Shown here piece by piece: positions 1 through 64,000 of a DNA stretch of 64,000 bases. A program made the position numbers and the translations under genes. The stretch comes from Streptomyces sp. C10-9-1 (GTDB lineage Bacteria > Actinomycetota > Actinomycetes > Streptomycetales > Streptomycetaceae). How positions within the stretch are numbered: position 1 is the first letter of the stretch; each line of letters begins with the position of its first letter. The DNA is taken from NCBI RefSeq assembly GCF_024497955.1, contig NZ_JANHKP010000018.1, positions 62,001 through 126,000 on the forward strand. Reading direction: 5' to 3'. The notes beneath the pieces are model-generated. The model had not been told where the DNA came from. It saw nothing but the letters and a program-made list of their open reading frames with translations, and ran no database searches.

Positions 1-926
1 ACCGCGTCTGGGGCGACGTCGCCGGCCTTCCGCTGGAGGACGACGAGCTGGTCACGGGCGAGCACTCCGGCCTGAAGGTGACGCCGCAGCAGCCGCAGGA
101 CAACCCGAACCTGGCCCCCGCCCTCGGCGACAACGCCGTCACCTGGCTCGCGTCCGACAACTCGCGCGACCCGCAGCTGCGCCAGGTCGGCCCGGCGCTC
201 ACCGTCGCGCGCTACCCGATGAACGTCTTCTACAACGCGGGCCGCGCCGCCGAGCAGGTCGACGAGTACAACTGGATCTACACCAGCCGCGCCCAGGGCG
301 GCAGCGGCATCTGCGAGGACTACCCCGAGACGACCACCTGCCTCCCGGCTCCGCTCGACCTCTCCACGGGCTACGGCGACTACATCGTCCCGCTGGAGAC
401 CCGGATCGCCCTCGGCCACGTGATCGCCAACGACCCCAAGCCCCACTTCATCCACCAGTCGAACCTCGCCGAGGACCGCATCGCCTACCCCGTGCTCGAC
501 GGCGTGCTCGACACCTACGCGGGCCTGTTCGCGGACAGCGCCCCGGTCGTCAACCTGCGGATGAAGGACATCGGCATCGAGCAGCAGCGCCGTGCCGCAT
601 GGCGCGCGGCCGTCGCCGCCGGGCAGGTCAGCGCCTACCGGACCGGCGACACCGTCACCGTGGAGACCCCCGCGGGCCTCGCGGTCACCGCGACCATGCC
701 CGCCGGGACGCAGAGCGGGACCGCCGCCTTCGGCAGTCCCTACGCCGGGCAGGTCTCCGGCTGGGCCACCGGCACGGCCGGGTCCCTCACCCTGGACGTC
801 CCCGGGGCGGCCGCCCCGGCCGCCGCCCCCGAGAGCGGTTCCTCCCCGGAGCCCTCCGGCACCGCGCCGGACGTCCCCGTACCCGCCGGCGTCACCCGGC
901 AGGTGCCCTACTCGCCCGAGAGCTGA
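1..926 (+). CDS. Agd3/CE18-like polysaccharide deacetylase, C-terminal part
   Basis: The frame is open from the left window edge, so this is only the C-terminal ~308 residues of a longer protein. A segment reading KPHFIHQSNLAEDR followed by a VLDGVLDTY helix and VVNLRMKDIG resembles the C-terminal part of Agd3-type (CE18) deacetylases, which partially de-N-acetylate galactosaminogalactan outside the cell. The last ~60 residues are a low-complexity Ala/Pro/Ser/Glu tail. The family call rests on these motifs and, more strongly, on the neighbours: GT4 transferase, spherulin-4 and GH114 genes follow on the same strand. The N-terminus, signal peptide and metal-binding residues lie outside the window, so catalytic competence cannot be judged. 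An alternative is another secreted carbohydrate-active protein. Confidence 0.7.
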   Translation, partial: RVWGDVAGLPLEDDELVTGEHSGLKVTPQQPQDNPNLAPALGDNAVTWLASDNSRDPQLRQVGPALTVARYPMNVFYNAGRAAEQVDEYNWIYTSRAQGGSGICEDYPETTTCLPAPLDLSTGYGDYIVPLETRIALGHVIANDPKPHFIHQSNLAEDRIAYPVLDGVLDTYAGLFADSAPVVNLRMKDIGIEQQRRAAWRAAVAAGQVSAYRTGDTVTVETPAGLAVTATMPAGTQSGTAAFGSPYAGQVSGWATGTAGSLTLDVPGAAAPAAAPESGSSPEPSGTAPDVPVPAGVTRQVPYSPES

Positions 927-933
927 GCGTGCC

Positions 934-958
934 GCGGGCGCCCCTCGGGGGCGCCCGC
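934..958 (+). terminator. Hairpin after the deacetylase gene
   Basis: An 11-bp perfect inverted repeat (GCGGGCGCCCC / GGGGCGCCCGC) with a 3-base loop lies 8 bases after the deacetylase stop and 46 bases before the PelF-like gene. It could terminate or attenuate transcription, partly separating the deacetylase from the downstream genes. Confidence 0.55.
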
Positions 959-1003
959 GCCACCTGCACGCCTCTGTCCAGCCCTCGACGGCGGAGCACA
1001 CCC

Positions 1004-2551
1004 ATGCACGCTATCCACGGCGCGCGCCACTCCGGCGCGACGCACGTCACCCTGCTCACCGAAGGTACCTACCCGCACAGCCACGGCGGTGTGAGCGTCT
1101 GGTGCGACCAGATCGTCACCGGCATGCCGGACGTCGCCTTCGACGTCCTGGCCGTCACCGGCACCGGCCGCGAACCGGTGGTGTGGGAGCTGCCCCCGCA
1201 CGTCACCCGGGTCCGCTCGGCACCCATGTGGGGCCCGGCCCCCGGTGGTCGGCCCCCCTCGGGACGGCGCGAGCGCCGGATCGCCCAGGCCTACGAGCGC
1301 TTCGCCACCGCGCTGCTCGACCCCTGCGCGGAGGACGGGTTCGCCCCGGCGCTCTACACCCTGGCGGACGCCGCGGCGGACGGGCTGCTCAGCCCCTTCC
1401 TCCGGAGCGACCGCGCCATCGGCGTCCTGGCCTCCGTCTGGAACCGCCCCGGCCTGATAGTCCGCGAGGCGCGCCCCAACCTGCACGACGCGCTGACCGC
1501 CACCAGCCTGCTGGAGCACGCCCTTCGGCCGCTGGCGGCCGAGGCGCCCCGGCACGGCGTGTCGCACGCCGTCAGCGGCGGGGTCGCCGTGCTGCCCGGT
1601 CTCGCCGGGCTCGAACGCCACGGTGTGCCGCTTCTGCTCACCGAGCACGGCGTCTACCTCCGCGAGCGCTACCTCGGGTACCGCACGGCCCCCTACCGCT
1701 GGCCGGTCAAGGCCGTGGTGCTCGGCTTCTTCCGGCTGCTCGCGGAGGAGACCTACCGCCGGGCGGCACTCATCACCCCGGGCAACCGGTACAACCGGCT
1801 GTGGGAGGAGCAGGGCGGTGCCGACCCGCGCCTGATCCGCACCGTCTACAACGGCGTGGACCCCTCGGCCTTCCCGCCGGCCGGGCCGGAACCCGACGGC
1901 CCGGTGCTCAGCTGGGCGGGCCGGGTCGACCCGATCAAGGACCTGGAGACCCTGATCCGCGCCTTCGCCCTCGTCCGGGAGAAGCAGCCGGAGGTGACCC
2001 TGCGGCTCTTCGGGGGGACTCCCCGCGGCGGCGAGGCCTACCGCGAGCGCTGCGAGGCGCTCGCCGCCTCACTCGGACACGCCGAGGCCGTCCGGTTCGA
2101 GGGCCGGGTGGAGGACATCACCGACGCCTACGCCGCCGGCTCTGTCGTGATGCTGTCCAGCATCAGCGAGGGCTTCCCCTTCACCCTGATCGAGGCGATG
2201 TCCTGCGGCCGCGCCACGGTCTCCACCGACGTGGGCGGCGTGCGCGAGGCCGTCGGGGAGGCCGGGCTCGTCGTCCCCCCGCGCGATCCGCGGGCGATGG
2301 CGGACGCGGCACTGGAGCTCCTCGGCGATCCCGGGCGCCGACGGCGCATGGGCGAGGCGGCACGGCTGCGCGTCATCGAGCAGTTCACCCTGCGCCAGAC
2401 GATCGACGCCTTCCGGGACATCTACCAGGAACTCGCCGACCGCCGCGGGCTCCTGCCACGCCAGCGCACCGCGGCGGAGCCCGTCGCGCTGCTCGCGGCC
2501 GTCGGGCGGGAGCGGATACCCGCCGCCGGAACGGCGGGCATGGCCGGATGA
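1004..2551 (+). CDS. PelF-like GT4 glycosyltransferase
   Basis: This 515-residue cytoplasmic glycosyltransferase has a two-domain GT-B (GT4) architecture. The N-terminus carries the PelF-type motif LLTEGTYPHSHGGVSVWCDQ, followed by LLTEHGVYLRER near residue 210. The C-terminal half has the nucleotide-sugar domain: NGVDPSAF, WAGRVDPIKD, LIRAFA, and the catalytic E-x7-E type segment SISEGFPFTLIEAMSCG. PelF family members polymerise GalNAc-rich chains (Pel polysaccharide) from UDP-sugar; fungal Gt4c plays the same role for galactosaminogalactan. The ATG at 1004 is chosen because GGAG lies 8 bases upstream and the homologous N-terminal motif starts just after it; the frame runs open further upstream but without plausible sequence. 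It overlaps the next gene by ATGA, so the two are translationally coupled. Confidence 0.88.
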   Translation: MHAIHGARHSGATHVTLLTEGTYPHSHGGVSVWCDQIVTGMPDVAFDVLAVTGTGREPVVWELPPHVTRVRSAPMWGPAPGGRPPSGRRERRIAQAYERFATALLDPCAEDGFAPALYTLADAAADGLLSPFLRSDRAIGVLASVWNRPGLIVREARPNLHDALTATSLLEHALRPLAAEAPRHGVSHAVSGGVAVLPGLAGLERHGVPLLLTEHGVYLRERYLGYRTAPYRWPVKAVVLGFFRLLAEETYRRAALITPGNRYNRLWEEQGGADPRLIRTVYNGVDPSAFPPAGPEPDGPVLSWAGRVDPIKDLETLIRAFALVREKQPEVTLRLFGGTPRGGEAYRERCEALAASLGHAEAVRFEGRVEDITDAYAAGSVVMLSSISEGFPFTLIEAMSCGRATVSTDVGGVREAVGEAGLVVPPRDPRAMADAALELLGDPGRRRRMGEAARLRVIEQFTLRQTIDAFRDIYQELADRRGLLPRQRTAAEPVALLAAVGRERIPAAGTAGMAG

Positions 2552-3921
2552 GCGGACCGCTGCCCCTGGAGCCCCGCACCGGGGAGGACACCCTGGCCCT
2601 GCGCCTGGGCGACCAGCGCACCCTGGCCCTGCGCCTGCCCCGGATGCGGGGGCGCGAGCAGGAGATAGACCGCCTCGCCGCCGAGATGACCGAGGCGCTG
2701 GGCCCCGCCGTCCACTCCTACGAGATCGCGGCGATGCTGGAGTCCGAAGGACTCACGGCGGACGTGATCCGCGAACGGTACGGCAAGAAGGACCTGTTCG
2801 CGCTCGCGGACGCCCTCTACCAGCGGGTGCCGCGGGCCTTCCCGGAACCGCAGGCGCCGGGGGACCCGTGGCGCCCGGACCATCTGCGCTGCGCCCTGCG
2901 CGGTGCGCTGTTCGCGCTGCCGGGCCTCGCGCACCTGCTGACCGCCCCGCTGTGGCAGGGCACCGACGCCGTCCCCGCGCTGGTCACGGCCGGGCTCGTG
3001 TCCTGGGCCTTCGGCCAGGCCCTGGGCCACCGCGCCTACCTGCGGCTCGCCGACGGCCGCCGGGAGGCCGGCCGGACACTGCTGCTCGGGGCGCTGGCCG
3101 GGGCGGCCCTGGCCACCGCGGCGGGGCTCGCGGTCGCCGGGCCGGGACCGGCCGCCGCCTTCGCGGCCGCGCAGTCGGTCTACCTCGCCTGCGCGGGCGT
3201 GCTCCTCGTCCTGGGCCGGGAGAAGCTGCTCCTGGCCGCCCTCGCCCCGCTGATCGCCGGAGCCGCAGCCCTGGTGTGGTGGGACGCCGGCGCCGCCGTG
3301 CGGATCGCGGTGCCCCTGGCGACGGTGGCCGCCACGGTCGCCGCCGCGGGGTTCGCGCTGTCCCGTGCACTGGCGGCACCGGCGGCCGCGCACGCGGCAC
3401 GGCCCCGGGCCCTGCTGTCGGTCCCCTACGGCCTGTTCGGTCTCGCCGCGGGCGCCCTGGTGCTGAGCGAAGGCCGCGCGGAGCCCTTCGCGGTGATCGT
3501 GCTCACCGTGAGCATGGGCCCGGCGGAGTGGCTGCTCTACCGCTACCGCGGGCTGTCCGTCGCGGCGCTGCGGTCGGCCGCCACGCCGTCCGGGTTCCGC
3601 CGCCGCTCGGCGGGCATCCTGATGCTCTGCCTGGCCGGCTACCTGCTGCCCCTGCTCCCGGGCGCCCTGCTGGTGGGCGCCGACCCGGCCACCCTGCTGG
3701 CGCTCGGCGCCACGCTGTGGTGCGCCCTGCTCCTGCAGGCGTTCGGGATCGCCTGGCCACCGGCCCTGGTGTGCCTGGCGGCGGCGTCCGCGGTGGCGGT
3801 CCCTGCCCTGGCCTCGGCGCCTCCGCACCCGCTGCTGCTCCCCGCGAGCTGCGGGGCGGCCTCGCTCGTGCTGGCCGCCTGGGTACTGAGCCGCCTCGGC
3901 CGACCGGCCGCCCACACCTGA
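2548..3921 (+). CDS. 12-TM membrane protein of the exopolysaccharide locus
   Basis: The 457-residue product has a soluble N-terminal region of ~110 residues (including HSYEIAAMLESEGLTADVI and RYGKKDLFALADALY) followed by about twelve hydrophobic segments to the C-terminus. It starts inside the stop of the PelF-like gene, which implies coupling. Position, length and TM count are those expected for the PelG-type membrane partner that exports the polymer made by PelF, but I see no clear PelG/MATE signature and the N-terminal domain is not typical of PelG. I therefore call it a membrane protein and infer an export or synthase-partner role from context only. Confidence 0.72.
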   Translation: MSGPLPLEPRTGEDTLALRLGDQRTLALRLPRMRGREQEIDRLAAEMTEALGPAVHSYEIAAMLESEGLTADVIRERYGKKDLFALADALYQRVPRAFPEPQAPGDPWRPDHLRCALRGALFALPGLAHLLTAPLWQGTDAVPALVTAGLVSWAFGQALGHRAYLRLADGRREAGRTLLLGALAGAALATAAGLAVAGPGPAAAFAAAQSVYLACAGVLLVLGREKLLLAALAPLIAGAAALVWWDAGAAVRIAVPLATVAATVAAAGFALSRALAAPAAAHAARPRALLSVPYGLFGLAAGALVLSEGRAEPFAVIVLTVSMGPAEWLLYRYRGLSVAALRSAATPSGFRRRSAGILMLCLAGYLLPLLPGALLVGADPATLLALGATLWCALLLQAFGIAWPPALVCLAAASAVAVPALASAPPHPLLLPASCGAASLVLAAWVLSRLGRPAAHT

Positions 3922-4029
3922 CCCGCGCACCGGGACCGCCGGCACCGACGCGGCGGTCCCCGCACCGGCGGGCCGCGGCCCGCACCGCACCCTCACGACC
4001 GTTCCGCGAACCACCGACCGAAAGGACAC

Positions 4030-5034
4030 GTGTTGACCTCCGCACCGCTCGCCGCCGTCACCGGAGCCGAAGGATTCATCGGCTCCCATCTGACCGAGGC
4101 GCTCGTCGCCGCGGGCTACCGCGTCAGAGCCATGGCGCAGTACAACTCCTTCTCCTCCTACGGCTGGCTGGAGACCCTCTCCGCCGATGTGCTCGCGGAG
4201 GTGGAGATCGTCCTGGGAGACGTGCGGGACCCGGGCTCGGTCCGCGCCCTCACCGAAGGGGCGGAGTGCGTCTACCACCTCGCCGCGCTCATCGCGATCC
4301 CGTACTCGTACCAGGCGCCGCACAGCTACGTGGACACCAACGTCACCGGCACGCTGAACGTGCTGGAGGCGGTGCGCGCCCTCGGTACGCCCCGCCTGGT
4401 GCACACCTCGACCAGCGAGACCTACGGCACCGCGCAGACGGTCCCCATCACCGAGGACCACCCGATCAACACCCAGTCCCCGTACGCGGCCTCGAAGGCG
4501 GGCGGCGACCGGCTCGCGGACAGCTACCACGCGAGCTTCGGCACCCCGGTGGTCACGCTCCGCCCCTTCAACACCTTCGGCCCCCGGCAGTCGATGCGGG
4601 CCGTGATCCCCACGGTGATCGGCCAGCTCGCCGCGGGCGCGCGGACCATCACGCTCGGCGACCTCCGTCCCACCCGCGACTTCACCTTCGTCCGGGACAC
4701 GGCGCAGGCCTTCCTCGCGGTCGGCACGGCCGAGGCCGAGCGGGTCGTCGGCCGGACCTTCAACGCCGGCACCGGGGGCGAGATCTCCGTCGGCGACCTG
4801 GTGTCGCTCATCGGGAAGGTCATGGACACCCCGGTCGACGTCCGCACGGACGCCGAGCGCGTACGCCCGGCCGACTCCGAGGTGATGCGCCTGGTGGCCG
4901 ACGCCACGCGGCTGCGCGAGACCACCGGCTGGGCCCCGGCTCACGACCTGGAGCAGGGGCTCGCCCACACCGTGGAGTTCTTCCGCGACCCGGCGAACCT
5001 CGCCCGCTACAAGACCGACATCTACAACATCTGA
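4030..5034 (+). CDS. NAD-dependent sugar-nucleotide epimerase/4,6-dehydratase (LegB-like SDR)
   Basis: An extended short-chain dehydrogenase of 334 residues. The Rossmann motif TGAEGFIGSH is at the N-terminus, the catalytic Y-x3-K is in SPYAASKAGGD, the serine region reads TSTSETYGT, and RPFNTFGPRQSMRAVIP plus PTRDFTFVRDT mark the substrate half. The last two motifs are close to LegB-type UDP-GlcNAc 4,6-dehydratases. In a Pel/galactosaminogalactan context the expected need is UDP-GlcNAc to UDP-GalNAc epimerisation (fungal Uge3), so 4-epimerase is the main alternative. The start is GTG at 4030 after AAAGGACAC; TTG at 4033 is possible. A 108-base gap separates it from the membrane protein. Confidence 0.85.
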   Translation: MLTSAPLAAVTGAEGFIGSHLTEALVAAGYRVRAMAQYNSFSSYGWLETLSADVLAEVEIVLGDVRDPGSVRALTEGAECVYHLAALIAIPYSYQAPHSYVDTNVTGTLNVLEAVRALGTPRLVHTSTSETYGTAQTVPITEDHPINTQSPYAASKAGGDRLADSYHASFGTPVVTLRPFNTFGPRQSMRAVIPTVIGQLAAGARTITLGDLRPTRDFTFVRDTAQAFLAVGTAEAERVVGRTFNAGTGGEISVGDLVSLIGKVMDTPVDVRTDAERVRPADSEVMRLVADATRLRETTGWAPAHDLEQGLAHTVEFFRDPANLARYKTDIYNI

Positions 5035-5062
5035 CCGTTCGGACACCACGAAGGAGAAGCCT

Positions 5063-5776
5063 GTGCATGCAGTGATCCTGGCGGGAGGCAAGGGTGTCCG
5101 GCTGCGGCCGTACACCACCGCGCTGCCGAAGCCGCTGGTCCCCATCGGCGACCAGCACGCGATCCTGGAGATCGTGCTGCGCCAGCTCGCCGCGGCCGGA
5201 TTCCGCAGCTGCACCCTCGCCATCGGGCACCTGGGGGAGATCATCCGGGCCTACGTCGGCGACGGGTCCCAGTGGGGCATGGCCATCGACTACGCCACCG
5301 AGGAGAGCCCGCTGGGCACCATGGGTCCGCTGCTGAACCTGCGCGACCGCCTGCCCGAGCAGTTCCTCGTCATGAACGGCGACGTCCTCACCGACCTCGA
5401 CTACGCGGACGTGCTGGGCCGGCACACCGACTCCGGTGCACCGCTGACCATCGCCACCTACAGCCGCCAGGTCCGCATCGACTTCGGTGTGCTCACCACC
5501 GACGACCGGCGGGTCGTCGGGTTCACCGAGAAGCCGAGCCTGGACTACCGGGTCTCCATGGGGGTCTACGGCCTCTCCCGGGCCACACTCGACAGCTACA
5601 CGCCCGGCCTCCCGCTCGGCTTCGACGAGCTGGTGCTGGACCTGCTGAAGGAGGAGAACCCCCCGCACGCGTACGAGTTCGACGGCTACTGGCTCGACAT
5701 AGGCCGCCCCGACGACTACGACCGGGCCAACGCCGAGTTCACCAGCCGCAAGTCACTGCTGCTCAAGGGAGCCTGA
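5063..5776 (+). CDS. Sugar-1-phosphate nucleotidyltransferase
   Basis: The 237-residue protein begins MHAVILAGGKGVRLRPYT, the pyrophosphorylase signature that binds NTP, followed by PKPLVPIGDQ and the metal/product region VMNGDVLTDLDY. It would join a sugar-1-phosphate to an NTP to supply an activated sugar to the locus; the actual sugar and base cannot be read from sequence. It is single-domain and lacks the C-terminal left-handed beta-helix of GlmU. The GTG start at 5063 has an excellent AAGGAGAAG site 4-12 bases upstream. It sits 28 bases after the SDR gene and 9 bases before the next, consistent with one operon. Confidence 0.9.
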   Translation: MHAVILAGGKGVRLRPYTTALPKPLVPIGDQHAILEIVLRQLAAAGFRSCTLAIGHLGEIIRAYVGDGSQWGMAIDYATEESPLGTMGPLLNLRDRLPEQFLVMNGDVLTDLDYADVLGRHTDSGAPLTIATYSRQVRIDFGVLTTDDRRVVGFTEKPSLDYRVSMGVYGLSRATLDSYTPGLPLGFDELVLDLLKEENPPHAYEFDGYWLDIGRPDDYDRANAEFTSRKSLLLKGA

Positions 5777-5785
5777 ACCCCCGTC

Positions 5786-6712
5786 ATGCGCATCCTCGTC
5801 CTGGGCTTCACCGGATATCTGGGCGGACACGTCACCGGCCTGCTGCGCCGCACGCCGGACGTGGCCGTGATCGGCGGCGGGCGCTCGCCCGCCGCCGACG
5901 TCGGCGTCGACCTCGCCACCGTCTCCCCCGACCGCCTGGCGGGGACACTCGCCGACGTCGCACCCGACGCGGTGGTCAACTGCGCCGGGGCGGTGGGCGG
6001 CGACGCCGTCACCCTGGCGGAGGTGAACGCCCGGGGCCCGGCCGTGCTGGCCGCGGCCCTGCGGTCCGCGGCCCCCGGGGCCCGGCTGGTCCACCTCGGT
6101 TCCGCGGCCGAGTACGGCCCGGGCACCGAGGGGGTACGGGTGGCGGAGACGGCCCAGGCCGCTCCCGCCACCCCGTACGGCGCCACGAAGCTCGCCGGCA
6201 CGGCGGCGGTGACCGCGTCGGGACTGGACGCGGTCGTGCTGAGGGTGGGCAATCCGGTCGGCCCGGGGGCTCCGGCCGCGGGTCTTCCGGGGCGGGTGGT
6301 CCGGCTGCTGCGGTCGGCCGGCGGGGGCCCCGATGCGGAGCTCCGGCTCGGGGACCTCTCCCCGTACCGGGACTTCGTGGACGTGCGCGACGTCGCCCGG
6401 GCCTCACTGCTCGCGGCGACGGTCCCCGGACCGCTCCCGGGCGTGCTGAACGTCGGCGGCGGCGGGGCGGTCCCCGTGCGGGACCTGGTGCAGGGGCTGG
6501 CGCGGGCGGCCGGGTTCCGGGGCCGGGTGGTGGAGCAGAACGGCGGATCGGCCCGCTCCGGCGGGGTGTCCTGGCAGTGCTCCGACATCGCCGCCGCCGA
6601 GAAGGCGCTCGGCTGGCGGCCCGCGCACACCCTTCGGGACTCGGTGGCCGCCCTGTGGCGGGAGGACGGCACCGCGGTGGCCGCCGGTGCCGTCCCGGAC
6701 GGCACGCCGTGA
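5786..6712 (+). CDS. NAD-dependent epimerase/reductase (SDR)
   Basis: A second extended SDR of 308 residues. The N-terminal motif VLGFTGYLGGHV is the GxxGxxG dinucleotide-binding loop; TPYGATKLAG holds the Y-x3-K pair, and DLSPYRDFVDVRDVARA is the usual C-terminal substrate-domain motif. With the LegB-like enzyme and the nucleotidyltransferase it gives three consecutive sugar-nucleotide enzymes, suggesting the polymer contains or is primed by a modified sugar beyond plain GalNAc. It could be a 4-keto reductase acting on the product of the upstream enzyme, which is inference from gene order. It ends in a GTGA overlap with the spherulin-4 gene. Confidence 0.85.
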   Translation: MRILVLGFTGYLGGHVTGLLRRTPDVAVIGGGRSPAADVGVDLATVSPDRLAGTLADVAPDAVVNCAGAVGGDAVTLAEVNARGPAVLAAALRSAAPGARLVHLGSAAEYGPGTEGVRVAETAQAAPATPYGATKLAGTAAVTASGLDAVVLRVGNPVGPGAPAAGLPGRVVRLLRSAGGGPDAELRLGDLSPYRDFVDVRDVARASLLAATVPGPLPGVLNVGGGGAVPVRDLVQGLARAAGFRGRVVEQNGGSARSGGVSWQCSDIAAAEKALGWRPAHTLRDSVAALWREDGTAVAAGAVPDGTP

Positions 6713-7371
6713 GCCTCCTGATACCCCTCTACGTCCACCCGGCCGACGATCCGGGCGCCTGGCACCGGCTCATCACCGCTGCACGCCGCACCTGGGCCGT
6801 GATCCTGAACCCCGCGAGCGGGCCGGGCGATGAGCCCGATCCGGCGTACGCGGCGGCCGCCAGGGCGCTGCGTGCGCGCGGGGCCCGGGTCCTCGGCTAC
6901 GTGGACAGCGGCTACGGCCGCCGCACGGAGGACACGGTCGCGGAGGAGGTCGCCCGCTACCGCGAGTGGTACGCCGCGGACGGCTGCTTCCTCGACCAGG
7001 TGACCTCGGGCGCGGCGGAACTCCCGGCCTGCCGGCGCCTGGTCCGCAGGGTCCGCAGGCTCGGCGCGTCGCCGGTCGTGATCAACCCGGGTGTGCACCC
7101 GGCGCCCGGGTACGCGCGGGCCGCCGACCTCACCGTCACCTTCGAGGGCCACTGGAGCACCTACGTGTCCGCTTTCAGCCGACCCGACTGGACCGTCCGT
7201 CAGGCACCGGAGCGCTTCTGCCACCTGGTGTACGGCGTGCCGGAGGCCCTGGTGCCGCTGGCGGTGCGCACGGCGCGCACCCGGGGGGCGGCCGTCACCG
7301 GTCCGGTCACCGGCGACCTGCCCAACCCCTGGGCGGACCTCACCCCCGCGCTCGCGGGAGCCGAGCGATGA
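6709..7371 (+). CDS. Spherulin-4 family protein (Sph3/GH135-like)
   Basis: The 220-residue protein starts at GTG within the preceding stop. It begins LLIPLYVHP and continues WAVILNPASGPG, ARVLGYVDSGYG, WYAADGCFLDQV and VVINPGVHP, the strand-end motifs of the spherulation-specific family 4 TIM barrel. Fungal Sph3 of this family is an endo-alpha-1,4-N-acetylgalactosaminidase required for galactosaminogalactan production. Acidic residues of DSGYG and FLDQV are candidate catalytic positions. I see no signal peptide or membrane anchor, so the protein looks cytoplasmic as annotated, unlike fungal Sph3. It overlaps the GH114 gene by ATGA. Confidence 0.85.
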   Translation: MSLLIPLYVHPADDPGAWHRLITAARRTWAVILNPASGPGDEPDPAYAAAARALRARGARVLGYVDSGYGRRTEDTVAEEVARYREWYAADGCFLDQVTSGAAELPACRRLVRRVRRLGASPVVINPGVHPAPGYARAADLTVTFEGHWSTYVSAFSRPDWTVRQAPERFCHLVYGVPEALVPLAVRTARTRGAAVTGPVTGDLPNPWADLTPALAGAER

Positions 7372-8315
7372 GGCGCGGGGCGCGCCACGCGCTCGTGGCG
7401 CTGCTGGTGCTGGCGGCCGCGGGATGCTCCTCGGACGGCGGCGAACCGGGTGCCCGCGGTCCGGACCGCTCCTCCCCCGCCCCGCGGCCCCCGGCCTCCA
7501 CCGGGCCGCCGGCGGGCACGGCCTCGCCGGGGACGCCGCCGTCCGCCTCGGCCTCCGCACCGTCGCCGGGGCGCACGTCCGGTACGCCCGGTCCGGGGGC
7601 GTCCTCGGGACCGGGCGGGCGCTGGCAGCCCCGGCCCGGGCTCGCCTGGCAGTGGCAGTTGGACGGGCGGGTCGACCCCTCGGTGGACGTGCCGGTCTAC
7701 GACATCGACGGCTTTGAGAACTCCGCGGCCGACGTGGCCCGCCTGAAGCGGGACGGGCGCCGGGTCATCTGCTACATCAACGCGGGTGCCTGGGAGGACT
7801 ACCGGCCCGACCAGGAGGACTTCCCCCGCTCCCTGCTGGGCTCGCCCAACGGGTGGCACGGCGAGCGGTGGCTGGACATCAGGCGGACGGACGTCCTGCG
7901 GCCGCTGATGGAGCGCCGCTTCGACATGTGCCGGGACAAGGGCTTCGACGCCGTCGAGCCGGACCTGCTGGAGGGGTACGCCAACGACACCGGGTTCCCG
8001 CTCTCCGCCGACGACCAGCTGCGCTACAACCTGATGATCGCCGAGATCGCGCACGACCGCGGCCTGGCGGTCGGCCTGAAGAACGACCTGGCGCATGTCC
8101 CGGTGCTGGTGGACCACTTCGACTTCGCGGTGAACGAGGAGTGTGCGGAGTTCGACGAGTGCGAGCGGCTGGAGCCGTTCGTCGCGGCGGGGAAGGCGGT
8201 GTTCCACGTGGAGTACGAGGAGCGGACCGAGGAGTTCTGTGCGGACTCCCGGGACCTGGGGCTGTCGTCGATGCGCAAGCGCCTGGATCTGGACGTGTGG
8301 CGCGACCCCTGCTGA
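7368..8315 (+). CDS. GH114 endo-alpha-1,4-polygalactosaminidase lipoprotein
   Basis: The 315-residue product has a lipoprotein signal with lipobox LAAAGC, then a ~75-residue Ser/Pro/Gly/Thr linker and a GH114 domain: WQWQLDGRVD, PVYDIDGFENS, RRVICYINAGAWEDY, FDAVEPDLLEGY and VNEECAEFDEC. The two Asp/Glu clusters after VICYINAG and in FDAVEPD are the expected catalytic region. GH114 enzymes cleave alpha-1,4-linked galactosamine; fungal Ega3 is the counterpart in the galactosaminogalactan cluster, and PelA has a related domain. The lipoprotein would act on the outer face of the membrane, trimming or releasing polymer. It is the last gene of the run; the facing LtrA gene converges. Confidence 0.92.
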   Translation: MRRGARHALVALLVLAAAGCSSDGGEPGARGPDRSSPAPRPPASTGPPAGTASPGTPPSASASAPSPGRTSGTPGPGASSGPGGRWQPRPGLAWQWQLDGRVDPSVDVPVYDIDGFENSAADVARLKRDGRRVICYINAGAWEDYRPDQEDFPRSLLGSPNGWHGERWLDIRRTDVLRPLMERRFDMCRDKGFDAVEPDLLEGYANDTGFPLSADDQLRYNLMIAEIAHDRGLAVGLKNDLAHVPVLVDHFDFAVNEECAEFDECERLEPFVAAGKAVFHVEYEERTEEFCADSRDLGLSSMRKRLDLDVWRDPC

Positions 8316-8407
8316 GAGGACGGAGGCCGGGACCGCGGTCCGGGTGCGGCGCCCTGTGCGGGTCTCGTGCGGGGCGCCGTGGCGCGAGGGAGGCGGCCCG
8401 GCGGGCC

Positions 8408-9598
8408 TCAGCCGCGGCTGCGAGCGCCCAGGGCGATGCCCGCGGCGACGGTCGCGGCCGCCGCGAGGCCCGCCAGGGGGACGGCCCAGTGCCCGGCCAG
8501 GGTGGCGAGCAGCACCAGGAAGGCGCCGCAGGGCAGCACCAGGTGCTCGGCGATGTCCCGCTTGAAGTGGCGTGCGTGGACGGCCCACACGGAGACCATG
8601 AACAGCGCGGTGGGAAGGGTCACGGCGAACGCGGCCCCGGTCGCGGACACGTGGGCGTGGTGGGTGACCTGCTCCACCGCCACCTCCAGGCCGGCCCCGA
8701 TCGCGGCCGCGGAGCCGAGGACGACGTAGTGGGCGTAGCCCCACAGGAACGCCTGGCGGCTGGAGACCAGGTACTCGTGGATGGGAACGGAGAAGTAGAT
8801 CCAGAAGGCCGCGAACACGATCACCAGGCCGCCCGCGGCGACCGGCAGCAGGTCGCCGAGCGCGTGCTCGTCCAGCCCGGCCTGCACGGCGACGCTGGTG
8901 GCCGCGATGCTCTCGCCGAGCATGATGATGGTGAACAGCCCGTAGCGCTCCGAGATGTGGTGCGGATGCCAGGGGGTGCGCCGGCTGTGCTCGGCGAAGG
9001 CGGGGACGGCCAGCTCCGCGACGATCAGCGGCGCGATGCCCCACAGCCATGCGGCATCGGGCAGCAGCACCAGCACCACCCAGCCGAGCTGCACCAGGAC
9101 CAGGCCCCCGGCGTACCGCAGGGCGGTCGTCCGCCCCGCGCCGGTCTCCCCGCGGGAGGCGCGCAGCCACTGGGCGGTGAGGGCCACGCGCATGATCAGG
9201 TAGCCGACGACGGCCACCGTGTAGTCGCCTTCGTCGAAGGCCTCGGGGATCCCGGCCGCCAGGACCAGCACCCCGGCCATCTGGACCAGGGTGGCCACCC
9301 GGTAGGGGACGTCGTCGCAGTCGTAGGCGGAGGCGAACCAGGTGAAGTTCACCCAGGCCCACCACAGCGCGAAGAACACCAGGAGGTACCCGCCGATGCC
9401 GTGGGCCGGATCGCCCTCCGCGACGGCGTGGACGAGCCGGGCCCCGGCGCGGGCGACGGCCACCACGAAGCACAGGTCGAACAGCAGCTCCAGCGGAGTG
9501 GCGGCCCGGTGCGCCTCGTCGGGGCGCCGGGAGGTCATCCGCACCAGGGGCCGCACGACCCGGCCCCGGCCCACTCCCTGGGAACTGTGCTCGGTCAT
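8408..9598 (-). CDS. Low temperature requirement A (LtrA) family membrane protein
   Basis: A 396-residue polytopic protein. Typical LtrA motifs are present: TPLELLFDLCFVVAVA, WWAWVNFTWFASAYD, GIPEAFDEGDYTVAV, and WHPHHISERYGLFTIIMLGES, followed by paired transmembrane helices. The molecular function of the family is not established; it is named from a Listeria cold-growth phenotype. The ATG at 9598 precedes MTEHSSQG and the family begins soon after. It lies on the same strand as the methyltransferase and upstream RiPP-type genes but 150 bases away, so membership of that locus is uncertain. Confidence 0.9.
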   Translation of the reverse strand: MTEHSSQGVGRGRVVRPLVRMTSRRPDEAHRAATPLELLFDLCFVVAVARAGARLVHAVAEGDPAHGIGGYLLVFFALWWAWVNFTWFASAYDCDDVPYRVATLVQMAGVLVLAAGIPEAFDEGDYTVAVVGYLIMRVALTAQWLRASRGETGAGRTTALRYAGGLVLVQLGWVVLVLLPDAAWLWGIAPLIVAELAVPAFAEHSRRTPWHPHHISERYGLFTIIMLGESIAATSVAVQAGLDEHALGDLLPVAAGGLVIVFAAFWIYFSVPIHEYLVSSRQAFLWGYAHYVVLGSAAAIGAGLEVAVEQVTHHAHVSATGAAFAVTLPTALFMVSVWAVHARHFKRDIAEHLVLPCGAFLVLLATLAGHWAVPLAGLAAAATVAAGIALGARSRG

Positions 9599-9750
9599 CT
9601 CCGGTCCGCCTCCCGCTCGGCATCGCACGTCGTCCCAGAATGGCCCAGAAGGGCCGAGGGGACGCGGCAGGCGCGGCGGGAGGGCGGGCGGCGGTGCCTC
9701 GCCGGGGGGCGGGACCGCCGCCGGGGCCCGGCGGGCCGGATCCGGGCCGG

Positions 9751-10380
9751 TCAGCGCGGGCGGCGGCAGTGCACGTAGAGCTGGGGTTCGGGCGTGGCGA
9801 GCTCCGTCGCCGGGGTGAACTCCTCCTCCCGGACCTCGGCCACGCTCAGCCCCGCCTCCTCCACCAGGTGCACGAACGCCTCGGTGGAGAAGCTGGTGAG
9901 GGTCACCTCGTGGCCCATCCAGCGGCCCTCGACTCCGTCGAGGTCGAGGGGGACGGTGGCGAGAGCGCAGACGCCGCCGGGCACCAGCGCGGCGGCCGCC
10001 CTGGCAAGGACGGCGCGCTGCTCGGCGCGGGTCATCTGGAGCAGGCTGAAGTAGGAGCAGACGCCGTCGTAGTGGCCCGGCTCCGGCTCGTGGGTGCGGA
10101 TGTCGGCGAGGAGGAAGCGGGCGTCGGGCACATGGCGCGAGGCCAGCTCGACCATGACCGGTGACACGTCGACGCCCGTCACCCGGTGCCCGGATCCGGC
10201 GAGGGCGGCGGCGACGGGCCTGCCGGTGCCGGACCCGATGTCGAGGACCCGGCTCCCGGGCGGCAGTTCGCCCAGGAGCCAGGCCACGCTCTGCCTGCGC
10301 CCCTCGGAGGCGGCGAAGGCGCTCTCGTACTCCTCCGCGATCGCGTCGAAGAGACGGGCCGCGGGCGGCGGTTGCTGCAC
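9751..10380 (-). CDS. Class I SAM-dependent methyltransferase
   Basis: The 209-residue protein has the canonical SAM-binding motif VLDIGSGTGRPVAAAL, the acidic motif II VTGVDVSP, and post-motif FLLADIRTHEP with the YDGVCSYFSLLQM motif, an arrangement usual for small-molecule methyltransferases. No additional substrate domain is visible. It is 136 bases downstream of the 170-residue unknown and may belong to the same unit as the adenylate-forming enzyme and the KSGCIS-repeat peptide, in which case a methylation tailoring step is possible. The substrate cannot be inferred from sequence. Confidence 0.88.
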   Translation of the reverse strand: MQQPPPAARLFDAIAEEYESAFAASEGRRQSVAWLLGELPPGSRVLDIGSGTGRPVAAALAGSGHRVTGVDVSPVMVELASRHVPDARFLLADIRTHEPEPGHYDGVCSYFSLLQMTRAEQRAVLARAAAALVPGGVCALATVPLDLDGVEGRWMGHEVTLTSFSTEAFVHLVEEAGLSVAEVREEEFTPATELATPEPQLYVHCRRPR

Positions 10381-10516
10381 GGGGTGCCTTCCGGTCGGGG
10401 CGGTCGGGTGGCGTCGGACGCGGGCGGTGCGGTGCCGGCCCGGAGGGAGGCACTGCGCCGCGGCGGGCCGGGTGCCTGGACGCTTCCCTCGGCCACGGGG
10501 GGTGAAACCGCGGGGC

Positions 10517-11029
10517 CTACGGCCCGTCCGGGAGGTCGATCTCCGCGATCTCCTCCAGGGACATGTCCAGTTGCCGGTGGAGGAAGCGGACGATCGTCCA
10601 GTGCGGCAGCGCCTCCTCCTCGAACGGCCCGAACGCCCGGCAGTACAGGGGGATCCAGCGCAGCGCCTCCTCCACGACCTCCTCGCGCCCGGGCTCGCGC
10701 TGGTAGTCCTGGTAGGCGATGCTGCGGTGCTCGATGAGGTAGCCGCCGGGAAGCCGCTCCTCGCAGAGGGCCCGGTACTCGCGGGTCTGGAGGATCAGGT
10801 AGTGCCAGATCTCGTCCACGGCCTGCTCGACCGGGAGGAACAGTCCGGAGAGCCGCTCGCGGTGGAGCGAGACCAGGTACAGGTAGCGGAGGCATTCGAG
10901 TACCTGCCGTTCGACGAACGCCTTCGGGGGGCCGTCCCCGGCGGAGAAGTGGGCCACGACCTCCTCGTGGAGGTCGTGGCCGAGGAGGGTGCGCAGGTCC
11001 TCGGCCGTCGTCTGCGGTGGTGCGCTCAC
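10517..11029 (-). CDS. Conserved protein with DExWH-type motif (DUF1399-like)
   Basis: The 170-residue, mostly helical protein is not assigned a function. It contains VEQAVDEIWHYLILQTREY and RALCEERLPGGYLIEHR, which resemble the D-E-x-W-H motif of glycine-rich-domain (DUF1399) proteins, where the His/Asp/Glu set may bind metal. The GTG start at 11029 has a GAGGGAGAG ribosome site. The gene lies 82 bases downstream of the adenylate-forming enzyme on the same strand and is probably cotranscribed with it, so a partner role in peptide or small-molecule tailoring is possible. This is context, not demonstrated homology. Confidence 0.7.
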   Translation of the reverse strand: MSAPPQTTAEDLRTLLGHDLHEEVVAHFSAGDGPPKAFVERQVLECLRYLYLVSLHRERLSGLFLPVEQAVDEIWHYLILQTREYRALCEERLPGGYLIEHRSIAYQDYQREPGREEVVEEALRWIPLYCRAFGPFEEEALPHWTIVRFLHRQLDMSLEEIAEIDLPDGP

Positions 11030-11111
11030 GTCTCTCCCTCGAGGTGCGGTGCGGTGCCGCCGGCGCGTCGGCGCCGGGGCCTCGCGGTGGGGTGCCGGTT
11101 TCCCGGCGCGG

Positions 11112-12368
11112 TCAGCGGCTCGTGTCGAGCCAGGCGTACTTGCCGGATCGGCCGATGGGGACGTGGTCGCGGTGCTCCAGCGCGCAGCGGCGTCCGACGA
11201 GGGCGCCGACGGCCCCTGCCAGTTCCCCGGCCACGGGCGGTGCCAGCGGGGCTCCGTCGAAGGTGGTGTACGACAGACGGGCGTCCCGGTCGCCGTCGAC
11301 GCGGAGCCGGTGGACGAAGACGGCGGGGGAGATCCCGGCGACGCAGTCGTCCAGGTCCCCCTGGGCGATCGGGCCCCGGCGGCCGGTGCGCAGCGCTCCT
11401 GCGGGCAGCAGTTCCTTCTCCCGTCCGCAGAAGCGCTCGATCCGCTCCGGGTCCGGGGTGCCGTCGAGGGTCCGCACGCAGTCGCCCGAGCGGTAGCGGA
11501 TCAGCGGCATGTAGGGGTTGCGGACGCTGGAGACGATCAGGCTGTAGATGTCGCTTCCCGGGGTGACGGGCAGGAGTTCGACGCTCATCCGGTCGAGGTG
11601 GGGGTGGTACCGGCCGTGGCGGTCGCTGTAGTAGAGGTAGCCGAGTTCGGTGCTGCCGAAGAGGTCGACGACCGGGCAGGCGAAGTGCCGCGTCAGGAAG
11701 CGCCGGACGTTGGTGGGGGTGTACTCGTAGGCGTGGACGATGCTGGCGGGCCGCGGGAGGTCCTCCCACAGGCCCCACCGGCGGGCCTTGAGGACCAGAT
11801 GGGCCAGGTGGTAGCCGGAGCAGTCGAGGTGGTACCAGCCGCGGGGGTGCGCCCGGCGGGCCTCGTGGATCTCCGCCACCATCCGTTCGACGTCGGAGCG
11901 CTCCCACTGCGCCGGGTCCAGGCGCAGGTTGAGGTACACGGTGCGGTCGTCGAGCCTGCGGTCGCGCAGCGACGGCACCGGTTCGGGCGTGGCACCGCGT
12001 TTCCCGGCGTTGGTGCGTGCGACGTGCTCCGTCGCCAGCACGGTGGTCAGGGAGACGCGCTCGCAGCCCTGCTCCCAGGTGAAGGCGATGTCCGGGTGCT
12101 CGCTCCAGAGCCTGTAGTAGGAGTGCAGCAGGAAGTACGGGGGCCGGATGATCTGCATCCTGGCGTGGTTGGTGCCGGTGGAGAGCACGAACTCCGCCTC
12201 GCCCTCGGCGAGCGCGGCAGCCAGTCGCGGCGTCATCCAGTTGCCGGGGAACCCCCGGGCGATCTCGGGCTTCTCCAGGACGGGGAAGCTGCCCGCGGCA
12301 ACCGACGCGCGGTAGATCGGTATGTCCCTCACCTGTTCGACGAACTCTGCCGGCGGTTGACCGTGCAC
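11112..12368 (-). CDS. Adenylate-forming enzyme (PaaK/LuxE-like)
   Basis: This 418-residue protein has the landmarks of phenylacetate-CoA ligase/LuxE-type acyl-activating enzymes: FVLSTGTNHARMQI (phosphate-loop region, S-T-G-T), HAYEYTPTNVRRFL, VVDLFGSTELGYLYY (A5-type motif), YRSGDCVRTL and GREKELLPAG. Such enzymes adenylate a carboxylic acid and pass it to CoA, a protein or an amine. The start is GTG 12368, preceded by an AGGGGG site, rather than upstream in-frame codons in low-complexity sequence. It follows the 51-residue KSGCIS-repeat peptide by 143 bases on the same strand. A tailoring role for that peptide is inferred from position; no acyl carrier or acyltransferase is adjacent. Confidence 0.78.
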   Translation of the reverse strand: MHGQPPAEFVEQVRDIPIYRASVAAGSFPVLEKPEIARGFPGNWMTPRLAAALAEGEAEFVLSTGTNHARMQIIRPPYFLLHSYYRLWSEHPDIAFTWEQGCERVSLTTVLATEHVARTNAGKRGATPEPVPSLRDRRLDDRTVYLNLRLDPAQWERSDVERMVAEIHEARRAHPRGWYHLDCSGYHLAHLVLKARRWGLWEDLPRPASIVHAYEYTPTNVRRFLTRHFACPVVDLFGSTELGYLYYSDRHGRYHPHLDRMSVELLPVTPGSDIYSLIVSSVRNPYMPLIRYRSGDCVRTLDGTPDPERIERFCGREKELLPAGALRTGRRGPIAQGDLDDCVAGISPAVFVHRLRVDGDRDARLSYTTFDGAPLAPPVAGELAGAVGALVGRRCALEHRDHVPIGRSGKYAWLDTSR

Positions 12369-12511
12369 GCGAGCACCCCCTGTGGACCGGTTGGCGGATT
12401 GCGGATTCACTGCCGGCGAGGGCCGGGGTCCCTTGCGGAATCCCTGCCGGGAAAGGGGCCGGGGGCCCTGGAGGCACGCCCGGCCCATCCCGCTCCCCCG
12501 TCAGCCGCGGT

Positions 12512-12667
12512 TCAGGAGATGCAGCCCGACTTTCCGGCGGCGCTGATGCAGCCGGACTTCGGAGCCGCGCTGATGCAGCCGGACTTGGCCGAACCCTGGG
12601 CCGAGTTGACGGCCACCCACTTCTGCCAGACGGCGTCCTGCGACATCTTCGCGATCAGCTTTTCCAT
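12512..12667 (-). CDS. Candidate RiPP precursor peptide with three KSGCIS repeats
   Basis: A 51-residue peptide starting at ATG 12667, with a strong GGAGGG ribosome site 4 bases upstream. The first ~27 residues (MEKLIAKMSQDAVWQKWVAV, then NSAQGSA) look like an amphipathic leader. The remainder is a nine-residue unit KSGCISAA(P/G) repeated, ending in KSGCIS as the last six residues. Short length, leader-like N-terminus, Ser/Cys-rich repeated C-terminus and adjacent tailoring-type enzymes are the usual marks of a multi-core RiPP precursor. No lanthionine, lasso, thiopeptide or radical-SAM enzyme is adjacent. I do not recognise the family; a structural or regulatory small protein is the alternative. 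Confidence 0.72.
   Translation of the reverse strand: MEKLIAKMSQDAVWQKWVAVNSAQGSAKSGCISAAPKSGCISAAGKSGCIS
12515..12586 (-). repeat. 27-bp tandem repeat encoding KSGCIS cores
   Basis: Two full 27-base units and one 18-base unit encode residues 28-51 of the candidate precursor. The DNA repeats (GCTGATGCAGCCGGACTT on the + strand) are almost identical, indicating recent duplication or selection for homogeneous cores. Confidence 0.9.
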
Positions 12668-12724
12668 GCGACCCTCCGAATAGGAACATAGGAACGACGG
12701 CCATTGATTGTGGCGCGGTGACAG

Positions 12725-12754
12725 ACCGTAAAGCCCAGACCAAGTCACTGTCAA
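12725..12754 (-). promoter_or_regulatory. Vegetative-type promoter of the KSGCIS peptide gene
   Basis: On the minus strand TTGACA (12754-12749) is followed after 18 bases by TACGGT (12730-12725), matching the HrdB consensus TTGACA / TAnnnT. The predicted transcript starts near 12718, about 50 bases before the peptide ATG. This supports the peptide gene as the first cistron of the minus-strand unit. Confidence 0.6.
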
Positions 12755-13430
12755 TGAAGGGCAATCCGGATGGCGCTATCAGGACACGAGAGCGCTCTCA
12801 CGCGGCAATTCGAGACAGCACCCGGGTCGACCCAGGTCAACGGAACCCCCCGTTCACCCCGCCGTCGCCAAACCGCCCCGACACGGGAGGAGCGGCGCAA
12901 CCGCGCGCACCCCAAGAGCCCGCCACCGGGGCACGGGGGCGGCCGCAGGGGTCGGCGGCGGGCCCCGCGAGCCGGACGGCCGGACCTCCCGCCGGAGCCC
13001 GCACACCCGGCACCAGTCCCCGGCGCCCGCTCCGCACTTGACGATCCCTTGACCTGGACTGCAAGGTAATCCGCGGGTAAAGCGGACTTCCCGTTCTCCC
13101 GGCAGTACCACCACCATCTCCATTCGGCCACAAGCACGAGGATGGCGATGCTTTTCGGCCCGACTCTGGCGCGCACCCGCTGAAACCCGACGGACACCTG
13201 CGGTTTTCGGACATCCATCGAATCCGTGCATCCGCATCCCGAGGGAATTCCGAACACTCCACCCGTATTCGGAGCACGGCAATGCGCGCCCCGCCCGGCC
13301 GCCCCGGCGCACCGCCTCCGCACAGGGCGGTCCGCTCCGCTCCACGCCATTGCCGAGTGAATATGCCGCTGCCCGGTGCCGGGGGAATCCTCCCCCGCGC
13401 CTTTCCCTCCCTTCCCCAGAGAGGCCCCCC
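12755..13430. other. Intergenic region without a supportable gene
   Basis: About 680 bases between the KSGCIS peptide promoter and the carbonic anhydrase. Open frames here read as low-complexity Arg/Pro/Gly sequence. It probably holds the carbonic anhydrase promoter, which I could not pin down. Confidence 0.5.
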
Positions 13431-14024
13431 ATGAAGCCCCTGATCGACCGGGCACGCTCCTTCACGGCCCATGTGGCCGAGCATTCCGAGGAGTTCCGCG
13501 CCCTGGAGGCCGGCCAGCGCCCCGAGGTGCTCTTCATCACCTGCTCCGACTCCCGGGTGGTGCCCGCCCTCATCACCGGCGCGCGGCCCGGGGAGCTCTT
13601 CGAACTCCGCACCGCCGGAAACGTCGTGCCGGAGTACGGTGCCGACCGGCCCTGCGCGGAGGCCGCCACCGTCGAGTACGCGGTGGAGGTGCTCGGCGTG
13701 CGCGACGTCGTCGTCTGCGGCCACTCGCACTGCGGCGCGGTGGGCGCCCTGGTCCGCTCCGACGACCTCTCCGCCGTCCCCTCCGTACAGGGGTGGCTGG
13801 AGCGGTCGACCCCGCGCCCCGCGGGCGGCCCGGGAGTCCGCCCCGACCTCGCCGAGTCCGTGCAGGACCATGCGCTCACCCAGCTGCAGCGCCTCCACGC
13901 GCACCCCAGCGTGGCGAGGCGGGTCGCGGAGGGAGCCCTGTCCCTGCACGCCTGGTACTACGAGGTCCACACGGGCGCCGTGCGGACCTACGACACCGGC
14001 AGCGGATCCTTCAGGCCGCTGTGA
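13431..14024 (+). CDS. Beta-class carbonic anhydrase
   Basis: A 197-residue cytoplasmic enzyme that interconverts CO2 and bicarbonate. The beta-class zinc site is complete: Cys38 in ITCSDSRV with the Asp40/Arg42 dyad, and His98 and Cys101 in CGHSHCGAV. RTAGNVVPEYG is the second conserved family motif. The start ATG at 13431 is preceded by AGAGAGG and puts MKPLIDRARSF at the N-terminus as usual for the family; an upstream in-frame ATG lacks support. The next gene, 64 bases downstream, is a SulP transporter, a pairing that suggests joint bicarbonate handling. Confidence 0.95.
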   Translation: MKPLIDRARSFTAHVAEHSEEFRALEAGQRPEVLFITCSDSRVVPALITGARPGELFELRTAGNVVPEYGADRPCAEAATVEYAVEVLGVRDVVVCGHSHCGAVGALVRSDDLSAVPSVQGWLERSTPRPAGGPGVRPDLAESVQDHALTQLQRLHAHPSVARRVAEGALSLHAWYYEVHTGAVRTYDTGSGSFRPL

Positions 14025-14088
14025 ACCACACCGCCCGTGCCCTTCGGCCGCAACCCCCACCAACCCCACACATCGAGGAAGGCCGCTG

Positions 14089-15546
14089 ATGTTATCCCCC
14101 CTCGGCAACACCTCCGACGTCCGACGGGACGTCCTGGCGTCGCTGGTCGTGTTCCTGGTCGCCCTGCCCCTGTGTGTCGGCGTCGCCGTGGCCTCCGGCG
14201 TCCCCGCCGAGCTGGGCCTGATCACCGGCATCGTCGGCGGGCTCGTGGTCGGTGCCCTGCCCGGCAGCAGCCTCCAGGTCAGCGGCCCGGCCGCGGGACT
14301 GACGGTCCTGGTCTACGAGGCCGTGCAGACCTTCGGCCTCGCCGCACTGGGCGCCCTCGTGCTGGTCTCCGGACTCCTCCAGATCGGCCTGGGAGCCCTG
14401 CGGTTCGGCCGTGTCTTCCGCGCCATCTCCGTCTCCGTCGTCCACGGGATGCTCGCGGGCATCGGCCTGGTGCTGCTCTTCGGGCAGCTCTACACGATGG
14501 CCGGGCTGGAGCAGCCCCGCTCCGGCTTCGAGAAGATCATCGGTGTGCCCGGGCTGGTGGCCGACGTGCTCACCTCCCGGCAGGCACTGACCGCCTCGGC
14601 ACTCGGCCTGGGGACCATCGCCGTCCTGGTCCTCTGGAAGAGACTGCCGGCCCGCGTCCGGGTACTCCCCGCTCCCCTCGCCGCGGTGGCCCTGGCCACG
14701 GCCGTGGCCGCCGCCGGGGGCCTGTCCGTCCCGCGGGTCGAGGTACAGGGGCTGCTGTCGGCCGTACAGCCCCCCGGCGCTTCGGCCTTCGCCGCCCTGG
14801 CAAGCCTCGCCGCGGTCGGCACCGTGCTCGCCTTCGCGCTGATCGCCTCGGCCGAGAGCCTGTTCAGCGCCGCCGCCGTCGACAGGATGCACAACGGCAA
14901 GGGCACCGAGTACGACAAGGAGCTGATGGCGCAGGGAGTGGGCAACACGCTGTGCGGCGCGCTCGGCGCCCTGCCGCTGACCGCCGTCATCGTCCGCAGC
15001 TCCGCCAATGTCCAGGCGGGTGCCAGGACGAAGCTCTCGCGCGTCCTGCACGGGCTGTGGCTGGTGCTGTTCGCGGCACTGCTACCCGCGGCCATCGGGA
15101 TCATCCCGCTCGCCGCGCTCGCCGGAGTCCTGCTCCACGCCGGCTGCAAGCTCGTCCCCACCGGGGAGTTCCTTCCGCTGTGGCGCAGGCACCGGGGCGA
15201 GGCGCTGGTCCTGGCCGCCACGGCGCTGGCCATCGTCGCCGTCGGGATGTTCGAGGGCGTGCTCCTCGGCCTGCTGCTGGCCGTGGTCAAGTGCGCCTGG
15301 GAGACCTCCCAGGTGCAGGTCGGCGTGCACGAGCTGACCGACGGCCGGCTCATCGTCTCCATCACCGGCTCGGCGACCTTCCTGCGCCTGCCGCGGCTGC
15401 TGGAGGCGCTGGAGGCGATCCCGCAGGACCGGCCGGTCGAGCTGGACCTCACCGGGGTCCGCCACCTCGACCACGCCTGCGCCACCACGCTCGACACCTG
15501 GGCGCAGCGGCGCGGGACATCGGTCGCCACCCTGACCAACGCCTGA
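14089..15546 (+). CDS. SulP family anion (bicarbonate/sulfate) transporter
   Basis: The 485-residue membrane protein has the SulP core: RRDVLASLVVFLVALPLCVG, GVPAELGLITGIVGG, QVSGPAAGLTVLVYEAV, and about 12-14 transmembrane segments, then a short STAS-like C-terminus (RPVELDLTGVRHLDHACATTLD). Members import bicarbonate or sulfate, often coupled to sodium or protons. Its direct linkage to a beta-carbonic anhydrase favours bicarbonate. Compared with full-length SulP proteins the STAS part is short, ~60-70 residues. A strong hairpin terminator follows the gene. Confidence 0.92.
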   Translation: MLSPLGNTSDVRRDVLASLVVFLVALPLCVGVAVASGVPAELGLITGIVGGLVVGALPGSSLQVSGPAAGLTVLVYEAVQTFGLAALGALVLVSGLLQIGLGALRFGRVFRAISVSVVHGMLAGIGLVLLFGQLYTMAGLEQPRSGFEKIIGVPGLVADVLTSRQALTASALGLGTIAVLVLWKRLPARVRVLPAPLAAVALATAVAAAGGLSVPRVEVQGLLSAVQPPGASAFAALASLAAVGTVLAFALIASAESLFSAAAVDRMHNGKGTEYDKELMAQGVGNTLCGALGALPLTAVIVRSSANVQAGARTKLSRVLHGLWLVLFAALLPAAIGIIPLAALAGVLLHAGCKLVPTGEFLPLWRRHRGEALVLAATALAIVAVGMFEGVLLGLLLAVVKCAWETSQVQVGVHELTDGRLIVSITGSATFLRLPRLLEALEAIPQDRPVELDLTGVRHLDHACATTLDTWAQRRGTSVATLTNA

Positions 15547-15569
15547 GCCCCACCGCTCCTGCCACCGCC

Positions 15570-15612
15570 GCCGCCCCCTCCGGCCCCCGCACCGCGGGCC
15601 GGAGGGGGCGGC
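15570..15612 (+). terminator. Rho-independent-type hairpin after SulP
   Basis: A perfect 17-bp inverted repeat (arms 15570-15586 and 15596-15612, GCCGCCCCCTCCGGCCC and its complement) with a 9-base loop lies 23 bases after the SulP stop. No U-tract follows, as usual in actinomycetes. Confidence 0.8.
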
Positions 15613-15765
15613 ACGCGAGGTGAGCACAGGGCGCGAGGGGCGGGGAACGCGCCAGCCCGGGGGGTTGGCCGATCCTCGCGTTGACCAGATGGATGCCTGA
15701 GGCATGTAGTTGTCCGTGGAGCCACCTTCGTCCGAGCCGCCGATGCCACCGTCTGCGAGGCCCCC

Positions 15766-16953
15766 ATGACCGAAGCCGCAGCCTTCCCCCAGGACCGCAC
15801 CTGCCCCTACCACCCGCCCGGCGCCTACACCTCGTCACGCCGCACGCACCCGCTCTCCCGGGTGACCCTGTGGGACGGACGCTCCGTGTGGCTGGTGACC
15901 GGGCACGCCGCCGCCCGGGCGCTCCTCGCGGACCAGCGGCTGTCCAGCGACTCCACCCACCGCGACTTCCCCGTGCCCACCGAGCGGGCGGCGCTCCGGC
16001 GGCGCCGTCGCCCGGCGCTGCTCGGGCTCGACGACCCCGAGCACCACGCACAGCGGCGGATGCTGATCCGCGGCTTCACCCTCCAGCGCGCGGAGCGGAT
16101 GCGGCCCCGCATCCGGACCGTGGTCGACGGGCTGCTGGATGCGGTGGAGGCGCAGGGTCCTCCCGCCGAGCTGGTCGCCTCCTTCGCGCTGCCCGTGCCG
16201 TCCATGGTGATCTGCGAGCTGCTCGGGGTGCCCTACGCGGACCACGAGTTCTTCGAGACGCAGTCGCGCCGTCTGCTGCGCGGTCCCACGGGGGCGGACG
16301 TCGAGGACGCCCTCGCGCGACTGGAGGCGTACCTGGGCGACCTGGTCGACCGCAAGCGGGCGCACCCCGGCGAGGGGGTGCTCGACGACCTGGTGGCACG
16401 TCAGCTGGAAACGGGCGCACCGCAGCGGGAGGAACTGGTCCAGCTGGCCACGATCCTGCTGGTCGCAGGGCACGAGACCACGGCCAACATGATCTCCCTG
16501 GGCGCCTTCACACTGCTGCGGCACCCCCGGCGGATGGCGGAGCTGCGAGCGAACCCCGCGCTCGTCCCGGCCGCCGTGGAGGAACTGCTGAGGTTCCTGT
16601 CCGTCGCCGACGGCCTGCTGCGCGTGGCACGCGAGGACACGGAGGTCGCCGGAGTGCTGATCCGCGCCGGTGAGGGCGTGGTGTTCGCCACCTCCGCCAT
16701 CAACCGGGACACCGAGGTCTACGCCGCCCCCGACTTGCTGGACTGGGCCCGCCCGGCCCGTCACCACCTGGCCTTCGGCCACGGCATCCACCAGTGCCTG
16801 GGACAGAACCTCGCCCGGGCGGAGCTGGAGATCGCGCTGGGCACGCTGCTGCGCCGGCTGCCCGGGCTGCGGCTCGCGGTGCCCCCGCAGGAGGTTCCCT
16901 TCAAGCCCGGCGACACGATCCAGGGGATGCTCGAACTCCCCGTCACCTGGTGA
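15766..16953 (+). CDS. Cytochrome P450 (CYP105-like)
   Basis: A soluble 395-residue P450. The I-helix oxygen-activation motif is LLVAGHETTANM, the ExxR pair lies in the K-helix after that, and the heme loop reads LAFGHGIHQCLGQNLARAE with the axial Cys. RDFPVPTE and LLGLDDPEHHAQRRML are typical of the CYP105 group, broad-substrate monooxygenases of streptomycetes. A ferredoxin gene starts 17 bases downstream, so electron delivery is encoded alongside. Short RAHPG and FLSVADGLLRVA segments match CYP105 neighbours but do not reveal the substrate. No biosynthetic gene is directly coupled to it. Confidence 0.95.
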   Translation: MTEAAAFPQDRTCPYHPPGAYTSSRRTHPLSRVTLWDGRSVWLVTGHAAARALLADQRLSSDSTHRDFPVPTERAALRRRRRPALLGLDDPEHHAQRRMLIRGFTLQRAERMRPRIRTVVDGLLDAVEAQGPPAELVASFALPVPSMVICELLGVPYADHEFFETQSRRLLRGPTGADVEDALARLEAYLGDLVDRKRAHPGEGVLDDLVARQLETGAPQREELVQLATILLVAGHETTANMISLGAFTLLRHPRRMAELRANPALVPAAVEELLRFLSVADGLLRVAREDTEVAGVLIRAGEGVVFATSAINRDTEVYAAPDLLDWARPARHHLAFGHGIHQCLGQNLARAELEIALGTLLRRLPGLRLAVPPQEVPFKPGDTIQGMLELPVTW

Positions 16954-16970
16954 GGGGAGGCGGGCAGCCC

Positions 16971-17168
16971 GTGCGTGTGACCGTCGACGGAGGGGCCTGC
17001 ATCGGCGCGGGGCAGTGCGCCCTGACCTGCCCGGAGGTCTTCACCCAGGACGAGGACGGCTTCGGCACCGTGGCACCGGGCCACGAGGACGGCGCGGGCA
17101 GCCCGCTCGTGCGCGAGGCCGCGCGGGCCTGCCCGGTCGGGGCCGTCGTACTCGTCGAGGACGCTTAG
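16971..17168 (+). CDS. Small ferredoxin, partner of the P450
   Basis: A 65-residue ferredoxin with GTG start at 16971, 17 bases after the P450. The cluster motif is CIGAGQCALTCPEVF near the N-terminus and ACPVGAV near the C-terminus. P450-linked actinomycete ferredoxins of this type usually carry a [3Fe-4S] cluster on three cysteines with a non-cysteine residue in place of the third Cys of the first motif. Here that position is Cys (ALTCPEV), giving four cluster cysteines and so potentially a [4Fe-4S] or convertible cluster. It would shuttle electrons from a ferredoxin reductase to the P450. Confidence 0.93.
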   Translation: MRVTVDGGACIGAGQCALTCPEVFTQDEDGFGTVAPGHEDGAGSPLVREAARACPVGAVVLVEDA

Positions 17169-17369
17169 GGCCTGTCTCCTTGAACGGCTATGAGTGCCGT
17201 TTCTGTGGGGTGCTGGCGGGTGGGTGGTGACCGCACCGGCGCGCCGGGCATCCTCGATCCGGCAGGCGCGGGGAGGGATTCGGGTGGAGTTCGCCTTCGA
17301 TTGCGGGTGGTGCGGCGGGGACGACTACGGGCGGCCCCGGACTCCTGGGACCTGCCCTCCCCCAGGACC

Positions 17370-17501
17370 GACCTCACGGGCAACACCCGCGAGCACCTGA
17401 ACACGGTCACCACCGAACGCAAAGGCTGGCCAAGCGAAACGCTCGGCTGGGAAACCCCAGCCGAGCGCCTGCGTAGACCGCTCGTCGTCACACGGCAGTG
17501 A
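17370..17501 (+). pseudogene. IS30-family transposase, C-terminal remnant
   Basis: The last 43 codons before the stop at 17499 read TREHLNTV ... TLGWETPAERL, the conserved C-terminal end of IS30-family transposases. The DDE core and N-terminus are missing. The bases just upstream (17169-17369) give no readable gene. A GGGCCTGTCT sequence at 17168 resembles an IS end but is not proven to be one. Confidence 0.75.
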
Positions 17502-17863
17502 TCATGGGTTGTGGCGATCTCCAGAATCCGTCAGCTGTGGGGCGCCGCTGCCTCCGCTGCGAGTGCGGCAGGGACGTGGGTGGAGGTGCGTTCCCCGGTC
17601 CGCCGGGCGAGACCGACACCTGTACTCGCACCGGGTGGACCGTCGGCCTTCAGCTACCGGTAGAACGGGACAGGGAGACCTCCTGGACGCGGCACAGCCG
17701 CTGTGTGTCTTCTTCCCCGGCAGCACACGTCGGGGAGGTTTCCTCGCCATGGCCGACCGCTGCACTGAACTCGTCGCCTTCACTGCCGAGTTGACCCACG
17801 GGGCGCCATACGCCGCTTCTCCAAGGCCCACGGCAAGAAGGAGTTCAGGTGAAGCCTCGCCCT
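17502..17863. other. Degenerate stretch without a gene
   Basis: About 360 bases of mixed, lower-GC sequence between the IS30 remnant and the GH16 gene. I can read no family in any frame; it is probably mobile-element debris. Confidence 0.5.
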
Positions 17864-18964
17864 CTACCTCCAGACACGGAGGTAGTCCACGGCGAAGGAG
17901 AAGGGAGTGCGGCCTTCGGGCGGGGGATGGTAGGCGCCAGCGCACACCGATAGGTTCAGGATGAGGTGCGCGGACCAGTTGTTGCCGACGCCGGTGTGGT
18001 CGGAGTAGATCCTGCGCCCGTTGAGGTACCAGTCGGAAGAGTGGGCCCCGAAGTGCACCCCGATCGTGATCCACCGCCCCGGGCCTATGCTCTCGGGGTC
18101 GCGGTAGTAGGTGCCAGCGGGTCTCACTCGGTTGGTGAGTTCGAGTAGGTCGAAGTTGTTCGGGTGATACTCGAACACATCGACTTCGCCGTTTCCGTCC
18201 TTCCACGTCCACAGCGCCGGCCATGCCCCATGGGCGTCGGGCAGGCGAACTCGCGTCTCTGCGTAGTCGCCTGGGCGGACCATGAAGTCCTCGTCGGTGT
18301 TTTCGGTCGTCAGCAGACCTGTTTCCCATGCCAACCGACCGTTCTCTAGAATCCGCCGAGAGGGCCTGGCTGTGAAAGTCGCGACGCCCGCATGCGTCGA
18401 CACCGCGGATGGGCTCAGCCAATCGAGCTTGTTGTCCTTCGGGTTATGGTCGCCGTACTCGTACGCGCTCGTTCGGCTACCATTCCATCGCTTCCCCCAT
18501 GAAATGCGACCGAATTCCTCTCCGAAGGCCAGTGATTTTCCTGCGCTCGGCGGAAGCCCTCCTTGTGTAGACGTGACGGAGAGCTTTACGTGCGGCAGGT
18601 TGTAGAATCGTCCGGCGATCTCGTAGAAGCCGAACATGACGTATTCACCGGGCTCAAAGCTTCGCCTTCCAGTGGTGATCGTCACGCCGTTTCGGCATAT
18701 GCGGACGTTTTCTCTCGCGCCCGGGAAATCCAGGTTCCTTCCGCGTTGATCGCGGACCGCCACTCCCAGGCGTCGAACGGTGGTACATCGCGATGCCCGC
18801 ACGGTGAGCGTGGCAGCGGTCGGACTCGCCGCCACCGCGCGAGACGGCGTGAGGCTAACCAGAGTTACCGCAGCATTCGGCGGAGCGGCCTCGGCGACGC
18901 CCACAGAGGGCAGGCCAAGTAAAGCCATGGATATTACGGAAAGTGCAGTCAATAGCAGACGCAC
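17864..18964 (-). CDS. Secreted GH16-like glycoside hydrolase
   Basis: A 366-residue protein with a Sec signal peptide (MRLLLTALSVISMALLGLPS, cleavage near AEAAP), an N-terminal beta-rich region of ~120 residues, and a C-terminal GH16 domain. The catalytic motif E-x-D-x-x-E appears as GEVDVFEYH, preceded by GAWPALWTWKDG and followed by WYLNGRRIY and NLSVCAGAYH, as in laminarinases and lichenases. Substrate is probably a beta-1,3/1,4-glucan or agar-type polymer. The start is GTG with a GGGAG site. Codon and base composition are clearly less GC-rich than neighbouring genes and the gene lies between IS remnants, so it looks laterally acquired. Confidence 0.85.
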   Translation of the reverse strand: MRLLLTALSVISMALLGLPSVGVAEAAPPNAAVTLVSLTPSRAVAASPTAATLTVRASRCTTVRRLGVAVRDQRGRNLDFPGARENVRICRNGVTITTGRRSFEPGEYVMFGFYEIAGRFYNLPHVKLSVTSTQGGLPPSAGKSLAFGEEFGRISWGKRWNGSRTSAYEYGDHNPKDNKLDWLSPSAVSTHAGVATFTARPSRRILENGRLAWETGLLTTENTDEDFMVRPGDYAETRVRLPDAHGAWPALWTWKDGNGEVDVFEYHPNNFDLLELTNRVRPAGTYYRDPESIGPGRWITIGVHFGAHSSDWYLNGRRIYSDHTGVGNNWSAHLILNLSVCAGAYHPPPEGRTPFSFAVDYLRVWR

Positions 18965-19551
18965 AGAAGTCTCCCTTCGCTCGCGAAATTACGTCCCGTG
19001 ACCTAACTCGGAGCATGGAAAGCCAGGCTGGCCGAAGCGATTCACAGGAGCAATGCGAAGCTAACCCGGTCTCCAGTCGCAGGCAACAGGGCGAGTGCTG
19101 AGCCGCCTCCGGGATAAAGTAATCGCCCCAAGAGAGTGAACGACACTGTCGCCTGCAATTTCAAAATGGCCGAATGGGGTAGAACCCATCCGCCATCCAG
19201 GCGTGCTGATTAACCGGAACGGCCGCGATTAGGCTTGCTGGAGCTTGAAACTACGGCTTGCGAAGTACTGCCGCTGAGTCGATTCCATTCTGAATAGTTG
19301 CAGGTCAGCAGGGGAACAGATTGGCCTGGACGATGGCGCTGACGTGTCGGGCGGAGCATCTGGCCCAGCGGAGTAACCGCCAGGAACCCAACAGGGTGCA
19401 GGCGTGCTCGGCGCACGCCCTCACTCGGCATGGTCGCGGTGGCACTGTCGGCAGTGCTCGGCTTGCTCGCGGTGGCGGACGTACGGTGGCACACCCCGAC
19501 GGCCTGGTAGGTCGCGACCGGCCAAGGCGAAGGGTCTGCCGCACGAGCGGG
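18965..19551. other. Low-GC intergenic stretch upstream of GH16
   Basis: Nearly 600 bases with visibly lower GC than the rest of the window. It should contain the GH16 promoter, but no gene or intact IS could be read. Confidence 0.5.
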
Positions 19552-19741
19552 TGACAGAGGCAGTGCCGGAGGCCGACCGCCCGCTTTCGACGCCGAGGCA
19601 TACAAGCAGCGCTACTCAATCGAACGCTGTATCAACCGGCTCAAGGAATGGCGCGGCCTGGCCATGGGGACCGACAAGCTCGCCATCGCCTACCAGGCCG
19701 CACTCCACCTCGCCGCGACCCTCATCCGGGCACGGCGGTAG
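19552..19741 (+). pseudogene. IS5-family transposase, C-terminal remnant
   Basis: The frame ending at the TAG 19739-19741 reads GRPPAFDAEAYKQRYSIERC, then INRLKEWRGLAMGTDKLAI and an AALHLAATLIRARR tail. This is the C-terminal DDE end of IS5-family transposases (E of the DDE triad in SIER). The remainder upstream is not recognisable, so the element is dead. Confidence 0.85.
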
Positions 19742-19746
19742 CCCGC

Positions 19747-20130
19747 TCAGCGATCGACCACCCACCGTGCGTCCGCAGGCCGAGAGCCCGTGCCAACGAT
19801 GTGCTCCACGAGCTTGCATGCCTCACGGATGGGGACGGTGTCCTCATCCGGATACTCGTCGCCCTGCCCGTTGGAGAGGACGAACCCGTCGCTCGCCCCC
19901 GCAGTTCCGGGGTCCACGGCATGCTCGCCGGGATCACCCTCGCCTTCGAGCAGCACCACCATCGCTCGCTCGGCATTCGTCACGAAGGCCAGCAAACGTC
20001 CAGACGAACTGGTCAGCCACGTCTCAAGCCGCCCGCTGTCGATCCTCGACCGAAGAGCCTCCACCACCCCCGCCGACGATACGGGGACAGGGCTGTCGTC
20101 ATTGATCACCCAAGACTCGATCACGAGCAC
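19747..20130 (-). CDS. Imm1-like immunity protein (orphan)
   Basis: The ~127-residue acidic protein contains RLLAFVTNAERAMVVLL, EGEGDPGEHAVDP and DEYPDEDTVPIREAC, resembling Imm1-type immunity proteins of polymorphic toxin systems and related Streptomyces orphans. The coding part of the frame begins about 20130; GTG at 20130 or 20124 are both possible and neither has a clear ribosome site. No toxin gene is adjacent; the gene abuts the IS5 remnant by 5 bases, so it may be the survivor of a disrupted toxin locus. Function is a guess from weak resemblance. Confidence 0.5.
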   Translation of the reverse strand: MLVIESWVINDDSPVPVSSAGVVEALRSRIDSGRLETWLTSSSGRLLAFVTNAERAMVVLLEGEGDPGEHAVDPGTAGASDGFVLSNGQGDEYPDEDTVPIREACKLVEHIVGTGSRPADARWVVDR

Positions 20131-21078
20131 GACGATCTCACGGACGGATCCGAGAGACAGTCCCCAGCGGCGCCGCTCCCGCACCCCGGGCGTCCCACCC
20201 GTGCGGATCGACCGCCCGGTCGGCCGCCGAAGGCGCCGCAGCTCCCCGGCTCCGCCGCCGGGACGGCCGGGAGCCGGGGGCCTCCCGGGCACCGGCTCCC
20301 GGTGGCCGCAGTGCCGGCGCCCTCCTGCGCGTGCGACGGTGGCGGCCGGGGGCGCCCGGTGCGGGAGCCCCGCATGCAGGCAGCGGTGACGACGCCTCAG
20401 CCCCGGGGCGTGCTCCCGGCCGCGCCGCGGGCGCGGCCCGCCGGAGGTCTGCGCGGGGCTGCCGACGGCCCTCCGGGGCACCGCGCGGGAGCGCGGTCGG
20501 GGCGGCCCGTCGCCGCCTCACCGGACCGGTCCGGGGTGCTCCCCCCGGTGCACACGGGCGGCGGCGCCCTGCCCGCACCGCCCCCGGCCGCCGCCTCCCC
20601 CACCGCCCGCCGGGGGTCCGGGCGCCGCGGAGGCGGAGGCCCGTCCGCCCGCGCCGCGGTCCCGTGCCGCGCCGGGGAAGTCGGCGGCCCCGTGTGTGCG
20701 GCGCGCCGCACACGCTTCCCCGGTGCACCGGTTACCCGTGCGTTCCGCACGGCGCAGTGGTGACAGCGGTGACTGTTCCGGCCCGTCCGCCCCGTGACAC
20801 CGTTTCTCCTGTCACCGACCGGAAGGGAAACGGGCGGGAACCAGGGCCTTGCCGGAGTCTGAGACGCGGACCGCCACTTCTACGACGCACCGTCCGGAGA
20901 ACCCGGGACCCGACGCCGGAGGCACTCCCGTGCACTCCGTTCTCCGCGCCGGTCGAAACCATTCGGCAGCGTCGACGACACCGTGCGCCCGCTGCGGCGG
21001 GTGATGCCGGGCGCGCACGGTCCACATGTTCCGAAGGCATAGTCCAATCTGCGGTCCTCGCGGTGGAGAGGGATGGGC
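20131..21078. other. Long intergenic region upstream of lanL, with an inverted repeat
   Basis: About 950 bases without a supportable gene; frames read as low-complexity Arg/Pro/Gly. An inverted repeat GTGACA-N10-TGTCAC at 20794-20815 lies ~265 bases before lanL, and a related GTGAC pair lies just upstream; these are possible operator sites. The lanL promoter is not clear by eye. Confidence 0.5.
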
Positions 21079-23751
21079 ATGACGAGCCAGGCAAGCGAAG
21101 TCGAACTCCAGGACCTGCTGGACCGGTCGCTGGACGCCACGGGGCAGGCCGTGCGGTGGACCGTGGACACGGACGCGATGTGGTGCCGTCTGACACCCGC
21201 CTCCGCGGCGCCGCCCGAGCAGGGCTGGAAGCTCCACGTGTCGGCCACGCCCGCTTCCGCTCCCGCGGTGCTGGCGCGTTGCCTGGAGGTGCTGCTGCCC
21301 CGGGAATCCATGTTCAAGTTCGCCCGGTCCCTGGAGCAGGTGAGCGCGCTCAACTCCCGTGCCACGCCGAGGGGCAACTCGGGCAAGTTCATCACCGTCT
21401 ACCCCCGCTCGGACGCCGACGCGGCCGCGATCGCGCTGGAGCTCCACCGGGCCACGGCGGGACTCGCCGGCCCGCGGATCCTGTCCGACCAGCCGTACGC
21501 CGTGAACAGCCTGGTGCACTACCGCTACGGGGCGTTCGTCGGCCGTCAGCGGCTCTCCGAGTCGGGCCTGCTGGTGTGGTACATGGAGGACCCGGACGGC
21601 AACCCCGTGGAGGACGTCCGCACCGGCCGCTACTCGCCGCCGGCGTGGGCTGTGAGCCCGTTCCCGGCCTCCGTGCCCGCCCCGCCGGCCGCGGAGCGGG
21701 CCACGGCGGACCCGGTGCTGCTGGGCGGCCGCTTCTCGGTGCGGGAGGCGATCCGCCACACGAACAAGGGCGGCGTCTACCGGGGGACGGACGTCACCGC
21801 GGGCGTGCCGGTGGTCATCAAGGAGGCCCGGCCGCACGTGGAAGCCGACGCCTCCGGATCCGACGTGCGGGACTGGCTGCGCGTCGAGGCCCGGGTGCTG
21901 GAGTTCCTCGACGGCTCGGGGCTGGCGCCGCGGCTCCTGGCGATGTTCGAGCACGGCGGACACCTCTTCCTGGCCGAGGAGGAGATCGAGGGCGTCCCGC
22001 TGCGCAACTGGGTCGCCGAGCGCTTCCGCGACGTGGGCGGCGAGCGCTACCGCGCCGAAGCCCTGGCCATGGCGGGGCGTCTGGTGGACCTCCTCGCCGC
22101 GGCCCACGGCCTGGGCTGCGTCCTGCGGGACTTCACGCCCGGCAACATCATGGTCCGGCCCGACGGTGAACTGCGCCTCATCGACCTGGAGCTCGCCGTC
22201 CTCAAGGACGACGTCCCGCTTCCGACCACGGTGGGGACTCCCGGCTTCAGTGCCCCCGAGCGGCTGGCGGGCGCGCCGGTCTCGCCGACGGCCGACTACT
22301 ACAGCCTGGGTGCCGCCGTGTGCTTCGTCCTCACGGGCAAGGTCCCCGGTCTGCAGGCCGAGGAGCCCGCGACCAGGACCGCGCACGAGCGGCTCGCCGG
22401 GTGGCTGGCCGCCTGCGACGACGTGCTGCGGCTGCCCGAGGGCCTGATCGAGATGATCCTCGGGCTGATGGCGGACGAACCCGCCGAGCGCTGGGACCCC
22501 GACCGGGCCGGCGCCGCCCTTCGCCGGGCGGCACGGGGACGTCCGGGCCGGGCCGCCGCGGTCCCGGCCGACCGGACCCCGCGGTCCGACGCGACGCAGG
22601 GCGCGGTGGCGGGGATGGTGGACCACCTCATCGACTCGATGACCCCGCAGGACGAACGCCGCCTGTGGCCGGTGTCCGTCAGAGCGGGGGAGACCGACCC
22701 CTGCACGGTGCAGCAGGGTGCCGCCGGTGTCCTCGCGGTCCTGACCCGGTACTTCGAGTTGACCGGCGACCAGCGCCTGCCGGAGGTGCTCTCCACCGCG
22801 GGGCACTGGATGGCGGCGCGGACGGACACCCGCTCCACACGGGCCGGCCTGCACTTCGGCGGCCGGGGAACCGCGTGGGCGCTGTACGAAGCCGGCCGTG
22901 TCCTCGACGACCGCGTGCTCGTCGAGCATGCGACGGCCCTGGCCCTGGCCCCCCAGGAACCGGCGCCCCACCACGACATCACCCACGGCCGGGCGGGGAG
23001 CGGACTGGCCGCCGCCCACCTCTGGCACCGCACGGGGGACCAGCGTTTCGCCGAACGCGTCGTCGAGGCGGCCGACGCGCTGGTCGCCGCCGCGACACCC
23101 GAGCCGTCCGGCGTCAGCTGGCCCGCGCCTCCCGAGGTGGTCACCGGGAGCGTCGGTGAACGCTACCTCGGCTTCGCCCACGGGACGGCCGGCATCGGAT
23201 GCTTCCTGCTCGCCGCTTCCGCCGTCACGGGCCGTCAGGAGCACCGGGACCTGGCCCTGGCGGCGGGAGACGCGCTGGCCGCCGCCGCGCTGACGGTCGG
23301 CGGGGCGGCGCAGTGGCCCTCCCGAGCCGGTGACGTGCCCACCGCCCCGTACTGGTGCCACGGTTCGGCAGGAATCGGCTCCTTCCTGCTCCGGCTGTGG
23401 CAGGCCACCGGCGACGATCGGTACGGCGAGCTCGCCCGGGGTGCGACCAGGGCCGTCGTGGAGCGTGCCTCCCGGGCCCCCCTCGCCCAGTGCCACGGAC
23501 TCGCGGGCAACGGCGACTTCCTCCTCGACATGGCCGCCGCCACGGGGGACGCCGCCCACGGCGCGTCGGCCGAGGCCCTGGCCCGCCTCATCACCGCCGA
23601 ACAGATCCACCGCGACGGCCACGTCGTCTTCCCCAACGAGTACGGGGACGTCTCGACGGGCTGGAGCGACGGGTCCGCAGGAATCCTCGCGTTCCTCCTG
23701 CGGACCCGCCACACGGACTCCCGGCTCTGGATGATCCAGCAGCCGGGCTGA
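21079..23751 (+). CDS. lanL: Class IV lanthipeptide synthetase LanL
   Basis: A ~890-residue three-domain enzyme. Residues ~1-205 form the phosphoSer/phosphoThr lyase region; ~210-470 a kinase-like domain (GGVYRGTDVTAGVPVVIKEA, RDFTPGNIMV catalytic loop, LIDLELAV); ~500-890 a LanC-like cyclase. The zinc ligands are present: Cys760 in YWCHGSAGIG and Cys805-His806 in QCHGLAGNG. Retained ligands separate class IV (LanL) from class III (LanKC). It phosphorylates and eliminates Ser/Thr in the LanA core, then closes thioether rings. ATG 21079 is preferred to ATG 21073 because GGAGAGGG is optimally spaced from it. The precursor follows 41 bases downstream. Confidence 0.95.
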   Translation: MTSQASEVELQDLLDRSLDATGQAVRWTVDTDAMWCRLTPASAAPPEQGWKLHVSATPASAPAVLARCLEVLLPRESMFKFARSLEQVSALNSRATPRGNSGKFITVYPRSDADAAAIALELHRATAGLAGPRILSDQPYAVNSLVHYRYGAFVGRQRLSESGLLVWYMEDPDGNPVEDVRTGRYSPPAWAVSPFPASVPAPPAAERATADPVLLGGRFSVREAIRHTNKGGVYRGTDVTAGVPVVIKEARPHVEADASGSDVRDWLRVEARVLEFLDGSGLAPRLLAMFEHGGHLFLAEEEIEGVPLRNWVAERFRDVGGERYRAEALAMAGRLVDLLAAAHGLGCVLRDFTPGNIMVRPDGELRLIDLELAVLKDDVPLPTTVGTPGFSAPERLAGAPVSPTADYYSLGAAVCFVLTGKVPGLQAEEPATRTAHERLAGWLAACDDVLRLPEGLIEMILGLMADEPAERWDPDRAGAALRRAARGRPGRAAAVPADRTPRSDATQGAVAGMVDHLIDSMTPQDERRLWPVSVRAGETDPCTVQQGAAGVLAVLTRYFELTGDQRLPEVLSTAGHWMAARTDTRSTRAGLHFGGRGTAWALYEAGRVLDDRVLVEHATALALAPQEPAPHHDITHGRAGSGLAAAHLWHRTGDQRFAERVVEAADALVAAATPEPSGVSWPAPPEVVTGSVGERYLGFAHGTAGIGCFLLAASAVTGRQEHRDLALAAGDALAAAALTVGGAAQWPSRAGDVPTAPYWCHGSAGIGSFLLRLWQATGDDRYGELARGATRAVVERASRAPLAQCHGLAGNGDFLLDMAAATGDAAHGASAEALARLITAEQIHRDGHVVFPNEYGDVSTGWSDGSAGILAFLLRTRHTDSRLWMIQQPG

Positions 23752-23792
23752 CAGGGACCCCCTGTCGACACCACGAAGAGAAGGAGATAGTC

Positions 23793-23948
23793 ATGGAGAA
23801 CCGCGACCTCGAACTGCTGGCTCACCTGCACGCCCTTCCGGAGACCGACCCGATCGGCGCCGACGGAGCCGCGTTCGCCGACACGTGTGCCTGCGTCGGC
23901 CTGCTCACGCTCCTCAACACCGTCTGCGTGGGCATCAGCTGCGCCTGA
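23793..23948 (+). CDS. lanA: Class IV lanthipeptide precursor, venezuelin/streptocollin type
   Basis: A 51-residue precursor with an AGAAGGAGAT ribosome site. The leader begins MENRDLELLAHLHALPETDP and the core covers TCACVGLLTLLNTVCVGISC-A (residues 31-51), very close to remembered VenA/streptocollin sequences. Thr31, Thr39, Thr43 and Ser49 are the dehydratable residues and Cys32, 34, 45 and 50 the ring partners, allowing up to four rings. It lies directly between lanL and the ABC exporter. Differences from venezuelin as I recall it (for example Ala33 and Val46) would make this a congener. Confidence 0.95.
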   Translation: MENRDLELLAHLHALPETDPIGADGAAFADTCACVGLLTLLNTVCVGISCA

Positions 23949-24103
23949 CCAGGCCGCAGCCCGCGCGGATCCGATCCCACCCGGCGGCCCCGCCGACCGC
24001 TCCGCTGTTGACGAGGCACTGAACGCCGGGCACCCGTAGGCCGGCAACACCCCGTGCACCCGCATCGCCAGCCGATCAGGGCAGCACGAGGGAGCCGGCC
24101 GGC

Positions 24104-24174
24104 CTCCGGCCGGTGGCCGCCCCCGTGGCAGCCACCGGCCGGAGCATCGTGCCCCCGCCCTGGCGGGGGCACGA
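24104..24174 (+). terminator. Tandem hairpins between lanA and the exporter
   Basis: Two consecutive perfect stem-loops: a 14-bp stem (24104-24117 with 24131-24144) and a 13-bp stem (24147-24159 with 24162-24174). They lie in the 312-base gap after the precursor. They may terminate or attenuate read-through so that precursor mRNA exceeds transporter mRNA, a common RiPP arrangement. Confidence 0.7.
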
Positions 24175-24260
24175 AAGCACCCGCCCCCGAGCACCACACC
24201 GCCCCTCCGACGTACCGCACGCCCAAGTCCGTGGACGCCACCCAGCAGACGAGGACCTGA

Positions 24261-25337
24261 GTGACCATGCAGCCCCACGCCGGTGCCGATGCCCCCGAAC
24301 GGGCGCCCCTCCCGACCTCCGCCACGGCCCCGGAGGGTGCGCGGCCCGAAGCGCGGGGGCCGTACGCCATCAGCACCCGCGGCCTGGTCAAGAGCTACCC
24401 CGGCCCGGACGGCGGCGTCACTCCCGCCGTGCACGGCCTGGACCTCGACGTGCACCAGGGCGAGACCTTCGCGTTCCTCGGCCCCAACGGCGCGGGGAAG
24501 TCCACCACGATCTCCCTCCTGTGCGCCCTGGCCCGCCCCACCGCCGGAACGGCCACGGTGGCAGGCGTCGACGTCCTCACCCACCCGGGCCAGGTCCGCC
24601 GCCAGGTCGGCATGCTCTTCCAGCACAGCGCACTCGACATGGAGCTGACGGTGCAGCAGAACCTGCGCGTCCACGCCCGGCTCTACGGCATGAGCCGCCG
24701 CGACGCCCACCGGCGCACCACCGAGACCCTCGACGCCATCGGCCTCGGCGACCGGCGGCGGGCCCCGGTCCGCACCCTCTCCGGCGGCATGCGCCGCCGC
24801 CTCGAACTCGCCCGCGGCCTCCTCCACGAGCCGCGGGTCCTCTTCCTCGACGAGCCCACCACCGGGCTCGACCCCCACGCGCGCGCCCAGGTCTGGGACT
24901 ACCTGCGCCAGTTGCGCGAGCGGCAGGGGACCACCCTCTTCATCACCACCCACTACCTGGACGAGGCCGAGAACTGCGACCGCCTCGCCATCATCGACGG
25001 CGGGCGCCTGGTCGCGCAGGGTCCGCCCGCCGCCCTCAAGGCCGCCATCGGCAACGACCGGGTGGTCCTGCGCACCCACGACGACCCTGCCGCCGACCGC
25101 GTCGTGCGCCGCGCCGCCCCGCCGGGCACCCTTACCACCCCCGGCCCGGACGGGATCAGCCTGCGCCTGCCCGACGGCAGTTCCTGGATCCCCCGCCTGT
25201 GCGCGGCTCTCGCCGCGGAGGGCATCCCCGTCCGGGCCGCCTCCGCGACCCCGCCGACCCTCGACGACGTCTTCTTCCACCACACCGGCCGCAGCATCCA
25301 CACCGCGGGACCCAAGGCGGCGGGTGAGGGCCTGTGA
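24261..25337 (+). CDS. ABC exporter ATP-binding protein (LanT-like)
   Basis: The 358-residue ATPase has Walker A GPNGAGKSTT, Q-loop in MLFQHSALDMELTV, signature LSGGMRRRLELARGL, Walker B VLFLDEPTTGLD and H-loop TTHYLDEAE, the drug/peptide-export (DrrA/CcmA) type. A ~35-residue N-terminal extension precedes the domain. The GTG start at 24261 has GAGG 7 bases upstream; ATG 24267 is in frame. It overlaps the permease start by GTGA. As part of the lanL-lanA cluster it most likely powers export of the modified lanthipeptide; leader removal would need a protease elsewhere, as no C39 peptidase domain is present. Confidence 0.93.
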   Translation: MTMQPHAGADAPERAPLPTSATAPEGARPEARGPYAISTRGLVKSYPGPDGGVTPAVHGLDLDVHQGETFAFLGPNGAGKSTTISLLCALARPTAGTATVAGVDVLTHPGQVRRQVGMLFQHSALDMELTVQQNLRVHARLYGMSRRDAHRRTTETLDAIGLGDRRRAPVRTLSGGMRRRLELARGLLHEPRVLFLDEPTTGLDPHARAQVWDYLRQLRERQGTTLFITTHYLDEAENCDRLAIIDGGRLVAQGPPAALKAAIGNDRVVLRTHDDPAADRVVRRAAPPGTLTTPGPDGISLRLPDGSSWIPRLCAALAAEGIPVRAASATPPTLDDVFFHHTGRSIHTAGPKAAGEGL

Positions 25338-26206
25338 CCGCCCCCGCCGTCACCGCGCCGGGAAACCCCGACGGCCACGCCGGCCCGCATCCGGCACCCC
25401 CGAGCCGCCTGAGGCGGGAACTGCGCGCGGTCCACGCCCTGGTCCACCGCGACCTGCTGCGCCTGTCCCTGCAGCGCACCCACACCGCGCTGATGCTGAT
25501 CCAGCCGGTGCTCTACCTCTTCATCCTCGGAGGCGGTCTGGCCGCCCTGATCCCCACCGCCGCGCTCGGTGTGGGCTACCAGCTGTACCTCTTCCCCGGC
25601 ATGCTGATGATGACCGTCCAGAGCCCCGCCATCATGGTGGGCATCCGCCTCATCACCGACAAGCAGACCGGGTACCTGCGGGAACTCCTGATGGCCCCGG
25701 TCAGCCGCGCGACCCTGCTCCTGGGCAACTGCGCGGGCGGCACCGTGGTCGCCACCGTCCAGGGCGCCGTCCTGCTCGCCCTGGCCGGCGCGGTCGGCCT
25801 GCCCTACGACCCGCTGCTGCTGGCCCTGCTCCTCACCGGCATGATCCTGGCCTCCTTCACCATCACCGCCCTGGCGCTCGCCCTGGCCGTCAGCCTCGGC
25901 CGCGCCGAGCTCTTCCACATGCTCCTCGGCCTGGTGATGATGCCGCTGCTCTTCCTCTCCGGCGGCTTCTTCCCCCTCGACAACCTCCCCGACTGGGCAC
26001 GCGGACTGGCCGCCCTGAACCCCCTCGCCTACGGCGTGGACCTGCTGCGACGCTCCATCAGCCTGAGCGTGCCCCACGAGGCGACCACGGTCGGCATCGA
26101 GTGGTTCGGCCACCAGCCCCCGCTCCTGTTGGAAGCCGGGGTCCTCCTCACCGCGGGCGTCCTCGCCCTGCTGTACGCCACCCGGCGCTTCAGCCGCCCC
26201 GAGTGA
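25334..26206 (+). CDS. ABC-2 type permease
   Basis: A 290-residue membrane protein with six predicted segments and the ABC-2 signature FLSGGFFPLDNLPDWARGLAAL. Its cytoplasmic N-terminus (~50 residues) is Pro-rich. It pairs with the ATPase whose stop it overlaps, forming an exporter for the adjacent lanthipeptide. Family members with this fold (DrrB, NodJ) form homodimers with two ATPases. After this gene there is a 1.2-kb gap to the LuxR-type regulator. Confidence 0.93.
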   Translation: MTAPAVTAPGNPDGHAGPHPAPPSRLRRELRAVHALVHRDLLRLSLQRTHTALMLIQPVLYLFILGGGLAALIPTAALGVGYQLYLFPGMLMMTVQSPAIMVGIRLITDKQTGYLRELLMAPVSRATLLLGNCAGGTVVATVQGAVLLALAGAVGLPYDPLLLALLLTGMILASFTITALALALAVSLGRAELFHMLLGLVMMPLLFLSGGFFPLDNLPDWARGLAALNPLAYGVDLLRRSISLSVPHEATTVGIEWFGHQPPLLLEAGVLLTAGVLALLYATRRFSRPE

Positions 26207-27418
26207 CCCCGACCGCGCGGGTCGCGGCCGCCCGGGCGGGCGGCCGCGAGCCGCGCGTCGAGCCGCACCGCCACAGATGGTGGACGGGGGCGTCGAGCGG
26301 TACGGGCCGGTGTGAGCCCGGTCGGGGCAGTGGGACGACCCGGAAGGTCCGAGCCGCTGCCGCTTGCGGACCCCCGCCGAAGGCCCGAGCGTGCCGCCTG
26401 TTCCTCGGTTCCGGGCTTCCCCGGTTCGGTTCCCGCGGTGATCCGGCACGTCGGCGCGCGAGAGGCGTCCGTCCGGTGCCGGACCACGAGTGGGTGGCCA
26501 TGACGTCGACCGAGCTGACGGCGTGTCCGCGGTTCCAGCGGCCGGTCAGCGCGCGAGCCGCATGCGGCAGCCGCCCCGCCCTCCTGGACCGGCCGTGGCA
26601 GCGGACCACCCGCCGTCCGCGCACCCGCAGCGCCGCCCGCCGGACTGACGCCCGGAACCGAGGTCGGGAACCGTGGTCGGGAGCCGGCCGGTCGGGAACC
26701 GCGTGGGCTGCCACCGGGCGCCAGGGCTGGCACGACCCGCTCCACCCGGGCTGCGACGCCCGCCCGTGGAGCGGTCGGCAGGGCCGGTGCTCGCGGCGGT
26801 GGCGGCTGCGAGGCGCGCCGGGCGGACGCCTTCGGCATATCCGGGCCTGAGCCTCCTGCGGGACGGGGGCGCCCGGCGCGCCTCGCGGCCCGGCCGCGGT
26901 GGCCTGACGGGCGTCGGCGGGTGCGGGGGCCGCAAGGACGCCTGCTGACGCCAGGACCGGTGAGGTCTCCGGGCGGACCGGCGCCACCCGACGCCCTCAC
27001 CCGTCGACACCGCCACCCGGATCCCACGTCGGTGCCGGTGGTGCGTGCCCGCCCCACGGTGACCTCTCCCGTGCGCCCGAGCCTTCCCGGGCTCCGCGTG
27101 GGAGACCGGGGCCGTGGGGCGAGCCGGTGCGGCGAAGGGCTGCCGAGGCGGCGGGACGGGCCCTCGCGCCGAGTCGCGGGATCGGGTCGCCGCGCGGCCC
27201 GCATGTGCTCGCGACCGGCGCTCACCCCGCATGCCGGGACTCGCCCCCGTGCCGGGAGGGAGGAGTCCTGGTCCGGCCACCGCACCCGGGGCCGGAAGAC
27301 CCCGCTCGCCGGGCGCGCGAAGGGCGGGTTGGGCGGGGGCGGTCGAGCCGGTGGAACGGCCCCGTGGAGCGGGCGCGGGCGGGGCGCGGGAGCCGTCCGC
27401 GCCCCGGGCGGGCGGGTG
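26207..27418. other. 1.2-kb region without a supportable gene
   Basis: All frames give Arg/Pro/Gly-rich translations without motifs, and third-position GC does not favour any frame. It may hold decayed sequence or untranslated regions; I can support no gene or RNA in it. Confidence 0.5.
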
Positions 27419-28051
27419 TCACGCCCAGCCGGCGTCGCGGACGATCCGTATGGCGTCCATCCGGTTGCGGGCGCCCACCTTGCGTATCGCGCTGGCCATG
27501 TAGTTGCGCACGGTGCCCCGCGACAGGTGCAGCAGCGCCGCGATCTCGTCCATCGGCGCGCCCTGGCCCGCGAGCGTGACGACCCTCAGCTCCCGGTGGG
27601 TGAGCGGCGGGGCGGTGGCGTCCAGCAGCGCGAAGGCCAGGGAGGCGTCGAGATGGCGCTCCCCCTTGGCGACCGCGTGCACGGCCGTGATCAGATGCCG
27701 CCGGGAGGCGTTCTTGTCGACCAGGCCGAGGGCTCCGGCGTCCAGGGCCCGGCGCAGCAGGCCGGGCTGCTCGGGTGTGGCCAGGACGACGAGCCCCGGC
27801 TCCCGCCCCCCGGGACCGCCCTGTGCACCGGGGACCGCCTCGCACTGGTTGCAGGAGGCCATGCAGTCCCCGTCCACCACGCGGACGTCCACGGACGGGT
27901 CACCGGAGCCGGCGGCCGGGTGGTGGCCCGTCCGCCGCAGGCAGTCGGAGGGCGTCGTGGAGGTCACCTCCAGCGCCGGGTCGGTACGCAGCAGTTCCAC
28001 CAGAGCCGAGCGGAGCAGCCCCGCATCGTGCACGACCAGCACCCGGACCAT
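27419..28051 (-). CDS. NarL/LuxR-type orphan response regulator with Cys cluster
   Basis: A 210-residue regulator with a receiver-like N-terminus (MVRVLVVHDAGLLRSALVEL) and a LuxR helix-turn-helix C-terminus (LTHRELRVVTLAGQGAPMDE, then LHLSRGTVRNYMAS). The receiver is atypical: the acidic pocket is reduced to HD, the expected phospho-Asp strand reads VRVVDGDC, and three cysteines follow at CMASCNQC plus one in PSDCLRR. It may be controlled by ligand, redox or metal rather than a kinase; no kinase is nearby. RamR-like LuxR regulators control class III lanthipeptide clusters, so a link to the lanL cluster 1.2 kb away is possible. Confidence 0.85.
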   Translation of the reverse strand: MVRVLVVHDAGLLRSALVELLRTDPALEVTSTTPSDCLRRTGHHPAAGSGDPSVDVRVVDGDCMASCNQCEAVPGAQGGPGGREPGLVVLATPEQPGLLRRALDAGALGLVDKNASRRHLITAVHAVAKGERHLDASLAFALLDATAPPLTHRELRVVTLAGQGAPMDEIAALLHLSRGTVRNYMASAIRKVGARNRMDAIRIVRDAGWA

Positions 28052-28864
28052 CCTCAACCCCCTGAGTCGCCGGCGACAGCGCCGGGCACGCCGCAGGCAT
28101 GTGCCCACTCCTCCCAATTGCCCCACTCCACACGGTCGCAACACCGCGCGCGGGGGCACAGGGGGGCGCATTGCGGGCCCGTTGACCTGCCGGGACCATC
28201 CGAAGTGCGCAAAATCGACGGTGTGCCGGACCGCCCCGCACCGGGCGCTCCGGCCCGGTGCCGCACGTGCCCACGTCACACGCGGGCGAGGGCGCCGAGG
28301 AGGTGCCGGGGCCCGACCGCGGCTCCCCGGATCTGACCGATACCCCACGCGCGGCCGCCGGGCGCATCGAGGCGCCCGGGGCAGGCACGGTCCGGCGGCC
28401 GCGCGGGCCCGCCCCGCCCGTGTCCGGCGCAGCGGCGTGGAGCGCACCCGGCCGGGCGCTCCGGCACCCGACCCGCCCCGGCCGCGCCCGACCGGGCGAG
28501 GCTGCGCGGCGACCGGGTGCGGGTCCGCGGCGACCGGGTCGTGCGGGCCGGGCCGGAGTGGTTCGTCCACAGCGCCGTGGAGCCGCGCGGGCCGGTCGGG
28601 CAGGCCGGGTTCGGGGAGGTGGAGGTGGTCGGCGGCTTCGACGGCCGCCCCGGCGACGAGCACGCCGAGCGGCTGGTGGTGCGGGCGGTCCGCGGGGCCC
28701 GAGGGCCGGCGGCGCGCGGGGGCCGCCCCCTTCCCGCAAGCTGCCCCGGGGAGATCACTCCCGCTGCTACCATCGCCGCAGGCCGAGCAGTGTCGTCCCC
28801 GCGCCCGCGGAGGTGGTTTCCGGTGGTCCGCCGAACCACCGGGCGGACCGCACGGAGGAGATCC
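28052..28864. other. Intergenic region upstream of a conserved hypothetical gene
   Basis: About 810 bases. From 28505 to ~28700 the + frame reads a plausible but unrecognised protein-like stretch (RVVRAGPEWFVHSAVEP) with no clear start or family; it is in frame with the downstream gene but separated by low-complexity sequence, so I do not annotate it as coding. The divergent promoters must lie here. Confidence 0.4.
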
Positions 28865-29596
28865 ATGGCATCCGCCGAAGAGGGGCGGCAGCAGCCGGAC
28901 GCGGTCGGCGTCCTCAACGCCAGGCGCACCCTCCTGCAACTCCTGGGCAGGGCCGGGGTCGGCCCCGGCGACGCGGAGGAGCTGATCGGCCTCGTCGAGG
29001 CCGGGGCCGTCTCCCTGGCGCACCGCGAGCTCGCCGGAGCGCAGCGCGGCGCCCCGGCAGGTAAGGAGACGCTCTACCGGGCGGGCTGGCTCGACGGTGT
29101 CCAGGCGGCGACGGCGGACCTCGGCGAACTCGCGGAGCGGGCGGTGCGCGCGGCCCTGGTCCACGACGCCGCGGACGCCCCCGCCGGGGAGCGGCCCCCG
29201 GTGCGCCGGATGGAGGTGGAGCGGGCGAGGGTGGCGGCCACCCCGCTGTACCTGTCGTTCACCACGGTCTCGGACTTCGACCCCGAGGTGTCGGAGCAGG
29301 TGCTCACGGCCGTCCTCGCCACCATGGGAGCCCGGGAGCGGGCCGGGTACGCGGGGCGGCTGGCGGGCTTCGCGGCGGAGCACCGGGAGCAGCTGGAGCG
29401 GTTGTTCGCCCGCTACGGGCCGGGCAGCGGCATCGCCATCCACGGCCGCTACTCGCTGGTCCACTCCCCCACCAGCATCGCCGTCCTGGAGCGGCTCGCG
29501 GCCGCCCCGGGGGAACTCTGGGAGGCATGGGACGCGGGCGAGCTGCCCCCGGCCTGGCTGGAGGGGCTCACGGCAGCCTGGGGCACCGGCTCCTGA
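28865..29596 (+). CDS. Conserved hypothetical protein
   Basis: The 243-residue protein is not recognised. It is predicted helical with YLSFTTVSDFDPEVSEQVL in the middle and a C-terminus reading GRYSLVHSPTSIAVLERL. There is no signal peptide or membrane segment. ATG 28865 has a GGAGGAGATCC site upstream, which fixes the start even though the frame is open further upstream. It precedes the sugar importer operon by 85 bases on the same strand; a functional link is not evident. Confidence 0.75.
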   Translation: MASAEEGRQQPDAVGVLNARRTLLQLLGRAGVGPGDAEELIGLVEAGAVSLAHRELAGAQRGAPAGKETLYRAGWLDGVQAATADLGELAERAVRAALVHDAADAPAGERPPVRRMEVERARVAATPLYLSFTTVSDFDPEVSEQVLTAVLATMGARERAGYAGRLAGFAAEHREQLERLFARYGPGSGIAIHGRYSLVHSPTSIAVLERLAAAPGELWEAWDAGELPPAWLEGLTAAWGTGS

Positions 29597-29681
29597 CGGG
29601 CCCTGCGCCGCCCGGGTGAGCTTGCCGCCCCGGGCCCCGGCGCTGCGCCCCCGGCCGCGGCCCGGGCCCTACGGTCGTGCC

Positions 29682-30977
29682 ATGTCGGGTGAGGGCCGTG
29701 GTGCGGAGCTGTGGAGGGCGGTCGTGGAGCGGCTGCGCCGTCTGATCGTCCTGCCGCTGGTGGCGTCGTTGCTGACGGCCTGCGGCTCGGGGGGTTCCGG
29801 CGGTCCGCCGACGCTGAACTGGTACAACTTCCCCGACGACTCCGGCGCCCTGGCCGAGGCGGCGCAGAACTGCACGCGCGGCTCCGGCGGCCGCTACCGG
29901 ATCGCATACAACAAGCTGCCGCGCACGGCCGACGGGCAGCGCCAGCAGCTGGTGCGCCGGCTGGCGGCCGAGGACCGGTCGATCGACATCATGGGCCTGG
30001 ACGTCACCTGGACCCCGGAGTTCGCCGAGGCAGGCTGGATCCTGCCGTGGAGCGGCGAGGACCGGACGAGGGCCGAGGAGGGCACCCTGAAGGTGCCGCT
30101 GCGGACCGGCACCTGGAACGACCGCCTCTACGCGGTCCCGTACAACACCAACACGCAGCTGCTGTGGTACCGCAGCGACCTCGTGGCGGATCCGCCGGAG
30201 ACCTGGTCCGCGATGCTGGACGAGGCACGGCGCCTCGCCGGGGAGGGCAAACCCCACTACGTCGAGATCCAGGGCGCCCAGTACGAGGGGCTGACCGTCT
30301 GGTTCAACACCCTGGTGGCGAGCGCCGGGGGGTCCGTCCTCAACGCCGAAGCCACCGCCCCCTCCCTCGGCCCGCCGGCCGTCCGGGCCGCCGGCATCAT
30401 GCGGGACCTGGCGCGCTCCCCGGCGGCCGACCCCTCGCTGCCGAACCAGATGGAGGATCAGAACCGGCTCGCGATGGAGGCGGGCACGGCGGCCTTCGAG
30501 CTGAACTACCCCTTCGTGTACCCGGCGATGCAGGCCAACAACCCGGAGCTGTTCGAGCACTTCCGCTGGGCGCCCTACCCCCGGGTGGACGCCTCCCGGC
30601 CCGCCCGGCCCACCATCGGCGGCATCGACCTCGCCGTGGGCGCCTACTCCCGGCACCCGGACCTCGCCTTCGAGGCCGCACTCTGCCTGCGCAACAAGGA
30701 GAACCAGATCAACGCCGCGGTGAAGGGCGGTCTGCCGCCGACCCTGCGCGAGCTCTACTTCGACGAGGAGTTCGTGAAGAGCTATCCGTTCGCGGACGCC
30801 ATCTTCCGGTCCCTGGAGAACGCCAGTGTCCGGCCCCAGACGCCCGCGTACCAGAACGTGTCCATCGTCATCTCGCACACGCTCTCCCCGCCCTCGGCGA
30901 TCGACCCCGAGAGCTCCGTCGAGACCATGTCCACCCAGATCCAGGATGCCCTCGAGTCGAAGGGGCTGGTCCCGTGA
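29682..30977 (+). CDS. ABC sugar-binding lipoprotein (LpqY-like)
   Basis: The 431-residue solute-binding protein has an N-terminal signal with lipobox LLTACGS and a cluster-B (family 1) SBP fold: [61 protein letters not shown] and [19 protein letters not shown]. These motifs resemble mycobacterial LpqY, the trehalose-binding protein, more than maltose binders. It overlaps the first permease by GTGA. The whole unit 29682-34016 corresponds to lpqY-sugA-sugB-sugC. Trehalose or another disaccharide is the likely ligand; specificity is inferred. Confidence 0.9.
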
Positions 30978-31930
30978 GACGGACGGGTACGGAAGAGGGC
31001 GCCCGGGCCGCTGCGGCGGGCGCGAAGGCCCCCGCCGAGGCGGGACGCCTGTCGGAGGGCGCGCGGCAGGAGCGGCGGCTGGGCTGGCTGCTGTGCGCGC
31101 CCGCGGTCCTGGTGATGGTCGCGGTCACCGCCTATCCGATCGGCTACGCGGTCTACCTCTCGCTCCAGCGCTACGACCTCCGCTTCCCGGACCAGGCCGA
31201 GTTCGTGGGCCTGAGCAACTACGGCGCGGTGCTCTCCTCCCCGTTCTGGTGGGAGGCGTTCTGGGTCACCCTGTTCATCACCGTGGTCTCGGTCACCGTC
31301 GAGCTGGTGCTCGGCATGGCGCTGGCGCTGGTGATGCACCGCACCATCGTGGGCCGCGGGACGGTGCGCACCGCCATCCTGGTGCCGTACGGCATCGTCA
31401 CGGTCGTCGCGGCCTTCTCCTGGCAGTACGCCTGGACCCCCGACACGGGCTATCTCGCCGCGCTGCTGCCGGAGGGGGACGCGCCGCTGACGGAGCAGTG
31501 GCCCGCCCTCGGGCTGATCATCCTGGCGGAGGTGTGGAAGACGACCCCGTTCATGGCGCTGCTGCTGCTGGCCGGGCTCGCCCTGGTGCCGGAGGAGACG
31601 CTGCGTGCCGCGATGGTCGACGGAGCCGGTGCCTGGCAGCGGTTCTGGCGGGTCACCCTGCCGCTGATGAAGCCGGCGATCCTGGTGGCGCTGCTGTTCC
31701 GCACCCTCGACGCCTTCCGGGTCTTCGACTCGATCTTCATCCTGACCGCGGGCGCGCACGGGACCGGCTCGGTGTCGATCCTCGGCTACGACAACCTGTT
31801 CACCGCGCTGAACCTGGGAATCGGGTCGGCGATCTCGGTGCTCGTCTTCGTCTGCGTCGCGGTGATCGCCTTCGTCTTCGTCAGACTCTTCGGGGCGGCT
31901 GCCCCCGGATCAGAGCAGGGGGGCCGCTGA
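30974..31930 (+). CDS. ABC sugar permease (SugA-like)
   Basis: A 318-residue inner-membrane permease with six helices following a ~35-residue cytoplasmic N-terminus. The EAA loop reads [20 protein letters not shown] and contacts the ATPase. The start is GTG overlapping the lipoprotein stop; it ends in TGATG with the next permease. It forms half of the importer channel for the LpqY-like receptor. Confidence 0.92.
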
Positions 31931-32763
31931 TGGCCGGCGCAGGAAAGCGGCACCTCACCCGGTGGACCGTCGTCAACGTCCTCGTCGTGGCGTACGCGCT
32001 GTTCCCCGTGTGGTGGATCGTGTCCCTGTCCTTCAAGGACCCCTCCACGCTGACCGACGGGAACTTCATCCCGACCAAGTGGACCTGGGAGAACTACCGG
32101 GGGATCTTCCAGACCTCGGAGTTCACCCGGGCGCTGGTCAACTCGATCGGCATCGCGCTGATCGCGACGTTCATCGCGGTCGTCCTCGGCACCATGGCGG
32201 CCTACGCGGTGGCCCGGCTGCGCTTCCCCGGGAAGCGGCTGCTGATCGGGCTGTCCCTGCTGATCGCGATGTTCCCGCCGATCTCGCTGGTCTCCCCGCT
32301 GTTCAACATCGAACGGGTGCTCGGGATCTTCGACACCTGGCCGGGGCTGATCCTGCCCTACATGACCTTCTCGCTCCCGCTGGCCATCTACACGCTGTCG
32401 GCCTTCTTCCGGGAGATCCCCTGGGACCTGGAGAAGGCCGCGAAGGTCGACGGGGCGACGCCCGCGCAGGCGTTCCGCCTGGTGATCGCGCCGCTCGCCG
32501 CGCCCGGGGTGTTCACGACGGCGATCCTGGTGTTCATCTTCTGCTGGAACGACTTCCTGTTCGCGATCTCGCTGACCTCGACGGAGGCGGCGCGCACGGT
32601 GCCGGCGGCGATCGCGTTCTTCACCGGCAGCAGCCAGTTCCAGCAGCCGACCGGCTCGATCGCCGCAGCCGCCACCGTCATCACCGTGCCGATCATCGTC
32701 TTCGTCCTGCTGTTCCAGCGCCGGATCGTCGCCGGACTGACCTCCGGAGCCGTCAAGGGCTGA
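31930..32763 (+). CDS. ABC sugar permease (SugB-like)
   Basis: A 277-residue permease with six helices; the EAA loop reads [20 protein letters not shown]. The N-terminus [20 protein letters not shown] and [13 protein letters not shown] are typical of the MalG/SugB half. It shares one base with the SugA-like gene and would form the second half of the heterodimeric channel. Confidence 0.92.
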
Positions 32764-32834
32764 CCGGCCCACGGTCCGGCCGACGCCCCGCCCCCAGCCG
32801 CCCGCGACACCCCCCTCTGCAAGGAGCACCCACT

Positions 32835-34016
32835 GTGGCCGAGATCGTTCTCGAGGGCATCACGAAGAGGTACCCCGACGGCGCCCTGGCCGTGAAGGAC
32901 GTCGACCTCACCGTGGCGGACGGGGAGTTCGTCATCCTCGTGGGGCCCTCCGGGTGCGGCAAGTCCACCACCCTCAACATGATCGCGGGCCTGGAGGACA
33001 TCACCGAGGGGACGCTGCGCATCGGGGGCGAGGTGGTCAACGACCGTTCGCCCAAGGACCGCGACATCGCCATGGTCTTCCAGAGCTACGCCCTGTACCC
33101 GCACATGAGCGTGCGCGAGAACATGGGGTTCGCCCTGCGGCTGGCCAGGACCGACAAGGAGACCGTGAAGCGCAAGGTCGAGGAGGCGGCGCGGATCCTG
33201 GACCTGACCGACCACCTCGACCGCAAGCCCGCCAACCTCTCCGGCGGCCAGCGCCAGCGGGTCGCCATGGGCCGGGCGATCGTGCGCAGCCCCAAGGCGT
33301 TCCTGATGGACGAGCCGCTGTCCAACCTCGACGCCAAGCTGCGGGTGCAGATGCGCACCCAGATCTCCCGCCTCCAGCAGCGGCTCGGCACGACGACCGT
33401 GTACGTGACGCACGACCAGACGGAGGCCATGACGCTCGGGGACCGGGTGGTGGTGATGCGCGGCGGGGTGGTCCAGCAGGTCGGCACTCCGCAGCACCTC
33501 TACGACCAGCCGCACAACCTGTTCGTGGCGGGCTTCATCGGCTCCCCCGCGATGAACTTCCTGCACGCCGTGCTGGAGGAGGGCGTCCTGCGGACCGCGG
33601 TGGGCGACCTGCCCCTGGCGCCGGAGGTGCTGCGGCGCCTGGAGGAGCAGGACGCGCCGCGCGACCTGATCGTGGGGCTGCGTCCGGAGGCGTTCGAGGA
33701 CGCCGCGCTGGTGGACCCGGACCGGGAGGGGGCCCGCTTCACGGCCACCGTGGACGTGGTCGAGTCGCTCGGCTCGGACGTCTTCGCGCACTTCACCGAG
33801 GAGGGCTGGGAGCCGGCGGTCTCCGCCGAACTGGCCGAGCTGGCGGCGGACTCGGGGGTCGCGGAGTCGGGGGGCGACGGGCACCAGATCGTGACCCGTC
33901 TCAGTACGGCGACGGGGGTGCGCGAGGGCCGCGAGGCCGAGCTGTACGTGGACACCTCGGGCATGCACGTCTTCGATCCGGCGACCGGCGCGAACCTCAC
34001 CCGTCACGGGGAGTGA
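32835..34016 (+). CDS. ABC sugar-importer ATPase (SugC/UgpC/MsiK-like)
   Basis: The 393-residue ATPase has Walker A GPSGCGKSTT, Q-loop VFQSYALYPHMSV, signature LSGGQRQRVAMGRAI, Walker B AFLMDEPLSNLDAKLR and THDQTEAMTLGDR, plus a C-terminal OB-type regulatory domain (~150 residues, GLRPEAFEDA). A GTG start follows AAGGAGCACC. It belongs with the LpqY-SugAB genes 72 bases upstream. Most streptomycete sugar importers lack their own ATPase and share MsiK, so a dedicated one is notable. The last 13 bases overlap the convergent PPTase gene. Confidence 0.93.
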   Translation: MAEIVLEGITKRYPDGALAVKDVDLTVADGEFVILVGPSGCGKSTTLNMIAGLEDITEGTLRIGGEVVNDRSPKDRDIAMVFQSYALYPHMSVRENMGFALRLARTDKETVKRKVEEAARILDLTDHLDRKPANLSGGQRQRVAMGRAIVRSPKAFLMDEPLSNLDAKLRVQMRTQISRLQQRLGTTTVYVTHDQTEAMTLGDRVVVMRGGVVQQVGTPQHLYDQPHNLFVAGFIGSPAMNFLHAVLEEGVLRTAVGDLPLAPEVLRRLEEQDAPRDLIVGLRPEAFEDAALVDPDREGARFTATVDVVESLGSDVFAHFTEEGWEPAVSAELAELAADSGVAESGGDGHQIVTRLSTATGVREGREAELYVDTSGMHVFDPATGANLTRHGE

Positions 34017-34666
34017 GGCGGCGGATCACCGGACGTACGCGGCTCTTCGGGTCCCCGGGGGGCCCGGGGCGGCCGCAGGGAGAAGACCACGGCCGGCGCG
34101 CCCGTGGCGACGGCGGCGACCGCGCCGGTGCGGGCGTCGCTCCACACCCGCACGCCGGGCGCCTGCCCTCCTGCCTTGAGGAGGGCCTCGAAGCGGACCC
34201 AGGCGCGCAGCCTGCCGGCGTCCCCGGGGCCCGCCGCCCGCAGTTCGGCCTCGGTCAGCAGCCGGCGCAGCGTCCGGGCGGACGCCGGGCGGCGGACGGC
34301 CGGCTCGACGTCGACCCCCGTGGGTCCGGGCCCCGCCGCGGCGGCGACCACCCCGTCCGCGTGGCTGAGGCTGACCCCGAGGCCCGGGTGGCCGGGCAGG
34401 TAGGGGCGGCCGTGGCCGAGCTTTCCGCAGTCGGGGCAGCGCTGGGCGAGTTCCGTGTCCCCGGGCGGGCGCCCGGTCAGGCGGGAGACGCACAGCCGGA
34501 GCAGGAGCCGGGAGGCCAGCACGTCGTCCCGGCGCGCCGGCAGGCGGATCGCGGCCAGGCGGCGGGCCTCCCAGGGGGCGAGCAGGTCCTCGCTCAGGCC
34601 GGGGAGGGCCAGCACCTCCCGGGTGGCGCCCACCCCGGCGAGGGCGGGGCCGGGCGCCGCCGCCAC
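34004..34666 (-). CDS. 4'-phosphopantetheinyl transferase
   Basis: The ~220-residue Sfp-type enzyme would convert the neighbouring apo-carrier protein to holo form using CoA. Visible motifs are GVSLSHADGVVAAA, the Mg-binding GPTGVDVEPA, and LRAWVRFEALLKAGG (the W-x-x-x-E-A-x-x-K helix). The cysteine pair in CPDCGKLGHGRP is a common extra in actinomycete homologues. GTG 34666 is the best start; it follows the carrier protein stop by 8 bases, so they are cotranscribed. Presence of a dedicated PPTase implies a self-contained carrier-protein system. Confidence 0.88.
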   Translation of the reverse strand: MAAAPGPALAGVGATREVLALPGLSEDLLAPWEARRLAAIRLPARRDDVLASRLLLRLCVSRLTGRPPGDTELAQRCPDCGKLGHGRPYLPGHPGLGVSLSHADGVVAAAAGPGPTGVDVEPAVRRPASARTLRRLLTEAELRAAGPGDAGRLRAWVRFEALLKAGGQAPGVRVWSDARTGAVAAVATGAPAVVFSLRPPRAPRGPEEPRTSGDPPPHSP

Positions 34667-34674
34667 GGTCCGGT

Positions 34675-34905
34675 TCAGCCGGCGGCGCTGAGGAAGCGCT
34701 CCCGGACGCGGGCGAGGGTGCGGAAGTCGTCGATGGTGGCCTCCTGGAGGTCGATGGAGGTGCCGGAGATCTCCTCCAGGAGGTCGACGAACTCCAGGAA
34801 GTCCATGGAGTCGATGAGCCGGGCCTCGACGAGGTCCTCGTCGGCGTCGATCGGCCCGTCGAGTCCGGGGTTCTTCTCGTGGAGCCAGGCGGCGACACGG
34901 TCCAT
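34675..34905 (-). CDS. Stand-alone acyl/peptidyl carrier protein
   Basis: A 76-residue acidic four-helix carrier protein. The phosphopantetheine site is Ser33 in ARLIDSMDFLEFVDLLEE, and the third helix has ISGTSIDLQEATIDDF. It lies between a PPTase and an amino acid:carrier-protein ligase on the same strand, so the ligase probably loads an amino acid onto its phosphopantetheine thiol and the PPTase activates it. Confidence 0.93.
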   Translation of the reverse strand: MDRVAAWLHEKNPGLDGPIDADEDLVEARLIDSMDFLEFVDLLEEISGTSIDLQEATIDDFRTLARVRERFLSAAG

Positions 34906-34941
34906 GGTGCGGTTCCACTCCTCGTGGTGCGGTGGGGTCGG

Positions 34942-35805
34942 TCAGGCGGGCCGGGCGGCTGCCCGGAGCCGGTCGAGTGCCCGCTCGGCGGAGCCGTGGG
35001 CGAGGATCATGGCGTGCACCCAGCGTTCGACGCCGAAGGCCACGCAGGCGCTGTAGGCGGGGCCGTGGGAGCCCGCGCGGATGCCCAGGCGCTCCCCGAA
35101 GAAGTTGCGGTGGCGGTTGACGGAGGCGATCGCGGTGCCGTCGGGGGCGCTGAACTCGTGCTTGACGGGGTCGAGGGCCATCAGGCGGGCCCGGGAGCCG
35201 CCCCGGTCGTAGAAGGGGTCGTCGGCGGTGGCGCGGGTCAGGTCCAGCCCGAGCCGTCCGGCGGTCTCCCGGACGAACGCCGCTCCCTGCTCCAGGTGCT
35301 CCAGGGCGCCCTCCTTGGTGCCGAGGTAGAGCACCTCGCGCATGTGGAAGCCCCACAGGCGGCGCAGCCCGTCGTAGTGGGTCTCGTTGCGGAAGCAGCG
35401 GCCGGTGGCGGAGAGCCGCAGTCCGTCCTCGCCGACGTCCCGGTCCTCCAGGGACAGCAGCAGTCCGTAGCAGGTGGCCGAGGGGAGCAGATGGCCGGTG
35501 GGCCTCAGGGGCAGCCCGGCGGGGGGCTCGCCGCCCGCCAGGCCGTCCAGCGACTCGGGGGCGAACGTCCCGGCTCCGACGCCGAGATGGGGGAAGTTGC
35601 GGAAGTAGTCGAGCCGGGCGAGGCCCTCGGCGGCGAGCAGCGGGGGGCCGGTCACCTCGGGGGCACCGTGCCGTGCGGCGAGTCCGGCGAGGAGGTCGTC
35701 GAGGCCCCGGAGCAGGGCGGTGTGCACCGGGTCCAGGGTGACCAGTCCCGCGCCGGGGTTCTTCAGGCCGCCGTCGGGCAGGGCCGTGGCGCTGGTTGTG
35801 CTCAT
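34942..35805 (-). CDS. Amino acid:[carrier protein] ligase (SerRS-like)
   Basis: The 287-residue protein resembles the truncated class II seryl-tRNA-synthetase homologues that aminoacylate carrier proteins instead of tRNA. Motifs include ARLDYFRNFPHLGVGAG, TGRCFRNETHYDGLRRLWGF (motif 2), and FGERLGIRAGSHGPAYSACV and GVERW (motif 3). The presumed zinc ligands are Cys112, Glu157 and Cys254, matching the Cys-Glu-Cys pattern of Bradyrhizobium homologues; the first two are 45 residues apart as in those. The tRNA-binding coiled coil of SerRS is absent. ATG 35805 begins MSTTSATALP. The adjacent carrier protein is the likely acceptor; small amino acids such as Gly or Ala are usual. Confidence 0.88.
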   Translation of the reverse strand: MSTTSATALPDGGLKNPGAGLVTLDPVHTALLRGLDDLLAGLAARHGAPEVTGPPLLAAEGLARLDYFRNFPHLGVGAGTFAPESLDGLAGGEPPAGLPLRPTGHLLPSATCYGLLLSLEDRDVGEDGLRLSATGRCFRNETHYDGLRRLWGFHMREVLYLGTKEGALEHLEQGAAFVRETAGRLGLDLTRATADDPFYDRGGSRARLMALDPVKHEFSAPDGTAIASVNRHRNFFGERLGIRAGSHGPAYSACVAFGVERWVHAMILAHGSAERALDRLRAAARPA

Positions 35806-36026
35806 GAAACCGTTCCCTCTCGGCGTGTGCGGTCGGTCGGGGCGTCGGTCGTACGGGCGCACCCGGCCTCCGCACCGGCGTCGGCGACGCGGTGGCATGC
35901 CCGGTACCGCCCGTGGTCGCCGTCGACCGGCGCGCAGCACAGGGCCGCGGCCGGCCGTCCTGCCGTGCTCGGGCCGGGGGCGGATCCGGGGCTGCGCATG
36001 GGGACAGTAGGCGAGCCGCAGGGTGG

Positions 36027-36038
36027 TTGTCTAGACCA
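36027..36038. promoter_or_regulatory. DasR-like operator 1 in the divergent promoter
   Basis: TTGTCTAGACCA matches 11 of 12 positions of the DasR-responsive core TGGTCTAGACCA. On the minus strand it lies just after TTGACG (36052-36047), in the spacer of a likely promoter for the ligase operon. Confidence 0.55.
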
Positions 36039-36104
36039 AAAGGAAACGTCAACACCCTTACAGGGAAGCGGAATCAGACCCACCGCGGAACCGCGAAACG
36101 GCAC

Positions 36105-36134
36105 TTGACATCCCTGTTGGTCTACACCAATTCT
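36105..36134 (+). promoter_or_regulatory. Promoter with DasR-like operator 2 (36118-36129)
   Basis: TTGACA (36105-36110) is followed after 18 bases by AATTCT, a plausible -10 element. The spacer contains TGGTCTACACCA, 11 of 12 positions of the DasR core. A GntR-type repressor bound there would block the dioxygenase operon. Confidence 0.5.
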
Positions 36135-36261
36135 GTTCCCGGTCCCCGCGTTTCCTTCACGGCCGCCGGGGGCCCCGCCGTCCCCTCCCCGCCACCCGAC
36201 GCCGCCGCCCGGCGTCCCCCCCGCAGAACCGACCCGCCGCCCCACCGCCTGGAGGGACCCC

Positions 36262-37350
36262 TTGACGACGCCCCCCGCCCCCCGCCGCGCACGCCTCCAC
36301 CGGGCGGCCAGCGACCGCGCGTACCTCAGCGCGGACGGCGAGTCCTACCTCGCCCAGACCACGCTGCGGGAGCTCAGGAAGGAACGGCCCCTGAGGGTGC
36401 TGTCCGAGGAGGACTTCGCCCACTGGCAGACCTACGGCTACGTCGTCGTCCGCGAGGCGATCCCCGCCGAGGCGGCGCGCCGCCTGCTCGACTTCACCTG
36501 GGACTTCCAGGGTCTCGACCCCGACCGCCCGGACGGCTGGTACGAGGACCGCCCCTTCCGGTCCCAGCTGGACCGGCAGCTGCACGTCTACGGCTTCGTC
36601 GAGGCCTACCACCACCAGCTGCTGTGGGACAGCCGCCAGGCCCAGCGCGTCTACGACGCCTTCGTCGACGTCTGGGACTGCGAGGAGCTGTGGGTCACCC
36701 TGGACCGGCTGAACCTCAACCCGCCCAACACCGGCAACCGCGACCGGGCACTCATCGAGCCCACCGAGCGCGGCTTCGACATCGAACTGCACTGGGACAT
36801 CGACACCACGCTGGGCGTGCCTCCCCAGCGGGTCCAGGGAATCATCGCCCTCAACGACACCGCCCCCGAGACCGGCGGGTTCCAGTGCTGCCCCGAGCTC
36901 TTCCGCGGCTTCGAGCGCTGGCGCGCCGCCCAGAGCGCCGACCGCGACCCGATCAGGCCCGACGTGGACCGCTCCCGGTTCCCCGTCGTCCGCCCCGACC
37001 TGGGCCCGGGCGACCTGCTGATCTGGAACGGGCTGCTCGCCCACGGGGTCGCCCGCAACACCTCCCGCAACGGGGTCCGCGCGGTGCAGTACCTGTCGAT
37101 GATGCCCGCGCTGGAGGAGCACGAGAAGCTGCGCAGGTCCCGCGTGGAGTCCTGGCGCCATCTGCGCACCCCGCGGTGGAACCGCACCCTCGTGGGCGAC
37201 ATGGTGCGCCACGAGTCCCTGCGCTACCCGACGGCCGAGCTCACCCCGCTCGGCGAACGGCTGCTCGGCCTGGCCTCCTGGCACGGCACGGAGGCCCGGG
37301 ACACCGCGGACGGCCGGAACGGGGAGCCGGTGTGCACCGCGTCTGCCTGA
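36262..37350 (+). CDS. PhyH-family Fe(II)/2-oxoglutarate dioxygenase
   Basis: The 362-residue protein matches the phytanoyl-CoA dioxygenase family: YGYVVVREAIPAEAARRLL at residues ~57-75, iron ligands His177 and Asp179 in ELHWDIDTT, and distal His261 in LLAHGVARNTS with a downstream Arg in GVRAVQYLS for 2-oxoglutarate. A TTG start at 36262 has a GGAGG site 6 bases upstream; no ATG or GTG gives a better fit. It probably hydroxylates the carrier-bound amino acid or the final product. It overlaps the next gene by 19 bases and is first in the operon downstream of DasR-like operator 2. Confidence 0.88.
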   Translation: MTTPPAPRRARLHRAASDRAYLSADGESYLAQTTLRELRKERPLRVLSEEDFAHWQTYGYVVVREAIPAEAARRLLDFTWDFQGLDPDRPDGWYEDRPFRSQLDRQLHVYGFVEAYHHQLLWDSRQAQRVYDAFVDVWDCEELWVTLDRLNLNPPNTGNRDRALIEPTERGFDIELHWDIDTTLGVPPQRVQGIIALNDTAPETGGFQCCPELFRGFERWRAAQSADRDPIRPDVDRSRFPVVRPDLGPGDLLIWNGLLAHGVARNTSRNGVRAVQYLSMMPALEEHEKLRRSRVESWRHLRTPRWNRTLVGDMVRHESLRYPTAELTPLGERLLGLASWHGTEARDTADGRNGEPVCTASA

Positions 37351-38681
37351 CCCTGCCGACCGACCGGGAGTGCACTGCGGCGATCACCGCCATGGCGGCC
37401 GAGGCCGCCTACGGGGCACGGGAGTTCGGGGCAGAGGTGCATCTGCTGGTGCTGGACTCGTCCGCACCGCCGGTGCGCGCCGCGCACCGGCGGGCCGTCG
37501 ACGCGCTGCCGCAGTCGCCCGGGGTGGTGGTGCACCACCTCGACGAGGACGCCCAGCGGGCCTTCCTGCGACGGGTGATCGCCGCCTCCGGCGCCCCCGC
37601 GCCGGAGCGGCTGCTCCCCCTGATGCTGCCCACCGGGGTGAGCTACGGCGCCTGCACCAACCGGGCCTTCCTCCTCGCCGAGGCCCTCGGTTGCGCCTCG
37701 GTGCACCGCAGGGACTCCGACAGCCGCTACCAGCACCTCCACGGCGAGCCCGTGTACCCGATCCACCACGAGCTCGCCACGCTGGGGCGCCCGGCCGCCG
37801 AGGTCACGGGCCGGGTCGACCGCACGCGGCTCGACCCCGCCTGCGCCGGGCGGCCGGTGGCCCTGGCCGGCGGGTCCTTCATCGGCGAGCTGTCCGTGGA
37901 CGTGGCCGAGATCGCACGCCTGGACCCGGAGGTCTACCACGAGGTCGTGGGCCTGTCGGTGCCCGCGGACTGTCCTCCGCCCTGGCGCCGCAACCTGGTC
38001 GAGGAGGCGTTCCGGGGCGCCGGGACCGAGCCGTTCACCGCCGACCGCACCACCCTGACCCTCGTCAGCCCCACACGGGTCGACATGTGCAACATCGCCC
38101 TCTCCCGGGAGGTGTACGGCGCCGTGCCGCTGCCGCCCGCGACGGACACCATCGGCAGCGACTACTTCCTCCTGCACCTCGTCCGCAGCGCCCGGCTGCC
38201 GGGTGTCCTGCACAACCGGCACATCGTCAACTTCCACACCCCGGAACGGCGCTCCGACGCCGGGTTCCTCGCCTACCAGGAGCGCTTCGCCAAGTTCCTG
38301 CTCGCCTCGGGCCCCATGGGCGAGGTCCACGCGCGGATGGCGGCGGCCGGGGACGCGCTGCTCGACCCTGCCGGACGCGTGCGCACCGGCGCCGTCGCGC
38401 GCCTGGTCCGGGAGGCCGCCCGCAGCGGTCCCGACGGCAACGCCGCCCGGCTGGACGTCCTCGACCGCTGCTACCGCTCCCTGGGGGGCCGGTACACCGC
38501 GGCGGCCGAGCGGTTCGCCGCCCGCAGGGACGGCCTGCTCGCCGAGGTGCGCGCGGACATGGCGGACTTCGCCCTGCTCCTGGACGCCTGGCCGCTGCTG
38601 GCCGCGCACGCGAAAGGAACCGCAGTGACCCTCCCCGAGCCCCCCTCCCACGGGACCGCAGCACCGGCGGCCCTGCTGTGA
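37332..38681 (+). CDS. DUF6271-like protein with DxD-type motif
   Basis: The 449-residue soluble protein begins HRVCLTLPTDRECTAAI and has LLVLDSSAPPVRAAH and LLPTGVSYGACTNRAFLLAE, then a D-S-D motif (Asp128-Asp130, RRDSDSRYQ). The layout recalls GT-A type glycosyltransferases with a metal-binding DxD, and I recall similar proteins labelled DUF6271 in Streptomyces. Its reaction is unknown. The GTG start lies inside the dioxygenase gene and the stop overlaps the condensation gene by GTGA, so it is firmly part of the operon. Confidence 0.72.
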   Translation: MHRVCLTLPTDRECTAAITAMAAEAAYGAREFGAEVHLLVLDSSAPPVRAAHRRAVDALPQSPGVVVHHLDEDAQRAFLRRVIAASGAPAPERLLPLMLPTGVSYGACTNRAFLLAEALGCASVHRRDSDSRYQHLHGEPVYPIHHELATLGRPAAEVTGRVDRTRLDPACAGRPVALAGGSFIGELSVDVAEIARLDPEVYHEVVGLSVPADCPPPWRRNLVEEAFRGAGTEPFTADRTTLTLVSPTRVDMCNIALSREVYGAVPLPPATDTIGSDYFLLHLVRSARLPGVLHNRHIVNFHTPERRSDAGFLAYQERFAKFLLASGPMGEVHARMAAAGDALLDPAGRVRTGAVARLVREAARSGPDGNAARLDVLDRCYRSLGGRYTAAAERFAARRDGLLAEVRADMADFALLLDAWPLLAAHAKGTAVTLPEPPSHGTAAPAALL

Positions 38682-40438
38682 GCGCCCCGCCGCCGCGCGG
38701 TACCGCCCCCGCGCCCGGCACCGCACCCACCCGGCGGACCGCGACCTGCGCCTACCACGGCGGCGGTGCCCGCCGGGGCCCCGTCACCATGGGCCAGGCG
38801 AACATGATCCGCTGCATCCTGCGGGACGAGCCGGACGCCATCAACATCCACGACGTCTGGCCGGTGCCCGAGGGTGCCTCCGAGGACGCCGTCCTCGACG
38901 CGCTGCGCGCCCTCGCCGTGAGGCACGAGGCGCTGCGGACCACCTTCCCGCACGAACCCGGGACCGTGCCGGGCGAGCAGGTCGTGGCCGGCGCGGGGCG
39001 GTTCACCGTCACCGTGCTGGAGCACGGCGAACTCCCCGCCCCCGCCGCCGAGTACGCCGAGTCGGTGGCCCGTGACGCCCGGTCGGAGCGCTTCCGGCTG
39101 GAGAGCGACTTCCCCTTGCGCCCCGTCCTGCTCACCCACGCCGGGCGGCCCGTGTTCCTGGCCCTGGCGGCCAGCCACGCCCTGACGGACGGCAGCGCAC
39201 TCGGCATCCTGCGCGAGGAGTGGCTGACCCTGCTGTCCGGCGGGACACTGCCCGAGGCCACCGCGCTCACCCCGCTCGACCTGGCCGCCGAGGAGGCGAG
39301 CCCGGCCGGGCGGCGCAGGTCGGCGGACGCGCTGCGGCACTGGGAGCGGATCCTGCGCACGGGGCCGCAGGCCGTGTTCGCCGAACCCGGCGCGGTGGGC
39401 ACCGAGATCTCCGCACAGGGCCTGACCCTGCGCTCCGCCCGAGGCGCCCGGGCGCTGGCCGGCGCCGCCCGGCGCACCCGGGCACTGCCCAACACGGTGC
39501 TGCTGACGGCCTGGTGCCTGCTGACCGCCCACCGGGCCGGCCAGCAGGAGTGCGTCACCGCCGTACCGACCTCCAACCGCTTCCGGCCCGCCCTCGCCCG
39601 CTCGGTGAGCACCCTCTCCCAGGACGCGCTGCTCGCCCTCGACGTGCGCAAGCCGTCCTTCGACGCGGTCCTCGCCGCCGCCTGGGGAGCGGCCCTGAAC
39701 GCCTACCGGCACAGCCGCTTCGACGCGCTCGCCCTGTGGGACATGATCCGCCGGGTCACCGGCGAACGGGGCAGCCACTTCGCGCGGGACGTGGTCCTCA
39801 ACGACATCAGCGCCCTGCCCGCGACGCTCGCCGGGGCCGCGGCACCCGACGGGGACACCCCGGAACTCGAACTGGTCCGGGGGCCGGAGCAGGCGCTGCC
39901 GACGCGGCTGCTCGGCTTCGTCTACGAGACGGACCCGGTGCTGCGCCTCGCCCTGTGGGCCGACCCGGCGCTCTTCCCGGGGCGTGCCGCGGAGGACTTC
40001 GCGACCGGCCTGGTGCGGCTGCTGGAGGCGGCGGCCGAGGGCGACGTGCCGCTGGCGGACCTCACCGAGGTCACCGGTGTGCGTCCGGTCGAGCGCGGTC
40101 CGGGGTGGACGCGGGTGGACGGCTGCTGGGTCGAACCGGAGGCGGTGGCCCGGACGCTGAGCGCGGCTCTCGGGGGGCTCCCCGTCGAGGTCGAGGTCAC
40201 CGGGGCGTGCGAGGCGGAGGACGCCGCCCCCGCTGCGCCGCTCCTCACGGCGCGCATCGCCTGCGAGGACGGCGGCCTGACGCCCGCCCGGGCCCATGCG
40301 GCGCTGATGGCCGCCCTGCCGGGCCGCCCCGGGGTGCTCGCCCCGCACCGCTACGTGATCGTGCAGGGCCCACCGCAGCAGCCCGCCTCGGCGGGGCCGA
40401 TTCTCAGGGAAGGAACCGGCCGCGACCGGGAGATGTGA
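38678..40438 (+). CDS. Stand-alone NRPS-type condensation domain protein
   Basis: A 586-residue protein containing one condensation-domain fold (~residues 40-450) and an extra C-terminal part. The catalytic motif HHxxxDG appears as S-H-A-L-T-D-G with His167 and Asp171, so the second, catalytic His is retained and the first is Ser. Other condensation motifs are MGQANMIRCIL (C1-like) and RHEALRTTF (C2-like); VPTSNRFRP and RDVVLNDIS are later ones. No adenylation or thiolation domain is fused. It could condense the aminoacyl-carrier thioester with a second amine or acid. Low-complexity Ala/Pro/Thr sequence fills the first 30 residues. Confidence 0.85.
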   Translation: MSAPPPRGTAPAPGTAPTRRTATCAYHGGGARRGPVTMGQANMIRCILRDEPDAINIHDVWPVPEGASEDAVLDALRALAVRHEALRTTFPHEPGTVPGEQVVAGAGRFTVTVLEHGELPAPAAEYAESVARDARSERFRLESDFPLRPVLLTHAGRPVFLALAASHALTDGSALGILREEWLTLLSGGTLPEATALTPLDLAAEEASPAGRRRSADALRHWERILRTGPQAVFAEPGAVGTEISAQGLTLRSARGARALAGAARRTRALPNTVLLTAWCLLTAHRAGQQECVTAVPTSNRFRPALARSVSTLSQDALLALDVRKPSFDAVLAAAWGAALNAYRHSRFDALALWDMIRRVTGERGSHFARDVVLNDISALPATLAGAAAPDGDTPELELVRGPEQALPTRLLGFVYETDPVLRLALWADPALFPGRAAEDFATGLVRLLEAAAEGDVPLADLTEVTGVRPVERGPGWTRVDGCWVEPEAVARTLSAALGGLPVEVEVTGACEAEDAAPAAPLLTARIACEDGGLTPARAHAALMAALPGRPGVLAPHRYVIVQGPPQQPASAGPILREGTGRDREM

Positions 40439-40439
40439 C

Positions 40440-41762
40440 ATGACGACCCACGACGCGCCCGGCGGGGGCGGGGCCCGGACACTGCCCAGCCCGTGGCGGT
40501 CCGCCCGCTTCCGCTTCTTCTTCACCGCGCGCAGCACCTCCCTGCTCGCCGACGGCATGCTCATGGTCTCCCTGACCACGGCGGTCCTCGGCGCGGGCTA
40601 CGGCGCCGGGGGCGTCGGCTACGCCCTCGCCGCGTGGATGACGCCGATCGTCTTGCTGGTCCTCTTCGGCGGCGTGCTGGCCGACCGCTTCACCCCCCAG
40701 GTGATGATGGTCGGGGCCGACGTGGTCCGCATGCTGGCGATGCTCGCGATGGCTGCCCTGCTGGCCTCCGGCGACGTGGCACTGTGGCAGATCATGGCCC
40801 TGATGGCCGTCAGCGGCGCCGCGACCGCGATGTTCCAGCCGGGGCTCGCGAGCATCGTGCCGCAGGTGGCCGAGGACATCCAGCGGGCGAACGCGCTGCT
40901 GCGGGTCTCCGAGGCGATGAGCGCCCTGATCGGCCCGGGTCTGGCCGGCTTCCTGGTGGCCTACTGGCACGTGGCCGGGTCCTATGTGGTGATCGCCGCC
41001 GCGTACGCGCTCAGCGCCCTCGGGCTGCTGCCCCTGCGCCGGCTGGCCACCGTCCGGGACGAGAGCGACGACCCGATGTGGCGGCGGCTCGCCACCGGAT
41101 GGCAGGAGTTCCGGTCCCGCACCTGGCTCTGGGGCGTGATCGTGCTGTGGGCCGTGTACGGCCTGTTCGTCTTCGGTCCCGCGCTGCCGCTCGGAGCGGC
41201 ACTGCTCACGGAGCAGCACGGTGCGACCGGCTACGGCTGGATCGCGTCGGCGGACGGGGCGGGCACCATCGTCGGCGGCCTGCTGGGCATGCGGGTCCGC
41301 CCGCGCCGCCCGCTCGTGGCCGGGGCCTGCGCCATGTTCTTCTTCGCCCTCAACCCGCTGGCCCCCGCGCTGGGCTGGAACTTCACGCTCACGGCCGTGA
41401 CCGGGGTGATCGCCGGGTGCGGCTTCGCCTTCTGGGGGGTGATGTGGGCGACCAGCGTGCAGTCGCACATTCCGCTGGCGGTCCTCAGCCGGGTCTCGGC
41501 CTACGACGTGGCCGGCTCGATCATGGTGATCCCGCTCGGCCGGGCGCTCGCGGGCCCGGCGGCGGACCACTTCGGCGCGGACCGGGTGCTGCTCTTCTCG
41601 TCCGCCGTCTCCTTCGTCCTCCTCGCCGCCATGCTGTGCGTGCCCGCGATCAGGGGACTGCGCCGGGTGGACCGTCCCGGGGCAGCCGGGGAGGCCCCGG
41701 CCGGGGAGACCGGCGGCGCGGACGGGACGGACCGTCAGACCCCGGCGGCCACCGGGTCCTGA
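40440..41762 (+). CDS. MFS transporter, enterobactin-exporter (EntS-like) type
   Basis: The 440-residue protein has about 12 transmembrane helices. GGVLADRFTPQVMMVGADVVRM is the loop 2-3 motif, ATAMFQPGLASIVPQ lies in helix 5, and DGAGTIVGGLLGMRVRP is the second-half counterpart, typical of MFS_3/EntS exporters. It begins two bases after the condensation gene stop and probably exports the cluster product. A large hairpin follows. Confidence 0.92.
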   Translation: MTTHDAPGGGGARTLPSPWRSARFRFFFTARSTSLLADGMLMVSLTTAVLGAGYGAGGVGYALAAWMTPIVLLVLFGGVLADRFTPQVMMVGADVVRMLAMLAMAALLASGDVALWQIMALMAVSGAATAMFQPGLASIVPQVAEDIQRANALLRVSEAMSALIGPGLAGFLVAYWHVAGSYVVIAAAYALSALGLLPLRRLATVRDESDDPMWRRLATGWQEFRSRTWLWGVIVLWAVYGLFVFGPALPLGAALLTEQHGATGYGWIASADGAGTIVGGLLGMRVRPRRPLVAGACAMFFFALNPLAPALGWNFTLTAVTGVIAGCGFAFWGVMWATSVQSHIPLAVLSRVSAYDVAGSIMVIPLGRALAGPAADHFGADRVLLFSSAVSFVLLAAMLCVPAIRGLRRVDRPGAAGEAPAGETGGADGTDRQTPAATGS

Positions 41763-41816
41763 CCCGGCGCCGCGCCGCACCGCGGGCCGGCGGGCACGGC
41801 CGCCGGACGCGGGCGA

Positions 41817-41880
41817 CGGTCCTCGGGCCGCGCGTGTGCGTGCACCCCCGTGGCACGCATCCGCGCGGCGCCGAGGACCG
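41817..41880 (+). terminator. Large hairpin after the MFS gene
   Basis: Outer arms CGGTCCTCGG (41817-41826) and CCGAGGACCG (41871-41880) pair perfectly, and inner CCGCGCG/CGCGCGG arms extend the stem. It lies 54 bases after the MFS stop. The next ~470 bases to the AraC gene contain further GC-rich short inverted repeats and no supportable gene. Confidence 0.65.
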
Positions 41881-42348
41881 GTCCGCCCCGGCCCCGGGGC
41901 GGTGGGACGCATCCCACCGGTCGAGGGGACGGGACTCCCCTCCCGTCGTCCTCCCCCGGGCCGGGGCGCCTCGGGGGCGCCGGGTGCCCGCCGCCCCCGA
42001 AGGGGAGGAGCCCCCGCCCTCAGGGCGGCGGGCCCCCGGGGCACGGGCCGCGGTCCCCTCGCGCCGCACGGGCGCGAGGAGCCCCGCAGGGCGGCGGAGG
42101 CCGCGGCCGCTGCGGCGCCGCGGCTCCGCCGGGCAGGCCCCGCCACCGCGGGTCCGACGTGGCAGCGCGGGGGGTCGCTCTGCGTCACGTCGTGCACTGC
42201 CTTCCGAGGGAAACGGTCCGGGGTAGGGCACGTGGTGCGGTTGCCTGAAACCTCGTGACCGGATCCCCCGGCCCTGCGCACCACCGAGGATGCCCCGCGG
42301 GCGGTGCCCCGTGTTGCCGTTGCGTGCCCGGTCGGTTGGCAGCGCGTC

Positions 42349-43353
42349 TCATGCCCTCCCGGCCAGCGACCGGTTCCGGTGCTCGCTGGGCGAGACCCCG
42401 TAGGCGGCGCGGAACGAGCGGGTGAAGTCGGAGGCCCGGTGGATGCCCCACCGGGCGGCGACCTCGTGGATGGGCACGGTGCGCTGTGCGGGGTCGGCGA
42501 GGTCGTGACGCGCCCGCTCCAAGCGCTGGGCGCGTACCCAGGCGGCGAGCGTCTCGCCCTGCGACTGCCCGCTGAAGACGCGGTGCAGATGGCTGAGGGA
42601 GACGTGGTGCGCCGCGGCGATCGCCCCCGGTGTCAGCTCCGGGTCGTGCAGGTTCCGTTGCACGAAGCCGCGGACCTGCCGGACCAGGACCGCGTGCCGC
42701 GTCTCCGGGGGAAGGCCGGCCTCGGCCTCCAGGGTGTGGGCGAACAAGGCCGACACCAGGTCGAGCAGGACCGCGCCGAGCCGGGGGGCGTCGGCGGGCC
42801 GCAGGTGCTCGGCCTGGCGGTCCAGGCCGGTGAGGAAGTCGGCCAGCAGCGCCCCCGGGCCGTGGCGGATGGGCAGCCCGCGTCCCAGCAGCCGCTGCAC
42901 GTCGGCGGGAGGCGCCGGCAGCAGGGCCTTGGGGATGTCCACCCCCACTCCGGCGACGACACCCGGTTGCCCGTCCGCGGCGCTCCCCGCGGCCCGGGCG
43001 TGCACCTCGCACGGCCGGGAGTTGTCGTCGACGAGGAGACCGCGGGGACCGGTGGCGGCCGTCTCCCCGGTGTCACGGACGAGCGAGAGGCGTCCGTCGA
43101 GCACCAGGGTCAGGTGGTAGCGCTCGGGTTCCGCCCGGCGGACGCTCCTGGCCGTCCGGCGCAGGCGCGCGGGCGGGAAGGAGGTCCGCCAGGCGCTCAC
43201 CGCGCCCAGTTCCATGAGGTGCAACTCGGCGCTGAAGTCGACGGCATGGTCGGTGGACGCGTCGGTGGCCCGGGTCCGGTCGATCAGTTCCCGCCAGCGG
43301 TCGAGCCTCTCGTCCGCCGGGACGTCCGCACTGCGGAACACGGTGCCGATCAC
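42349..43353 (-). CDS. AraC-family transcriptional regulator
   Basis: A 334-residue regulator with an N-terminal AraC-binding-like domain (FSAELHLMELGAVSAWRTS) and a C-terminal double helix-turn-helix (GAIAAAHHVSLSHLHRVFSG, then ASDFTRSFRAAYGVSPSEH). It is convergent with the carrier-protein cluster and could regulate it or the adjacent secreted hydrolase; nothing in sequence decides. The upstream region has mixed short repeats without a clear operator. Confidence 0.92.
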   Translation of the reverse strand: MIGTVFRSADVPADERLDRWRELIDRTRATDASTDHAVDFSAELHLMELGAVSAWRTSFPPARLRRTARSVRRAEPERYHLTLVLDGRLSLVRDTGETAATGPRGLLVDDNSRPCEVHARAAGSAADGQPGVVAGVGVDIPKALLPAPPADVQRLLGRGLPIRHGPGALLADFLTGLDRQAEHLRPADAPRLGAVLLDLVSALFAHTLEAEAGLPPETRHAVLVRQVRGFVQRNLHDPELTPGAIAAAHHVSLSHLHRVFSGQSQGETLAAWVRAQRLERARHDLADPAQRTVPIHEVAARWGIHRASDFTRSFRAAYGVSPSEHRNRSLAGRA

Positions 43354-43662
43354 TGTTCACCCTCCGTTCGTCCCCTGCCCGGCGCAGCCCGGGCGGGACA
43401 TGGTCCAGGACCGCCGGACGGCCCCTCGCCCTCGAAAGGGCGCTGTGCGGCGGCTGCTTCACGCCCGGGCCGAGCGTGCGCCCCGCGCGGGGCGCCCGGT
43501 CGGCCGGCCGCGGCACCAGTCTGCTCGGCCGGGGGGACGGGGGTGTCACGGGAGGCGGTGGAACGGCCTGATACCGGCAACGGGCCGGGCGGCGGAGTCG
43601 GATAGGGTCCCACCTGGCCTGATTGTTCGATCATGCGCCGTCCGCACCGGGAGAAGCCCACC

Positions 43663-45402
43663 ATGTCCACCCCGAGACTCCCTCTGAGCCGCCGCGCCGC
43701 CCTGAGCGCCCTGGCGGGAGCGGCGGCGGGCACCGCCCTGCCGCTCGCGTCGGCACCGGCCGCACGCGCGTCGGCACCCGCGGCTCCGCCGGCCGCACCC
43801 GGCCCGGGGGTTCCCGGCACCCGGCTCCCGATGCTCGTCGACCCGACGGACCCCTGGCACTTCACCGCCCACCCGGCGGGCGCGCTGACCACCCGTGCGG
43901 TCCCGGGCGGTCTGGAGGTCTCGGACGACGCGGGAGTGCTCGCCACCCTGACCACGGGGGCGAGGACGGTGGCACTGCGCGGGCCGCGGCGCTGGTTCAC
44001 CGAGCAGAAGAAGCCGGTCCTGGACGCCTTCGACCGGACCCCGCCCGGCACCGGCTGGGGCATGTCCCCCGGGGGCGGAGGCTGGTCCCACCACAACGGC
44101 GCGGACGCGGACTACTTCGTCGAGAGCGGCCGGGCGGCCATCACCCTCGCCCCCGGCAGGAGCCGCTACGCCCTCCTCCCCGACCGCGCGATCGGCGACG
44201 TCCACGCCGCCGCGCGGTTCTCCTTCGACAGGCTGCCGTCCGGTGCTCCCGCCTCCCTCGGCCTCGTCTTCGCCGCCGAGGACGTCAACAACCACTACCG
44301 GGCACGCCTGATCGTCACCCCCGCGGGAGAGGTGCAGCTCGTCCTGGAGAAGGAACTCGCCGACACCGCGACGGCGCTCGGCGAGTCCGTCACGGTCGGT
44401 ACCGGCTTCCGGCCCTTCGACCACTGGTGGGTCCGGGTGGACCGGACCGGGGACCTCCTGCGCGCCCGTGCCTGGCGCCACGCCACGACGGGCGTGGACG
44501 ACGAGCCCGTGGACCTGTGGCACCACCGTCTGCGCGACCCCGGGGACGCACCGGAGGCGGTCCTCGGCCCCGGGCGGGTCGGTGTGCGGGGCCTCGCCTC
44601 CACCGGGGCCACCGTGGTCCCGCAGGCGAGGATCTACGACTTCCGGATCGACGCGGCGGCCTGGGCCGACCCACCGGTCGTGACCCACTCCACCTGGGTC
44701 CGGGTCCTTCCGGAGCCCTTCGACGGCACATGGACGCCCGCGGTGGAGCAGCGCGTCCGCGCGTGGGCCGGCGACACCTCACCGGACGCCCTCGCCTACT
44801 CCTCCATGTACCGGCCGTTCGCCCCTGCCGTCACCGACCCCGCGCTCGACGGCGCCCAGGTGCTCGGCGAGTCCGGGTACAGCGCGCCGAACGACGCCGG
44901 GCTGCGGGAGGTCGGGGCCGACTTCCACGAGTACATGGGGCTCCCCTGGACCTTCCCCAGCGGGGAGAGCGTCACGGCCGTCCCGGACCCGAAGTGGCGG
45001 GGGAACCTCGACTGCTCGGGCTTCGTCCGGATGGTCTACGGCCACCACCTGGGCATCCCCCTGGGGATCGCGGCGGACGCCGAGCGCCGGTACCTGCCCC
45101 GGACCTCGCAGCGCCAGGCCGCCTCCAGCCCCGGCGTCGTCGTCGCCCGGGCCGACGACGCGCCGCCGCCGCTCGACGGCCTGCGGGTGGGCGACGTGCT
45201 CTTCTGGAACGACCCCGACGACGGCGCCGTCTCCCACACCGGCATCTACCTGGGCGTGGACCAGCACGGCAGGAAGCGCTTCGTCTCCAGCCGCAAGACG
45301 CCCGACGGCCCGACCATGGCGGACCTGGGCGGCAGGTCGGTCCTCGACGGCACGCCGAGTGACCTGTACACGGACACACTGCGGGTGATCCGCCGCTTCT
45401 GA
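43663..45402 (+). CDS. Secreted NlpC/P60 hydrolase with lectin-like N-terminal domain
   Basis: The 579-residue protein starts with a Tat signal (PLSRRAALSALAGAA). Residues ~90-350 form a beta-rich concanavalin/LamG-like region (LLPDRAIGDVHAAARFSFD, DVNNHYRARLIV). The C-terminal ~150 residues are an NlpC/P60 cysteine peptidase: Cys451 in LDCSGFVRMVYG, His525 in SHTGIYLG, VGDVLFWNDPDDG. It probably cleaves cell-wall peptides or related amides outside the cell. ATG 43663 is chosen over ATG 43633 because GGGAG precedes it and the Tat motif then sits near the N-terminus. It is the last gene before the pirin-repeat-bounded island. Confidence 0.88.
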   Translation: MSTPRLPLSRRAALSALAGAAAGTALPLASAPAARASAPAAPPAAPGPGVPGTRLPMLVDPTDPWHFTAHPAGALTTRAVPGGLEVSDDAGVLATLTTGARTVALRGPRRWFTEQKKPVLDAFDRTPPGTGWGMSPGGGGWSHHNGADADYFVESGRAAITLAPGRSRYALLPDRAIGDVHAAARFSFDRLPSGAPASLGLVFAAEDVNNHYRARLIVTPAGEVQLVLEKELADTATALGESVTVGTGFRPFDHWWVRVDRTGDLLRARAWRHATTGVDDEPVDLWHHRLRDPGDAPEAVLGPGRVGVRGLASTGATVVPQARIYDFRIDAAAWADPPVVTHSTWVRVLPEPFDGTWTPAVEQRVRAWAGDTSPDALAYSSMYRPFAPAVTDPALDGAQVLGESGYSAPNDAGLREVGADFHEYMGLPWTFPSGESVTAVPDPKWRGNLDCSGFVRMVYGHHLGIPLGIAADAERRYLPRTSQRQAASSPGVVVARADDAPPPLDGLRVGDVLFWNDPDDGAVSHTGIYLGVDQHGRKRFVSSRKTPDGPTMADLGGRSVLDGTPSDLYTDTLRVIRRF

Positions 45403-45461
45403 CCCCGCCCGGCCCGCTCCCCCTCCGGGGGGTGCGGGCCCACCGGGCCCTCGGGCGGGAC

Positions 45462-45536
45462 CCGGGATCAGCGTGTCCTCCCCCGGGCCCGGAGCCGGGC
45501 GGTCGGCACCTCCGGTGCGTCGAGGCGGGCGCCGTC
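45462..45536. repeat. Left 75-bp direct repeat (att-like), detached pirin 3' end
   Basis: Identical over 75 bases to 51337-51411. On the minus strand it encodes DGARLDAPEVPTARLRARGR-TR and the pirin stop codon with no pirin gene attached, so it is a duplicate. The flanks diverge immediately beyond both ends. Confidence 0.92.
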
Positions 45537-45779
45537 CGATGGGCGCCATTCCGGCCGGAACGCCGCCGGGATCCGGCATCCCCCGGGGAGCAGGCGGGCA
45601 GGACCGGACCGCCCCGGCCCCGGGGACCCCGTCGGGAGAGTGCGCCGGCGCGTTCCGGCCTCATCAGGGTGGCGGCACGCGGCGAAGGCGCACAGCGCCG
45701 TCGGGTTCCCGTCCATGGCACACCGCGGATCCGCTGCCCGGAAGCCGACCCGCCCTGACGAGCTTCACGGACCGACGGT

Positions 45780-46313
45780 TCACCGACCGAGCGCAACGGC
45801 CAAGAACGCCGTGGTGATCGCCGGCAGCAGCATGACGATGGCATACCGCACGCACCGGTTCTTGGCACGGGCGATCCTGCTCGTCTCCCGCAGCGCACGA
45901 AGCAGCCGGGGCTGGGGATCGGCGCCGTCCCTCCTGAGTCCGGCCGACAGTTCGGAGCGGGTCTCCGTGCGAACGACGTCTTCGTAGTACGCGAGGAGGC
46001 CGTGCCGCTCCCCGGTGGCCGGCCCGCGGCGCGGCGCAAGAGCCAGGAGGAGGAAGACCAACGCCCCGGTGGTCGCGGCGGTTGCCGTCCACCACAAGGG
46101 GATGGCACCGACGGCATCGGGGGGACGCCGTAGGAGGAGGAGCCCGAAGAGTGTTCCGCCCGTGGCGAGGAGGACGGCTGCCTTGCCGTCAGCGCGTCCG
46201 ATCTCCATGTAGTTCTGCGCGATGAGCTCACGTGACAGAATCAGCGCGTCGTCCGTGCCCGAGGACCGTCGTCCGGACCGTGTTGTCAGCAGGGATGCCA
46301 GGGCGTGCATCAC
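45780..46313 (-). CDS. PycTM-like effector (DUF5706 family membrane protein)
   Basis: The 177-residue protein has a short cytoplasmic N-terminus, YMEIGRADGKAAVLLATGG and two adjacent membrane helices, a ~50-residue soluble segment (YYEDVVRTETRSELSAGL), and a C-terminal helix. This matches Pycsar effector transmembrane (PycTM) proteins, which respond to cCMP or cUMP by disrupting the membrane and stopping growth of phage-infected cells. It is the last gene of the operon and starts at GTG overlapping the preceding stop. The cyclase three genes upstream would supply the signal. Confidence 0.88.
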   Translation of the reverse strand: MMHALASLLTTRSGRRSSGTDDALILSRELIAQNYMEIGRADGKAAVLLATGGTLFGLLLLRRPPDAVGAIPLWWTATAATTGALVFLLLALAPRRGPATGERHGLLAYYEDVVRTETRSELSAGLRRDGADPQPRLLRALRETSRIARAKNRCVRYAIVMLLPAITTAFLAVALGR

Positions 46314-47233
46314 GGAGCACCTCCGTGATGGCCGTTCAGGTCCCCGCGCGATCCACCCGCGTCACCGATCCTGCGCAGGACCTCGTCGCCCTGGGGCACA
46401 CCGACCTCGCCGAGAAGACGTGCCAGGTTCACCCCGACGAAGCTCCGGTCCTCCTTCGTCAGCCCTTGCAGCGTGGCAGCCAGTGTGCGCTCCCATCCGT
46501 CCCTCTCGGTGAGCAGCTCGCCGTGCGCAACCGTCCAGTCGAGCACCTCTCTGGCCTGGTCGGGATGGTGGAGCAGCCAGAGCGCCGCGAGACCTACCGG
46601 CCCCCCGGCCACCACCTCACGGTAGAAGCGGTACGCCTCGCGGTGGGGCTCGCCGAAGCTCGACGGAAGGAGGACCTCGGCAGGACGGCTCGAAGCCGGC
46701 AGCAGGCCGGCCGGCGGGTCCAGAAACCGGTAGGTCACGCCTGTCCCCTCGATGCCCCGTGGCTGACCGGGTGGCTCCACCTGAGCGGTCCCGTACAGGG
46801 TCGGCGGCTGTCGAAGGGGATGCGAGCCAGGCGGCCGTGCGGCGGTTCCGCGGATGTCCTGCTCGATCAGTCGGCACACGGTGTCCTCGGTGAGGCCGCT
46901 ACGCGCCGCGACCACCGGGTCGCTGATGCTCCAGGCGAGTTCGTAGCGCGCAAGTGAAGGGGTCGACTCCGCAGGGCTCCGGCGCGGCACGTCCACCGCC
47001 GTCCGGCGTTCCGCCAGGGAGACCCACCCGATCGCGTCGAACTCCCGGCGCAGTGCCTCCCCGAGCGACGGCCGGAGGTAGCCCCGGCTGTCTCCCCCTC
47101 GGGGTGGTTCGAGGCGGTCCGCCTCCCGGTCCGAGAGGAAGACCAGCGCGTGCGCCGCGGACGGCCTGAACCGCTGCCGCAGCAGCTGCCGAACCGGTGA
47201 CGACCCGGCCGGTACCAGCAATGGCTTGCTCAT
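46310..47233 (-). CDS. Unknown protein of the Pycsar-like operon
   Basis: A 307-residue soluble protein of no recognised family. Visible segments are LVFLSDREADRLEPPRGGDS, LARYELAWSISDPVVAARSG and a helical, repeat-like C-terminus (HPDQAREVLDWTVAHGELLT, VGVNLARLLGEVGV). It overlaps both neighbours by 4 bases, so it is a stable component of the operon, perhaps a sensor, adaptor or inhibitor holding the effector off. Confidence 0.75.
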   Translation of the reverse strand: MSKPLLVPAGSSPVRQLLRQRFRPSAAHALVFLSDREADRLEPPRGGDSRGYLRPSLGEALRREFDAIGWVSLAERRTAVDVPRRSPAESTPSLARYELAWSISDPVVAARSGLTEDTVCRLIEQDIRGTAARPPGSHPLRQPPTLYGTAQVEPPGQPRGIEGTGVTYRFLDPPAGLLPASSRPAEVLLPSSFGEPHREAYRFYREVVAGGPVGLAALWLLHHPDQAREVLDWTVAHGELLTERDGWERTLAATLQGLTKEDRSFVGVNLARLLGEVGVPQGDEVLRRIGDAGGSRGDLNGHHGGAP

Positions 47234-49302
47234 GACACATCGCTCCTGTCTGACGCGTTCGTGTGATCCCGGTGGCGCCCCAGCAGGAAGCGGATGACTC
47301 CCCGACGGTGGCGGGCGGTACGGGAGAGTTCGCTCAGTACCTGGCCGAAGGCAGTCCTGCGGAACATGTCGGGGTCGGCTTCGACCCGCGCAAGCCCCTC
47401 GGCCACGGCTTCGTACGTGGCCGGGTCGTCGAGACCCCGCACGACGAGGGTCAAGCCCTGCGCGGGGTGGCGTTCCAGAGTCCGGGCCAGGCTGATGCGA
47501 ACGGCACCGTGGGTACCCGGCCGGGGGAACGTCGAGAGGCACAGGGAGTGGATCACGTGCACTGCCAGGGTGTGACGGGGGGTTCCCCGTCCGGCTTCCA
47601 GCCACGTCGTCACCGCCTCCAGGACCTCCGCATGGTTGTCCTCCTCGGTGAGGAGGGCGCCCAGCGCGAAGGAGACGGCAGCGCGCAGCTTCGCGTCCAA
47701 CTCCGTTGAGGAGCCGTCGAGGACGGCGTCCAGGAGCTTGAGGGCCGCGGCAGGCCGGGCGAGGCCGTAACTCCCCGCACAGGTCTCCGCGACCGTGCAG
47801 CGGAGAACGACCGATGACCGGCTCCACCGGCGCATCTGCTCCTTGACCGCACCGGACACCAGAGGGTGCTGGACGATCTCCCCGAGCGCCACCGCCACCA
47901 GCCGTCGGCGCCAGCGCTCCCCGGAGGAAGCGAAGCGGTGCAGCTGGGTCAGCGCGCCGGGGCCGGTGGCGTGAGCGAGGACGCGGCCGATCGCCTCTCC
48001 GGCGGCCACATCGAGCCCCGGCTGGTAGCGCAACTGCTCCAGCGCTCCCCACAGTGCTTCGGGCATGCCTTCGAAGTCCAGCCACAGATGACGCAGGAGG
48101 GTGACCGAGCGGTGCCTGCCGAAGAAGTCGATCGGCTGTACGGGGTAGCGGTACCGGTCGGCGGGAGAACTACGAGGTGCCAGCAGGCGGGCGCCGATGG
48201 CTTCCAGTCGATCCGCGAGCGAGGCGCCGAGGAGGTCTGGCGACCGGTCCTCCTGGGGCCCGGCCTCCCCTGACCCGGCAGCACGCTCACCGAGCAGAGG
48301 CCGCATCGCAGCGGCGAACTGCTCGATCACCGTTCGGTCCTGTCCCGGGAGAAGAGCCACGGCCGCCATCAGGGAGACCTTGTCGGCACTGTGCCGAGCC
48401 TGAACGAGCGCGGACCGGGCTGCCTCCTCGGTGCCCGTCAGCAGGCCGCTGAGCACAGGCCCGGTGGGTGCGGACGTCCCGACGGCCCGACCCACCCCGT
48501 GCGCAAGTTCGACGGCGTCTCCGGGCAGCGGATGTGCGGAGAGGTAGTCGGTGAACGCGGAGGAGGCCAGTACGGCCAGTGCCGTGTCCAGTTGTGAGCC
48601 GTCAAGCAGCTCTTCAGCAGCCACGAGCCGTAGCCGCCGCTCCGCGACCTCGTGTGGATCCGGTGCGTCATGCACCACTTCCCACCTGCCGGCGTCCGGC
48701 GGCAGCCGGGCATCCTGCGCCATGGTGACGACCAGGTGCGCCCCTGCGCCGTGCAGGGCCTCGGCCAGGCCCGCCAACCGCACGTCGTCGAGCGACCGGG
48801 CGGATGCCGCAGGCAGTCCCTGAAGGAGGTAGCCACGGCCGGACCCCGGCCGCCACGAGGACAGATCCACCATCGCGTCCAGGCCTGTCACTCCCCTCTC
48901 CCCGTGCCTTTCGGCGAGAAGGGCGAAGGCCGCCGTGCCGGCACCCGTTCCGGACCTCGACCTGAGCAGCACGATCCGGCTGTCCAGCGCCTTCCGGCAG
49001 CGGCCGTGCGAGGGGGGTTCGACGAATCCGTAGAGTCGCCTGCGCACATCCTGCGCCGGGTAGGGGCCCTCACGCAGGCGAGGCTTGAGAATCTGCTCGG
49101 TGGCCTCGTCGTTCCACGCACTGATGTTCAGGTACGTGAAGTCGCCTCCGACGTTGCCCATCAACGCGACCCCGCTGTCCACCCGCTGGTGGCTCTCACG
49201 GTGAGCGCTGCGCTGACCGGCTCCAGGTCGCGCCGACGTGTCAGGCGCGTGGGGACCCGGCTGGACGTCGGGTCCCGCAGCGGGAACGGGTCCGGCGTTC
49301 AC
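47230..49302 (-). CDS. Degenerate STAND/HEAT-repeat-like protein
   Basis: A 690-residue protein. Residues 48-57 are MGNVGGDFTY, shared with the upstream cyclase C-terminus. A P-loop-like segment SRSGTGAGTAAFALL (~116-130) has Ala121 where Walker A needs Lys, and LVVTMAQDARLPP looks like a sensor-1 strand, so the NTPase module appears inactive or altered. From ~380 on there are repeated helical pairs (LDVAAGEAIGRVLAHATG, VSFALGALLTEEDNHAEVLE, WLEAGRGTPRHTLAVHVIHS) that read as HEAT-like. It overlaps genes on both sides by 4 bases. A role as scaffold or sensor for the cyclase is inferred. Confidence 0.75.
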   Translation of the reverse strand: MNAGPVPAAGPDVQPGPHAPDTSARPGAGQRSAHRESHQRVDSGVALMGNVGGDFTYLNISAWNDEATEQILKPRLREGPYPAQDVRRRLYGFVEPPSHGRCRKALDSRIVLLRSRSGTGAGTAAFALLAERHGERGVTGLDAMVDLSSWRPGSGRGYLLQGLPAASARSLDDVRLAGLAEALHGAGAHLVVTMAQDARLPPDAGRWEVVHDAPDPHEVAERRLRLVAAEELLDGSQLDTALAVLASSAFTDYLSAHPLPGDAVELAHGVGRAVGTSAPTGPVLSGLLTGTEEAARSALVQARHSADKVSLMAAVALLPGQDRTVIEQFAAAMRPLLGERAAGSGEAGPQEDRSPDLLGASLADRLEAIGARLLAPRSSPADRYRYPVQPIDFFGRHRSVTLLRHLWLDFEGMPEALWGALEQLRYQPGLDVAAGEAIGRVLAHATGPGALTQLHRFASSGERWRRRLVAVALGEIVQHPLVSGAVKEQMRRWSRSSVVLRCTVAETCAGSYGLARPAAALKLLDAVLDGSSTELDAKLRAAVSFALGALLTEEDNHAEVLEAVTTWLEAGRGTPRHTLAVHVIHSLCLSTFPRPGTHGAVRISLARTLERHPAQGLTLVVRGLDDPATYEAVAEGLARVEADPDMFRRTAFGQVLSELSRTARHRRGVIRFLLGRHRDHTNASDRSDVS

Positions 49303-50198
49303 CGGTGGTCCCTGTCGGCAGTCCGCTTGTCACCCGCCACGTTGTCTCCGCCGCCCCAGTGCTGGTTGGTTCCGCGGTACGTGGTCGCGCGTGCGGTGTA
49401 GGTGAAGTCACGACCGACGTTGCCCATCACCGCGGCTCCTTCACCGACGCTCTGGGAGCTTCCGCTGCAATCCGTTCCGGGCACGTCGTCCGGCTCCCCC
49501 GCACGGACCGTCGGGACCGCGCCCGCGGGCTCCTCGCTCCGCTGAACGCCCGCGCGCACGAGGTTGCCGGAAGGTGAGGGAACGTAGAGCCAGGCCCGCT
49601 GTGCGAAGCCCTTGCCCTCGACGGTTGCCGGCACTTCGACACACCGATCCGGATGAAGCCCCGCGTAGGCGCCCAGTACGACGTCTTCGTAGACCCTCTC
49701 CGAGATGATCGCGACGATGTGGGTCACCTCCTCGCTCGCCGCGGAGAGGATCGCCTTGACCGGACGCGAGTCCAGGAGCCGGTGCGTGTCGTTGCGGGCC
49801 GTGCCGTTGCCGTCTCCCGGATCGCCCCCGTCGGGCAGCGGGCCGACGTGCACACTGGCCCGGAGCCTGATCCGCGGGCCGACGGCCTGCCGGTTGTACG
49901 TGCCGAGCACACCGTCCAGAACGCCCAGGAAGGGCCAGAGGACGAAGGGCAGGTGCACGGGATCGAACCCGAAGACCACGCCGTCCCCCGTATTGGCGGG
50001 GAACCGCTGGGCATCACGCAGTTCATGCAGGCCGGCCCGCTCAAGGGCCTGGTCCACCAGGCGAGGGATGAGCTGGCTGACCGGGCCGTGCTGGGCGGCC
50101 GGCAGGCCGGTGAAGTCCTTGGCGTCGACAGCGAACAGAGCGCGGTACGGCGGCAGCGGACGGCTGTCGGCATACGGAACGGGCATAGGGACAGACAT
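49299..50198 (-). CDS. Class III nucleotide cyclase (PycC-like)
   Basis: The 299-residue protein has one class III cyclase domain (residues ~15-205). Metal-binding Asp25 lies in LFAVDAKDFTG and Asp72 in FPANTGDGVVFGF; the transition-state pair Asn136/Arg140 is NDTHR in ARNDTHRLLDSR. Overall layout resembles Pycsar pyrimidine cyclases that make cCMP or cUMP, but the base specificity is not certain. After a ~50-residue linker the C-terminus carries MGNVGRDFTY (258-267) and GGGDNVAGDK. ATG 50198 has an AAGGGGAA site. It overlaps the STAND-like gene by GTGA and should supply the signal for the PycTM effector. Confidence 0.85.
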   Translation of the reverse strand: MSVPMPVPYADSRPLPPYRALFAVDAKDFTGLPAAQHGPVSQLIPRLVDQALERAGLHELRDAQRFPANTGDGVVFGFDPVHLPFVLWPFLGVLDGVLGTYNRQAVGPRIRLRASVHVGPLPDGGDPGDGNGTARNDTHRLLDSRPVKAILSAASEEVTHIVAIISERVYEDVVLGAYAGLHPDRCVEVPATVEGKGFAQRAWLYVPSPSGNLVRAGVQRSEEPAGAVPTVRAGEPDDVPGTDCSGSSQSVGEGAAVMGNVGRDFTYTARATTYRGTNQHWGGGDNVAGDKRTADRDHR

Positions 50199-50333
50199 GC
50201 GGATTCCCCTTCTGGATGGTCCGGCAGGCAGCCGGAACCGGGCTGCCTCGAGGTTCCATCCGCCACGCGCCGCCGAGTGCACACCACTGGGCGCATGGAG
50301 CGTGTTCCGGATCACATGTCGCTGTCGCCGTCC

Positions 50334-50990
50334 TCAGTCGGCCGCCGCCCAGCACTCCAGGGCTTTCACGTCCTTGATGACGATGACCCGCCGCGCCGTC
50401 TCGACCAGCCCGACGGCCCGCAGTTGCCGCAGCCCGCTGATGACCGCGTTGCGCGTCACGCCGATCGCCTGAGCGACCTCCTCCTGGTTCAGACCCGTCA
50501 GCCGGACGGAGTTGCCCTCCGTCCCCCTGTCGGTGAGCACCGCCAGCCTCAGCAGGGTTCGCGCCAACCGCACGACCAGGGGCAAGCTCTGCAACTCACC
50601 CCGGTAGAGGTCCGACTCGCGCATTCTGGCCAGTGCCTGACGCATCAACTGGATGACCAGACCGCGCTCCTCGACGAACCTCACGAAACGCTGGGCATCC
50701 AGGACAACCGCAACACAGGGGGTCAGGGCGACCACGTCGGCCGTGCGTGACGTTCCGTTGAAGACCGAGACCTCCCCGAGCAGGTCACCCGGCCCCCTGA
50801 ACGCAAGCCAGGTCTTGGCGCCACTGGGCTCTCGGCACACCACCTTGGCCAACCCCGAGGTGAGAGCGAGGAGATGGGTGCCGGGAGCGCCTTGCCGCAG
50901 CATCACGCTCCGCTCCGGAAACCTCCGGGTCACGCCTTGATCGCGCAGTTCGCGCCAGACTTCGTCGGACAGCACGTGTCGCCTTCCCAT
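50334..50990 (-). CDS. Crp/Fnr-family cyclic-nucleotide-binding regulator
   Basis: A 218-residue regulator. The cNMP-binding barrel has LRQGAPGTHLLALTSGLAKV and GDLLGEVSVFNGTSRTADVV; the G-E and R-T-A residues of the phosphate-binding cassette are kept, so it may bind a cyclic nucleotide. The C-terminal winged HTH reads LNQEEVAQAIGVTRNAVISG. No iron-sulfur cysteines are present. It sits 135 bases upstream of the cyclase on the same strand, inside the repeat-bounded island, and may autoregulate the operon by sensing its own product. ATG 50990 lacks a strong ribosome site; GTG 50993 is adjacent. Confidence 0.9.
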   Translation of the reverse strand: MGRRHVLSDEVWRELRDQGVTRRFPERSVMLRQGAPGTHLLALTSGLAKVVCREPSGAKTWLAFRGPGDLLGEVSVFNGTSRTADVVALTPCVAVVLDAQRFVRFVEERGLVIQLMRQALARMRESDLYRGELQSLPLVVRLARTLLRLAVLTDRGTEGNSVRLTGLNQEEVAQAIGVTRNAVISGLRQLRAVGLVETARRVIVIKDVKALECWAAAD

Positions 50991-51078
50991 CACGCCCACA
51001 CCGGTGCACATCGGACCCACGAGTTGTACGCCGCCTTCGCGGTCGTCATCGAGGATCGCGGGACGTTGGCCGAAAGCA

Positions 51079-51108
51079 ATCGTGGCGGTCCGGCAGGCTC
51101 GCCACGAT
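51079..51108. promoter_or_regulatory. Inverted repeat upstream of the Crp gene
   Basis: ATCGTGGCG (51079-51087) and CGCCACGAT (51100-51108) form a 9-bp perfect inverted repeat with a 12-base loop, ~90 bases upstream of the Crp-like gene. It may be a terminator or operator. The remaining ~340 bases between the Crp gene and the right repeat show no gene. Confidence 0.45.
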
Positions 51109-51336
51109 CACGTGCCGCCGCCCGCTCTCGGCGAAGGCCGCATGTCGCTCGTCGGCCTGCGTCGTGTCCGGGACGCGCCTCCGTCAAGCCCGCGCCGCAC
51201 GGTTGTCGGTGCGGATGCCGGGAGATGGTGTCAGACGGCGCCCGCTTCGGGTGTCACCCGATCAAGCGGCGGACCCCACGAGAGTCAACGGCACGGCCGA
51301 GCGCACCGGCTCCTGCTGTCGCACCGAGGAGAAGGT

Positions 51337-51411
51337 CCGGGATCAGCGTGTCCTCCCCCGGGCCCGGAGCCGGGCGGTCGGCACCTCCGGTGCGTCGAGG
51401 CGGGCGCCGTC
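51337..51411. repeat. Right 75-bp direct repeat (att-like), 3' end of pirin gene
   Basis: Identical over 75 bases to 45462-45536. It covers the last codons and stop of the intact pirin gene plus a few bases beyond. The island genes lie to its left. Confidence 0.92.
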
Positions 51412-52308
51412 GTAGCCGACCACGTCGCCGAAGCGGGAGCCGGTCGTCCAGTCCTCCCTCGCCTGGCGGATCTCCTCGTCGGTCCGGCCGATGAAGTTCC
51501 ACCACATCACGATCTCCTCCTCGAAGGGCTCCCCGCCGAGGAGCATCAGGCCCGCGTCCGCGTCGGCGCGCAGGGGGAGTTCGGTTCGACCGCAGCCGAG
51601 GTAGAGCATGGACCCCCGCGGGACGGGCACACCGTCGACGTGGGCCTCGCCGGACAGGGCGAGGACGGCGTACTCGAAGTCGGGCTCCAGGGGCAGCCGG
51701 TGGTCCGCACCGGCGCCCAGCGCGAGGTCCGCGCCGACGATGGGGGTGTACGCGGTGCCCGGGGAGGCCGTGCCGTCCAGCGTCCCGAGGATCACCGTCG
51801 CCTCCAGGCCGGGGGCGGTGACCCGGGGCAGGACGGTGTGGTGCTCGAAGCGGGGCTCGGCCCCGCGGTGCTCTTCGGGGAGGGCCACCCACAGCTGGGC
51901 GCCGTGCAGGAACCGGGCGTGCGAGCGGGGGCTCTCCTCGGAGTGGCTGATCGCCCGGCCCGAGGTCATCAGGCCCAGCTCGCCGGGGCGGACGGTGGCC
52001 AGGGACCCCGTGCTGTCGCGGTGCAGCACCTCGCCCTCGTGGAGCCAGCTCACGGTCTGCAGGCCCATGTGGGGGTGGGGCGGCACCTGCATCCCGGGCT
52101 CGTCCGCGATGTCGTCGGGCCCGTAGTGGTCGACGAAGGCCCAGGCTCCCACCATGCGCCGTCCCAGGTTCGGCAGCAGCCGGCGCACCTCGGTGGACTC
52201 GCCGAGGGGGACGTGCCGGGGGCTGAGGAGCTCGCGGACGGGCTGGGCGACGACGAATCCCCGGCCGCCGCAGACGGAGAGGGCGGCCTGACGATCGAGA
52301 TTGCTCAT
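51343..52308 (-). CDS. Pirin family protein
   Basis: The 321-residue bicupin has the pirin metal site and family motifs VPPHPHMGLQTVSWLHEGEV and GRAISHSEESPRSH (His-rich Fe ligands in HPH and the following His), with LHGAQLWVALPEEHRGAEP. Some pirins are quercetinases or redox-dependent transcription cofactors. The gene is complete and its 3' end coincides with the right repeat of the island, so it was left functional by the insertion. Confidence 0.93.
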   Translation of the reverse strand: MSNLDRQAALSVCGGRGFVVAQPVRELLSPRHVPLGESTEVRRLLPNLGRRMVGAWAFVDHYGPDDIADEPGMQVPPHPHMGLQTVSWLHEGEVLHRDSTGSLATVRPGELGLMTSGRAISHSEESPRSHARFLHGAQLWVALPEEHRGAEPRFEHHTVLPRVTAPGLEATVILGTLDGTASPGTAYTPIVGADLALGAGADHRLPLEPDFEYAVLALSGEAHVDGVPVPRGSMLYLGCGRTELPLRADADAGLMLLGGEPFEEEIVMWWNFIGRTDEEIRQAREDWTTGSRFGDVVGYDGARLDAPEVPTARLRARGRTR

Positions 52309-52775
52309 GGCGCCAACCTACTGCGGCGTCAGCCGTCGTTCGCCTCGCCGCGGCCCGGCCCTGTCACCGAGGGTGCGGGCGGCGCCGCGGGGCCCTCAGC
52401 CCCGGCAGGGCTCCGGCGACCGCTCCGAGCGCCCGCGGCTGGCCGGAACCCGTCACGTTCCCCCGCGGTACCCGCGGCGGGCGGGAACGCTCGCCGTCCG
52501 TCGGCCGCGATGCGTCGCCGCGGGACCGGACGTGCTGCTGGGCGGCGTCACTTGGGGGCCGGGACCATCCCCGGGGCCGGGCGGACGCATGGGGCGGCGG
52601 GTGGTACGGACCAAGTTGAGCGGTGCTCGAATTCAGCCGTTTCGGAGGCCGGCCCACCGGCGGCGCACCGGAGTCGGAAGACTGCGTCGTGGTGCGGGCC
52701 CTCCGCCCGGCCCGGAACGACGACATGCCCACGCACGGTTACGCCCACGTCATCGACGAGAGCAGGAGCGTCCCC
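52309..52775. other. Intergenic region without a supportable gene
   Basis: About 470 bases between divergent genes. Frames give no recognised product. It carries the divergent pirin and HAF-repeat promoters, not resolved by eye. Confidence 0.5.
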
Positions 52776-53990
52776 ATGGCCCGCTTGCGCACTCCCCGAC
52801 CTCTGTCCCTGGCCGGCATGGCGGTATCCGCCCTGCTCCTGCTGGGTTCGGCGCCCGCGGCGACGGCCGCACCCTCCGAGCGGCTTCCGGCCTCGCGCCT
52901 GCTCCCGGTCCCGGCGGGAGGGCTCCACAGTTTCGTGCGGGGGCTGAACAACAGCGGCACGATCATCGGCGAGTACCACGTGGAGGGCTCCGGTGGGCCG
53001 CTCGCGATCCGGTGGAACGCCCACCGCCCCGGCTACACCCGTCTGGCGCCGCTGCCCGGTGAGAGGTTCAGCCGCACGACCGCGCTCAGCGACGCCGGCT
53101 GGGTGGTCGGCCAGTCCTACGACGAACTGCCCGGTGCCCACCCCGTGCGCTGGACACCCCGCGGCACCCCGAAGCGGCTGGCGCTTCCCCGCGGCTCCCT
53201 CGGCGGCAACGCGTCGGCCGTCAACAACGCCGGGGTCGCGGTCGGCGACGCGCAGGGCGCGGACTCCCGTTCCCGTCCGCTGCGCTGGCGGCCCGACGGC
53301 AGGGGGACCGTGCTGCCCTTGCTGCCCGGCGACGGCAGCGGCACGGCCACGTCGGTCAACAACGCGGGCACGGCCGTCGGGTGGACCGAGCGGCGTGGTG
53401 TCGCCGGTGGCCCCGCGCGCCCCGTGCGCTGGAACGCGGCGGGTGCCGTGAGCGCGCTGCCCCTCCCCCCGGGGTTCACCGGGGCCCGGACGAGCCGGAT
53501 CACCGACAGCGGCGTGGTGTTCGGCCACGGGCGGCTGGCCGGGAGCACGGAGTACGACCGGGTCCTGGTGTGGGCGGCCGACGGCACGGTCCGCGACGCC
53601 GGGCGCGGGCGGGCATACGGCGTCAACCTGGCGGGCACGGTCGTGGGGGCTTCGCTGGACGACTCCCCGAACGGCGATCCGGCCCGGTGGAACGCGAACG
53701 GCACGCGGACCGTGCTGGCCAACCCGGCGGAGGCGGCTGGGGAGGTCCTGGCGATCAACAACCGGGGCACGGCCGTCGGGTACGCCTGGCCGCCGGCCGG
53801 GAACCCCGCGCTGGACAAGGCCCTGATGTGGAAGCCGGACGGTACGGTCGTCCCGCTGCCGCCGTCGTCTCTCGGCCCCTACGCCGCGGCCTTCGCCGTC
53901 AATGACGCCGGAGTGATCGCCGGGTTCGCCGTCGGCACGGACGGCGCCGGCAACCCGACGACCTGGCGTGCGACCGTCTGGAAGCGCTGA
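52776..53990 (+). CDS. Secreted HAF-repeat protein
   Basis: The 404-residue protein has a Sec signal peptide (LAGMAVSALLLLGSAPAATA) and about eight copies of a ~45-residue repeat with core N-N-x-G-x-x-V-G and P-x-R-W-x-x-x-G (for example SVNNAGTAVGWT, AINNRGTAVGYAW). These are HAF/extracellular beta-propeller-type repeats of unknown ligand. ATG 52776 with AGGAG upstream is chosen over earlier in-frame starts because it places the signal peptide at the N-terminus. Function unknown; likely cell-surface or secreted. Confidence 0.85.
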   Translation: MARLRTPRPLSLAGMAVSALLLLGSAPAATAAPSERLPASRLLPVPAGGLHSFVRGLNNSGTIIGEYHVEGSGGPLAIRWNAHRPGYTRLAPLPGERFSRTTALSDAGWVVGQSYDELPGAHPVRWTPRGTPKRLALPRGSLGGNASAVNNAGVAVGDAQGADSRSRPLRWRPDGRGTVLPLLPGDGSGTATSVNNAGTAVGWTERRGVAGGPARPVRWNAAGAVSALPLPPGFTGARTSRITDSGVVFGHGRLAGSTEYDRVLVWAADGTVRDAGRGRAYGVNLAGTVVGASLDDSPNGDPARWNANGTRTVLANPAEAAGEVLAINNRGTAVGYAWPPAGNPALDKALMWKPDGTVVPLPPSSLGPYAAAFAVNDAGVIAGFAVGTDGAGNPTTWRATVWKR

Positions 53991-54440
53991 CGCCCGCCGC
54001 CTCCCCGGCCGGAGTCCCGGGGAGGCGGCGGACACGGTCTGCCCCTCGGGTCCCGGCCCGAGGGCCTCTGCCCGTCGTCCGTGTGGCGCCGCCCCCGGTC
54101 CGGAGCAACCGCCCGGCCGCAGCCGGGACGGGTCGGCAGCCGACCGCCTTCGATCTGGCGGCATCGGCACGGAAGCGGCCTGACGGTCCGCACCGCACCG
54201 CTCGGCTCGGCTCGGCTCGGCTCGGCTCGGCTCGGCTCGCGGCAGCGAACCCGTCCCCCCGGCCGGCCCGGGGATGCGCCGCCCGCTCCCCGCCGTCCTC
54301 GGTCCACCGGCCCTGCCGGCGGCCGGGCGTCTGCGCCGGTCAACCCGGCGCAGACGCCGGCGGCAACGGCCCGGCACGACCACGACCGCGGTGATCCGCC
54401 GACGAAGGCGCCCGACGGATCACCAGCGCAGACCGGCGCA
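53991..54440. other. Intergenic region with short tandem repeat
   Basis: About 450 bases between convergent genes. The only distinct feature is the CTCGG tandem repeat at 54201; no gene is supportable. Confidence 0.5.
54201..54240. repeat. CTCGG pentanucleotide tandem repeat
   Basis: Eight head-to-tail copies of CTCGG, the last ending in CTCGC. It lies in a non-coding stretch and is likely variable between strains. Confidence 0.95.
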
Positions 54441-55874
54441 CTACCCCCGGTACGCCTCCAGCAGCCGCAGCCACACCTCGCTGATGGTCGGGAACGCGGG
54501 CACCGCGTGCCAGAGCCGCTCCACGGGCACCTCCCCGGCGACGGCCACGGTGGCCGAGTGGAGGAGTTCGCCGACACCCGGCCCCACGAAGGCGGCACCG
54601 AGCAGGACCTCTCGGTCGAGGTCGACCACCATCCGGGCACGGCCCCGGTAGCCGTCGGCGTAGAGGCCAGCCCCCGACACGGACCCCAGGTCGTAGTCGA
54701 CGGCGCGCACCCGGTGCCCGGCCCGCTCCGCCTCGGCGAGGCTGAGCCCCACGGCGGCGGCCTCGGGATCGGTGAAGACCACCTGGGGGACTGCCGCATG
54801 GTCGGCCGTGGCGCTGTGCGCGCCCCAGCGGTCGGTCTCCAGCAGCGGGACGCCCCCGGCCCGCGCGGCGATCGCGGCGCCGGCGATCCGCGCCTGGTAC
54901 TTGCCCTGATGGGTCAGCAGCGCACGGCGGTTGACGTCGCCCACGGCGTAGAGCCAGTCCGTGCCGCGCACGAGGCAGGTGTCGTCGACGTCCAGCCAGG
55001 CGCCGTCGGTCAGGCCCACGCTCCCGAGCCCGATGCCGTCGGTGCGCGGGGCGCGGCCGGTGGCGAAGAGCACCTCGTCGGCCTCGACGAGCGCGCCGTC
55101 GTCGAGCACGACGCTGACGGGGCCGGTGTGCCCCCCGGGCCGGTCGACGGCGGCGACGGACACGCCGAGCCGCACGTCCGCCCCCGCCTCCTTCAGCGAG
55201 TCGACCACGTACTCGCCGACGAAGGGCTCCATCCGCGGCAGCACGCCCCCGCCGCGGACCAGGAGGGTGACCCGGGAGCCGAGCGCCTGCCACGCGGTGG
55301 CCATCTCCACTCCGACGACCCCTCCCCCGACGACGGCAAGGCGCTGGGGAACCTGCTTCGCGCTGGTCGCCTCGCGGCTGGTCCAGGCGCCCGCGCCGGT
55401 GAGACCGGGCAGGTCGGGCAGGACGGCGCGGCTGCCGGTGGCGATGACGACGGCGTGGCGGGCGGTGAGCAGGCGGTGCTCGCCCTCGGGGCCGTCGACG
55501 GAGACGGAGCGCGGCCCGTGGAGTCTGCCGCGGCCGCGGTAGAGGCGGGCGCCGATCGAGTCGAGCCAGGCGGCCTGGCCGTCGTCCTTCCAGTCGCCGA
55601 CCTTCTCGTCGCGCCGCGCCAGGACCGCCGCGGCGTCGAGGGGCCCCTGCACGGACGCGGCGAGCCCGGGCACCCTGCGGGCGTCGGCGCGTGCGATGGC
55701 CGGACGCAGCAGGGCCTTGCTCGGCACGCAGGCCCAGTACGAGCAGTCCCCCCCGATCAGTTCGCCCTCCACGACGGCCGTGCCCAGGCCCGCCGCACGC
55801 GTCCGGTCGGCGACGTTCTCACCGACCGGCCCCGCTCCCACCACGACGACGTCGTACTCCGCAGCATCGGTCAT
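54441..55874 (-). CDS. Pyridine nucleotide-disulfide oxidoreductase (class I)
   Basis: A 477-residue FAD enzyme with YDVVVVGAGPVGENVAD (FAD-binding GxGxxG), the redox disulfide GGDCSYWACVPSKALL, the second dinucleotide motif VVGGGVVGVEMATAW, and WLYAVGDVNRRALL (FAD). The C-terminal dimer interface reads AVPAFPTISEVWLRLLEAY. In lipoamide/mercuric/glutathione reductases this is HPT; here Phe replaces the His that acts as base, so the usual substrate mechanism may be altered. It is divergently transcribed from thioredoxin 118 bases away, suggesting a thiol-redox role. Confidence 0.9.
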   Translation of the reverse strand: MTDAAEYDVVVVGAGPVGENVADRTRAAGLGTAVVEGELIGGDCSYWACVPSKALLRPAIARADARRVPGLAASVQGPLDAAAVLARRDEKVGDWKDDGQAAWLDSIGARLYRGRGRLHGPRSVSVDGPEGEHRLLTARHAVVIATGSRAVLPDLPGLTGAGAWTSREATSAKQVPQRLAVVGGGVVGVEMATAWQALGSRVTLLVRGGGVLPRMEPFVGEYVVDSLKEAGADVRLGVSVAAVDRPGGHTGPVSVVLDDGALVEADEVLFATGRAPRTDGIGLGSVGLTDGAWLDVDDTCLVRGTDWLYAVGDVNRRALLTHQGKYQARIAGAAIAARAGGVPLLETDRWGAHSATADHAAVPQVVFTDPEAAAVGLSLAEAERAGHRVRAVDYDLGSVSGAGLYADGYRGRARMVVDLDREVLLGAAFVGPGVGELLHSATVAVAGEVPVERLWHAVPAFPTISEVWLRLLEAYRG

Positions 55875-55991
55875 AGGGCCAGTCTGACCGGGGGTGTGCG
55901 CCCCGGCCACATGGGCAGGGGCAGGAATAGCCGGGCTCCGGGCACCGTTGTGCGGGGCGAGTCGCCGAATGTCAGGAAGAGGTACACAGGT

Positions 55992-56381
55992 ATGAGCACG
56001 ATCGAGCTCACCAAGGAGAACTTCGATCAGACCGTCGAGGAGAACGACTTCCTCCTGATCGACTTCTGGGCTTCCTGGTGCGGTCCCTGCCGCCAGTTCG
56101 CACCGGTCTACGAGAGTGCCTCGGAGCGCCACGGGGACCTGCTGTTCGGCAAGGTCGACACGGAGGCGCAGCCGGAGCTGGCGGCCGCGTTCGGCATCCG
56201 GTCGATTCCGACCCTGATGATCGTCCGGGACAAGGTCGCGGTGTTCGCCCAGCCGGGGGCGCTGCCGGAGACCGCGCTGGAGGACGTGATCGGGCAGGCC
56301 CGGAAGCTGGACATGGACGAGGTCCGCAAGTCGATCGAGTCCCAGCAGCAGGACGGGGCGGAGCAGGGCGGGGCCGCGTAG
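55992..56381 (+). CDS. Thioredoxin
   Basis: A 129-residue thioredoxin with WASWCGPCRQFAPVY (Cys30/Cys33), the cis-Pro loop IRSIPTLMIV, and a ~20-residue C-terminal extension. It reduces protein disulfides in the cytoplasm. ATG 55992 follows AGGAAGAGG. A strong terminator follows at once. Confidence 0.95.
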   Translation: MSTIELTKENFDQTVEENDFLLIDFWASWCGPCRQFAPVYESASERHGDLLFGKVDTEAQPELAAAFGIRSIPTLMIVRDKVAVFAQPGALPETALEDVIGQARKLDMDEVRKSIESQQQDGAEQGGAA

Positions 56382-56432
56382 CGGGTGCGGGGGCGGGGCC
56401 CGCCTCGGAGGCGGGCCCCGCCCCCGCACCCG
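56382..56432 (+). terminator. Long hairpin terminator after thioredoxin
   Basis: An almost perfect ~25-bp inverted repeat starting right after the thioredoxin stop (56382-56406 with 56408-56432), interrupted only by a small loop. Confidence 0.85.
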
Positions 56433-56471
56433 TACGACGGGGAGCCGTCCGGCCCTGACCGCCGGGCGGCT

Positions 56472-56521
56472 CCCCGGACTGCCGTGTGCCGCCCTGCCGG
56501 GCGGCACACGGCAGTCCGGGG
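56472..56521. terminator. Second perfect hairpin, between convergent genes
   Basis: Two 23-bp arms (56472-56494 and 56499-56521) with a 4-base loop TGCC. It lies 11 bases beyond the thiolase stop (minus strand) and can terminate in both directions. Confidence 0.88.
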
Positions 56522-56532
56522 CGGGTGGCTCC

Positions 56533-57717
56533 TCAGCGCTCCAGGACGAGGGCGATGCCCTGGCCGACGCCGATGCACAGGGCCGCGAGGCCGGTGCCCG
56601 ATCCGGCGGCGGCGAGCTGGTGGGCCACGGCTCCCGCGAGCCGGGCGCCGGAGGCGCCGAGCGGGTGGCCGAGGGCGATGGCGCCGCCGCGCGGGTTGAC
56701 CACGCCGGGGTCGAGTTCGGGCCACTCGGCGAGGCAGCCGAGCGCCTGGGCGGCGAAGGCCTCGTTGAGTTCGACGGTCCTCAGGTCGGCGAAGGTCCGG
56801 TCCGCCCTGCCCAGCGCCCGCCGGACCGCCTCCACGGGGCCGAGGCCGAACAGCTGGGGCTCGACGCCGGTCACGGCGGAGGCGCGGATGCGCGCCAGCG
56901 GCTCGCGGCCGGTCGCCGCGAGGCCCTCCTCGTCCACGAGCAGCAGGGCCGCGGCACCGTCGTTGAGGGGGGAGGCGTTGCCCGCGGTGACGGTGCCGTC
57001 CACGCGGAACGCCGGCTTCAGCTTCGCCAGGGCCTCCATCGAAGTGGTGTCGCGGATGCACTCGTCGCGGGCGAGGTCCGCACCGTCGCAGTCGACGACC
57101 TCCGCGTCGTACAGCCCCTTGGCCCATGCCTCGGCGGCCTTGCGGTGGCTGTCGAGGGCGAAGGCGTCCTGCTGCTCGCGGCCGATGCCGTGCTTGTCGG
57201 CGACGCGTTCGGCCCCCTCGCCCAGGGTGACCGTCCACTCCTTCGGCATACGGGGGTTGGTCATCCGCCAGCCCAGGGTGGTCGAGTGGAGTTCCTGGTG
57301 CCCGGCGGGGAAGGCGCGTTCCGGCTTCTGGAGGACCCAGGGGGCACGCGACATGGACTCCACCCCGCCAGCGATGGCGATGGAGGCGTCGCCGAGGGCG
57401 ATGGCCCGGGCGGCCTGGACGACGGCCTCCAGCCCCGAACCGCAGAGCCGGTTGACGGTCACACCGGGCACCGTGACGGGCAGGCCCGCGAGCAGCACCG
57501 CCATCCGGGCCACGTCGCGGTTGTCCTCGCCGGCGCCGTTGGCGTCGCCGAGGACGACGTCGTCGATGCGGGCGGGGTCGAGGTCGGGTGTGCGGTCGAC
57601 GAGTGCCCTGACGACACGGGCGGCGAGGTCGTCCGGCCGGACCGCCGAGAGCGCGCCCCCGAACCTTCCGATCGGCGTGCGGACGGCGTCGACGATGTAG
57701 ACGTCGCGGATGCTCAT
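56533..57717 (-). CDS. Acetyl-CoA acyltransferase (thiolase)
   Basis: A 394-residue thiolase. The N-terminal nucleophile is in VTVNRLCGSGLEAV, the second motif GGAIALGHPLGASGARL holds the base His, and ALCIGVGQGIALVLE the second catalytic Cys. NEAFAAQAL is the family Asn motif. Degradative (3-ketoacyl-CoA) versus synthetic direction is not decided by sequence; many streptomycete paralogues act in beta-oxidation or beta-ketoadipate catabolism. Solitary gene. Confidence 0.94.
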   Translation of the reverse strand: MSIRDVYIVDAVRTPIGRFGGALSAVRPDDLAARVVRALVDRTPDLDPARIDDVVLGDANGAGEDNRDVARMAVLLAGLPVTVPGVTVNRLCGSGLEAVVQAARAIALGDASIAIAGGVESMSRAPWVLQKPERAFPAGHQELHSTTLGWRMTNPRMPKEWTVTLGEGAERVADKHGIGREQQDAFALDSHRKAAEAWAKGLYDAEVVDCDGADLARDECIRDTTSMEALAKLKPAFRVDGTVTAGNASPLNDGAAALLLVDEEGLAATGREPLARIRASAVTGVEPQLFGLGPVEAVRRALGRADRTFADLRTVELNEAFAAQALGCLAEWPELDPGVVNPRGGAIALGHPLGASGARLAGAVAHQLAAAGSGTGLAALCIGVGQGIALVLER

Positions 57718-57881
57718 CGAGTCACTCCCGGGCCAGGACCGGGGTCCTCCTGGCGGGCCCCGTCCACAATCGAGTCGCCCGAGTCTGTGACGGGCGCGGC
57801 GCCCTGTCAACGGCCCTCCGCACGTGAAGATCGACACGTGGCGGGGCCGGACGGCCCGGCGCGGGACGGCGACCCGGGTCC

Positions 57882-58151
57882 TCAGACGTCGTCGGCGTCG
57901 ATGACCCGCACGGTGAGGCCGTAGTCCAGTTCGGCCCCGTCCACGAGAAGAGCCTCCACGGCCCGGGTCTCGGGGTCGATGTCGGCTTCCACGCCGTCGC
58001 CGACGTAGCGGGGGTAGCCGGAGGCTCCCAGCTCGCCGGTGGCGTCGACGACGGCGGAGCGGATCGCGCCGTCGGCGGCGGCCACCGGGTCGTCCCCGTC
58101 GACGTGCTCGGGCAGGACCAGGACCCCGAAGCGCTGCGGTTGGTTCCTCAT
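57882..58151 (-). CDS. Small conserved hypothetical protein
   Basis: An 89-residue acidic protein (MRNQPQRFGVLVLPEHVDGD) with no recognised family, signal or membrane segment. It sits between thiolase and the LacI regulator. Regular codon usage supports it as real. Function unknown. Confidence 0.65.
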   Translation of the reverse strand: MRNQPQRFGVLVLPEHVDGDDPVAAADGAIRSAVVDATGELGASGYPRYVGDGVEADIDPETRAVEALLVDGAELDYGLTVRVIDADDV

Positions 58152-58231
58152 GAAGGCGACGCTAGACACCCGGGCCGCCCGCCGCACCTCGTCCGCCGAC
58201 CCGCTCGCGGGTGAGCGGACCGCAGCGGCGG

Positions 58232-59254
58232 TCAGCTGGACTCCCGGTGCACCGGGCGGGCGGCCATCAGCTCGCGCTCCCGGGCGGGCGCGCCCGGCTC
58301 GCGCACGGCGCGGTCCACCAGCCCGGCGAGGTCGCCGCCGCTCATGGTGTCGATGCGCACGGTGCTGAGCCGGGGGCGCAGCAGCCGCCCGAGCAGCAGG
58401 TCGCCGGCGCCGACGACGGCGGTCTCCCGGGGGACTTCCACCCCCTCGTCCTGGAGGGCCCGCATCAGGAGCATCGCGTACGCGTCGTCGTAGGCGTAGA
58501 CGGCGTCCAGTCGCAGGGAGCGCCAGCGGGCGGCGAGCTCGGCCGCCGGCTCCTCCTCGTAGGCCATGGGGAGCGGGGCGATCCTGGCGCCCGCGCCCGC
58601 GGCGGCCGCACGGGCTCCCTCCAGCCGGGGGAGGGCCAGGCGCGCCGCGCCCGGGTCCTCCGGCAGGACCACGCCGATCGCGCGGCGGCCGCGCCGGAGC
58701 AGATGGGCGGCGGCGCAGGCCCCGATGCGGCGCTGGTCCATGACCAGGGAGTGGGCACCCTCCGTGCCCCGGGGGCCGAGGGTGACCACGGCCCGGGCGC
58801 CGGAGCGCCGCAGCAGCCGTACACCGTGCCGGGTCGGCTGGGTCTCGCCGAGGCAGACGACGGCCACGGGCCTCAGCTCGGCCCAGGCCCGGGCGGCGTC
58901 GTCGCCGTCGAGGCCGGTGCTGCCGTACTGGACGACCGTGTACTCCAGTCTGCGCAGCTCGGCCTCGAAGTCGTCCAGGAAGGGGCCCGGGAGGGGGCCG
59001 CCGGGGTGTCCCGGGGCCGGAACGACCACGGTGCGGGTGCGTCCGGCCCGCAGGCTGCGGGCGGCGGCATGGGGGACGTAGCCGAGTTCCTCGGCGGCGG
59101 CCCTGACCCGCAGCCGGGTCGGTTCGCTGATCCGCACCGCGGGTGTGTTGTTGAGGACGTACGAGACGGTGGCCCGGGAGACTCCGGCCAGCCGGGCGAC
59201 ATCGGCGCTGGTCGGGGCGGAGCGGTCCACGGGCGGTTCGGGTGTCTGGCTCAT
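58232..59254 (-). CDS. LacI-family transcriptional regulator
   Basis: The ~340-residue regulator has the N-terminal HTH TSADVARLAGVSRATVSYVL, hinge helix PHAAARSLRAG and a periplasmic-binding-like effector domain (MPYEEEP region, LDAVYAYDDAYAMLLMRAL). ATG 59254 is used because GGAAGG precedes it at the right distance; 59266 is an alternative. No sugar operon adjoins it, so its target is unknown; the sugar importer lies 25 kb away. Confidence 0.9.
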   Translation of the reverse strand: MSQTPEPPVDRSAPTSADVARLAGVSRATVSYVLNNTPAVRISEPTRLRVRAAAEELGYVPHAAARSLRAGRTRTVVVPAPGHPGGPLPGPFLDDFEAELRRLEYTVVQYGSTGLDGDDAARAWAELRPVAVVCLGETQPTRHGVRLLRRSGARAVVTLGPRGTEGAHSLVMDQRRIGACAAAHLLRRGRRAIGVVLPEDPGAARLALPRLEGARAAAAGAGARIAPLPMAYEEEPAAELAARWRSLRLDAVYAYDDAYAMLLMRALQDEGVEVPRETAVVGAGDLLLGRLLRPRLSTVRIDTMSGGDLAGLVDRAVREPGAPARERELMAARPVHRESS

Positions 59255-59450
59255 CGCGCGGGTCATCCTTCCAGAGCCCGCGAGTCCCGCTCACGGGCTC
59301 TGGCCGGAATGACATCGCAGCGCTCTGCCCCAACTGCGGTGCAGGGCACAGAGGTTGCGGTCGGGCCGTGCCGGGGCGGCGGCGGGCACCGGTCGGGGCA
59401 CGGTGTGCGGATGGCTGGATCCGTGGGGCCGGGGGGCCTACGGTGCGGTC

Positions 59451-59912
59451 ATGACGATCTTCAGTTCCTCCCGAGACGGCGCCCCCGTGGCCCCCGGCCA
59501 CGGCGGCACGGCCGCCACCCGCGAGGCCGACCCCGCCCTCGTCGGCCCCGTGCGCACCTCCTACGCCCCCGACCGCGACGGGGACCCGGACCCCGGTGAG
59601 ATCGTGTGGACGTGGGTGCCCTTCGAGGAGGGCGACGGACGCGGCAAGGACCGCCCGGTGCTGGTGGTGGCGCGGGAGGCGGAGGGGACCGTGCTCGCGG
59701 TGCAGCTGTCCAGCCGGCGACGCGACGGGGACCACGAGTGGGTCGCGCTGGGCGCGGGCCCCTGGGACTCCGCGGGGCGCCCCTCGTGGGTCGACCTGGA
59801 CCGGGTGCTGCGGGTCCACGAGGACGGGATGCGCCGGGAGGCGTGCGCCCTGGACCGGGAGCGCTTCGACCGGGTGGCCGGGCGGCTGCGGGAGCGCTAC
59901 GGCTGGTCCTGA
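59451..59912 (+). CDS. PemK/MazF-like domain protein
   Basis: A 153-residue protein with EIVWTWVPFEEGDGRGKDRP and VLVVAREAEGTVLAVQLSS, the strands of the PemK/MazF-type (CcdB-fold) toxin domain. A ~45-residue N-terminal tail precedes it. There is no recognisable antitoxin upstream or downstream; the catalytic residues of MazF-type endoribonucleases are not verifiable by eye. It may be a solitary PemK-like protein of non-toxic function. It is convergent with, and overlaps by 16 bases, the PARG-like gene. Confidence 0.78.
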   Translation: MTIFSSSRDGAPVAPGHGGTAATREADPALVGPVRTSYAPDRDGDPDPGEIVWTWVPFEEGDGRGKDRPVLVVAREAEGTVLAVQLSSRRRDGDHEWVALGAGPWDSAGRPSWVDLDRVLRVHEDGMRREACALDRERFDRVAGRLRERYGWS

Positions 59913-60790
59913 GGGCACCGCCCGGCGCTGTCCGGCGGGTCCGCGGCCTCGCCGCCGTCGGCCCCGGGCACTCCGCCGAGCACGGACCGGAAGGCGCCGA
60001 GAGTCCTCTGCCCGGGCGTGCGGTCCAGGACGGCGAAGACGACCTCGTCGAAGTGGCCCCCGAACCGCGCGCCCGGGGCCAGGTGGGTGCGGAAGGCGGA
60101 GGCCACCTGGGCGGGGTCGTTGGCGAAGACGCCACAGCCCCAGGCCCCCAGGACCAGGCGCCGGTAGCCCCCGGCGACCGCCGTCTGGAGGACCCGCTCG
60201 GCGCGCCGGCGCAGGATGCCGGGGATCAGGGGCAGCTGCTCGGGGGCGCGGCTGCGCACGACCCCGGCGTTCGGTGCCGGGCAGGTGAGGAACCCGGCCT
60301 CGAAGGGTTCCGCCAGCAGGGCCCCCTTGTCGTCCCGGAAGACGGGGACCCGCGGGGAGTGGATCACCCGGTCGGAGTACAGGGGGCTGCGGTCCGCCCG
60401 GTGGTGCTCGTAGTACTCGCGGGCCCGCAGCAGGGTCGTGTACAGCGCGGAGGCCCGGCAGAGGGCCTCCTCCTGCGCCTGGGCGCCGTTGAGGTAGCCC
60501 CCTCCGGGGTTGCGTGCGGAGGCGAAGCTGAGCACGGCCGGCGGCCCGCCGCCCCGCCCGGCGAGCCGGCGGGCGGCCGCGGTGCTGGACTCCCCCGTCA
60601 CCGCGAAGGCCGTCGCCCGGCCGCTGCCGGGGTGCGCGTCCACCGGGTCCGGTCCGTGGAGGCGGGTGGCCGCGCAGGAGGCGGCCACGGCCTCCCGCAG
60701 GGGCACCTCGCGGCCGTCGGGCAGCCGGTAGCCGCCGGCGGCGACGATCTCCTCGTTGTGCTGTGCGATCCCCCGCAGCCGTGCGCTCAT
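59897..60790 (-). CDS. Bacterial-type poly(ADP-ribose) glycohydrolase-like (TIGR02452)
   Basis: The 297-residue protein has the bacterial PARG catalytic loop SARNPGGGYLNGAQAQEEAL (G-G-G-x6-Q-E-E) and the companion LLYSDRVIHSPRVPVFRDD region, as in TIGR02452 macrodomain proteins. Such enzymes remove ADP-ribose chains from proteins, or respond to ADP-ribosylation stress. LVLGAWGCGVFANDP is the second ADP-ribose-binding motif. It overlaps the convergent PemK-like gene. Confidence 0.88.
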   Translation of the reverse strand: MSARLRGIAQHNEEIVAAGGYRLPDGREVPLREAVAASCAATRLHGPDPVDAHPGSGRATAFAVTGESSTAAARRLAGRGGGPPAVLSFASARNPGGGYLNGAQAQEEALCRASALYTTLLRAREYYEHHRADRSPLYSDRVIHSPRVPVFRDDKGALLAEPFEAGFLTCPAPNAGVVRSRAPEQLPLIPGILRRRAERVLQTAVAGGYRRLVLGAWGCGVFANDPAQVASAFRTHLAPGARFGGHFDEVVFAVLDRTPGQRTLGAFRSVLGGVPGADGGEAADPPDSAGRCPQDQP

Positions 60791-60888
60791 GGCATCATCC
60801 TCGCCGGGGGCGGGTGCCCCGGGCAACCGGGTTTCCGCTCCTCAGAGGCGCTCTTGTGCGAACCGACGGCAGTGGCTTTAGGTTGACA

Positions 60889-60906
60889 GGGTCCCGCGCG
60901 GGACCC
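60889..60906. promoter_or_regulatory. Perfect 18-bp palindrome upstream of egtA
   Basis: GGGTCCCGCGCGGGACCC is a perfect palindrome 23 bases before egtA, near a plausible TTGTGC-N19-TAGGTT promoter. It may be an operator at the transcription start or a leader hairpin. Confidence 0.5.
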
Positions 60907-60928
60907 TTCGCCCCCCGAGGAGTCGATC

Positions 60929-62203
60929 ATGCCGACGCCCGACACCGACGACTTCGGGCCTCCCCTGTCCGAGGACGAGGCCGAGGAACTGCTGCGCTGC
61001 ATCTGCTTCAAGACCGGGCCGCCCCGGACCGTCGGAGTGGAGGTGGAATGGCTGGTCCACGATGCCGACCGGCCCCACCTCCCCGTGGCGCGCGAACGCC
61101 TGGCGGCGGCGTTCGACGCGGTGCGCTCCCTGCCGCTCGCCTCGGCCCTGACCTTCGAGCCCGGCGGCCAGCTGGAACTCAGCTCGCCCCCCGCCGCGTC
61201 CCTCGCCGAGTGCGTGGAGGCGACCTCCGCCGACCTGCACACCGTCCGCGAGGGCCTGGGGGCCCACGGACTCGTCCCGGCCGGGTACGGCATCGACCCC
61301 TGGCACCCGCCCCGCCGGATGCTCCACGAGCCGCGCTACGACGCGATGGAACGCCACCTCGACCGCACCGGCCCCGCCGGGCGGATCATGATGTGCACCT
61401 CCGCCTCCGTCCAGGTCTGCCTCGACGCGGGCACGGAGGAGCCGGGGCCGCTCGGGCACGCCCGGCGCTGGCAGATGGCGCACCTGCTGGGGGCGGTCCT
61501 GGTCGCCTCCTTCGCCAACTCGCCCTTCCGGCAAGGACGCCGCACGGGCTGGAAGTCGACGCGGCAGGCGGTCTGGGCGGCGCTCGACCCCGTCCGCACC
61601 CTTGCCCCCGAGCCGTTCGCGGAGCCCCGGGCCTCCTGGGCCGCCCGTGCCCTGGACGCCCCGGTCATGTGCGTGCGCCGGACCGAGGGCCCCTGGGACG
61701 GGCCGACGGGCCTGACCTTCCGGCAGTGGCTGCGCGGCGGGTACCCCAGGCGCCCCGGACGGGCGGACCTCGACTACCACCTGACCACCCTGTTCCCGCC
61801 TGTCCGGCCTCGCGGGCACCTGGAGTTGAGGATGCTCGACGCCCAGGACGGGGAGCACGGCTGGACGGTCCCGCTCGCCGTCACCACCGCCCTGTTCGAC
61901 GACCCCGAGGCCGCCGAGACCGCCTACCGCGCGGTGAAGCCCCTGGCGGAGTCCGCCGGTACGCTGCCCGCCCCCGTCAACCCGCTGTGGGTGGCCGCGG
62001 CCCGGCGGGGGCTGGCCGACCCGGAACTCGCCGCGGTGGCGGCCGTCTGCTTCGCCGCCGCCGTGGACGCGCTGGAGCGCATGGGAGCACCCGGCGACCT
62101 GCTGGCGCGGGTCGCCGAGTTCCACGAGCGCCGCGTCCTGCGCGGCCGCTGCCCCGCCGACGATCTCCGACCGCCCGCCACGGCCCGGGAGGCCGCGATA
62201 TGA
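60929..62203 (+). CDS. egtA: Glutamate-cysteine ligase EgtA
   Basis: A 424-residue glutamate-cysteine ligase-type enzyme that makes gamma-glutamylcysteine for ergothioneine. Motifs are VGVEVEWLVHD (Glu/Mg binding), FEPGGQLELSSPP and MMCTSASVQVCLD; the GCS2-type fold is preserved. ATG 60929 follows GAGGAG. It overlaps egtB by ATGA. The order egtABC matches the actinobacterial ergothioneine operon (mycothiol is a separate pathway). Confidence 0.94.
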   Translation: MPTPDTDDFGPPLSEDEAEELLRCICFKTGPPRTVGVEVEWLVHDADRPHLPVARERLAAAFDAVRSLPLASALTFEPGGQLELSSPPAASLAECVEATSADLHTVREGLGAHGLVPAGYGIDPWHPPRRMLHEPRYDAMERHLDRTGPAGRIMMCTSASVQVCLDAGTEEPGPLGHARRWQMAHLLGAVLVASFANSPFRQGRRTGWKSTRQAVWAALDPVRTLAPEPFAEPRASWAARALDAPVMCVRRTEGPWDGPTGLTFRQWLRGGYPRRPGRADLDYHLTTLFPPVRPRGHLELRMLDAQDGEHGWTVPLAVTTALFDDPEAAETAYRAVKPLAESAGTLPAPVNPLWVAAARRGLADPELAAVAAVCFAAAVDALERMGAPGDLLARVAEFHERRVLRGRCPADDLRPPATAREAAI

Positions 62204-63516
62204 CCGAGGACCTGCGGCGCCGCGCGCTGGACGCGCTGACCGCCGCCCGTGCCCGTACCGCCGTGCTCACCGACTGCGTCGAGGACGGTGAGCTGATGGC
62301 CCAGCACTCCCCCCTGATGTCCCCGCTGGTGTGGGACCTGGCGCACATCGGCAACCAGGAGGAGCAGTGGCTGCTGCGCACCGTCGGCGGGCGTGACGCC
62401 CTCAGGCCGGAGATCGACTCGGTCTACGACGCCTTCGAGCACCCCCGGGCGACGCGCCCCTCGCTGCCGCTGCTGGCCCCGGCCGAGGCCCGGCTGTACG
62501 CGGGGGACGTACGGGGCCGGGTGCTGGACGTGCTGGAGCGGACCGCGCTGGAGGGCTCGCCGCTCACCGACGCGGCCTTCGCCTTCGGGATGGTGGCCCA
62601 GCACGAGCAGCAGCACGACGAGACGATGCTGATCACCCACCAGCTCCGGCGGGGACCGGTGGCCCTCACCGCGCCCGAGCCGCCCGTGCACCCCCCCGAG
62701 GCGCTGCCGGCCGAGGTCCTGGTGCCCGGCGGCCCGTTCACCATGGGGACGTCCACCGAGCCCTGGGCGCTGGACAACGAGCGGCCCGCCCACCGCCGGG
62801 AGGTGGACGCCTTCTGGATGGACACCGCGCCCGTCACCTGCGGCGCGTTCCGGCAGTTCATCGACGACGGCGGCTACGGGGAACGGCGGTGGTGGGCGCC
62901 GGCGGGCTGGGAGCAGATCCGCACCCACGGCATCGCGGCTCCGCTGTTCTGGCGCCGCGAGGGCGGAACGTGGCTGCGCCGCCGCTTCGGGGTGAGCGAG
63001 GAGGTCCCGGCGGACGAGCCGGTGCTGCACGTGAGCTGGTACGAGGCGGACGCGTACGCACGCTGGGCGGGGCGGCGGCTGCCGACGGAGGCCGAGTGGG
63101 AGAAGGCCGCCCGCCACGACCCGGTCTCCGGGCGCTCCCGGCGCTACCCCTGGGGGGACGCCGATCCGGACGAGGAGCACGCCAACCTGGGCCAGCGGCA
63201 CCTGCGCCCGGCCCGCGCGGGCGGCTACCCCCGGGGTGCCTCACCGCTCGGGGTGCGCCAGCTGATCGGCGACGTGTGGGAGTGGACGTCGAGCGACTTC
63301 CTGCCGTACCCGGGCTTCGCCGCGTTCCCCTACCGCGAGTACTCCGAGGTGTTCTTCGGTCCGGAGTACAAGGTGCTGCGGGGCGGGGCGTTCGGGGTGG
63401 ACCCGGTGGCCTGCCGGGGAACCTTCCGCAACTGGGACCTGCCCGTGCGCCGCCAGATCTTCTCCGGGTTCCGCACCGCGCGGGACGCCGAGGCGCGTCC
63501 CCGGGAGGATGCCTGA
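62200..63516 (+). CDS. egtB: Ergothioneine sulfoxide synthase EgtB
   Basis: The 438-residue iron enzyme joins gamma-glutamylcysteine to trimethylhistidine. The N-terminal DinB domain has the iron His in DLAHIGNQEEQW and AQHEQQHDETML (HX3HXE); the C-terminal FGE-sulfatase domain has PFTMGTSTEPWALDNERPAH and IGDVWEWTSSDF. ATG overlaps the egtA stop; the stop overlaps egtC by one base. Confidence 0.96.
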   Translation: MTEDLRRRALDALTAARARTAVLTDCVEDGELMAQHSPLMSPLVWDLAHIGNQEEQWLLRTVGGRDALRPEIDSVYDAFEHPRATRPSLPLLAPAEARLYAGDVRGRVLDVLERTALEGSPLTDAAFAFGMVAQHEQQHDETMLITHQLRRGPVALTAPEPPVHPPEALPAEVLVPGGPFTMGTSTEPWALDNERPAHRREVDAFWMDTAPVTCGAFRQFIDDGGYGERRWWAPAGWEQIRTHGIAAPLFWRREGGTWLRRRFGVSEEVPADEPVLHVSWYEADAYARWAGRRLPTEAEWEKAARHDPVSGRSRRYPWGDADPDEEHANLGQRHLRPARAGGYPRGASPLGVRQLIGDVWEWTSSDFLPYPGFAAFPYREYSEVFFGPEYKVLRGGAFGVDPVACRGTFRNWDLPVRRQIFSGFRTARDAEARPREDA

Positions 63517-64000
63517 TGTGCCGCCATCTCGCCTACCTCGGCCCGGCCGTGCCGCTGGGCGCGCTGCTGACCGAGCCGGAGCACGGCCTGGTGCGCCAGT
63601 CCTACGCACCGCGCCGCCAGCGGTACGGGACGGTCAACGCCGACGGCTTCGGCGTGGGCTGGTACGCGCCGGGCGACGCCGTTCCGGCGCGCTACCGGCG
63701 GGCGGGCCCGATCTGGGGGGACGCCTCCTTCGCCGACCTCGCCAGGGTGGTGCGCACCGGTGCGCTGCTCGCCGCGGTGCGGGACGCCACCCTCGCGGGG
63801 GCGGACGGCGAGGCCGCGGCGGCGCCGTTCGCCTCCGGGCGGCTGCTGTTCAGCCACAACGGGGCCGTGCGGGGCTGGCCGGAGACCGCGTCCGCCCTCG
63901 CCTCCTCGCTGCCGGGCCGGGCGCTGCTGTCGATGGAGGCCCGCACCGACTCGGCGCTGCTGTGGGCACTGGTGCTGCACCGGCTCCGGGAGGGGGACGC
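63516..64000 (+). CDS. egtC: Gamma-glutamyl-hercynylcysteine sulfoxide hydrolase EgtC, 5' part
   Basis: The first ~161 codons of a class II glutamine amidotransferase-type Ntn hydrolase; the gene runs past the right edge. Cys2 after the initiator Met (MCRHLAYLGPAVPL) is the nucleophile after Met removal; GFGVGWYAPG and LLFSHNGAVRGWPE are family motifs. It removes glutamate from the EgtB product. egtD and egtE are expected just beyond the window. Confidence 0.95.
   Translation, partial: MCRHLAYLGPAVPLGALLTEPEHGLVRQSYAPRRQRYGTVNADGFGVGWYAPGDAVPARYRRAGPIWGDASFADLARVVRTGALLAAVRDATLAGADGEAAAAPFASGRLLFSHNGAVRGWPETASALASSLPGRALLSMEARTDSALLWALVLHRLREGD

Follow-up and report, generated by a model that had tools for sequence, protein, structure and literature searches.

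A 51-residue peptide with tandem KSGCIS cores, a PaaK-like adenylate-forming enzyme (C0) and a GRDP/DUF1399-like protein (C1) form a gene module that is obligately conserved in about one Streptomyces species in eight and in two other phyla, and that is a probable new class of RiPP. It was found in a 64,000-nucleotide stretch of DNA from Streptomyces sp. C10-9-1, the whole of which is called the window below. On balance we favour the view that the locus is a small RiPP-like multicore module in which the AMP-ligase and the GRDP-like protein mature the peptide; that the peptide is a precursor modified by some chemistry, whatever its nature, is likely. The features of the locus are as follows, with the basis of each in brackets.

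12725..12754, minus strand: promoter TTGACAGTGACTTGGTCTGGGCTTTACGGT, with -35, 18-base spacer containing a conserved CTTGG, and -10 (sequence and relatives)
12672..12677, minus strand: ribosome site GGAGGG, 4 bases 5' of the ATG (sequence)
12512..12667, minus strand: precursor peptide gene, 51 aa, stop included (ORF, translation, relatives)
12587..12667, minus strand: leader-like part, residues 1-27, ME.LI.KM.QD.VW..W.A.NS... (alignment; W14, W17, N21 and S22 invariant)
12569..12586, minus strand: core 1, KSGCIS (translation, alignment, core statistics)
12542..12559, minus strand: core 2, KSGCIS (same basis)
12515..12532, minus strand: core 3, KSGCIS, ending at the final residue (same basis)
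11112..12368, minus strand: C0, PaaK-like adenylate-forming (ANL) enzyme, 418 aa, GTG start (profile, motifs, model)
10517..11029, minus strand: C1, GRDP/DUF1399-like all-helical protein, 170 aa (model, profile, motif alignment)
13431..14024, plus strand: beta-carbonic anhydrase, divergent neighbour and recurrently recruited accessory (Pfam, loci, tree, motifs)
14089..15546, plus strand: SulP-type (bicarbonate/sulfate) transporter, partner of the carbonic anhydrase (conserved pairing)

The expression signals of the peptide gene, whose translation is MEKLIAKMSQDAVWQKWVAVNSAQGSAKSGCISAAPKSGCISAAGKSGCIS, were analyzed in the window and in relatives. TTGACA-N18-TACGGT is the sole match to TTGACA-N17-19-TANNNT in the 64 kb, where 0.02 are expected, and the promoter with its CTTGG spacer element lies 5' of the peptide gene in nearly all Streptomyces relatives; a stricter sigma-70 scan of the window found no promoter. 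A ribosome site of the CGGAGGT type is likewise kept in relatives. The peptide with its own promoter, good ribosome site and three KSGCIS cores, as proposed by an earlier sequence-only reading of this DNA, is thus confirmed by the sequence and its relatives. The unmodified peptide has a calculated [M+H]+ of 5140.55; for unmodified SGCIS and KSGCIS the calculated values are 466.197 and 594.292. The region between peptide gene and C0 gives no sign of a terminator or attenuator, and structure there is not in excess. A palindrome, GCGCCAAAnTTGGCGC, occurs 5' of the peptide promoter at other loci (for example L048:10265-10280), exact in 3 loci and in looser forms in more; it may be an operator.

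The distribution of the peptide was examined in 394 genomes of the same genus, which gave 50 matches, 49 of them convincing; the weak fiftieth (G392) is accompanied by neither C0 nor C1 in the stretch inspected. Clear homologues in 49 of the 394 genomes, together with a median dN/dS of 0.25 among 153-base homologues of the gene, argue against a chance ORF; to judge by this ratio the peptide is under purifying selection. The module is present in about 12% of Streptomyces species (about one in eight), and also in Kitasatospora, Kutzneria, three Sorangium cellulosum and two Paraburkholderia genomes, so that it spans Actinomycetota, Myxococcota and Pseudomonadota. Among 297 genomes sampled across the phylum Actinomycetota, the sole match was the window's own genome. 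C0 proteins from Kitasatospora, Kutzneria, S. cellulosum and Paraburkholderia share 63-69% identity with that of the window, a level which suggests that the whole module moved by horizontal transfer. Supposed plasmid-borne copies were rejected, being matches to distant PaaK-like proteins only.

The three genes keep the same strand and order across the three phyla. Starting from the peptide, C0 was found directly downstream in 46 of 46 loci (window included) and C1 in 45, the exception being a contig end; starting from C0 in a separate collection, the peptide was upstream in all of the 80 best loci and C1 in 79 of them, again with a contig end as exception. A precursor gene beside conserved enzyme genes is therefore found in both directions, and the pairing of peptide and activating enzyme that the sequence-only reading asked to be sought across genomes holds. 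The constant position of the peptide gene beside an AMP-ligase gene in three phyla weighs against another view of the peptide, namely as an unmodified signal or metal binder that controls the production of a separate metabolite by C0 and C1. A short gene, rich in thiols and under a conserved promoter of its own, would suit such a role; by eye the peptide has no signal sequence, and no linked receptor is common across clades, and we regard the view as decidedly improbable.

Peptides of the family were aligned, and M1, L4, I5, M8, W14, W17, N21, S22, K28, G30, C31, S33, G39, C40 and S42 are invariant. The 99 distinct peptides contain 311 cores, with a six-residue consensus K-x-G-C-I-S in which K stands two residues before G. 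K is found in 303 cores, C in 308, I in 294 and S in 310; since cores were picked by the pattern G[CYR][IVA][SC], glycine is counted by construction and the counts of the other residues are constrained. Each peptide carries 2-7 cores (three in 85 of the 99), mostly spaced by 9, 8 or 7 residues. In 96 of the 99 the chain ends exactly at the last Ser of GCIS, the other three ending in Ser-Arg. Peptides of Sorangium cellulosum contain five to seven KAGCIS repeats, mostly spaced by K or R. The family thus combines a conserved leader-like half with repeated cores, the two parts expected of a RiPP precursor. In this it resembles multicore precursors such as those of cyanobactins and thiovarsolins, which also have a leader-like N-terminus and tandem near-identical cores in variable number, whereas here no YcaO, protease/cyclase, radical SAM, LanB/LanM or ATP-grasp protein is conserved. 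No curated family model of Pfam or NCBIfam names the peptide, and NCBIfam families of RiPP precursors gave no meaningful E-value. A leader of the Nif11/NHLP type was considered and rejected, a single member matching with an E-value of 0.12.

C0 was described in the sequence-only reading as a PaaK-like activating enzyme, a description that its motifs, catalytic lysine and structural matches bear out. Pfam gave no meaningful match and NCBIfam weak PaaK-like ones, while a search of the PDB with the family profile retrieved PaaK-like ligases (E 4e-7). The AlphaFold model (pLDDT 82) has the ANL fold and is matched by Foldseek to NatL2, AjiA1 and PaaK1 with E ~1e-14 and TM ~0.6. The adenylation motifs STGTxH, FGSTELGY, RYxSGD, GRxxELL and GxSGK (K410) are kept almost throughout 123 C0 sequences; the P-loop is atypical, STGTNHARM in place of the usual TTG-x-P-K. 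C0 is thus, by motifs and model, a predicted ANL/PaaK-type AMP-ligase with K410 as catalytic lysine. It shares fold and motifs with PaaK1 and with the PaaK-like stand-alone AMP-ligases NatL2 and AjiA1, and differs from them by its low identity (13-19% over the structural matches), its altered P-loop and its constant association with a peptide gene in the loci examined. A conserved Cys183, within LDCS/LDCD, could speculatively serve as an acyl acceptor. The ATG at 12488, which the open reading frame gives as the start of C0, was rejected; the start adopted, GTG 12368, agrees with that of its relatives.

C1 is predicted to be all-helical (pLDDT 84) and has no relative in the PDB by profile or by fold; the family libraries do not name it either. 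D72, W75-H76, T82, Y85, C89 and H101 are invariant, and look like a putative active or metal site. The profile of C1 reaches other streptomycete proteins with the motifs V-D-E-G-W-H-A-L-I-L-H-T-x-x-Y-x-x-L-C and H-H, and the alignment reveals a motif D-x-x-W-H / T-x-x-Y-x-x-x-C / H common to C1 and these distant homologues, which we take, from the motif, to be the bacterial GRDP/DUF1399-like group. C1 differs from that group by 60 C-terminal residues of its own (ALRWIPLY..FGPF..W), by forming a tight family and by the lack of a PF07173 match. PF07173 matched neither the C1 protein nor anything in 61 genomes, its own included; control genomes were unmatched as well, which makes the genome search a weak one. 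The earlier label "DUF1399-like" is consequently approximate: the bacterial GRDP-like motif is present, the PF07173 match is not. Further small GRDP-like proteins of streptomycetes, some with Cys-rich C-terminal tails, occur with no C0 nearby (L202, L204-L208). A C1-like protein from a different family of the order (E 2e-35) lies beside genes that by eye are aminotransferase-like, double ABC transporter and dioxygenase-like (L201:1-12000), perhaps a different biosynthetic cluster.

The neighbourhood was surveyed in 126 loci, which fall into 35 clades at 82% C0 identity and are not 126 independent genomes because the sets seeded by peptide and by C0 overlap. Peptide, C0, C1, an MFS transporter, carbonic anhydrase and SulP are the only genes that recur widely, and no other enzyme family is common to more than a few of the 35 clades. 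C0 and C1 are for this reason the only universal candidates for maturation, and any local maturation enzyme must be one of them. The conserved set includes no protease and no known RiPP recognition domain. The MFS gene is near the module in 91 of the 126 loci and 24 of the 35 clades, usually directly after C1; the window locus itself has none. A methyltransferase gene (9751-10380, minus strand), which the sequence-only reading had included in the set, is present but adjoins the module by chance in this strain: it does not recur there in relatives, is not conserved with the peptide and was rejected as a member of the locus. The MFS exporter, the carbonic anhydrase/SulP linkage, the three phyla, the six-residue core and the Ser chain end all go beyond that reading.

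From these elements a mechanism can be proposed. The short precursor would carry an N-terminal recognition helix and tandem K-x-G-C-I-S cores. An AMP-ligase implies ATP-driven acyl transfer; C0 would adenylate a carboxylate with ATP and pass the acyl group to a core nucleophile (Cys thiol, Lys amine or Ser), or alternatively would activate the Ser carboxylate of a core after cleavage. The fixed core and the exact Ser end likewise suggest either side-chain acylation of each core or activation of the core carboxylate after cleavage. C1 would act as catalytic or substrate-presenting partner through its conserved W-H/T/Y/C/H site; host proteases would free short products, which the MFS pump would usually export, and some lineages would add carbonic anhydrase and SulP, sometimes with a Baeyer-Villiger-type flavin monooxygenase. 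We infer in this way that the peptide is the substrate and is acylated, processed and exported; whether C0 acylates or activates the cores as proposed seems to us evenly balanced.

The repeated cysteines could have another meaning. The peptide might be a carrier on which C0 loads a small acid as thioesters, C1 and accessory enzymes processing the cargo before the MFS exports the released molecule. Transfer of acyl groups to thiols is common among PaaK-like enzymes, small molecules are the usual cargo of MFS pumps, and the peptide offers many identical loading sites with an invariant Cys and a copy number of 2-7; a Baeyer-Villiger-type monooxygenase, moreover, is found in the cluster in 4 clades (flavin monooxygenase with the fingerprint FxGxxxHxxxWP, by eye). 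However, Ile and Ser are conserved about as well as Cys, beyond what a carrier needs, and no cargo-building genes are conserved, so that we consider a carrier unlikely.

Returning to the maturation of the cores by C0 and C1, the carbonic anhydrase deserves attention, as its recurrent capture offers a direct handle on the chemistry or on the target. With SulP it is mostly within ~6 kb of the module in 17 of the 35 C0 clades, in three arrangements (upstream divergent, upstream on the same strand, downstream on the same strand). When the linked carbonic anhydrases are placed on a tree together with unlinked Streptomyces copies, they fall into separate groups, that of the window nesting among unlinked copies (support 99/85); the labels linked and unlinked require several changes on this tree, at least two of them forced by starred branches. 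Genomes of 8-9 Mb usually hold one to three carbonic anhydrase copies, and by our own estimate chance proximity is about half a percent per event. It seems that the pair came to lie next to the module several times within Streptomyces, and that a carbonic anhydrase did so once in Sorangium, where strain So ce26 has a single row that runs from the peptide through C0, C1, MFS and flavin monooxygenase to carbonic anhydrase. In S. filamentosus a divergent row contains a two-component system, carbonic anhydrase, SulP, MFS and monooxygenase. In some clades the pair by the module is accompanied by small exported-looking proteins with a common C-terminal CVFRC tail, located between MFS and carbonic anhydrase (L043:13575-13991, C6; L012, C30). 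In one clade (L043, L040 and relatives) a HypX-like (formyltransferase/enoyl-CoA hydratase-like) protein and a winged-helix regulator, both by eye, lie 5' of the peptide.

This linkage points either to bicarbonate as a substrate or to carbonic anhydrase as a target. In the first case a core amine would form a carbamate, adenylated by C0, and Cys or Ser would close a ring containing a carbonyl, carbonic anhydrase and SulP supplying the bicarbonate. Sua5/TsaC offers a parallel, converting threonine and bicarbonate to a carbamate that is then adenylated. The separate tree clades, the three positions and orientations and the single row of So ce26 all speak for this scheme, which is nevertheless quite improbable in our judgement, since roughly half of the C0 clades lack a carbonic anhydrase close to the module, although one encoded at another site of the genome may act instead. 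In the second case the linked carbonic anhydrase and SulP would be self-resistance copies, and the product, a thiol peptide, would bind the zinc of carbonic anhydrase. The further carbonic anhydrases in the genomes and the long branches (0.75, 0.82) of two linked clades would fit; against this, the linked enzymes have no altered active site, CSDSR and HSHCG being unchanged with no substitution shared among them, and we hold self-resistance to be very improbable. The complete proposal, a new RiPP class in which AMP-ligase and GRDP-like protein modify K-x-G-C-I-S cores, with bicarbonate/CO2 as co-substrate (or carbonic anhydrase as target), to give a widespread family of very small thiol peptides, is tentative and rather unlikely. 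The module itself would give a GRDP-like protein its first biochemical role and provide a PaaK-like ligase that acts on a peptide.

The module was finally compared with known systems. For lanthipeptides, lasso peptides, YcaO and radical SAM products, graspetides, MNIO products and others, the class-defining enzyme is not conserved beside the precursor, and no such family is conserved nearby in the 126 loci, in agreement with the sequence-only reading, which had seen no canonical RiPP enzyme and recognized no described class. Staphylococcal AIP thiolactone peptides (agr) share a short Cys core and a fixed C-terminal residue position; here, in contrast, no AgrB-like protease is conserved, there are several cores instead of one, and a C-I-S ring, with its three residues, would be unusually small. 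Neither the family libraries nor the open-access papers searched yielded a described class: KAGCIS, KSGCIS, AGCISAAP and SGCISAAP were not found, NGCIS and DGCISA gave unrelated texts only among the matches listed, and nothing relevant was found on RiPPs with adenylate-forming enzymes. The main text of the decRiPPter paper mentions no phenylacetate, adenylation or acyl-CoA-ligase family. RiPP classes have mostly been discovered via known modification enzymes; as the module has none, rule-based mining would likely miss it.

Elsewhere the window contains a class III lanthipeptide cluster (21073-26203, plus strand), to which an ABC transporter pair also belongs.

21073-23748, plus strand: RamC-like synthetase of the cluster
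23793-23945, plus strand: candidate lanthipeptide precursor MENRDLELLAHLHALPETDPIGADGAAFADTCACVGLLTLLNTVCVGISCA, 51 aa

A protein with an NRPS-type condensation domain is encoded at 38678-40435 (plus strand).

Follow-up and report, generated by a model that had tools for sequence, protein, structure and literature searches.

A conserved, transferable five-gene operon of Streptomyces that encodes a class III nucleotide cyclase, a STAND protein, a Crp-type regulator and a PycTM effector

Introduction

On the minus strand of a contig of Streptomyces sp. C10-9-1 (NCBI RefSeq assembly GCF_024497955.1, contig NZ_JANHKP010000018.1) five genes, identified from their open reading frames and read from position 51020 to position 45780 of the 64,000 nucleotides analysed (contig positions 62,001 to 126,000, in the following called the window), encode in this order a Crp regulator, a class III nucleotide cyclase, an nSTAND3/HEAT protein, a protein of 307 residues (P307) and PycTM. 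The five genes are one conserved, transferable unit. We consider it rather probable that this unit is a mobile Pycsar-like abortive-infection operon, the cyclase of which has an NLR-like switch of its own and a Crp feedback loop. We infer the defence role from the exchange of the effector, from the patchy, mobile distribution and from the restriction and Qat genes in the neighbourhood.

To our knowledge, how Pycsar cyclases sense phage is not settled, and few defence systems have been studied in Streptomyces. The operon encodes a sensor candidate together with the cyclase, the two being joined by a short motif, which makes sensing in Pycsar testable by a swap of about twenty residues. If the proposal is true, the NLR/amyloid and the cyclic-nucleotide signalling branches of bacterial immunity are linked, with a transcriptional loop built in.

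Gene Order and Occurrence of the Operon

The first-pass annotation of this DNA had described a five-gene operon with 4-base overlaps from the cyclase onward. All five frames were found on the minus strand at the claimed positions, and the overlaps at the three junctions (cyclase/STAND, STAND/P307 and P307/PycTM) are exact. The frames stand as they had been placed, but the starts given for Crp and the cyclase are, from the alignment of relatives, probably 5′ of the true ones. The Crp/Fnr-type regulator (50334..50975, minus strand) starts by conservation with GTG at 50975 in a frame open to 51020, and the cyclase (299 amino acids, 49299..50198, minus strand) with a conserved ATG at 50198 in a frame open to 50315. 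With these starts the gap between crp and the cyclase gene is 136 bp. The window's own cyclase, STAND protein and P307 sequences have no match in Pfam, PADLOC or NCBIfam.

A search for the gene order, which the first-pass annotation had suggested, returned one conserved unit. With the cyclase alignment as query, 84,980 species genomes yielded 80 loci from Streptomyces, Kitasatospora, Actinacidiphila, Streptantibioticus, Actinoplanes and Micromonospora, of which 78 have Crp before the cyclase, 74 the STAND protein, 66 the cyclase-STAND-P307 triad and 32 PycTM. Crp had been counted as a member of the operon, to which it does belong, since it lies upstream of the cyclase in nearly all loci (78/80) and inside the flanking repeats described below. 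The STAND protein was matched in 40 of 394 sampled Streptomyces genomes, i.e., in about one tenth and in a patchy manner, the matched loci keeping the order Crp-cyclase-STAND-P307-effector; the family is common, and the PADLOC cyclase models do not detect it. Phage and viral collections contained no relatives.

The Cyclase and Its Possible Product

Numbered from ATG 50198, residues D25, D72 and R140 do not vary among 29 relatives, and N136 is conserved in at least 90% of them. The metal aspartates D25/D72 and the pair N136/R140 had been reported as intact from the sequence of this one enzyme, with a numbering that proved correct. Searches of the cyclase, P307 and STAND sequence profiles against PDB chains gave nothing significant, and structure prediction was therefore used. 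The AlphaFold2 model of the cyclase, built with the 29 relatives, has the class III palm fold: in Foldseek it matches, with a best E of 3.5e-5, adenylyl and guanylyl cyclases, and with E 1.9e-4 the uridylate cyclase of Anabaena (8jsz). This fold rules out signalling of the CBASS or CRISPR type. The PADLOC PycC models matched none of the 29 cyclases at E ≤ 1. Of the earlier designation as Pycsar-like, the class III fold, the catalytic residues and the PycTM neighbour speak for the name, whereas the missing PycC match and the number of genes (five rather than two) do not.

In the clade D enzyme AnPycC the residues F60, K104 and F109 are reported to select UTP (PMC11224242). Their equivalents here are A23, T70 and V75, in a register set by the metal-aspartate motif only and with a single clade for comparison. 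Since residues specifying uracil are absent at these positions, the enzyme may make something other than a pyrimidine nucleotide.

At one locus (L029; G225:C1, about positions 286–1032 of the locus) residues 47–206 of the cyclase query lie on the plus strand and residues 207–252 on the minus strand, possibly a small inverted segment that is either an invertible switch or a sign of decay.

The STAND Protein

The third gene (47230..49302, minus strand) encodes an nSTAND3-HEAT protein of 690 amino acids, the putative sensor. The family assignment comes from its relatives: 12 of 26 match nSTAND3 of Pfam (best E 1.5e-6), and HEAT repeats are recognised in several; the window's own protein does not match nSTAND3 by itself and has only a sub-threshold hint of helical repeats. 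Only one match to an effector-associated domain was found among the relatives (EAD8, E 0.13). According to a tally of Walker A sequences the lysine of the P-loop is missing throughout the family, the motif being GTGAGT in the window, GTGAGT or GTGAST in its branch and GTGRRT or GSGRRT elsewhere. The protein had been described from the sequence alone as degenerate and STAND/HEAT-like, the former being borne out by the missing lysine and the latter by the nSTAND3 and HEAT matches of the relatives. The family-wide loss of the lysine makes an ATP-driven assembly doubtful; the protein may bind a nucleotide without cycling or may use no ATP at all.

A Motif Common to the Cyclase Tail and the STAND Head

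The C-terminal motif of the cyclase, VMGNVGRDFTYT (49395..49430, minus strand), recurs in the N-terminus of the STAND protein as VALMGNVGGDFTYLN (49126..49170, minus strand). VMGNVGRDFTY ends the cyclase and LMGNVGGDFTY begins the STAND protein, both within flexible tails. The other main branch of the family carries a sequence of the GNINTGTVHGGQSV type on both proteins, and GNINTGTVHGGQ is an example of a matched cyclase/STAND motif from another locus. Own cyclase-STAND pairs have a mean tail/head score of 59 as compared to 42 for swapped partners, a value that none of 2000 permutations reached, although such permutation statistics are inflated because the loci are related to one another. With the relatedness of the cyclases allowed for, the covariation of the two motifs persists (partial Mantel r 0.37, p 0.0005).

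A matching motif at the N-terminus of an NLR and at the C-terminus of its partner, encoded by neighbouring genes, is the arrangement described for bacterial amyloid signalling motifs (BASS; PMC12261475). The sequences here show the same placement, with the difference that the partner is a cyclase and not a classical effector domain. The presence of one motif on the cyclase tail and on the STAND head, changing in step from locus to locus, suggests that the STAND protein might switch the cyclase on by motif pairing, by analogy with amyloid signalling.

The likeness of the motifs could also have come about by shared ancestry or by low-complexity drift of disordered tails, the two proteins being uncoupled. 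The tails are indeed rich in Gly and Asn and predicted with low confidence, and phylogeny accounts for part of the signal, r having been 0.63 before the correction. We nevertheless regard this explanation as unlikely: tail and head are parts of two different proteins, in 48 of 62 own pairs the score exceeds that of 95% of the tail shuffles, and in the plasmid locus L242 cyclase and STAND protein are matched in a different, unrelated motif (TVNFSHHGEHGVQTYNL and SVSFTHAGKHGIQAYNL).

In locus L064 (G254) a cyclase of a different actinobacterial family lies beside a STAND protein, and the tail and head again resemble each other (VRAKNVVSGEQWNIR and VRAESIVGGDQFILN), which suggests that the principle of pairing may be wider than the five-gene operon.

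PycTM and Alternative Effectors

The last gene (45780..46313, minus strand) encodes a protein of 177 amino acids that had been named as a PycTM effector. It matches PF18967 with E 3.1e-16, above the Pfam cut-off, which bears the name out, and the PADLOC PycTM model with E 1.4e-8. From its hydropathy it has three hydrophobic segments (residues 42–60, 74–92 and 157–175), and it contains no recognisable cyclic-nucleotide domain. In several loci the place of PycTM as fifth gene is taken by a membrane-linked nuclease with an Mrr_cat domain (E 1e-18 to 1e-24).

Proteins of the PycTM family are true Pycsar effectors, and no STAND partner is needed in two-gene Pycsar (PMC11224242). The operon might then be a plain Pycsar system with accessory genes: the cyclase would sense phage alone, and the STAND protein and P307 would serve in the shared operon as independent or auxiliary modules of defence. 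This is, in our judgement, quite unlikely, because the supposed accessories (STAND in 74 and P307 in 66 of 80 loci) are more constant than PycTM (32 of 80) and because the paired motif ties the STAND protein to the cyclase.

Seven loci (L077, L081, L094, L095, L104, L134 and L138) have Crp, cyclase, STAND protein and P307 with no recognisable effector beside P307; the effector may have been lost, be encoded elsewhere or be so short that the gene calling missed it.

The Crp Regulator and Its Operator

The first gene had been described as a cNMP-binding, Crp-type regulator. It matches cNMP_binding (E 2.8e-20) and HTH_Crp_2 (E 5.7e-13) of Pfam, and the residues G82, E83, R92 and A94 of its phosphate-binding cassette (numbered from 51020) are invariant in 21 members, so that cNMP-binding domain, Crp-type HTH and intact cassette are all in place. 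The recognition helices of this protein and of E. coli CRP are different.

In the gap between crp and the cyclase gene lies a CRP-type operator, TGTGATCCGGAACAC (50302..50316, minus strand). The strict pattern TGTGA-N6-[TA]CAC occurs in this gap in 28 of 66 loci, 0.37 being expected from dinucleotide-preserving shuffles, and a looser form of the box in 38 of 66 (expected 1.19, from shuffles of the same kind). The box may be bound by the Crp of the operon or by the global Crp. The gap alignment revealed a second conserved block, GCGCCCAGTGGTGTGCACTC (50275..50294, minus strand), downstream of the CRP box, and the alignment of the region upstream of crp a conserved promoter-like block, TTTCGGCCAACGTC ... 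GGCGTACAACTC (51021..51075, minus strand). A universal palindrome upstream of crp was looked for and not found; the conserved operator sits in the crp-cyclase gap instead. In L242 the sequence TGTGACTCACCACAC, seen by eye outside the region scanned automatically in L242–L244, overlaps the stop codon of Crp.

P307

P307 (46310..47233, minus strand) had been noted as an unknown protein of 307 residues; the frame is real and indeed without a Pfam match. Its AlphaFold2 model (mean pLDDT 70.8, most of the N-terminal 130 residues near 90) comprises an N-terminal domain predicted to be SPFH/stomatin-like and a helical C-terminal part. The best 14 Foldseek matches of the model are all members of the SPFH family (stomatin, HflK/C and others; best E 6.6e-3). 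In hhalign the comparison of P307 with Streptomyces Band_7 proteins stayed below significance, as did the positive control, the cyclase against class III cyclases. With the control failing, hhalign lacks the power needed and its null result does not count against an SPFH domain. We take the SPFH-like fold, predicted from one model, as a lead.

Flanking Repeats and Mobility

A perfect, att-like direct repeat of 75 bp, absent from the first-pass annotation, brackets exactly the five genes. The left copy is found at 45462..45536 and the right copy at 51337..51411, where it covers the last codons and the stop of a pirin gene (51343-52308); the genome contains no further full copy. The GC content between the repeats is 0.704 as compared to 0.76 and 0.754 in the flanks, and GC3 of the genes between them is 0.82–0.86 as compared to 0.96 for pirin. 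From its sequence the stretch looks like an acquired islet. There is no integrase gene between the 75-bp repeats. An empty pirin site was not found in the relatives, in which the downstream NlpC/P60 gene is not beside pirin.

The loci of several relatives lie between repeats of tRNA 3′ ends: a tRNA-Ser-like one in L078, tRNA-Thr in L074 and tRNA-like ones in L129 and L137. In L120 the flanking repeat is one of 150 bp with another sequence. Statistically, exact direct repeats by themselves do not set the operon apart (about 8 spanning it versus 3 not spanning it); the telling point is that several of them are tRNA 3′ ends. The islet of L078 contains the five genes and a GmrSD type IV restriction gene. 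GmrSD is also found in L130, and QatC near P307 in L088.

Crp and cAMP are used in the development of Streptomyces. A developmental or stress regulatory operon, not antiviral, with Crp as main output and PycTM as membrane signalling protein, would agree with this use and with the finding that no other part is as constant as the Crp-cyclase pair (78/80), which has a conserved operator. We hold it to be very unlikely in view of the patchy occurrence (40/394), the att-like flanking repeats, the exchange of the effector, even for a nuclease, and the restriction and Qat neighbours. That the cassette is decayed or inactive, the degenerate P-loop and the unusual cyclase being signs of a locus non-functional in this strain, is hardly credible: the missing lysine and the weak codon adaptation evident from GC3 would fit, but the five frames are intact with exact overlaps, the catalytic residues are conserved family-wide and so is the change in the P-loop.

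In the tRNA-Thr islet of L074 (L074:1585-9300) the operon is accompanied on its other side by CYTH-like, methyltransferase, thymidylate-kinase-like, radical SAM, HAD and NUDIX genes, by eye a larger cargo; an integrase remnant, also suspected there by eye, has no Pfam match. Elsewhere in the window, positions 18001–20000 have a GC content of 0.63 (window average 0.74) and are possibly another acquired region.

Proposed Mechanism

Class III cyclases act as dimers. We propose that the nSTAND3 protein detects a signal of infection with its HEAT-repeat end, upon which it would assemble and its N-terminal motif would pair with, or template, the motif in the cyclase tail; cyclases would thus be gathered and presumably activated. 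From its catalytic residues the cyclase is expected to make a 3′,5′-cyclic mononucleotide. Depending on the effector family encoded, this nucleotide would open the PycTM pore or activate the membrane-tethered Mrr nuclease, and the infected cell would be stopped. Crp might bind the same nucleotide and control the operon via the operator before the cyclase, in a feedback or a feed-forward manner. Perhaps, with weak support from the predicted stomatin/SPFH-like domain, P307 holds the complex at the membrane. The unit would move in the form of a small islet between direct repeats, which lie at the 3′ ends of genes or tRNAs.

In a further-reaching form the proposal states that an NLR-type receptor activates a class III cyclase by prion-like templating between matching short motifs. 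A conformational signal would in this way be converted to a diffusible alarm, a cyclic nucleotide maybe outside the known Pycsar set, to which a killing effector and a dedicated Crp transcription factor would both respond. This form we put forward tentatively, as possible rather than probable.

Relation to Known Systems

The operon resembles Pycsar in that a class III cyclase fold adjoins a PycTM (PF18967) effector. Pycsar consists of two genes, for the cyclase and the effector, and in the strict sense has a cyclase of the PycC kind that makes cCMP or cUMP, whereas the five genes here include those for a STAND sensor, P307 and Crp; the cyclase is not matched by the PADLOC PycC models and an Mrr nuclease is an alternative effector.

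In the actinobacterial EAD-coupled STAND conflict systems a STAND NTPase is coupled to a partner, sometimes a cNMP cyclase, via a common adaptor region, and CRP-like genes are linked to some related systems (PMC7159879; PMC8195603). A coupling of cyclase and STAND protein by an adaptor domain common to both is on record (PMC8195603). STAND NTPase, cNMP cyclase partner, actinobacterial hosts and the link to CRP are likewise features of the operon; it differs from these systems in that the place of a folded EAD or Death-like domain is taken by a short Gly/Asn/Gln motif and in that the cyclase is encoded together with PycTM. The fixed order Crp-cyclase-STAND-P307 was not found in either description (PMC7159879; PMC8195603). 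With CBASS and Panoptes the operon has in common the logic of a nucleotide signal and a membrane effector, but those systems use a CD-NTase or a minimal CRISPR polymerase in place of a class III cyclase.

Beyond PycTM, no system catalogued in PADLOC matches the operon. The literature searched, from which bioRxiv preprints and many subscription papers were missing, contained two-gene Pycsar and the STAND/EAD systems and did not contain the five-gene arrangement. The first-pass annotation had taken the additional sensor-like and regulator genes to indicate a regulated, possibly undescribed variant of Pycsar. This view can be retained, as neither a PADLOC cyclase model nor a paper found describes such a variant and an identical catalogued system did not turn up in PADLOC or in the literature searched.

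Variant Loci

A distant lineage, its cyclases being about 35–37% identical, is found on three large plasmids (L242, L243 and L244) in the order PycTM-Crp-cyclase-STAND. The same parts in a different order argue that the parts work together. In L242 (NZ_CP108260.1, positions 4655–11256 in the locus) the STAND gene is interrupted by an IS701 transposase, and in the cyclase H stands at the position of N136.

In L096:7986-12188 and L113:14844-16994 the operon is closely followed by genes for a CHAT-domain protein and a NERD-UvrD helicase. Proteins of both kinds are common in conflict systems.

Nine loci (L048, L052, L054, L112, L120, L124, L128, L129 and L141) have a longer variant of the operon, which adds 3′ of P307 a protein of 60–100 residues that bears the motif only (ERGIINTGTVHGGQHVT) and a second nSTAND3-like protein, and also a protein of 180–246 residues, an HTH_17 protein of 90 residues and a protein of about 350 residues, the start of which by eye resembles a nucleoside deoxyribosyltransferase/TIR-like fold. 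These additions may form a second module of the coupled kind, with a different effector.
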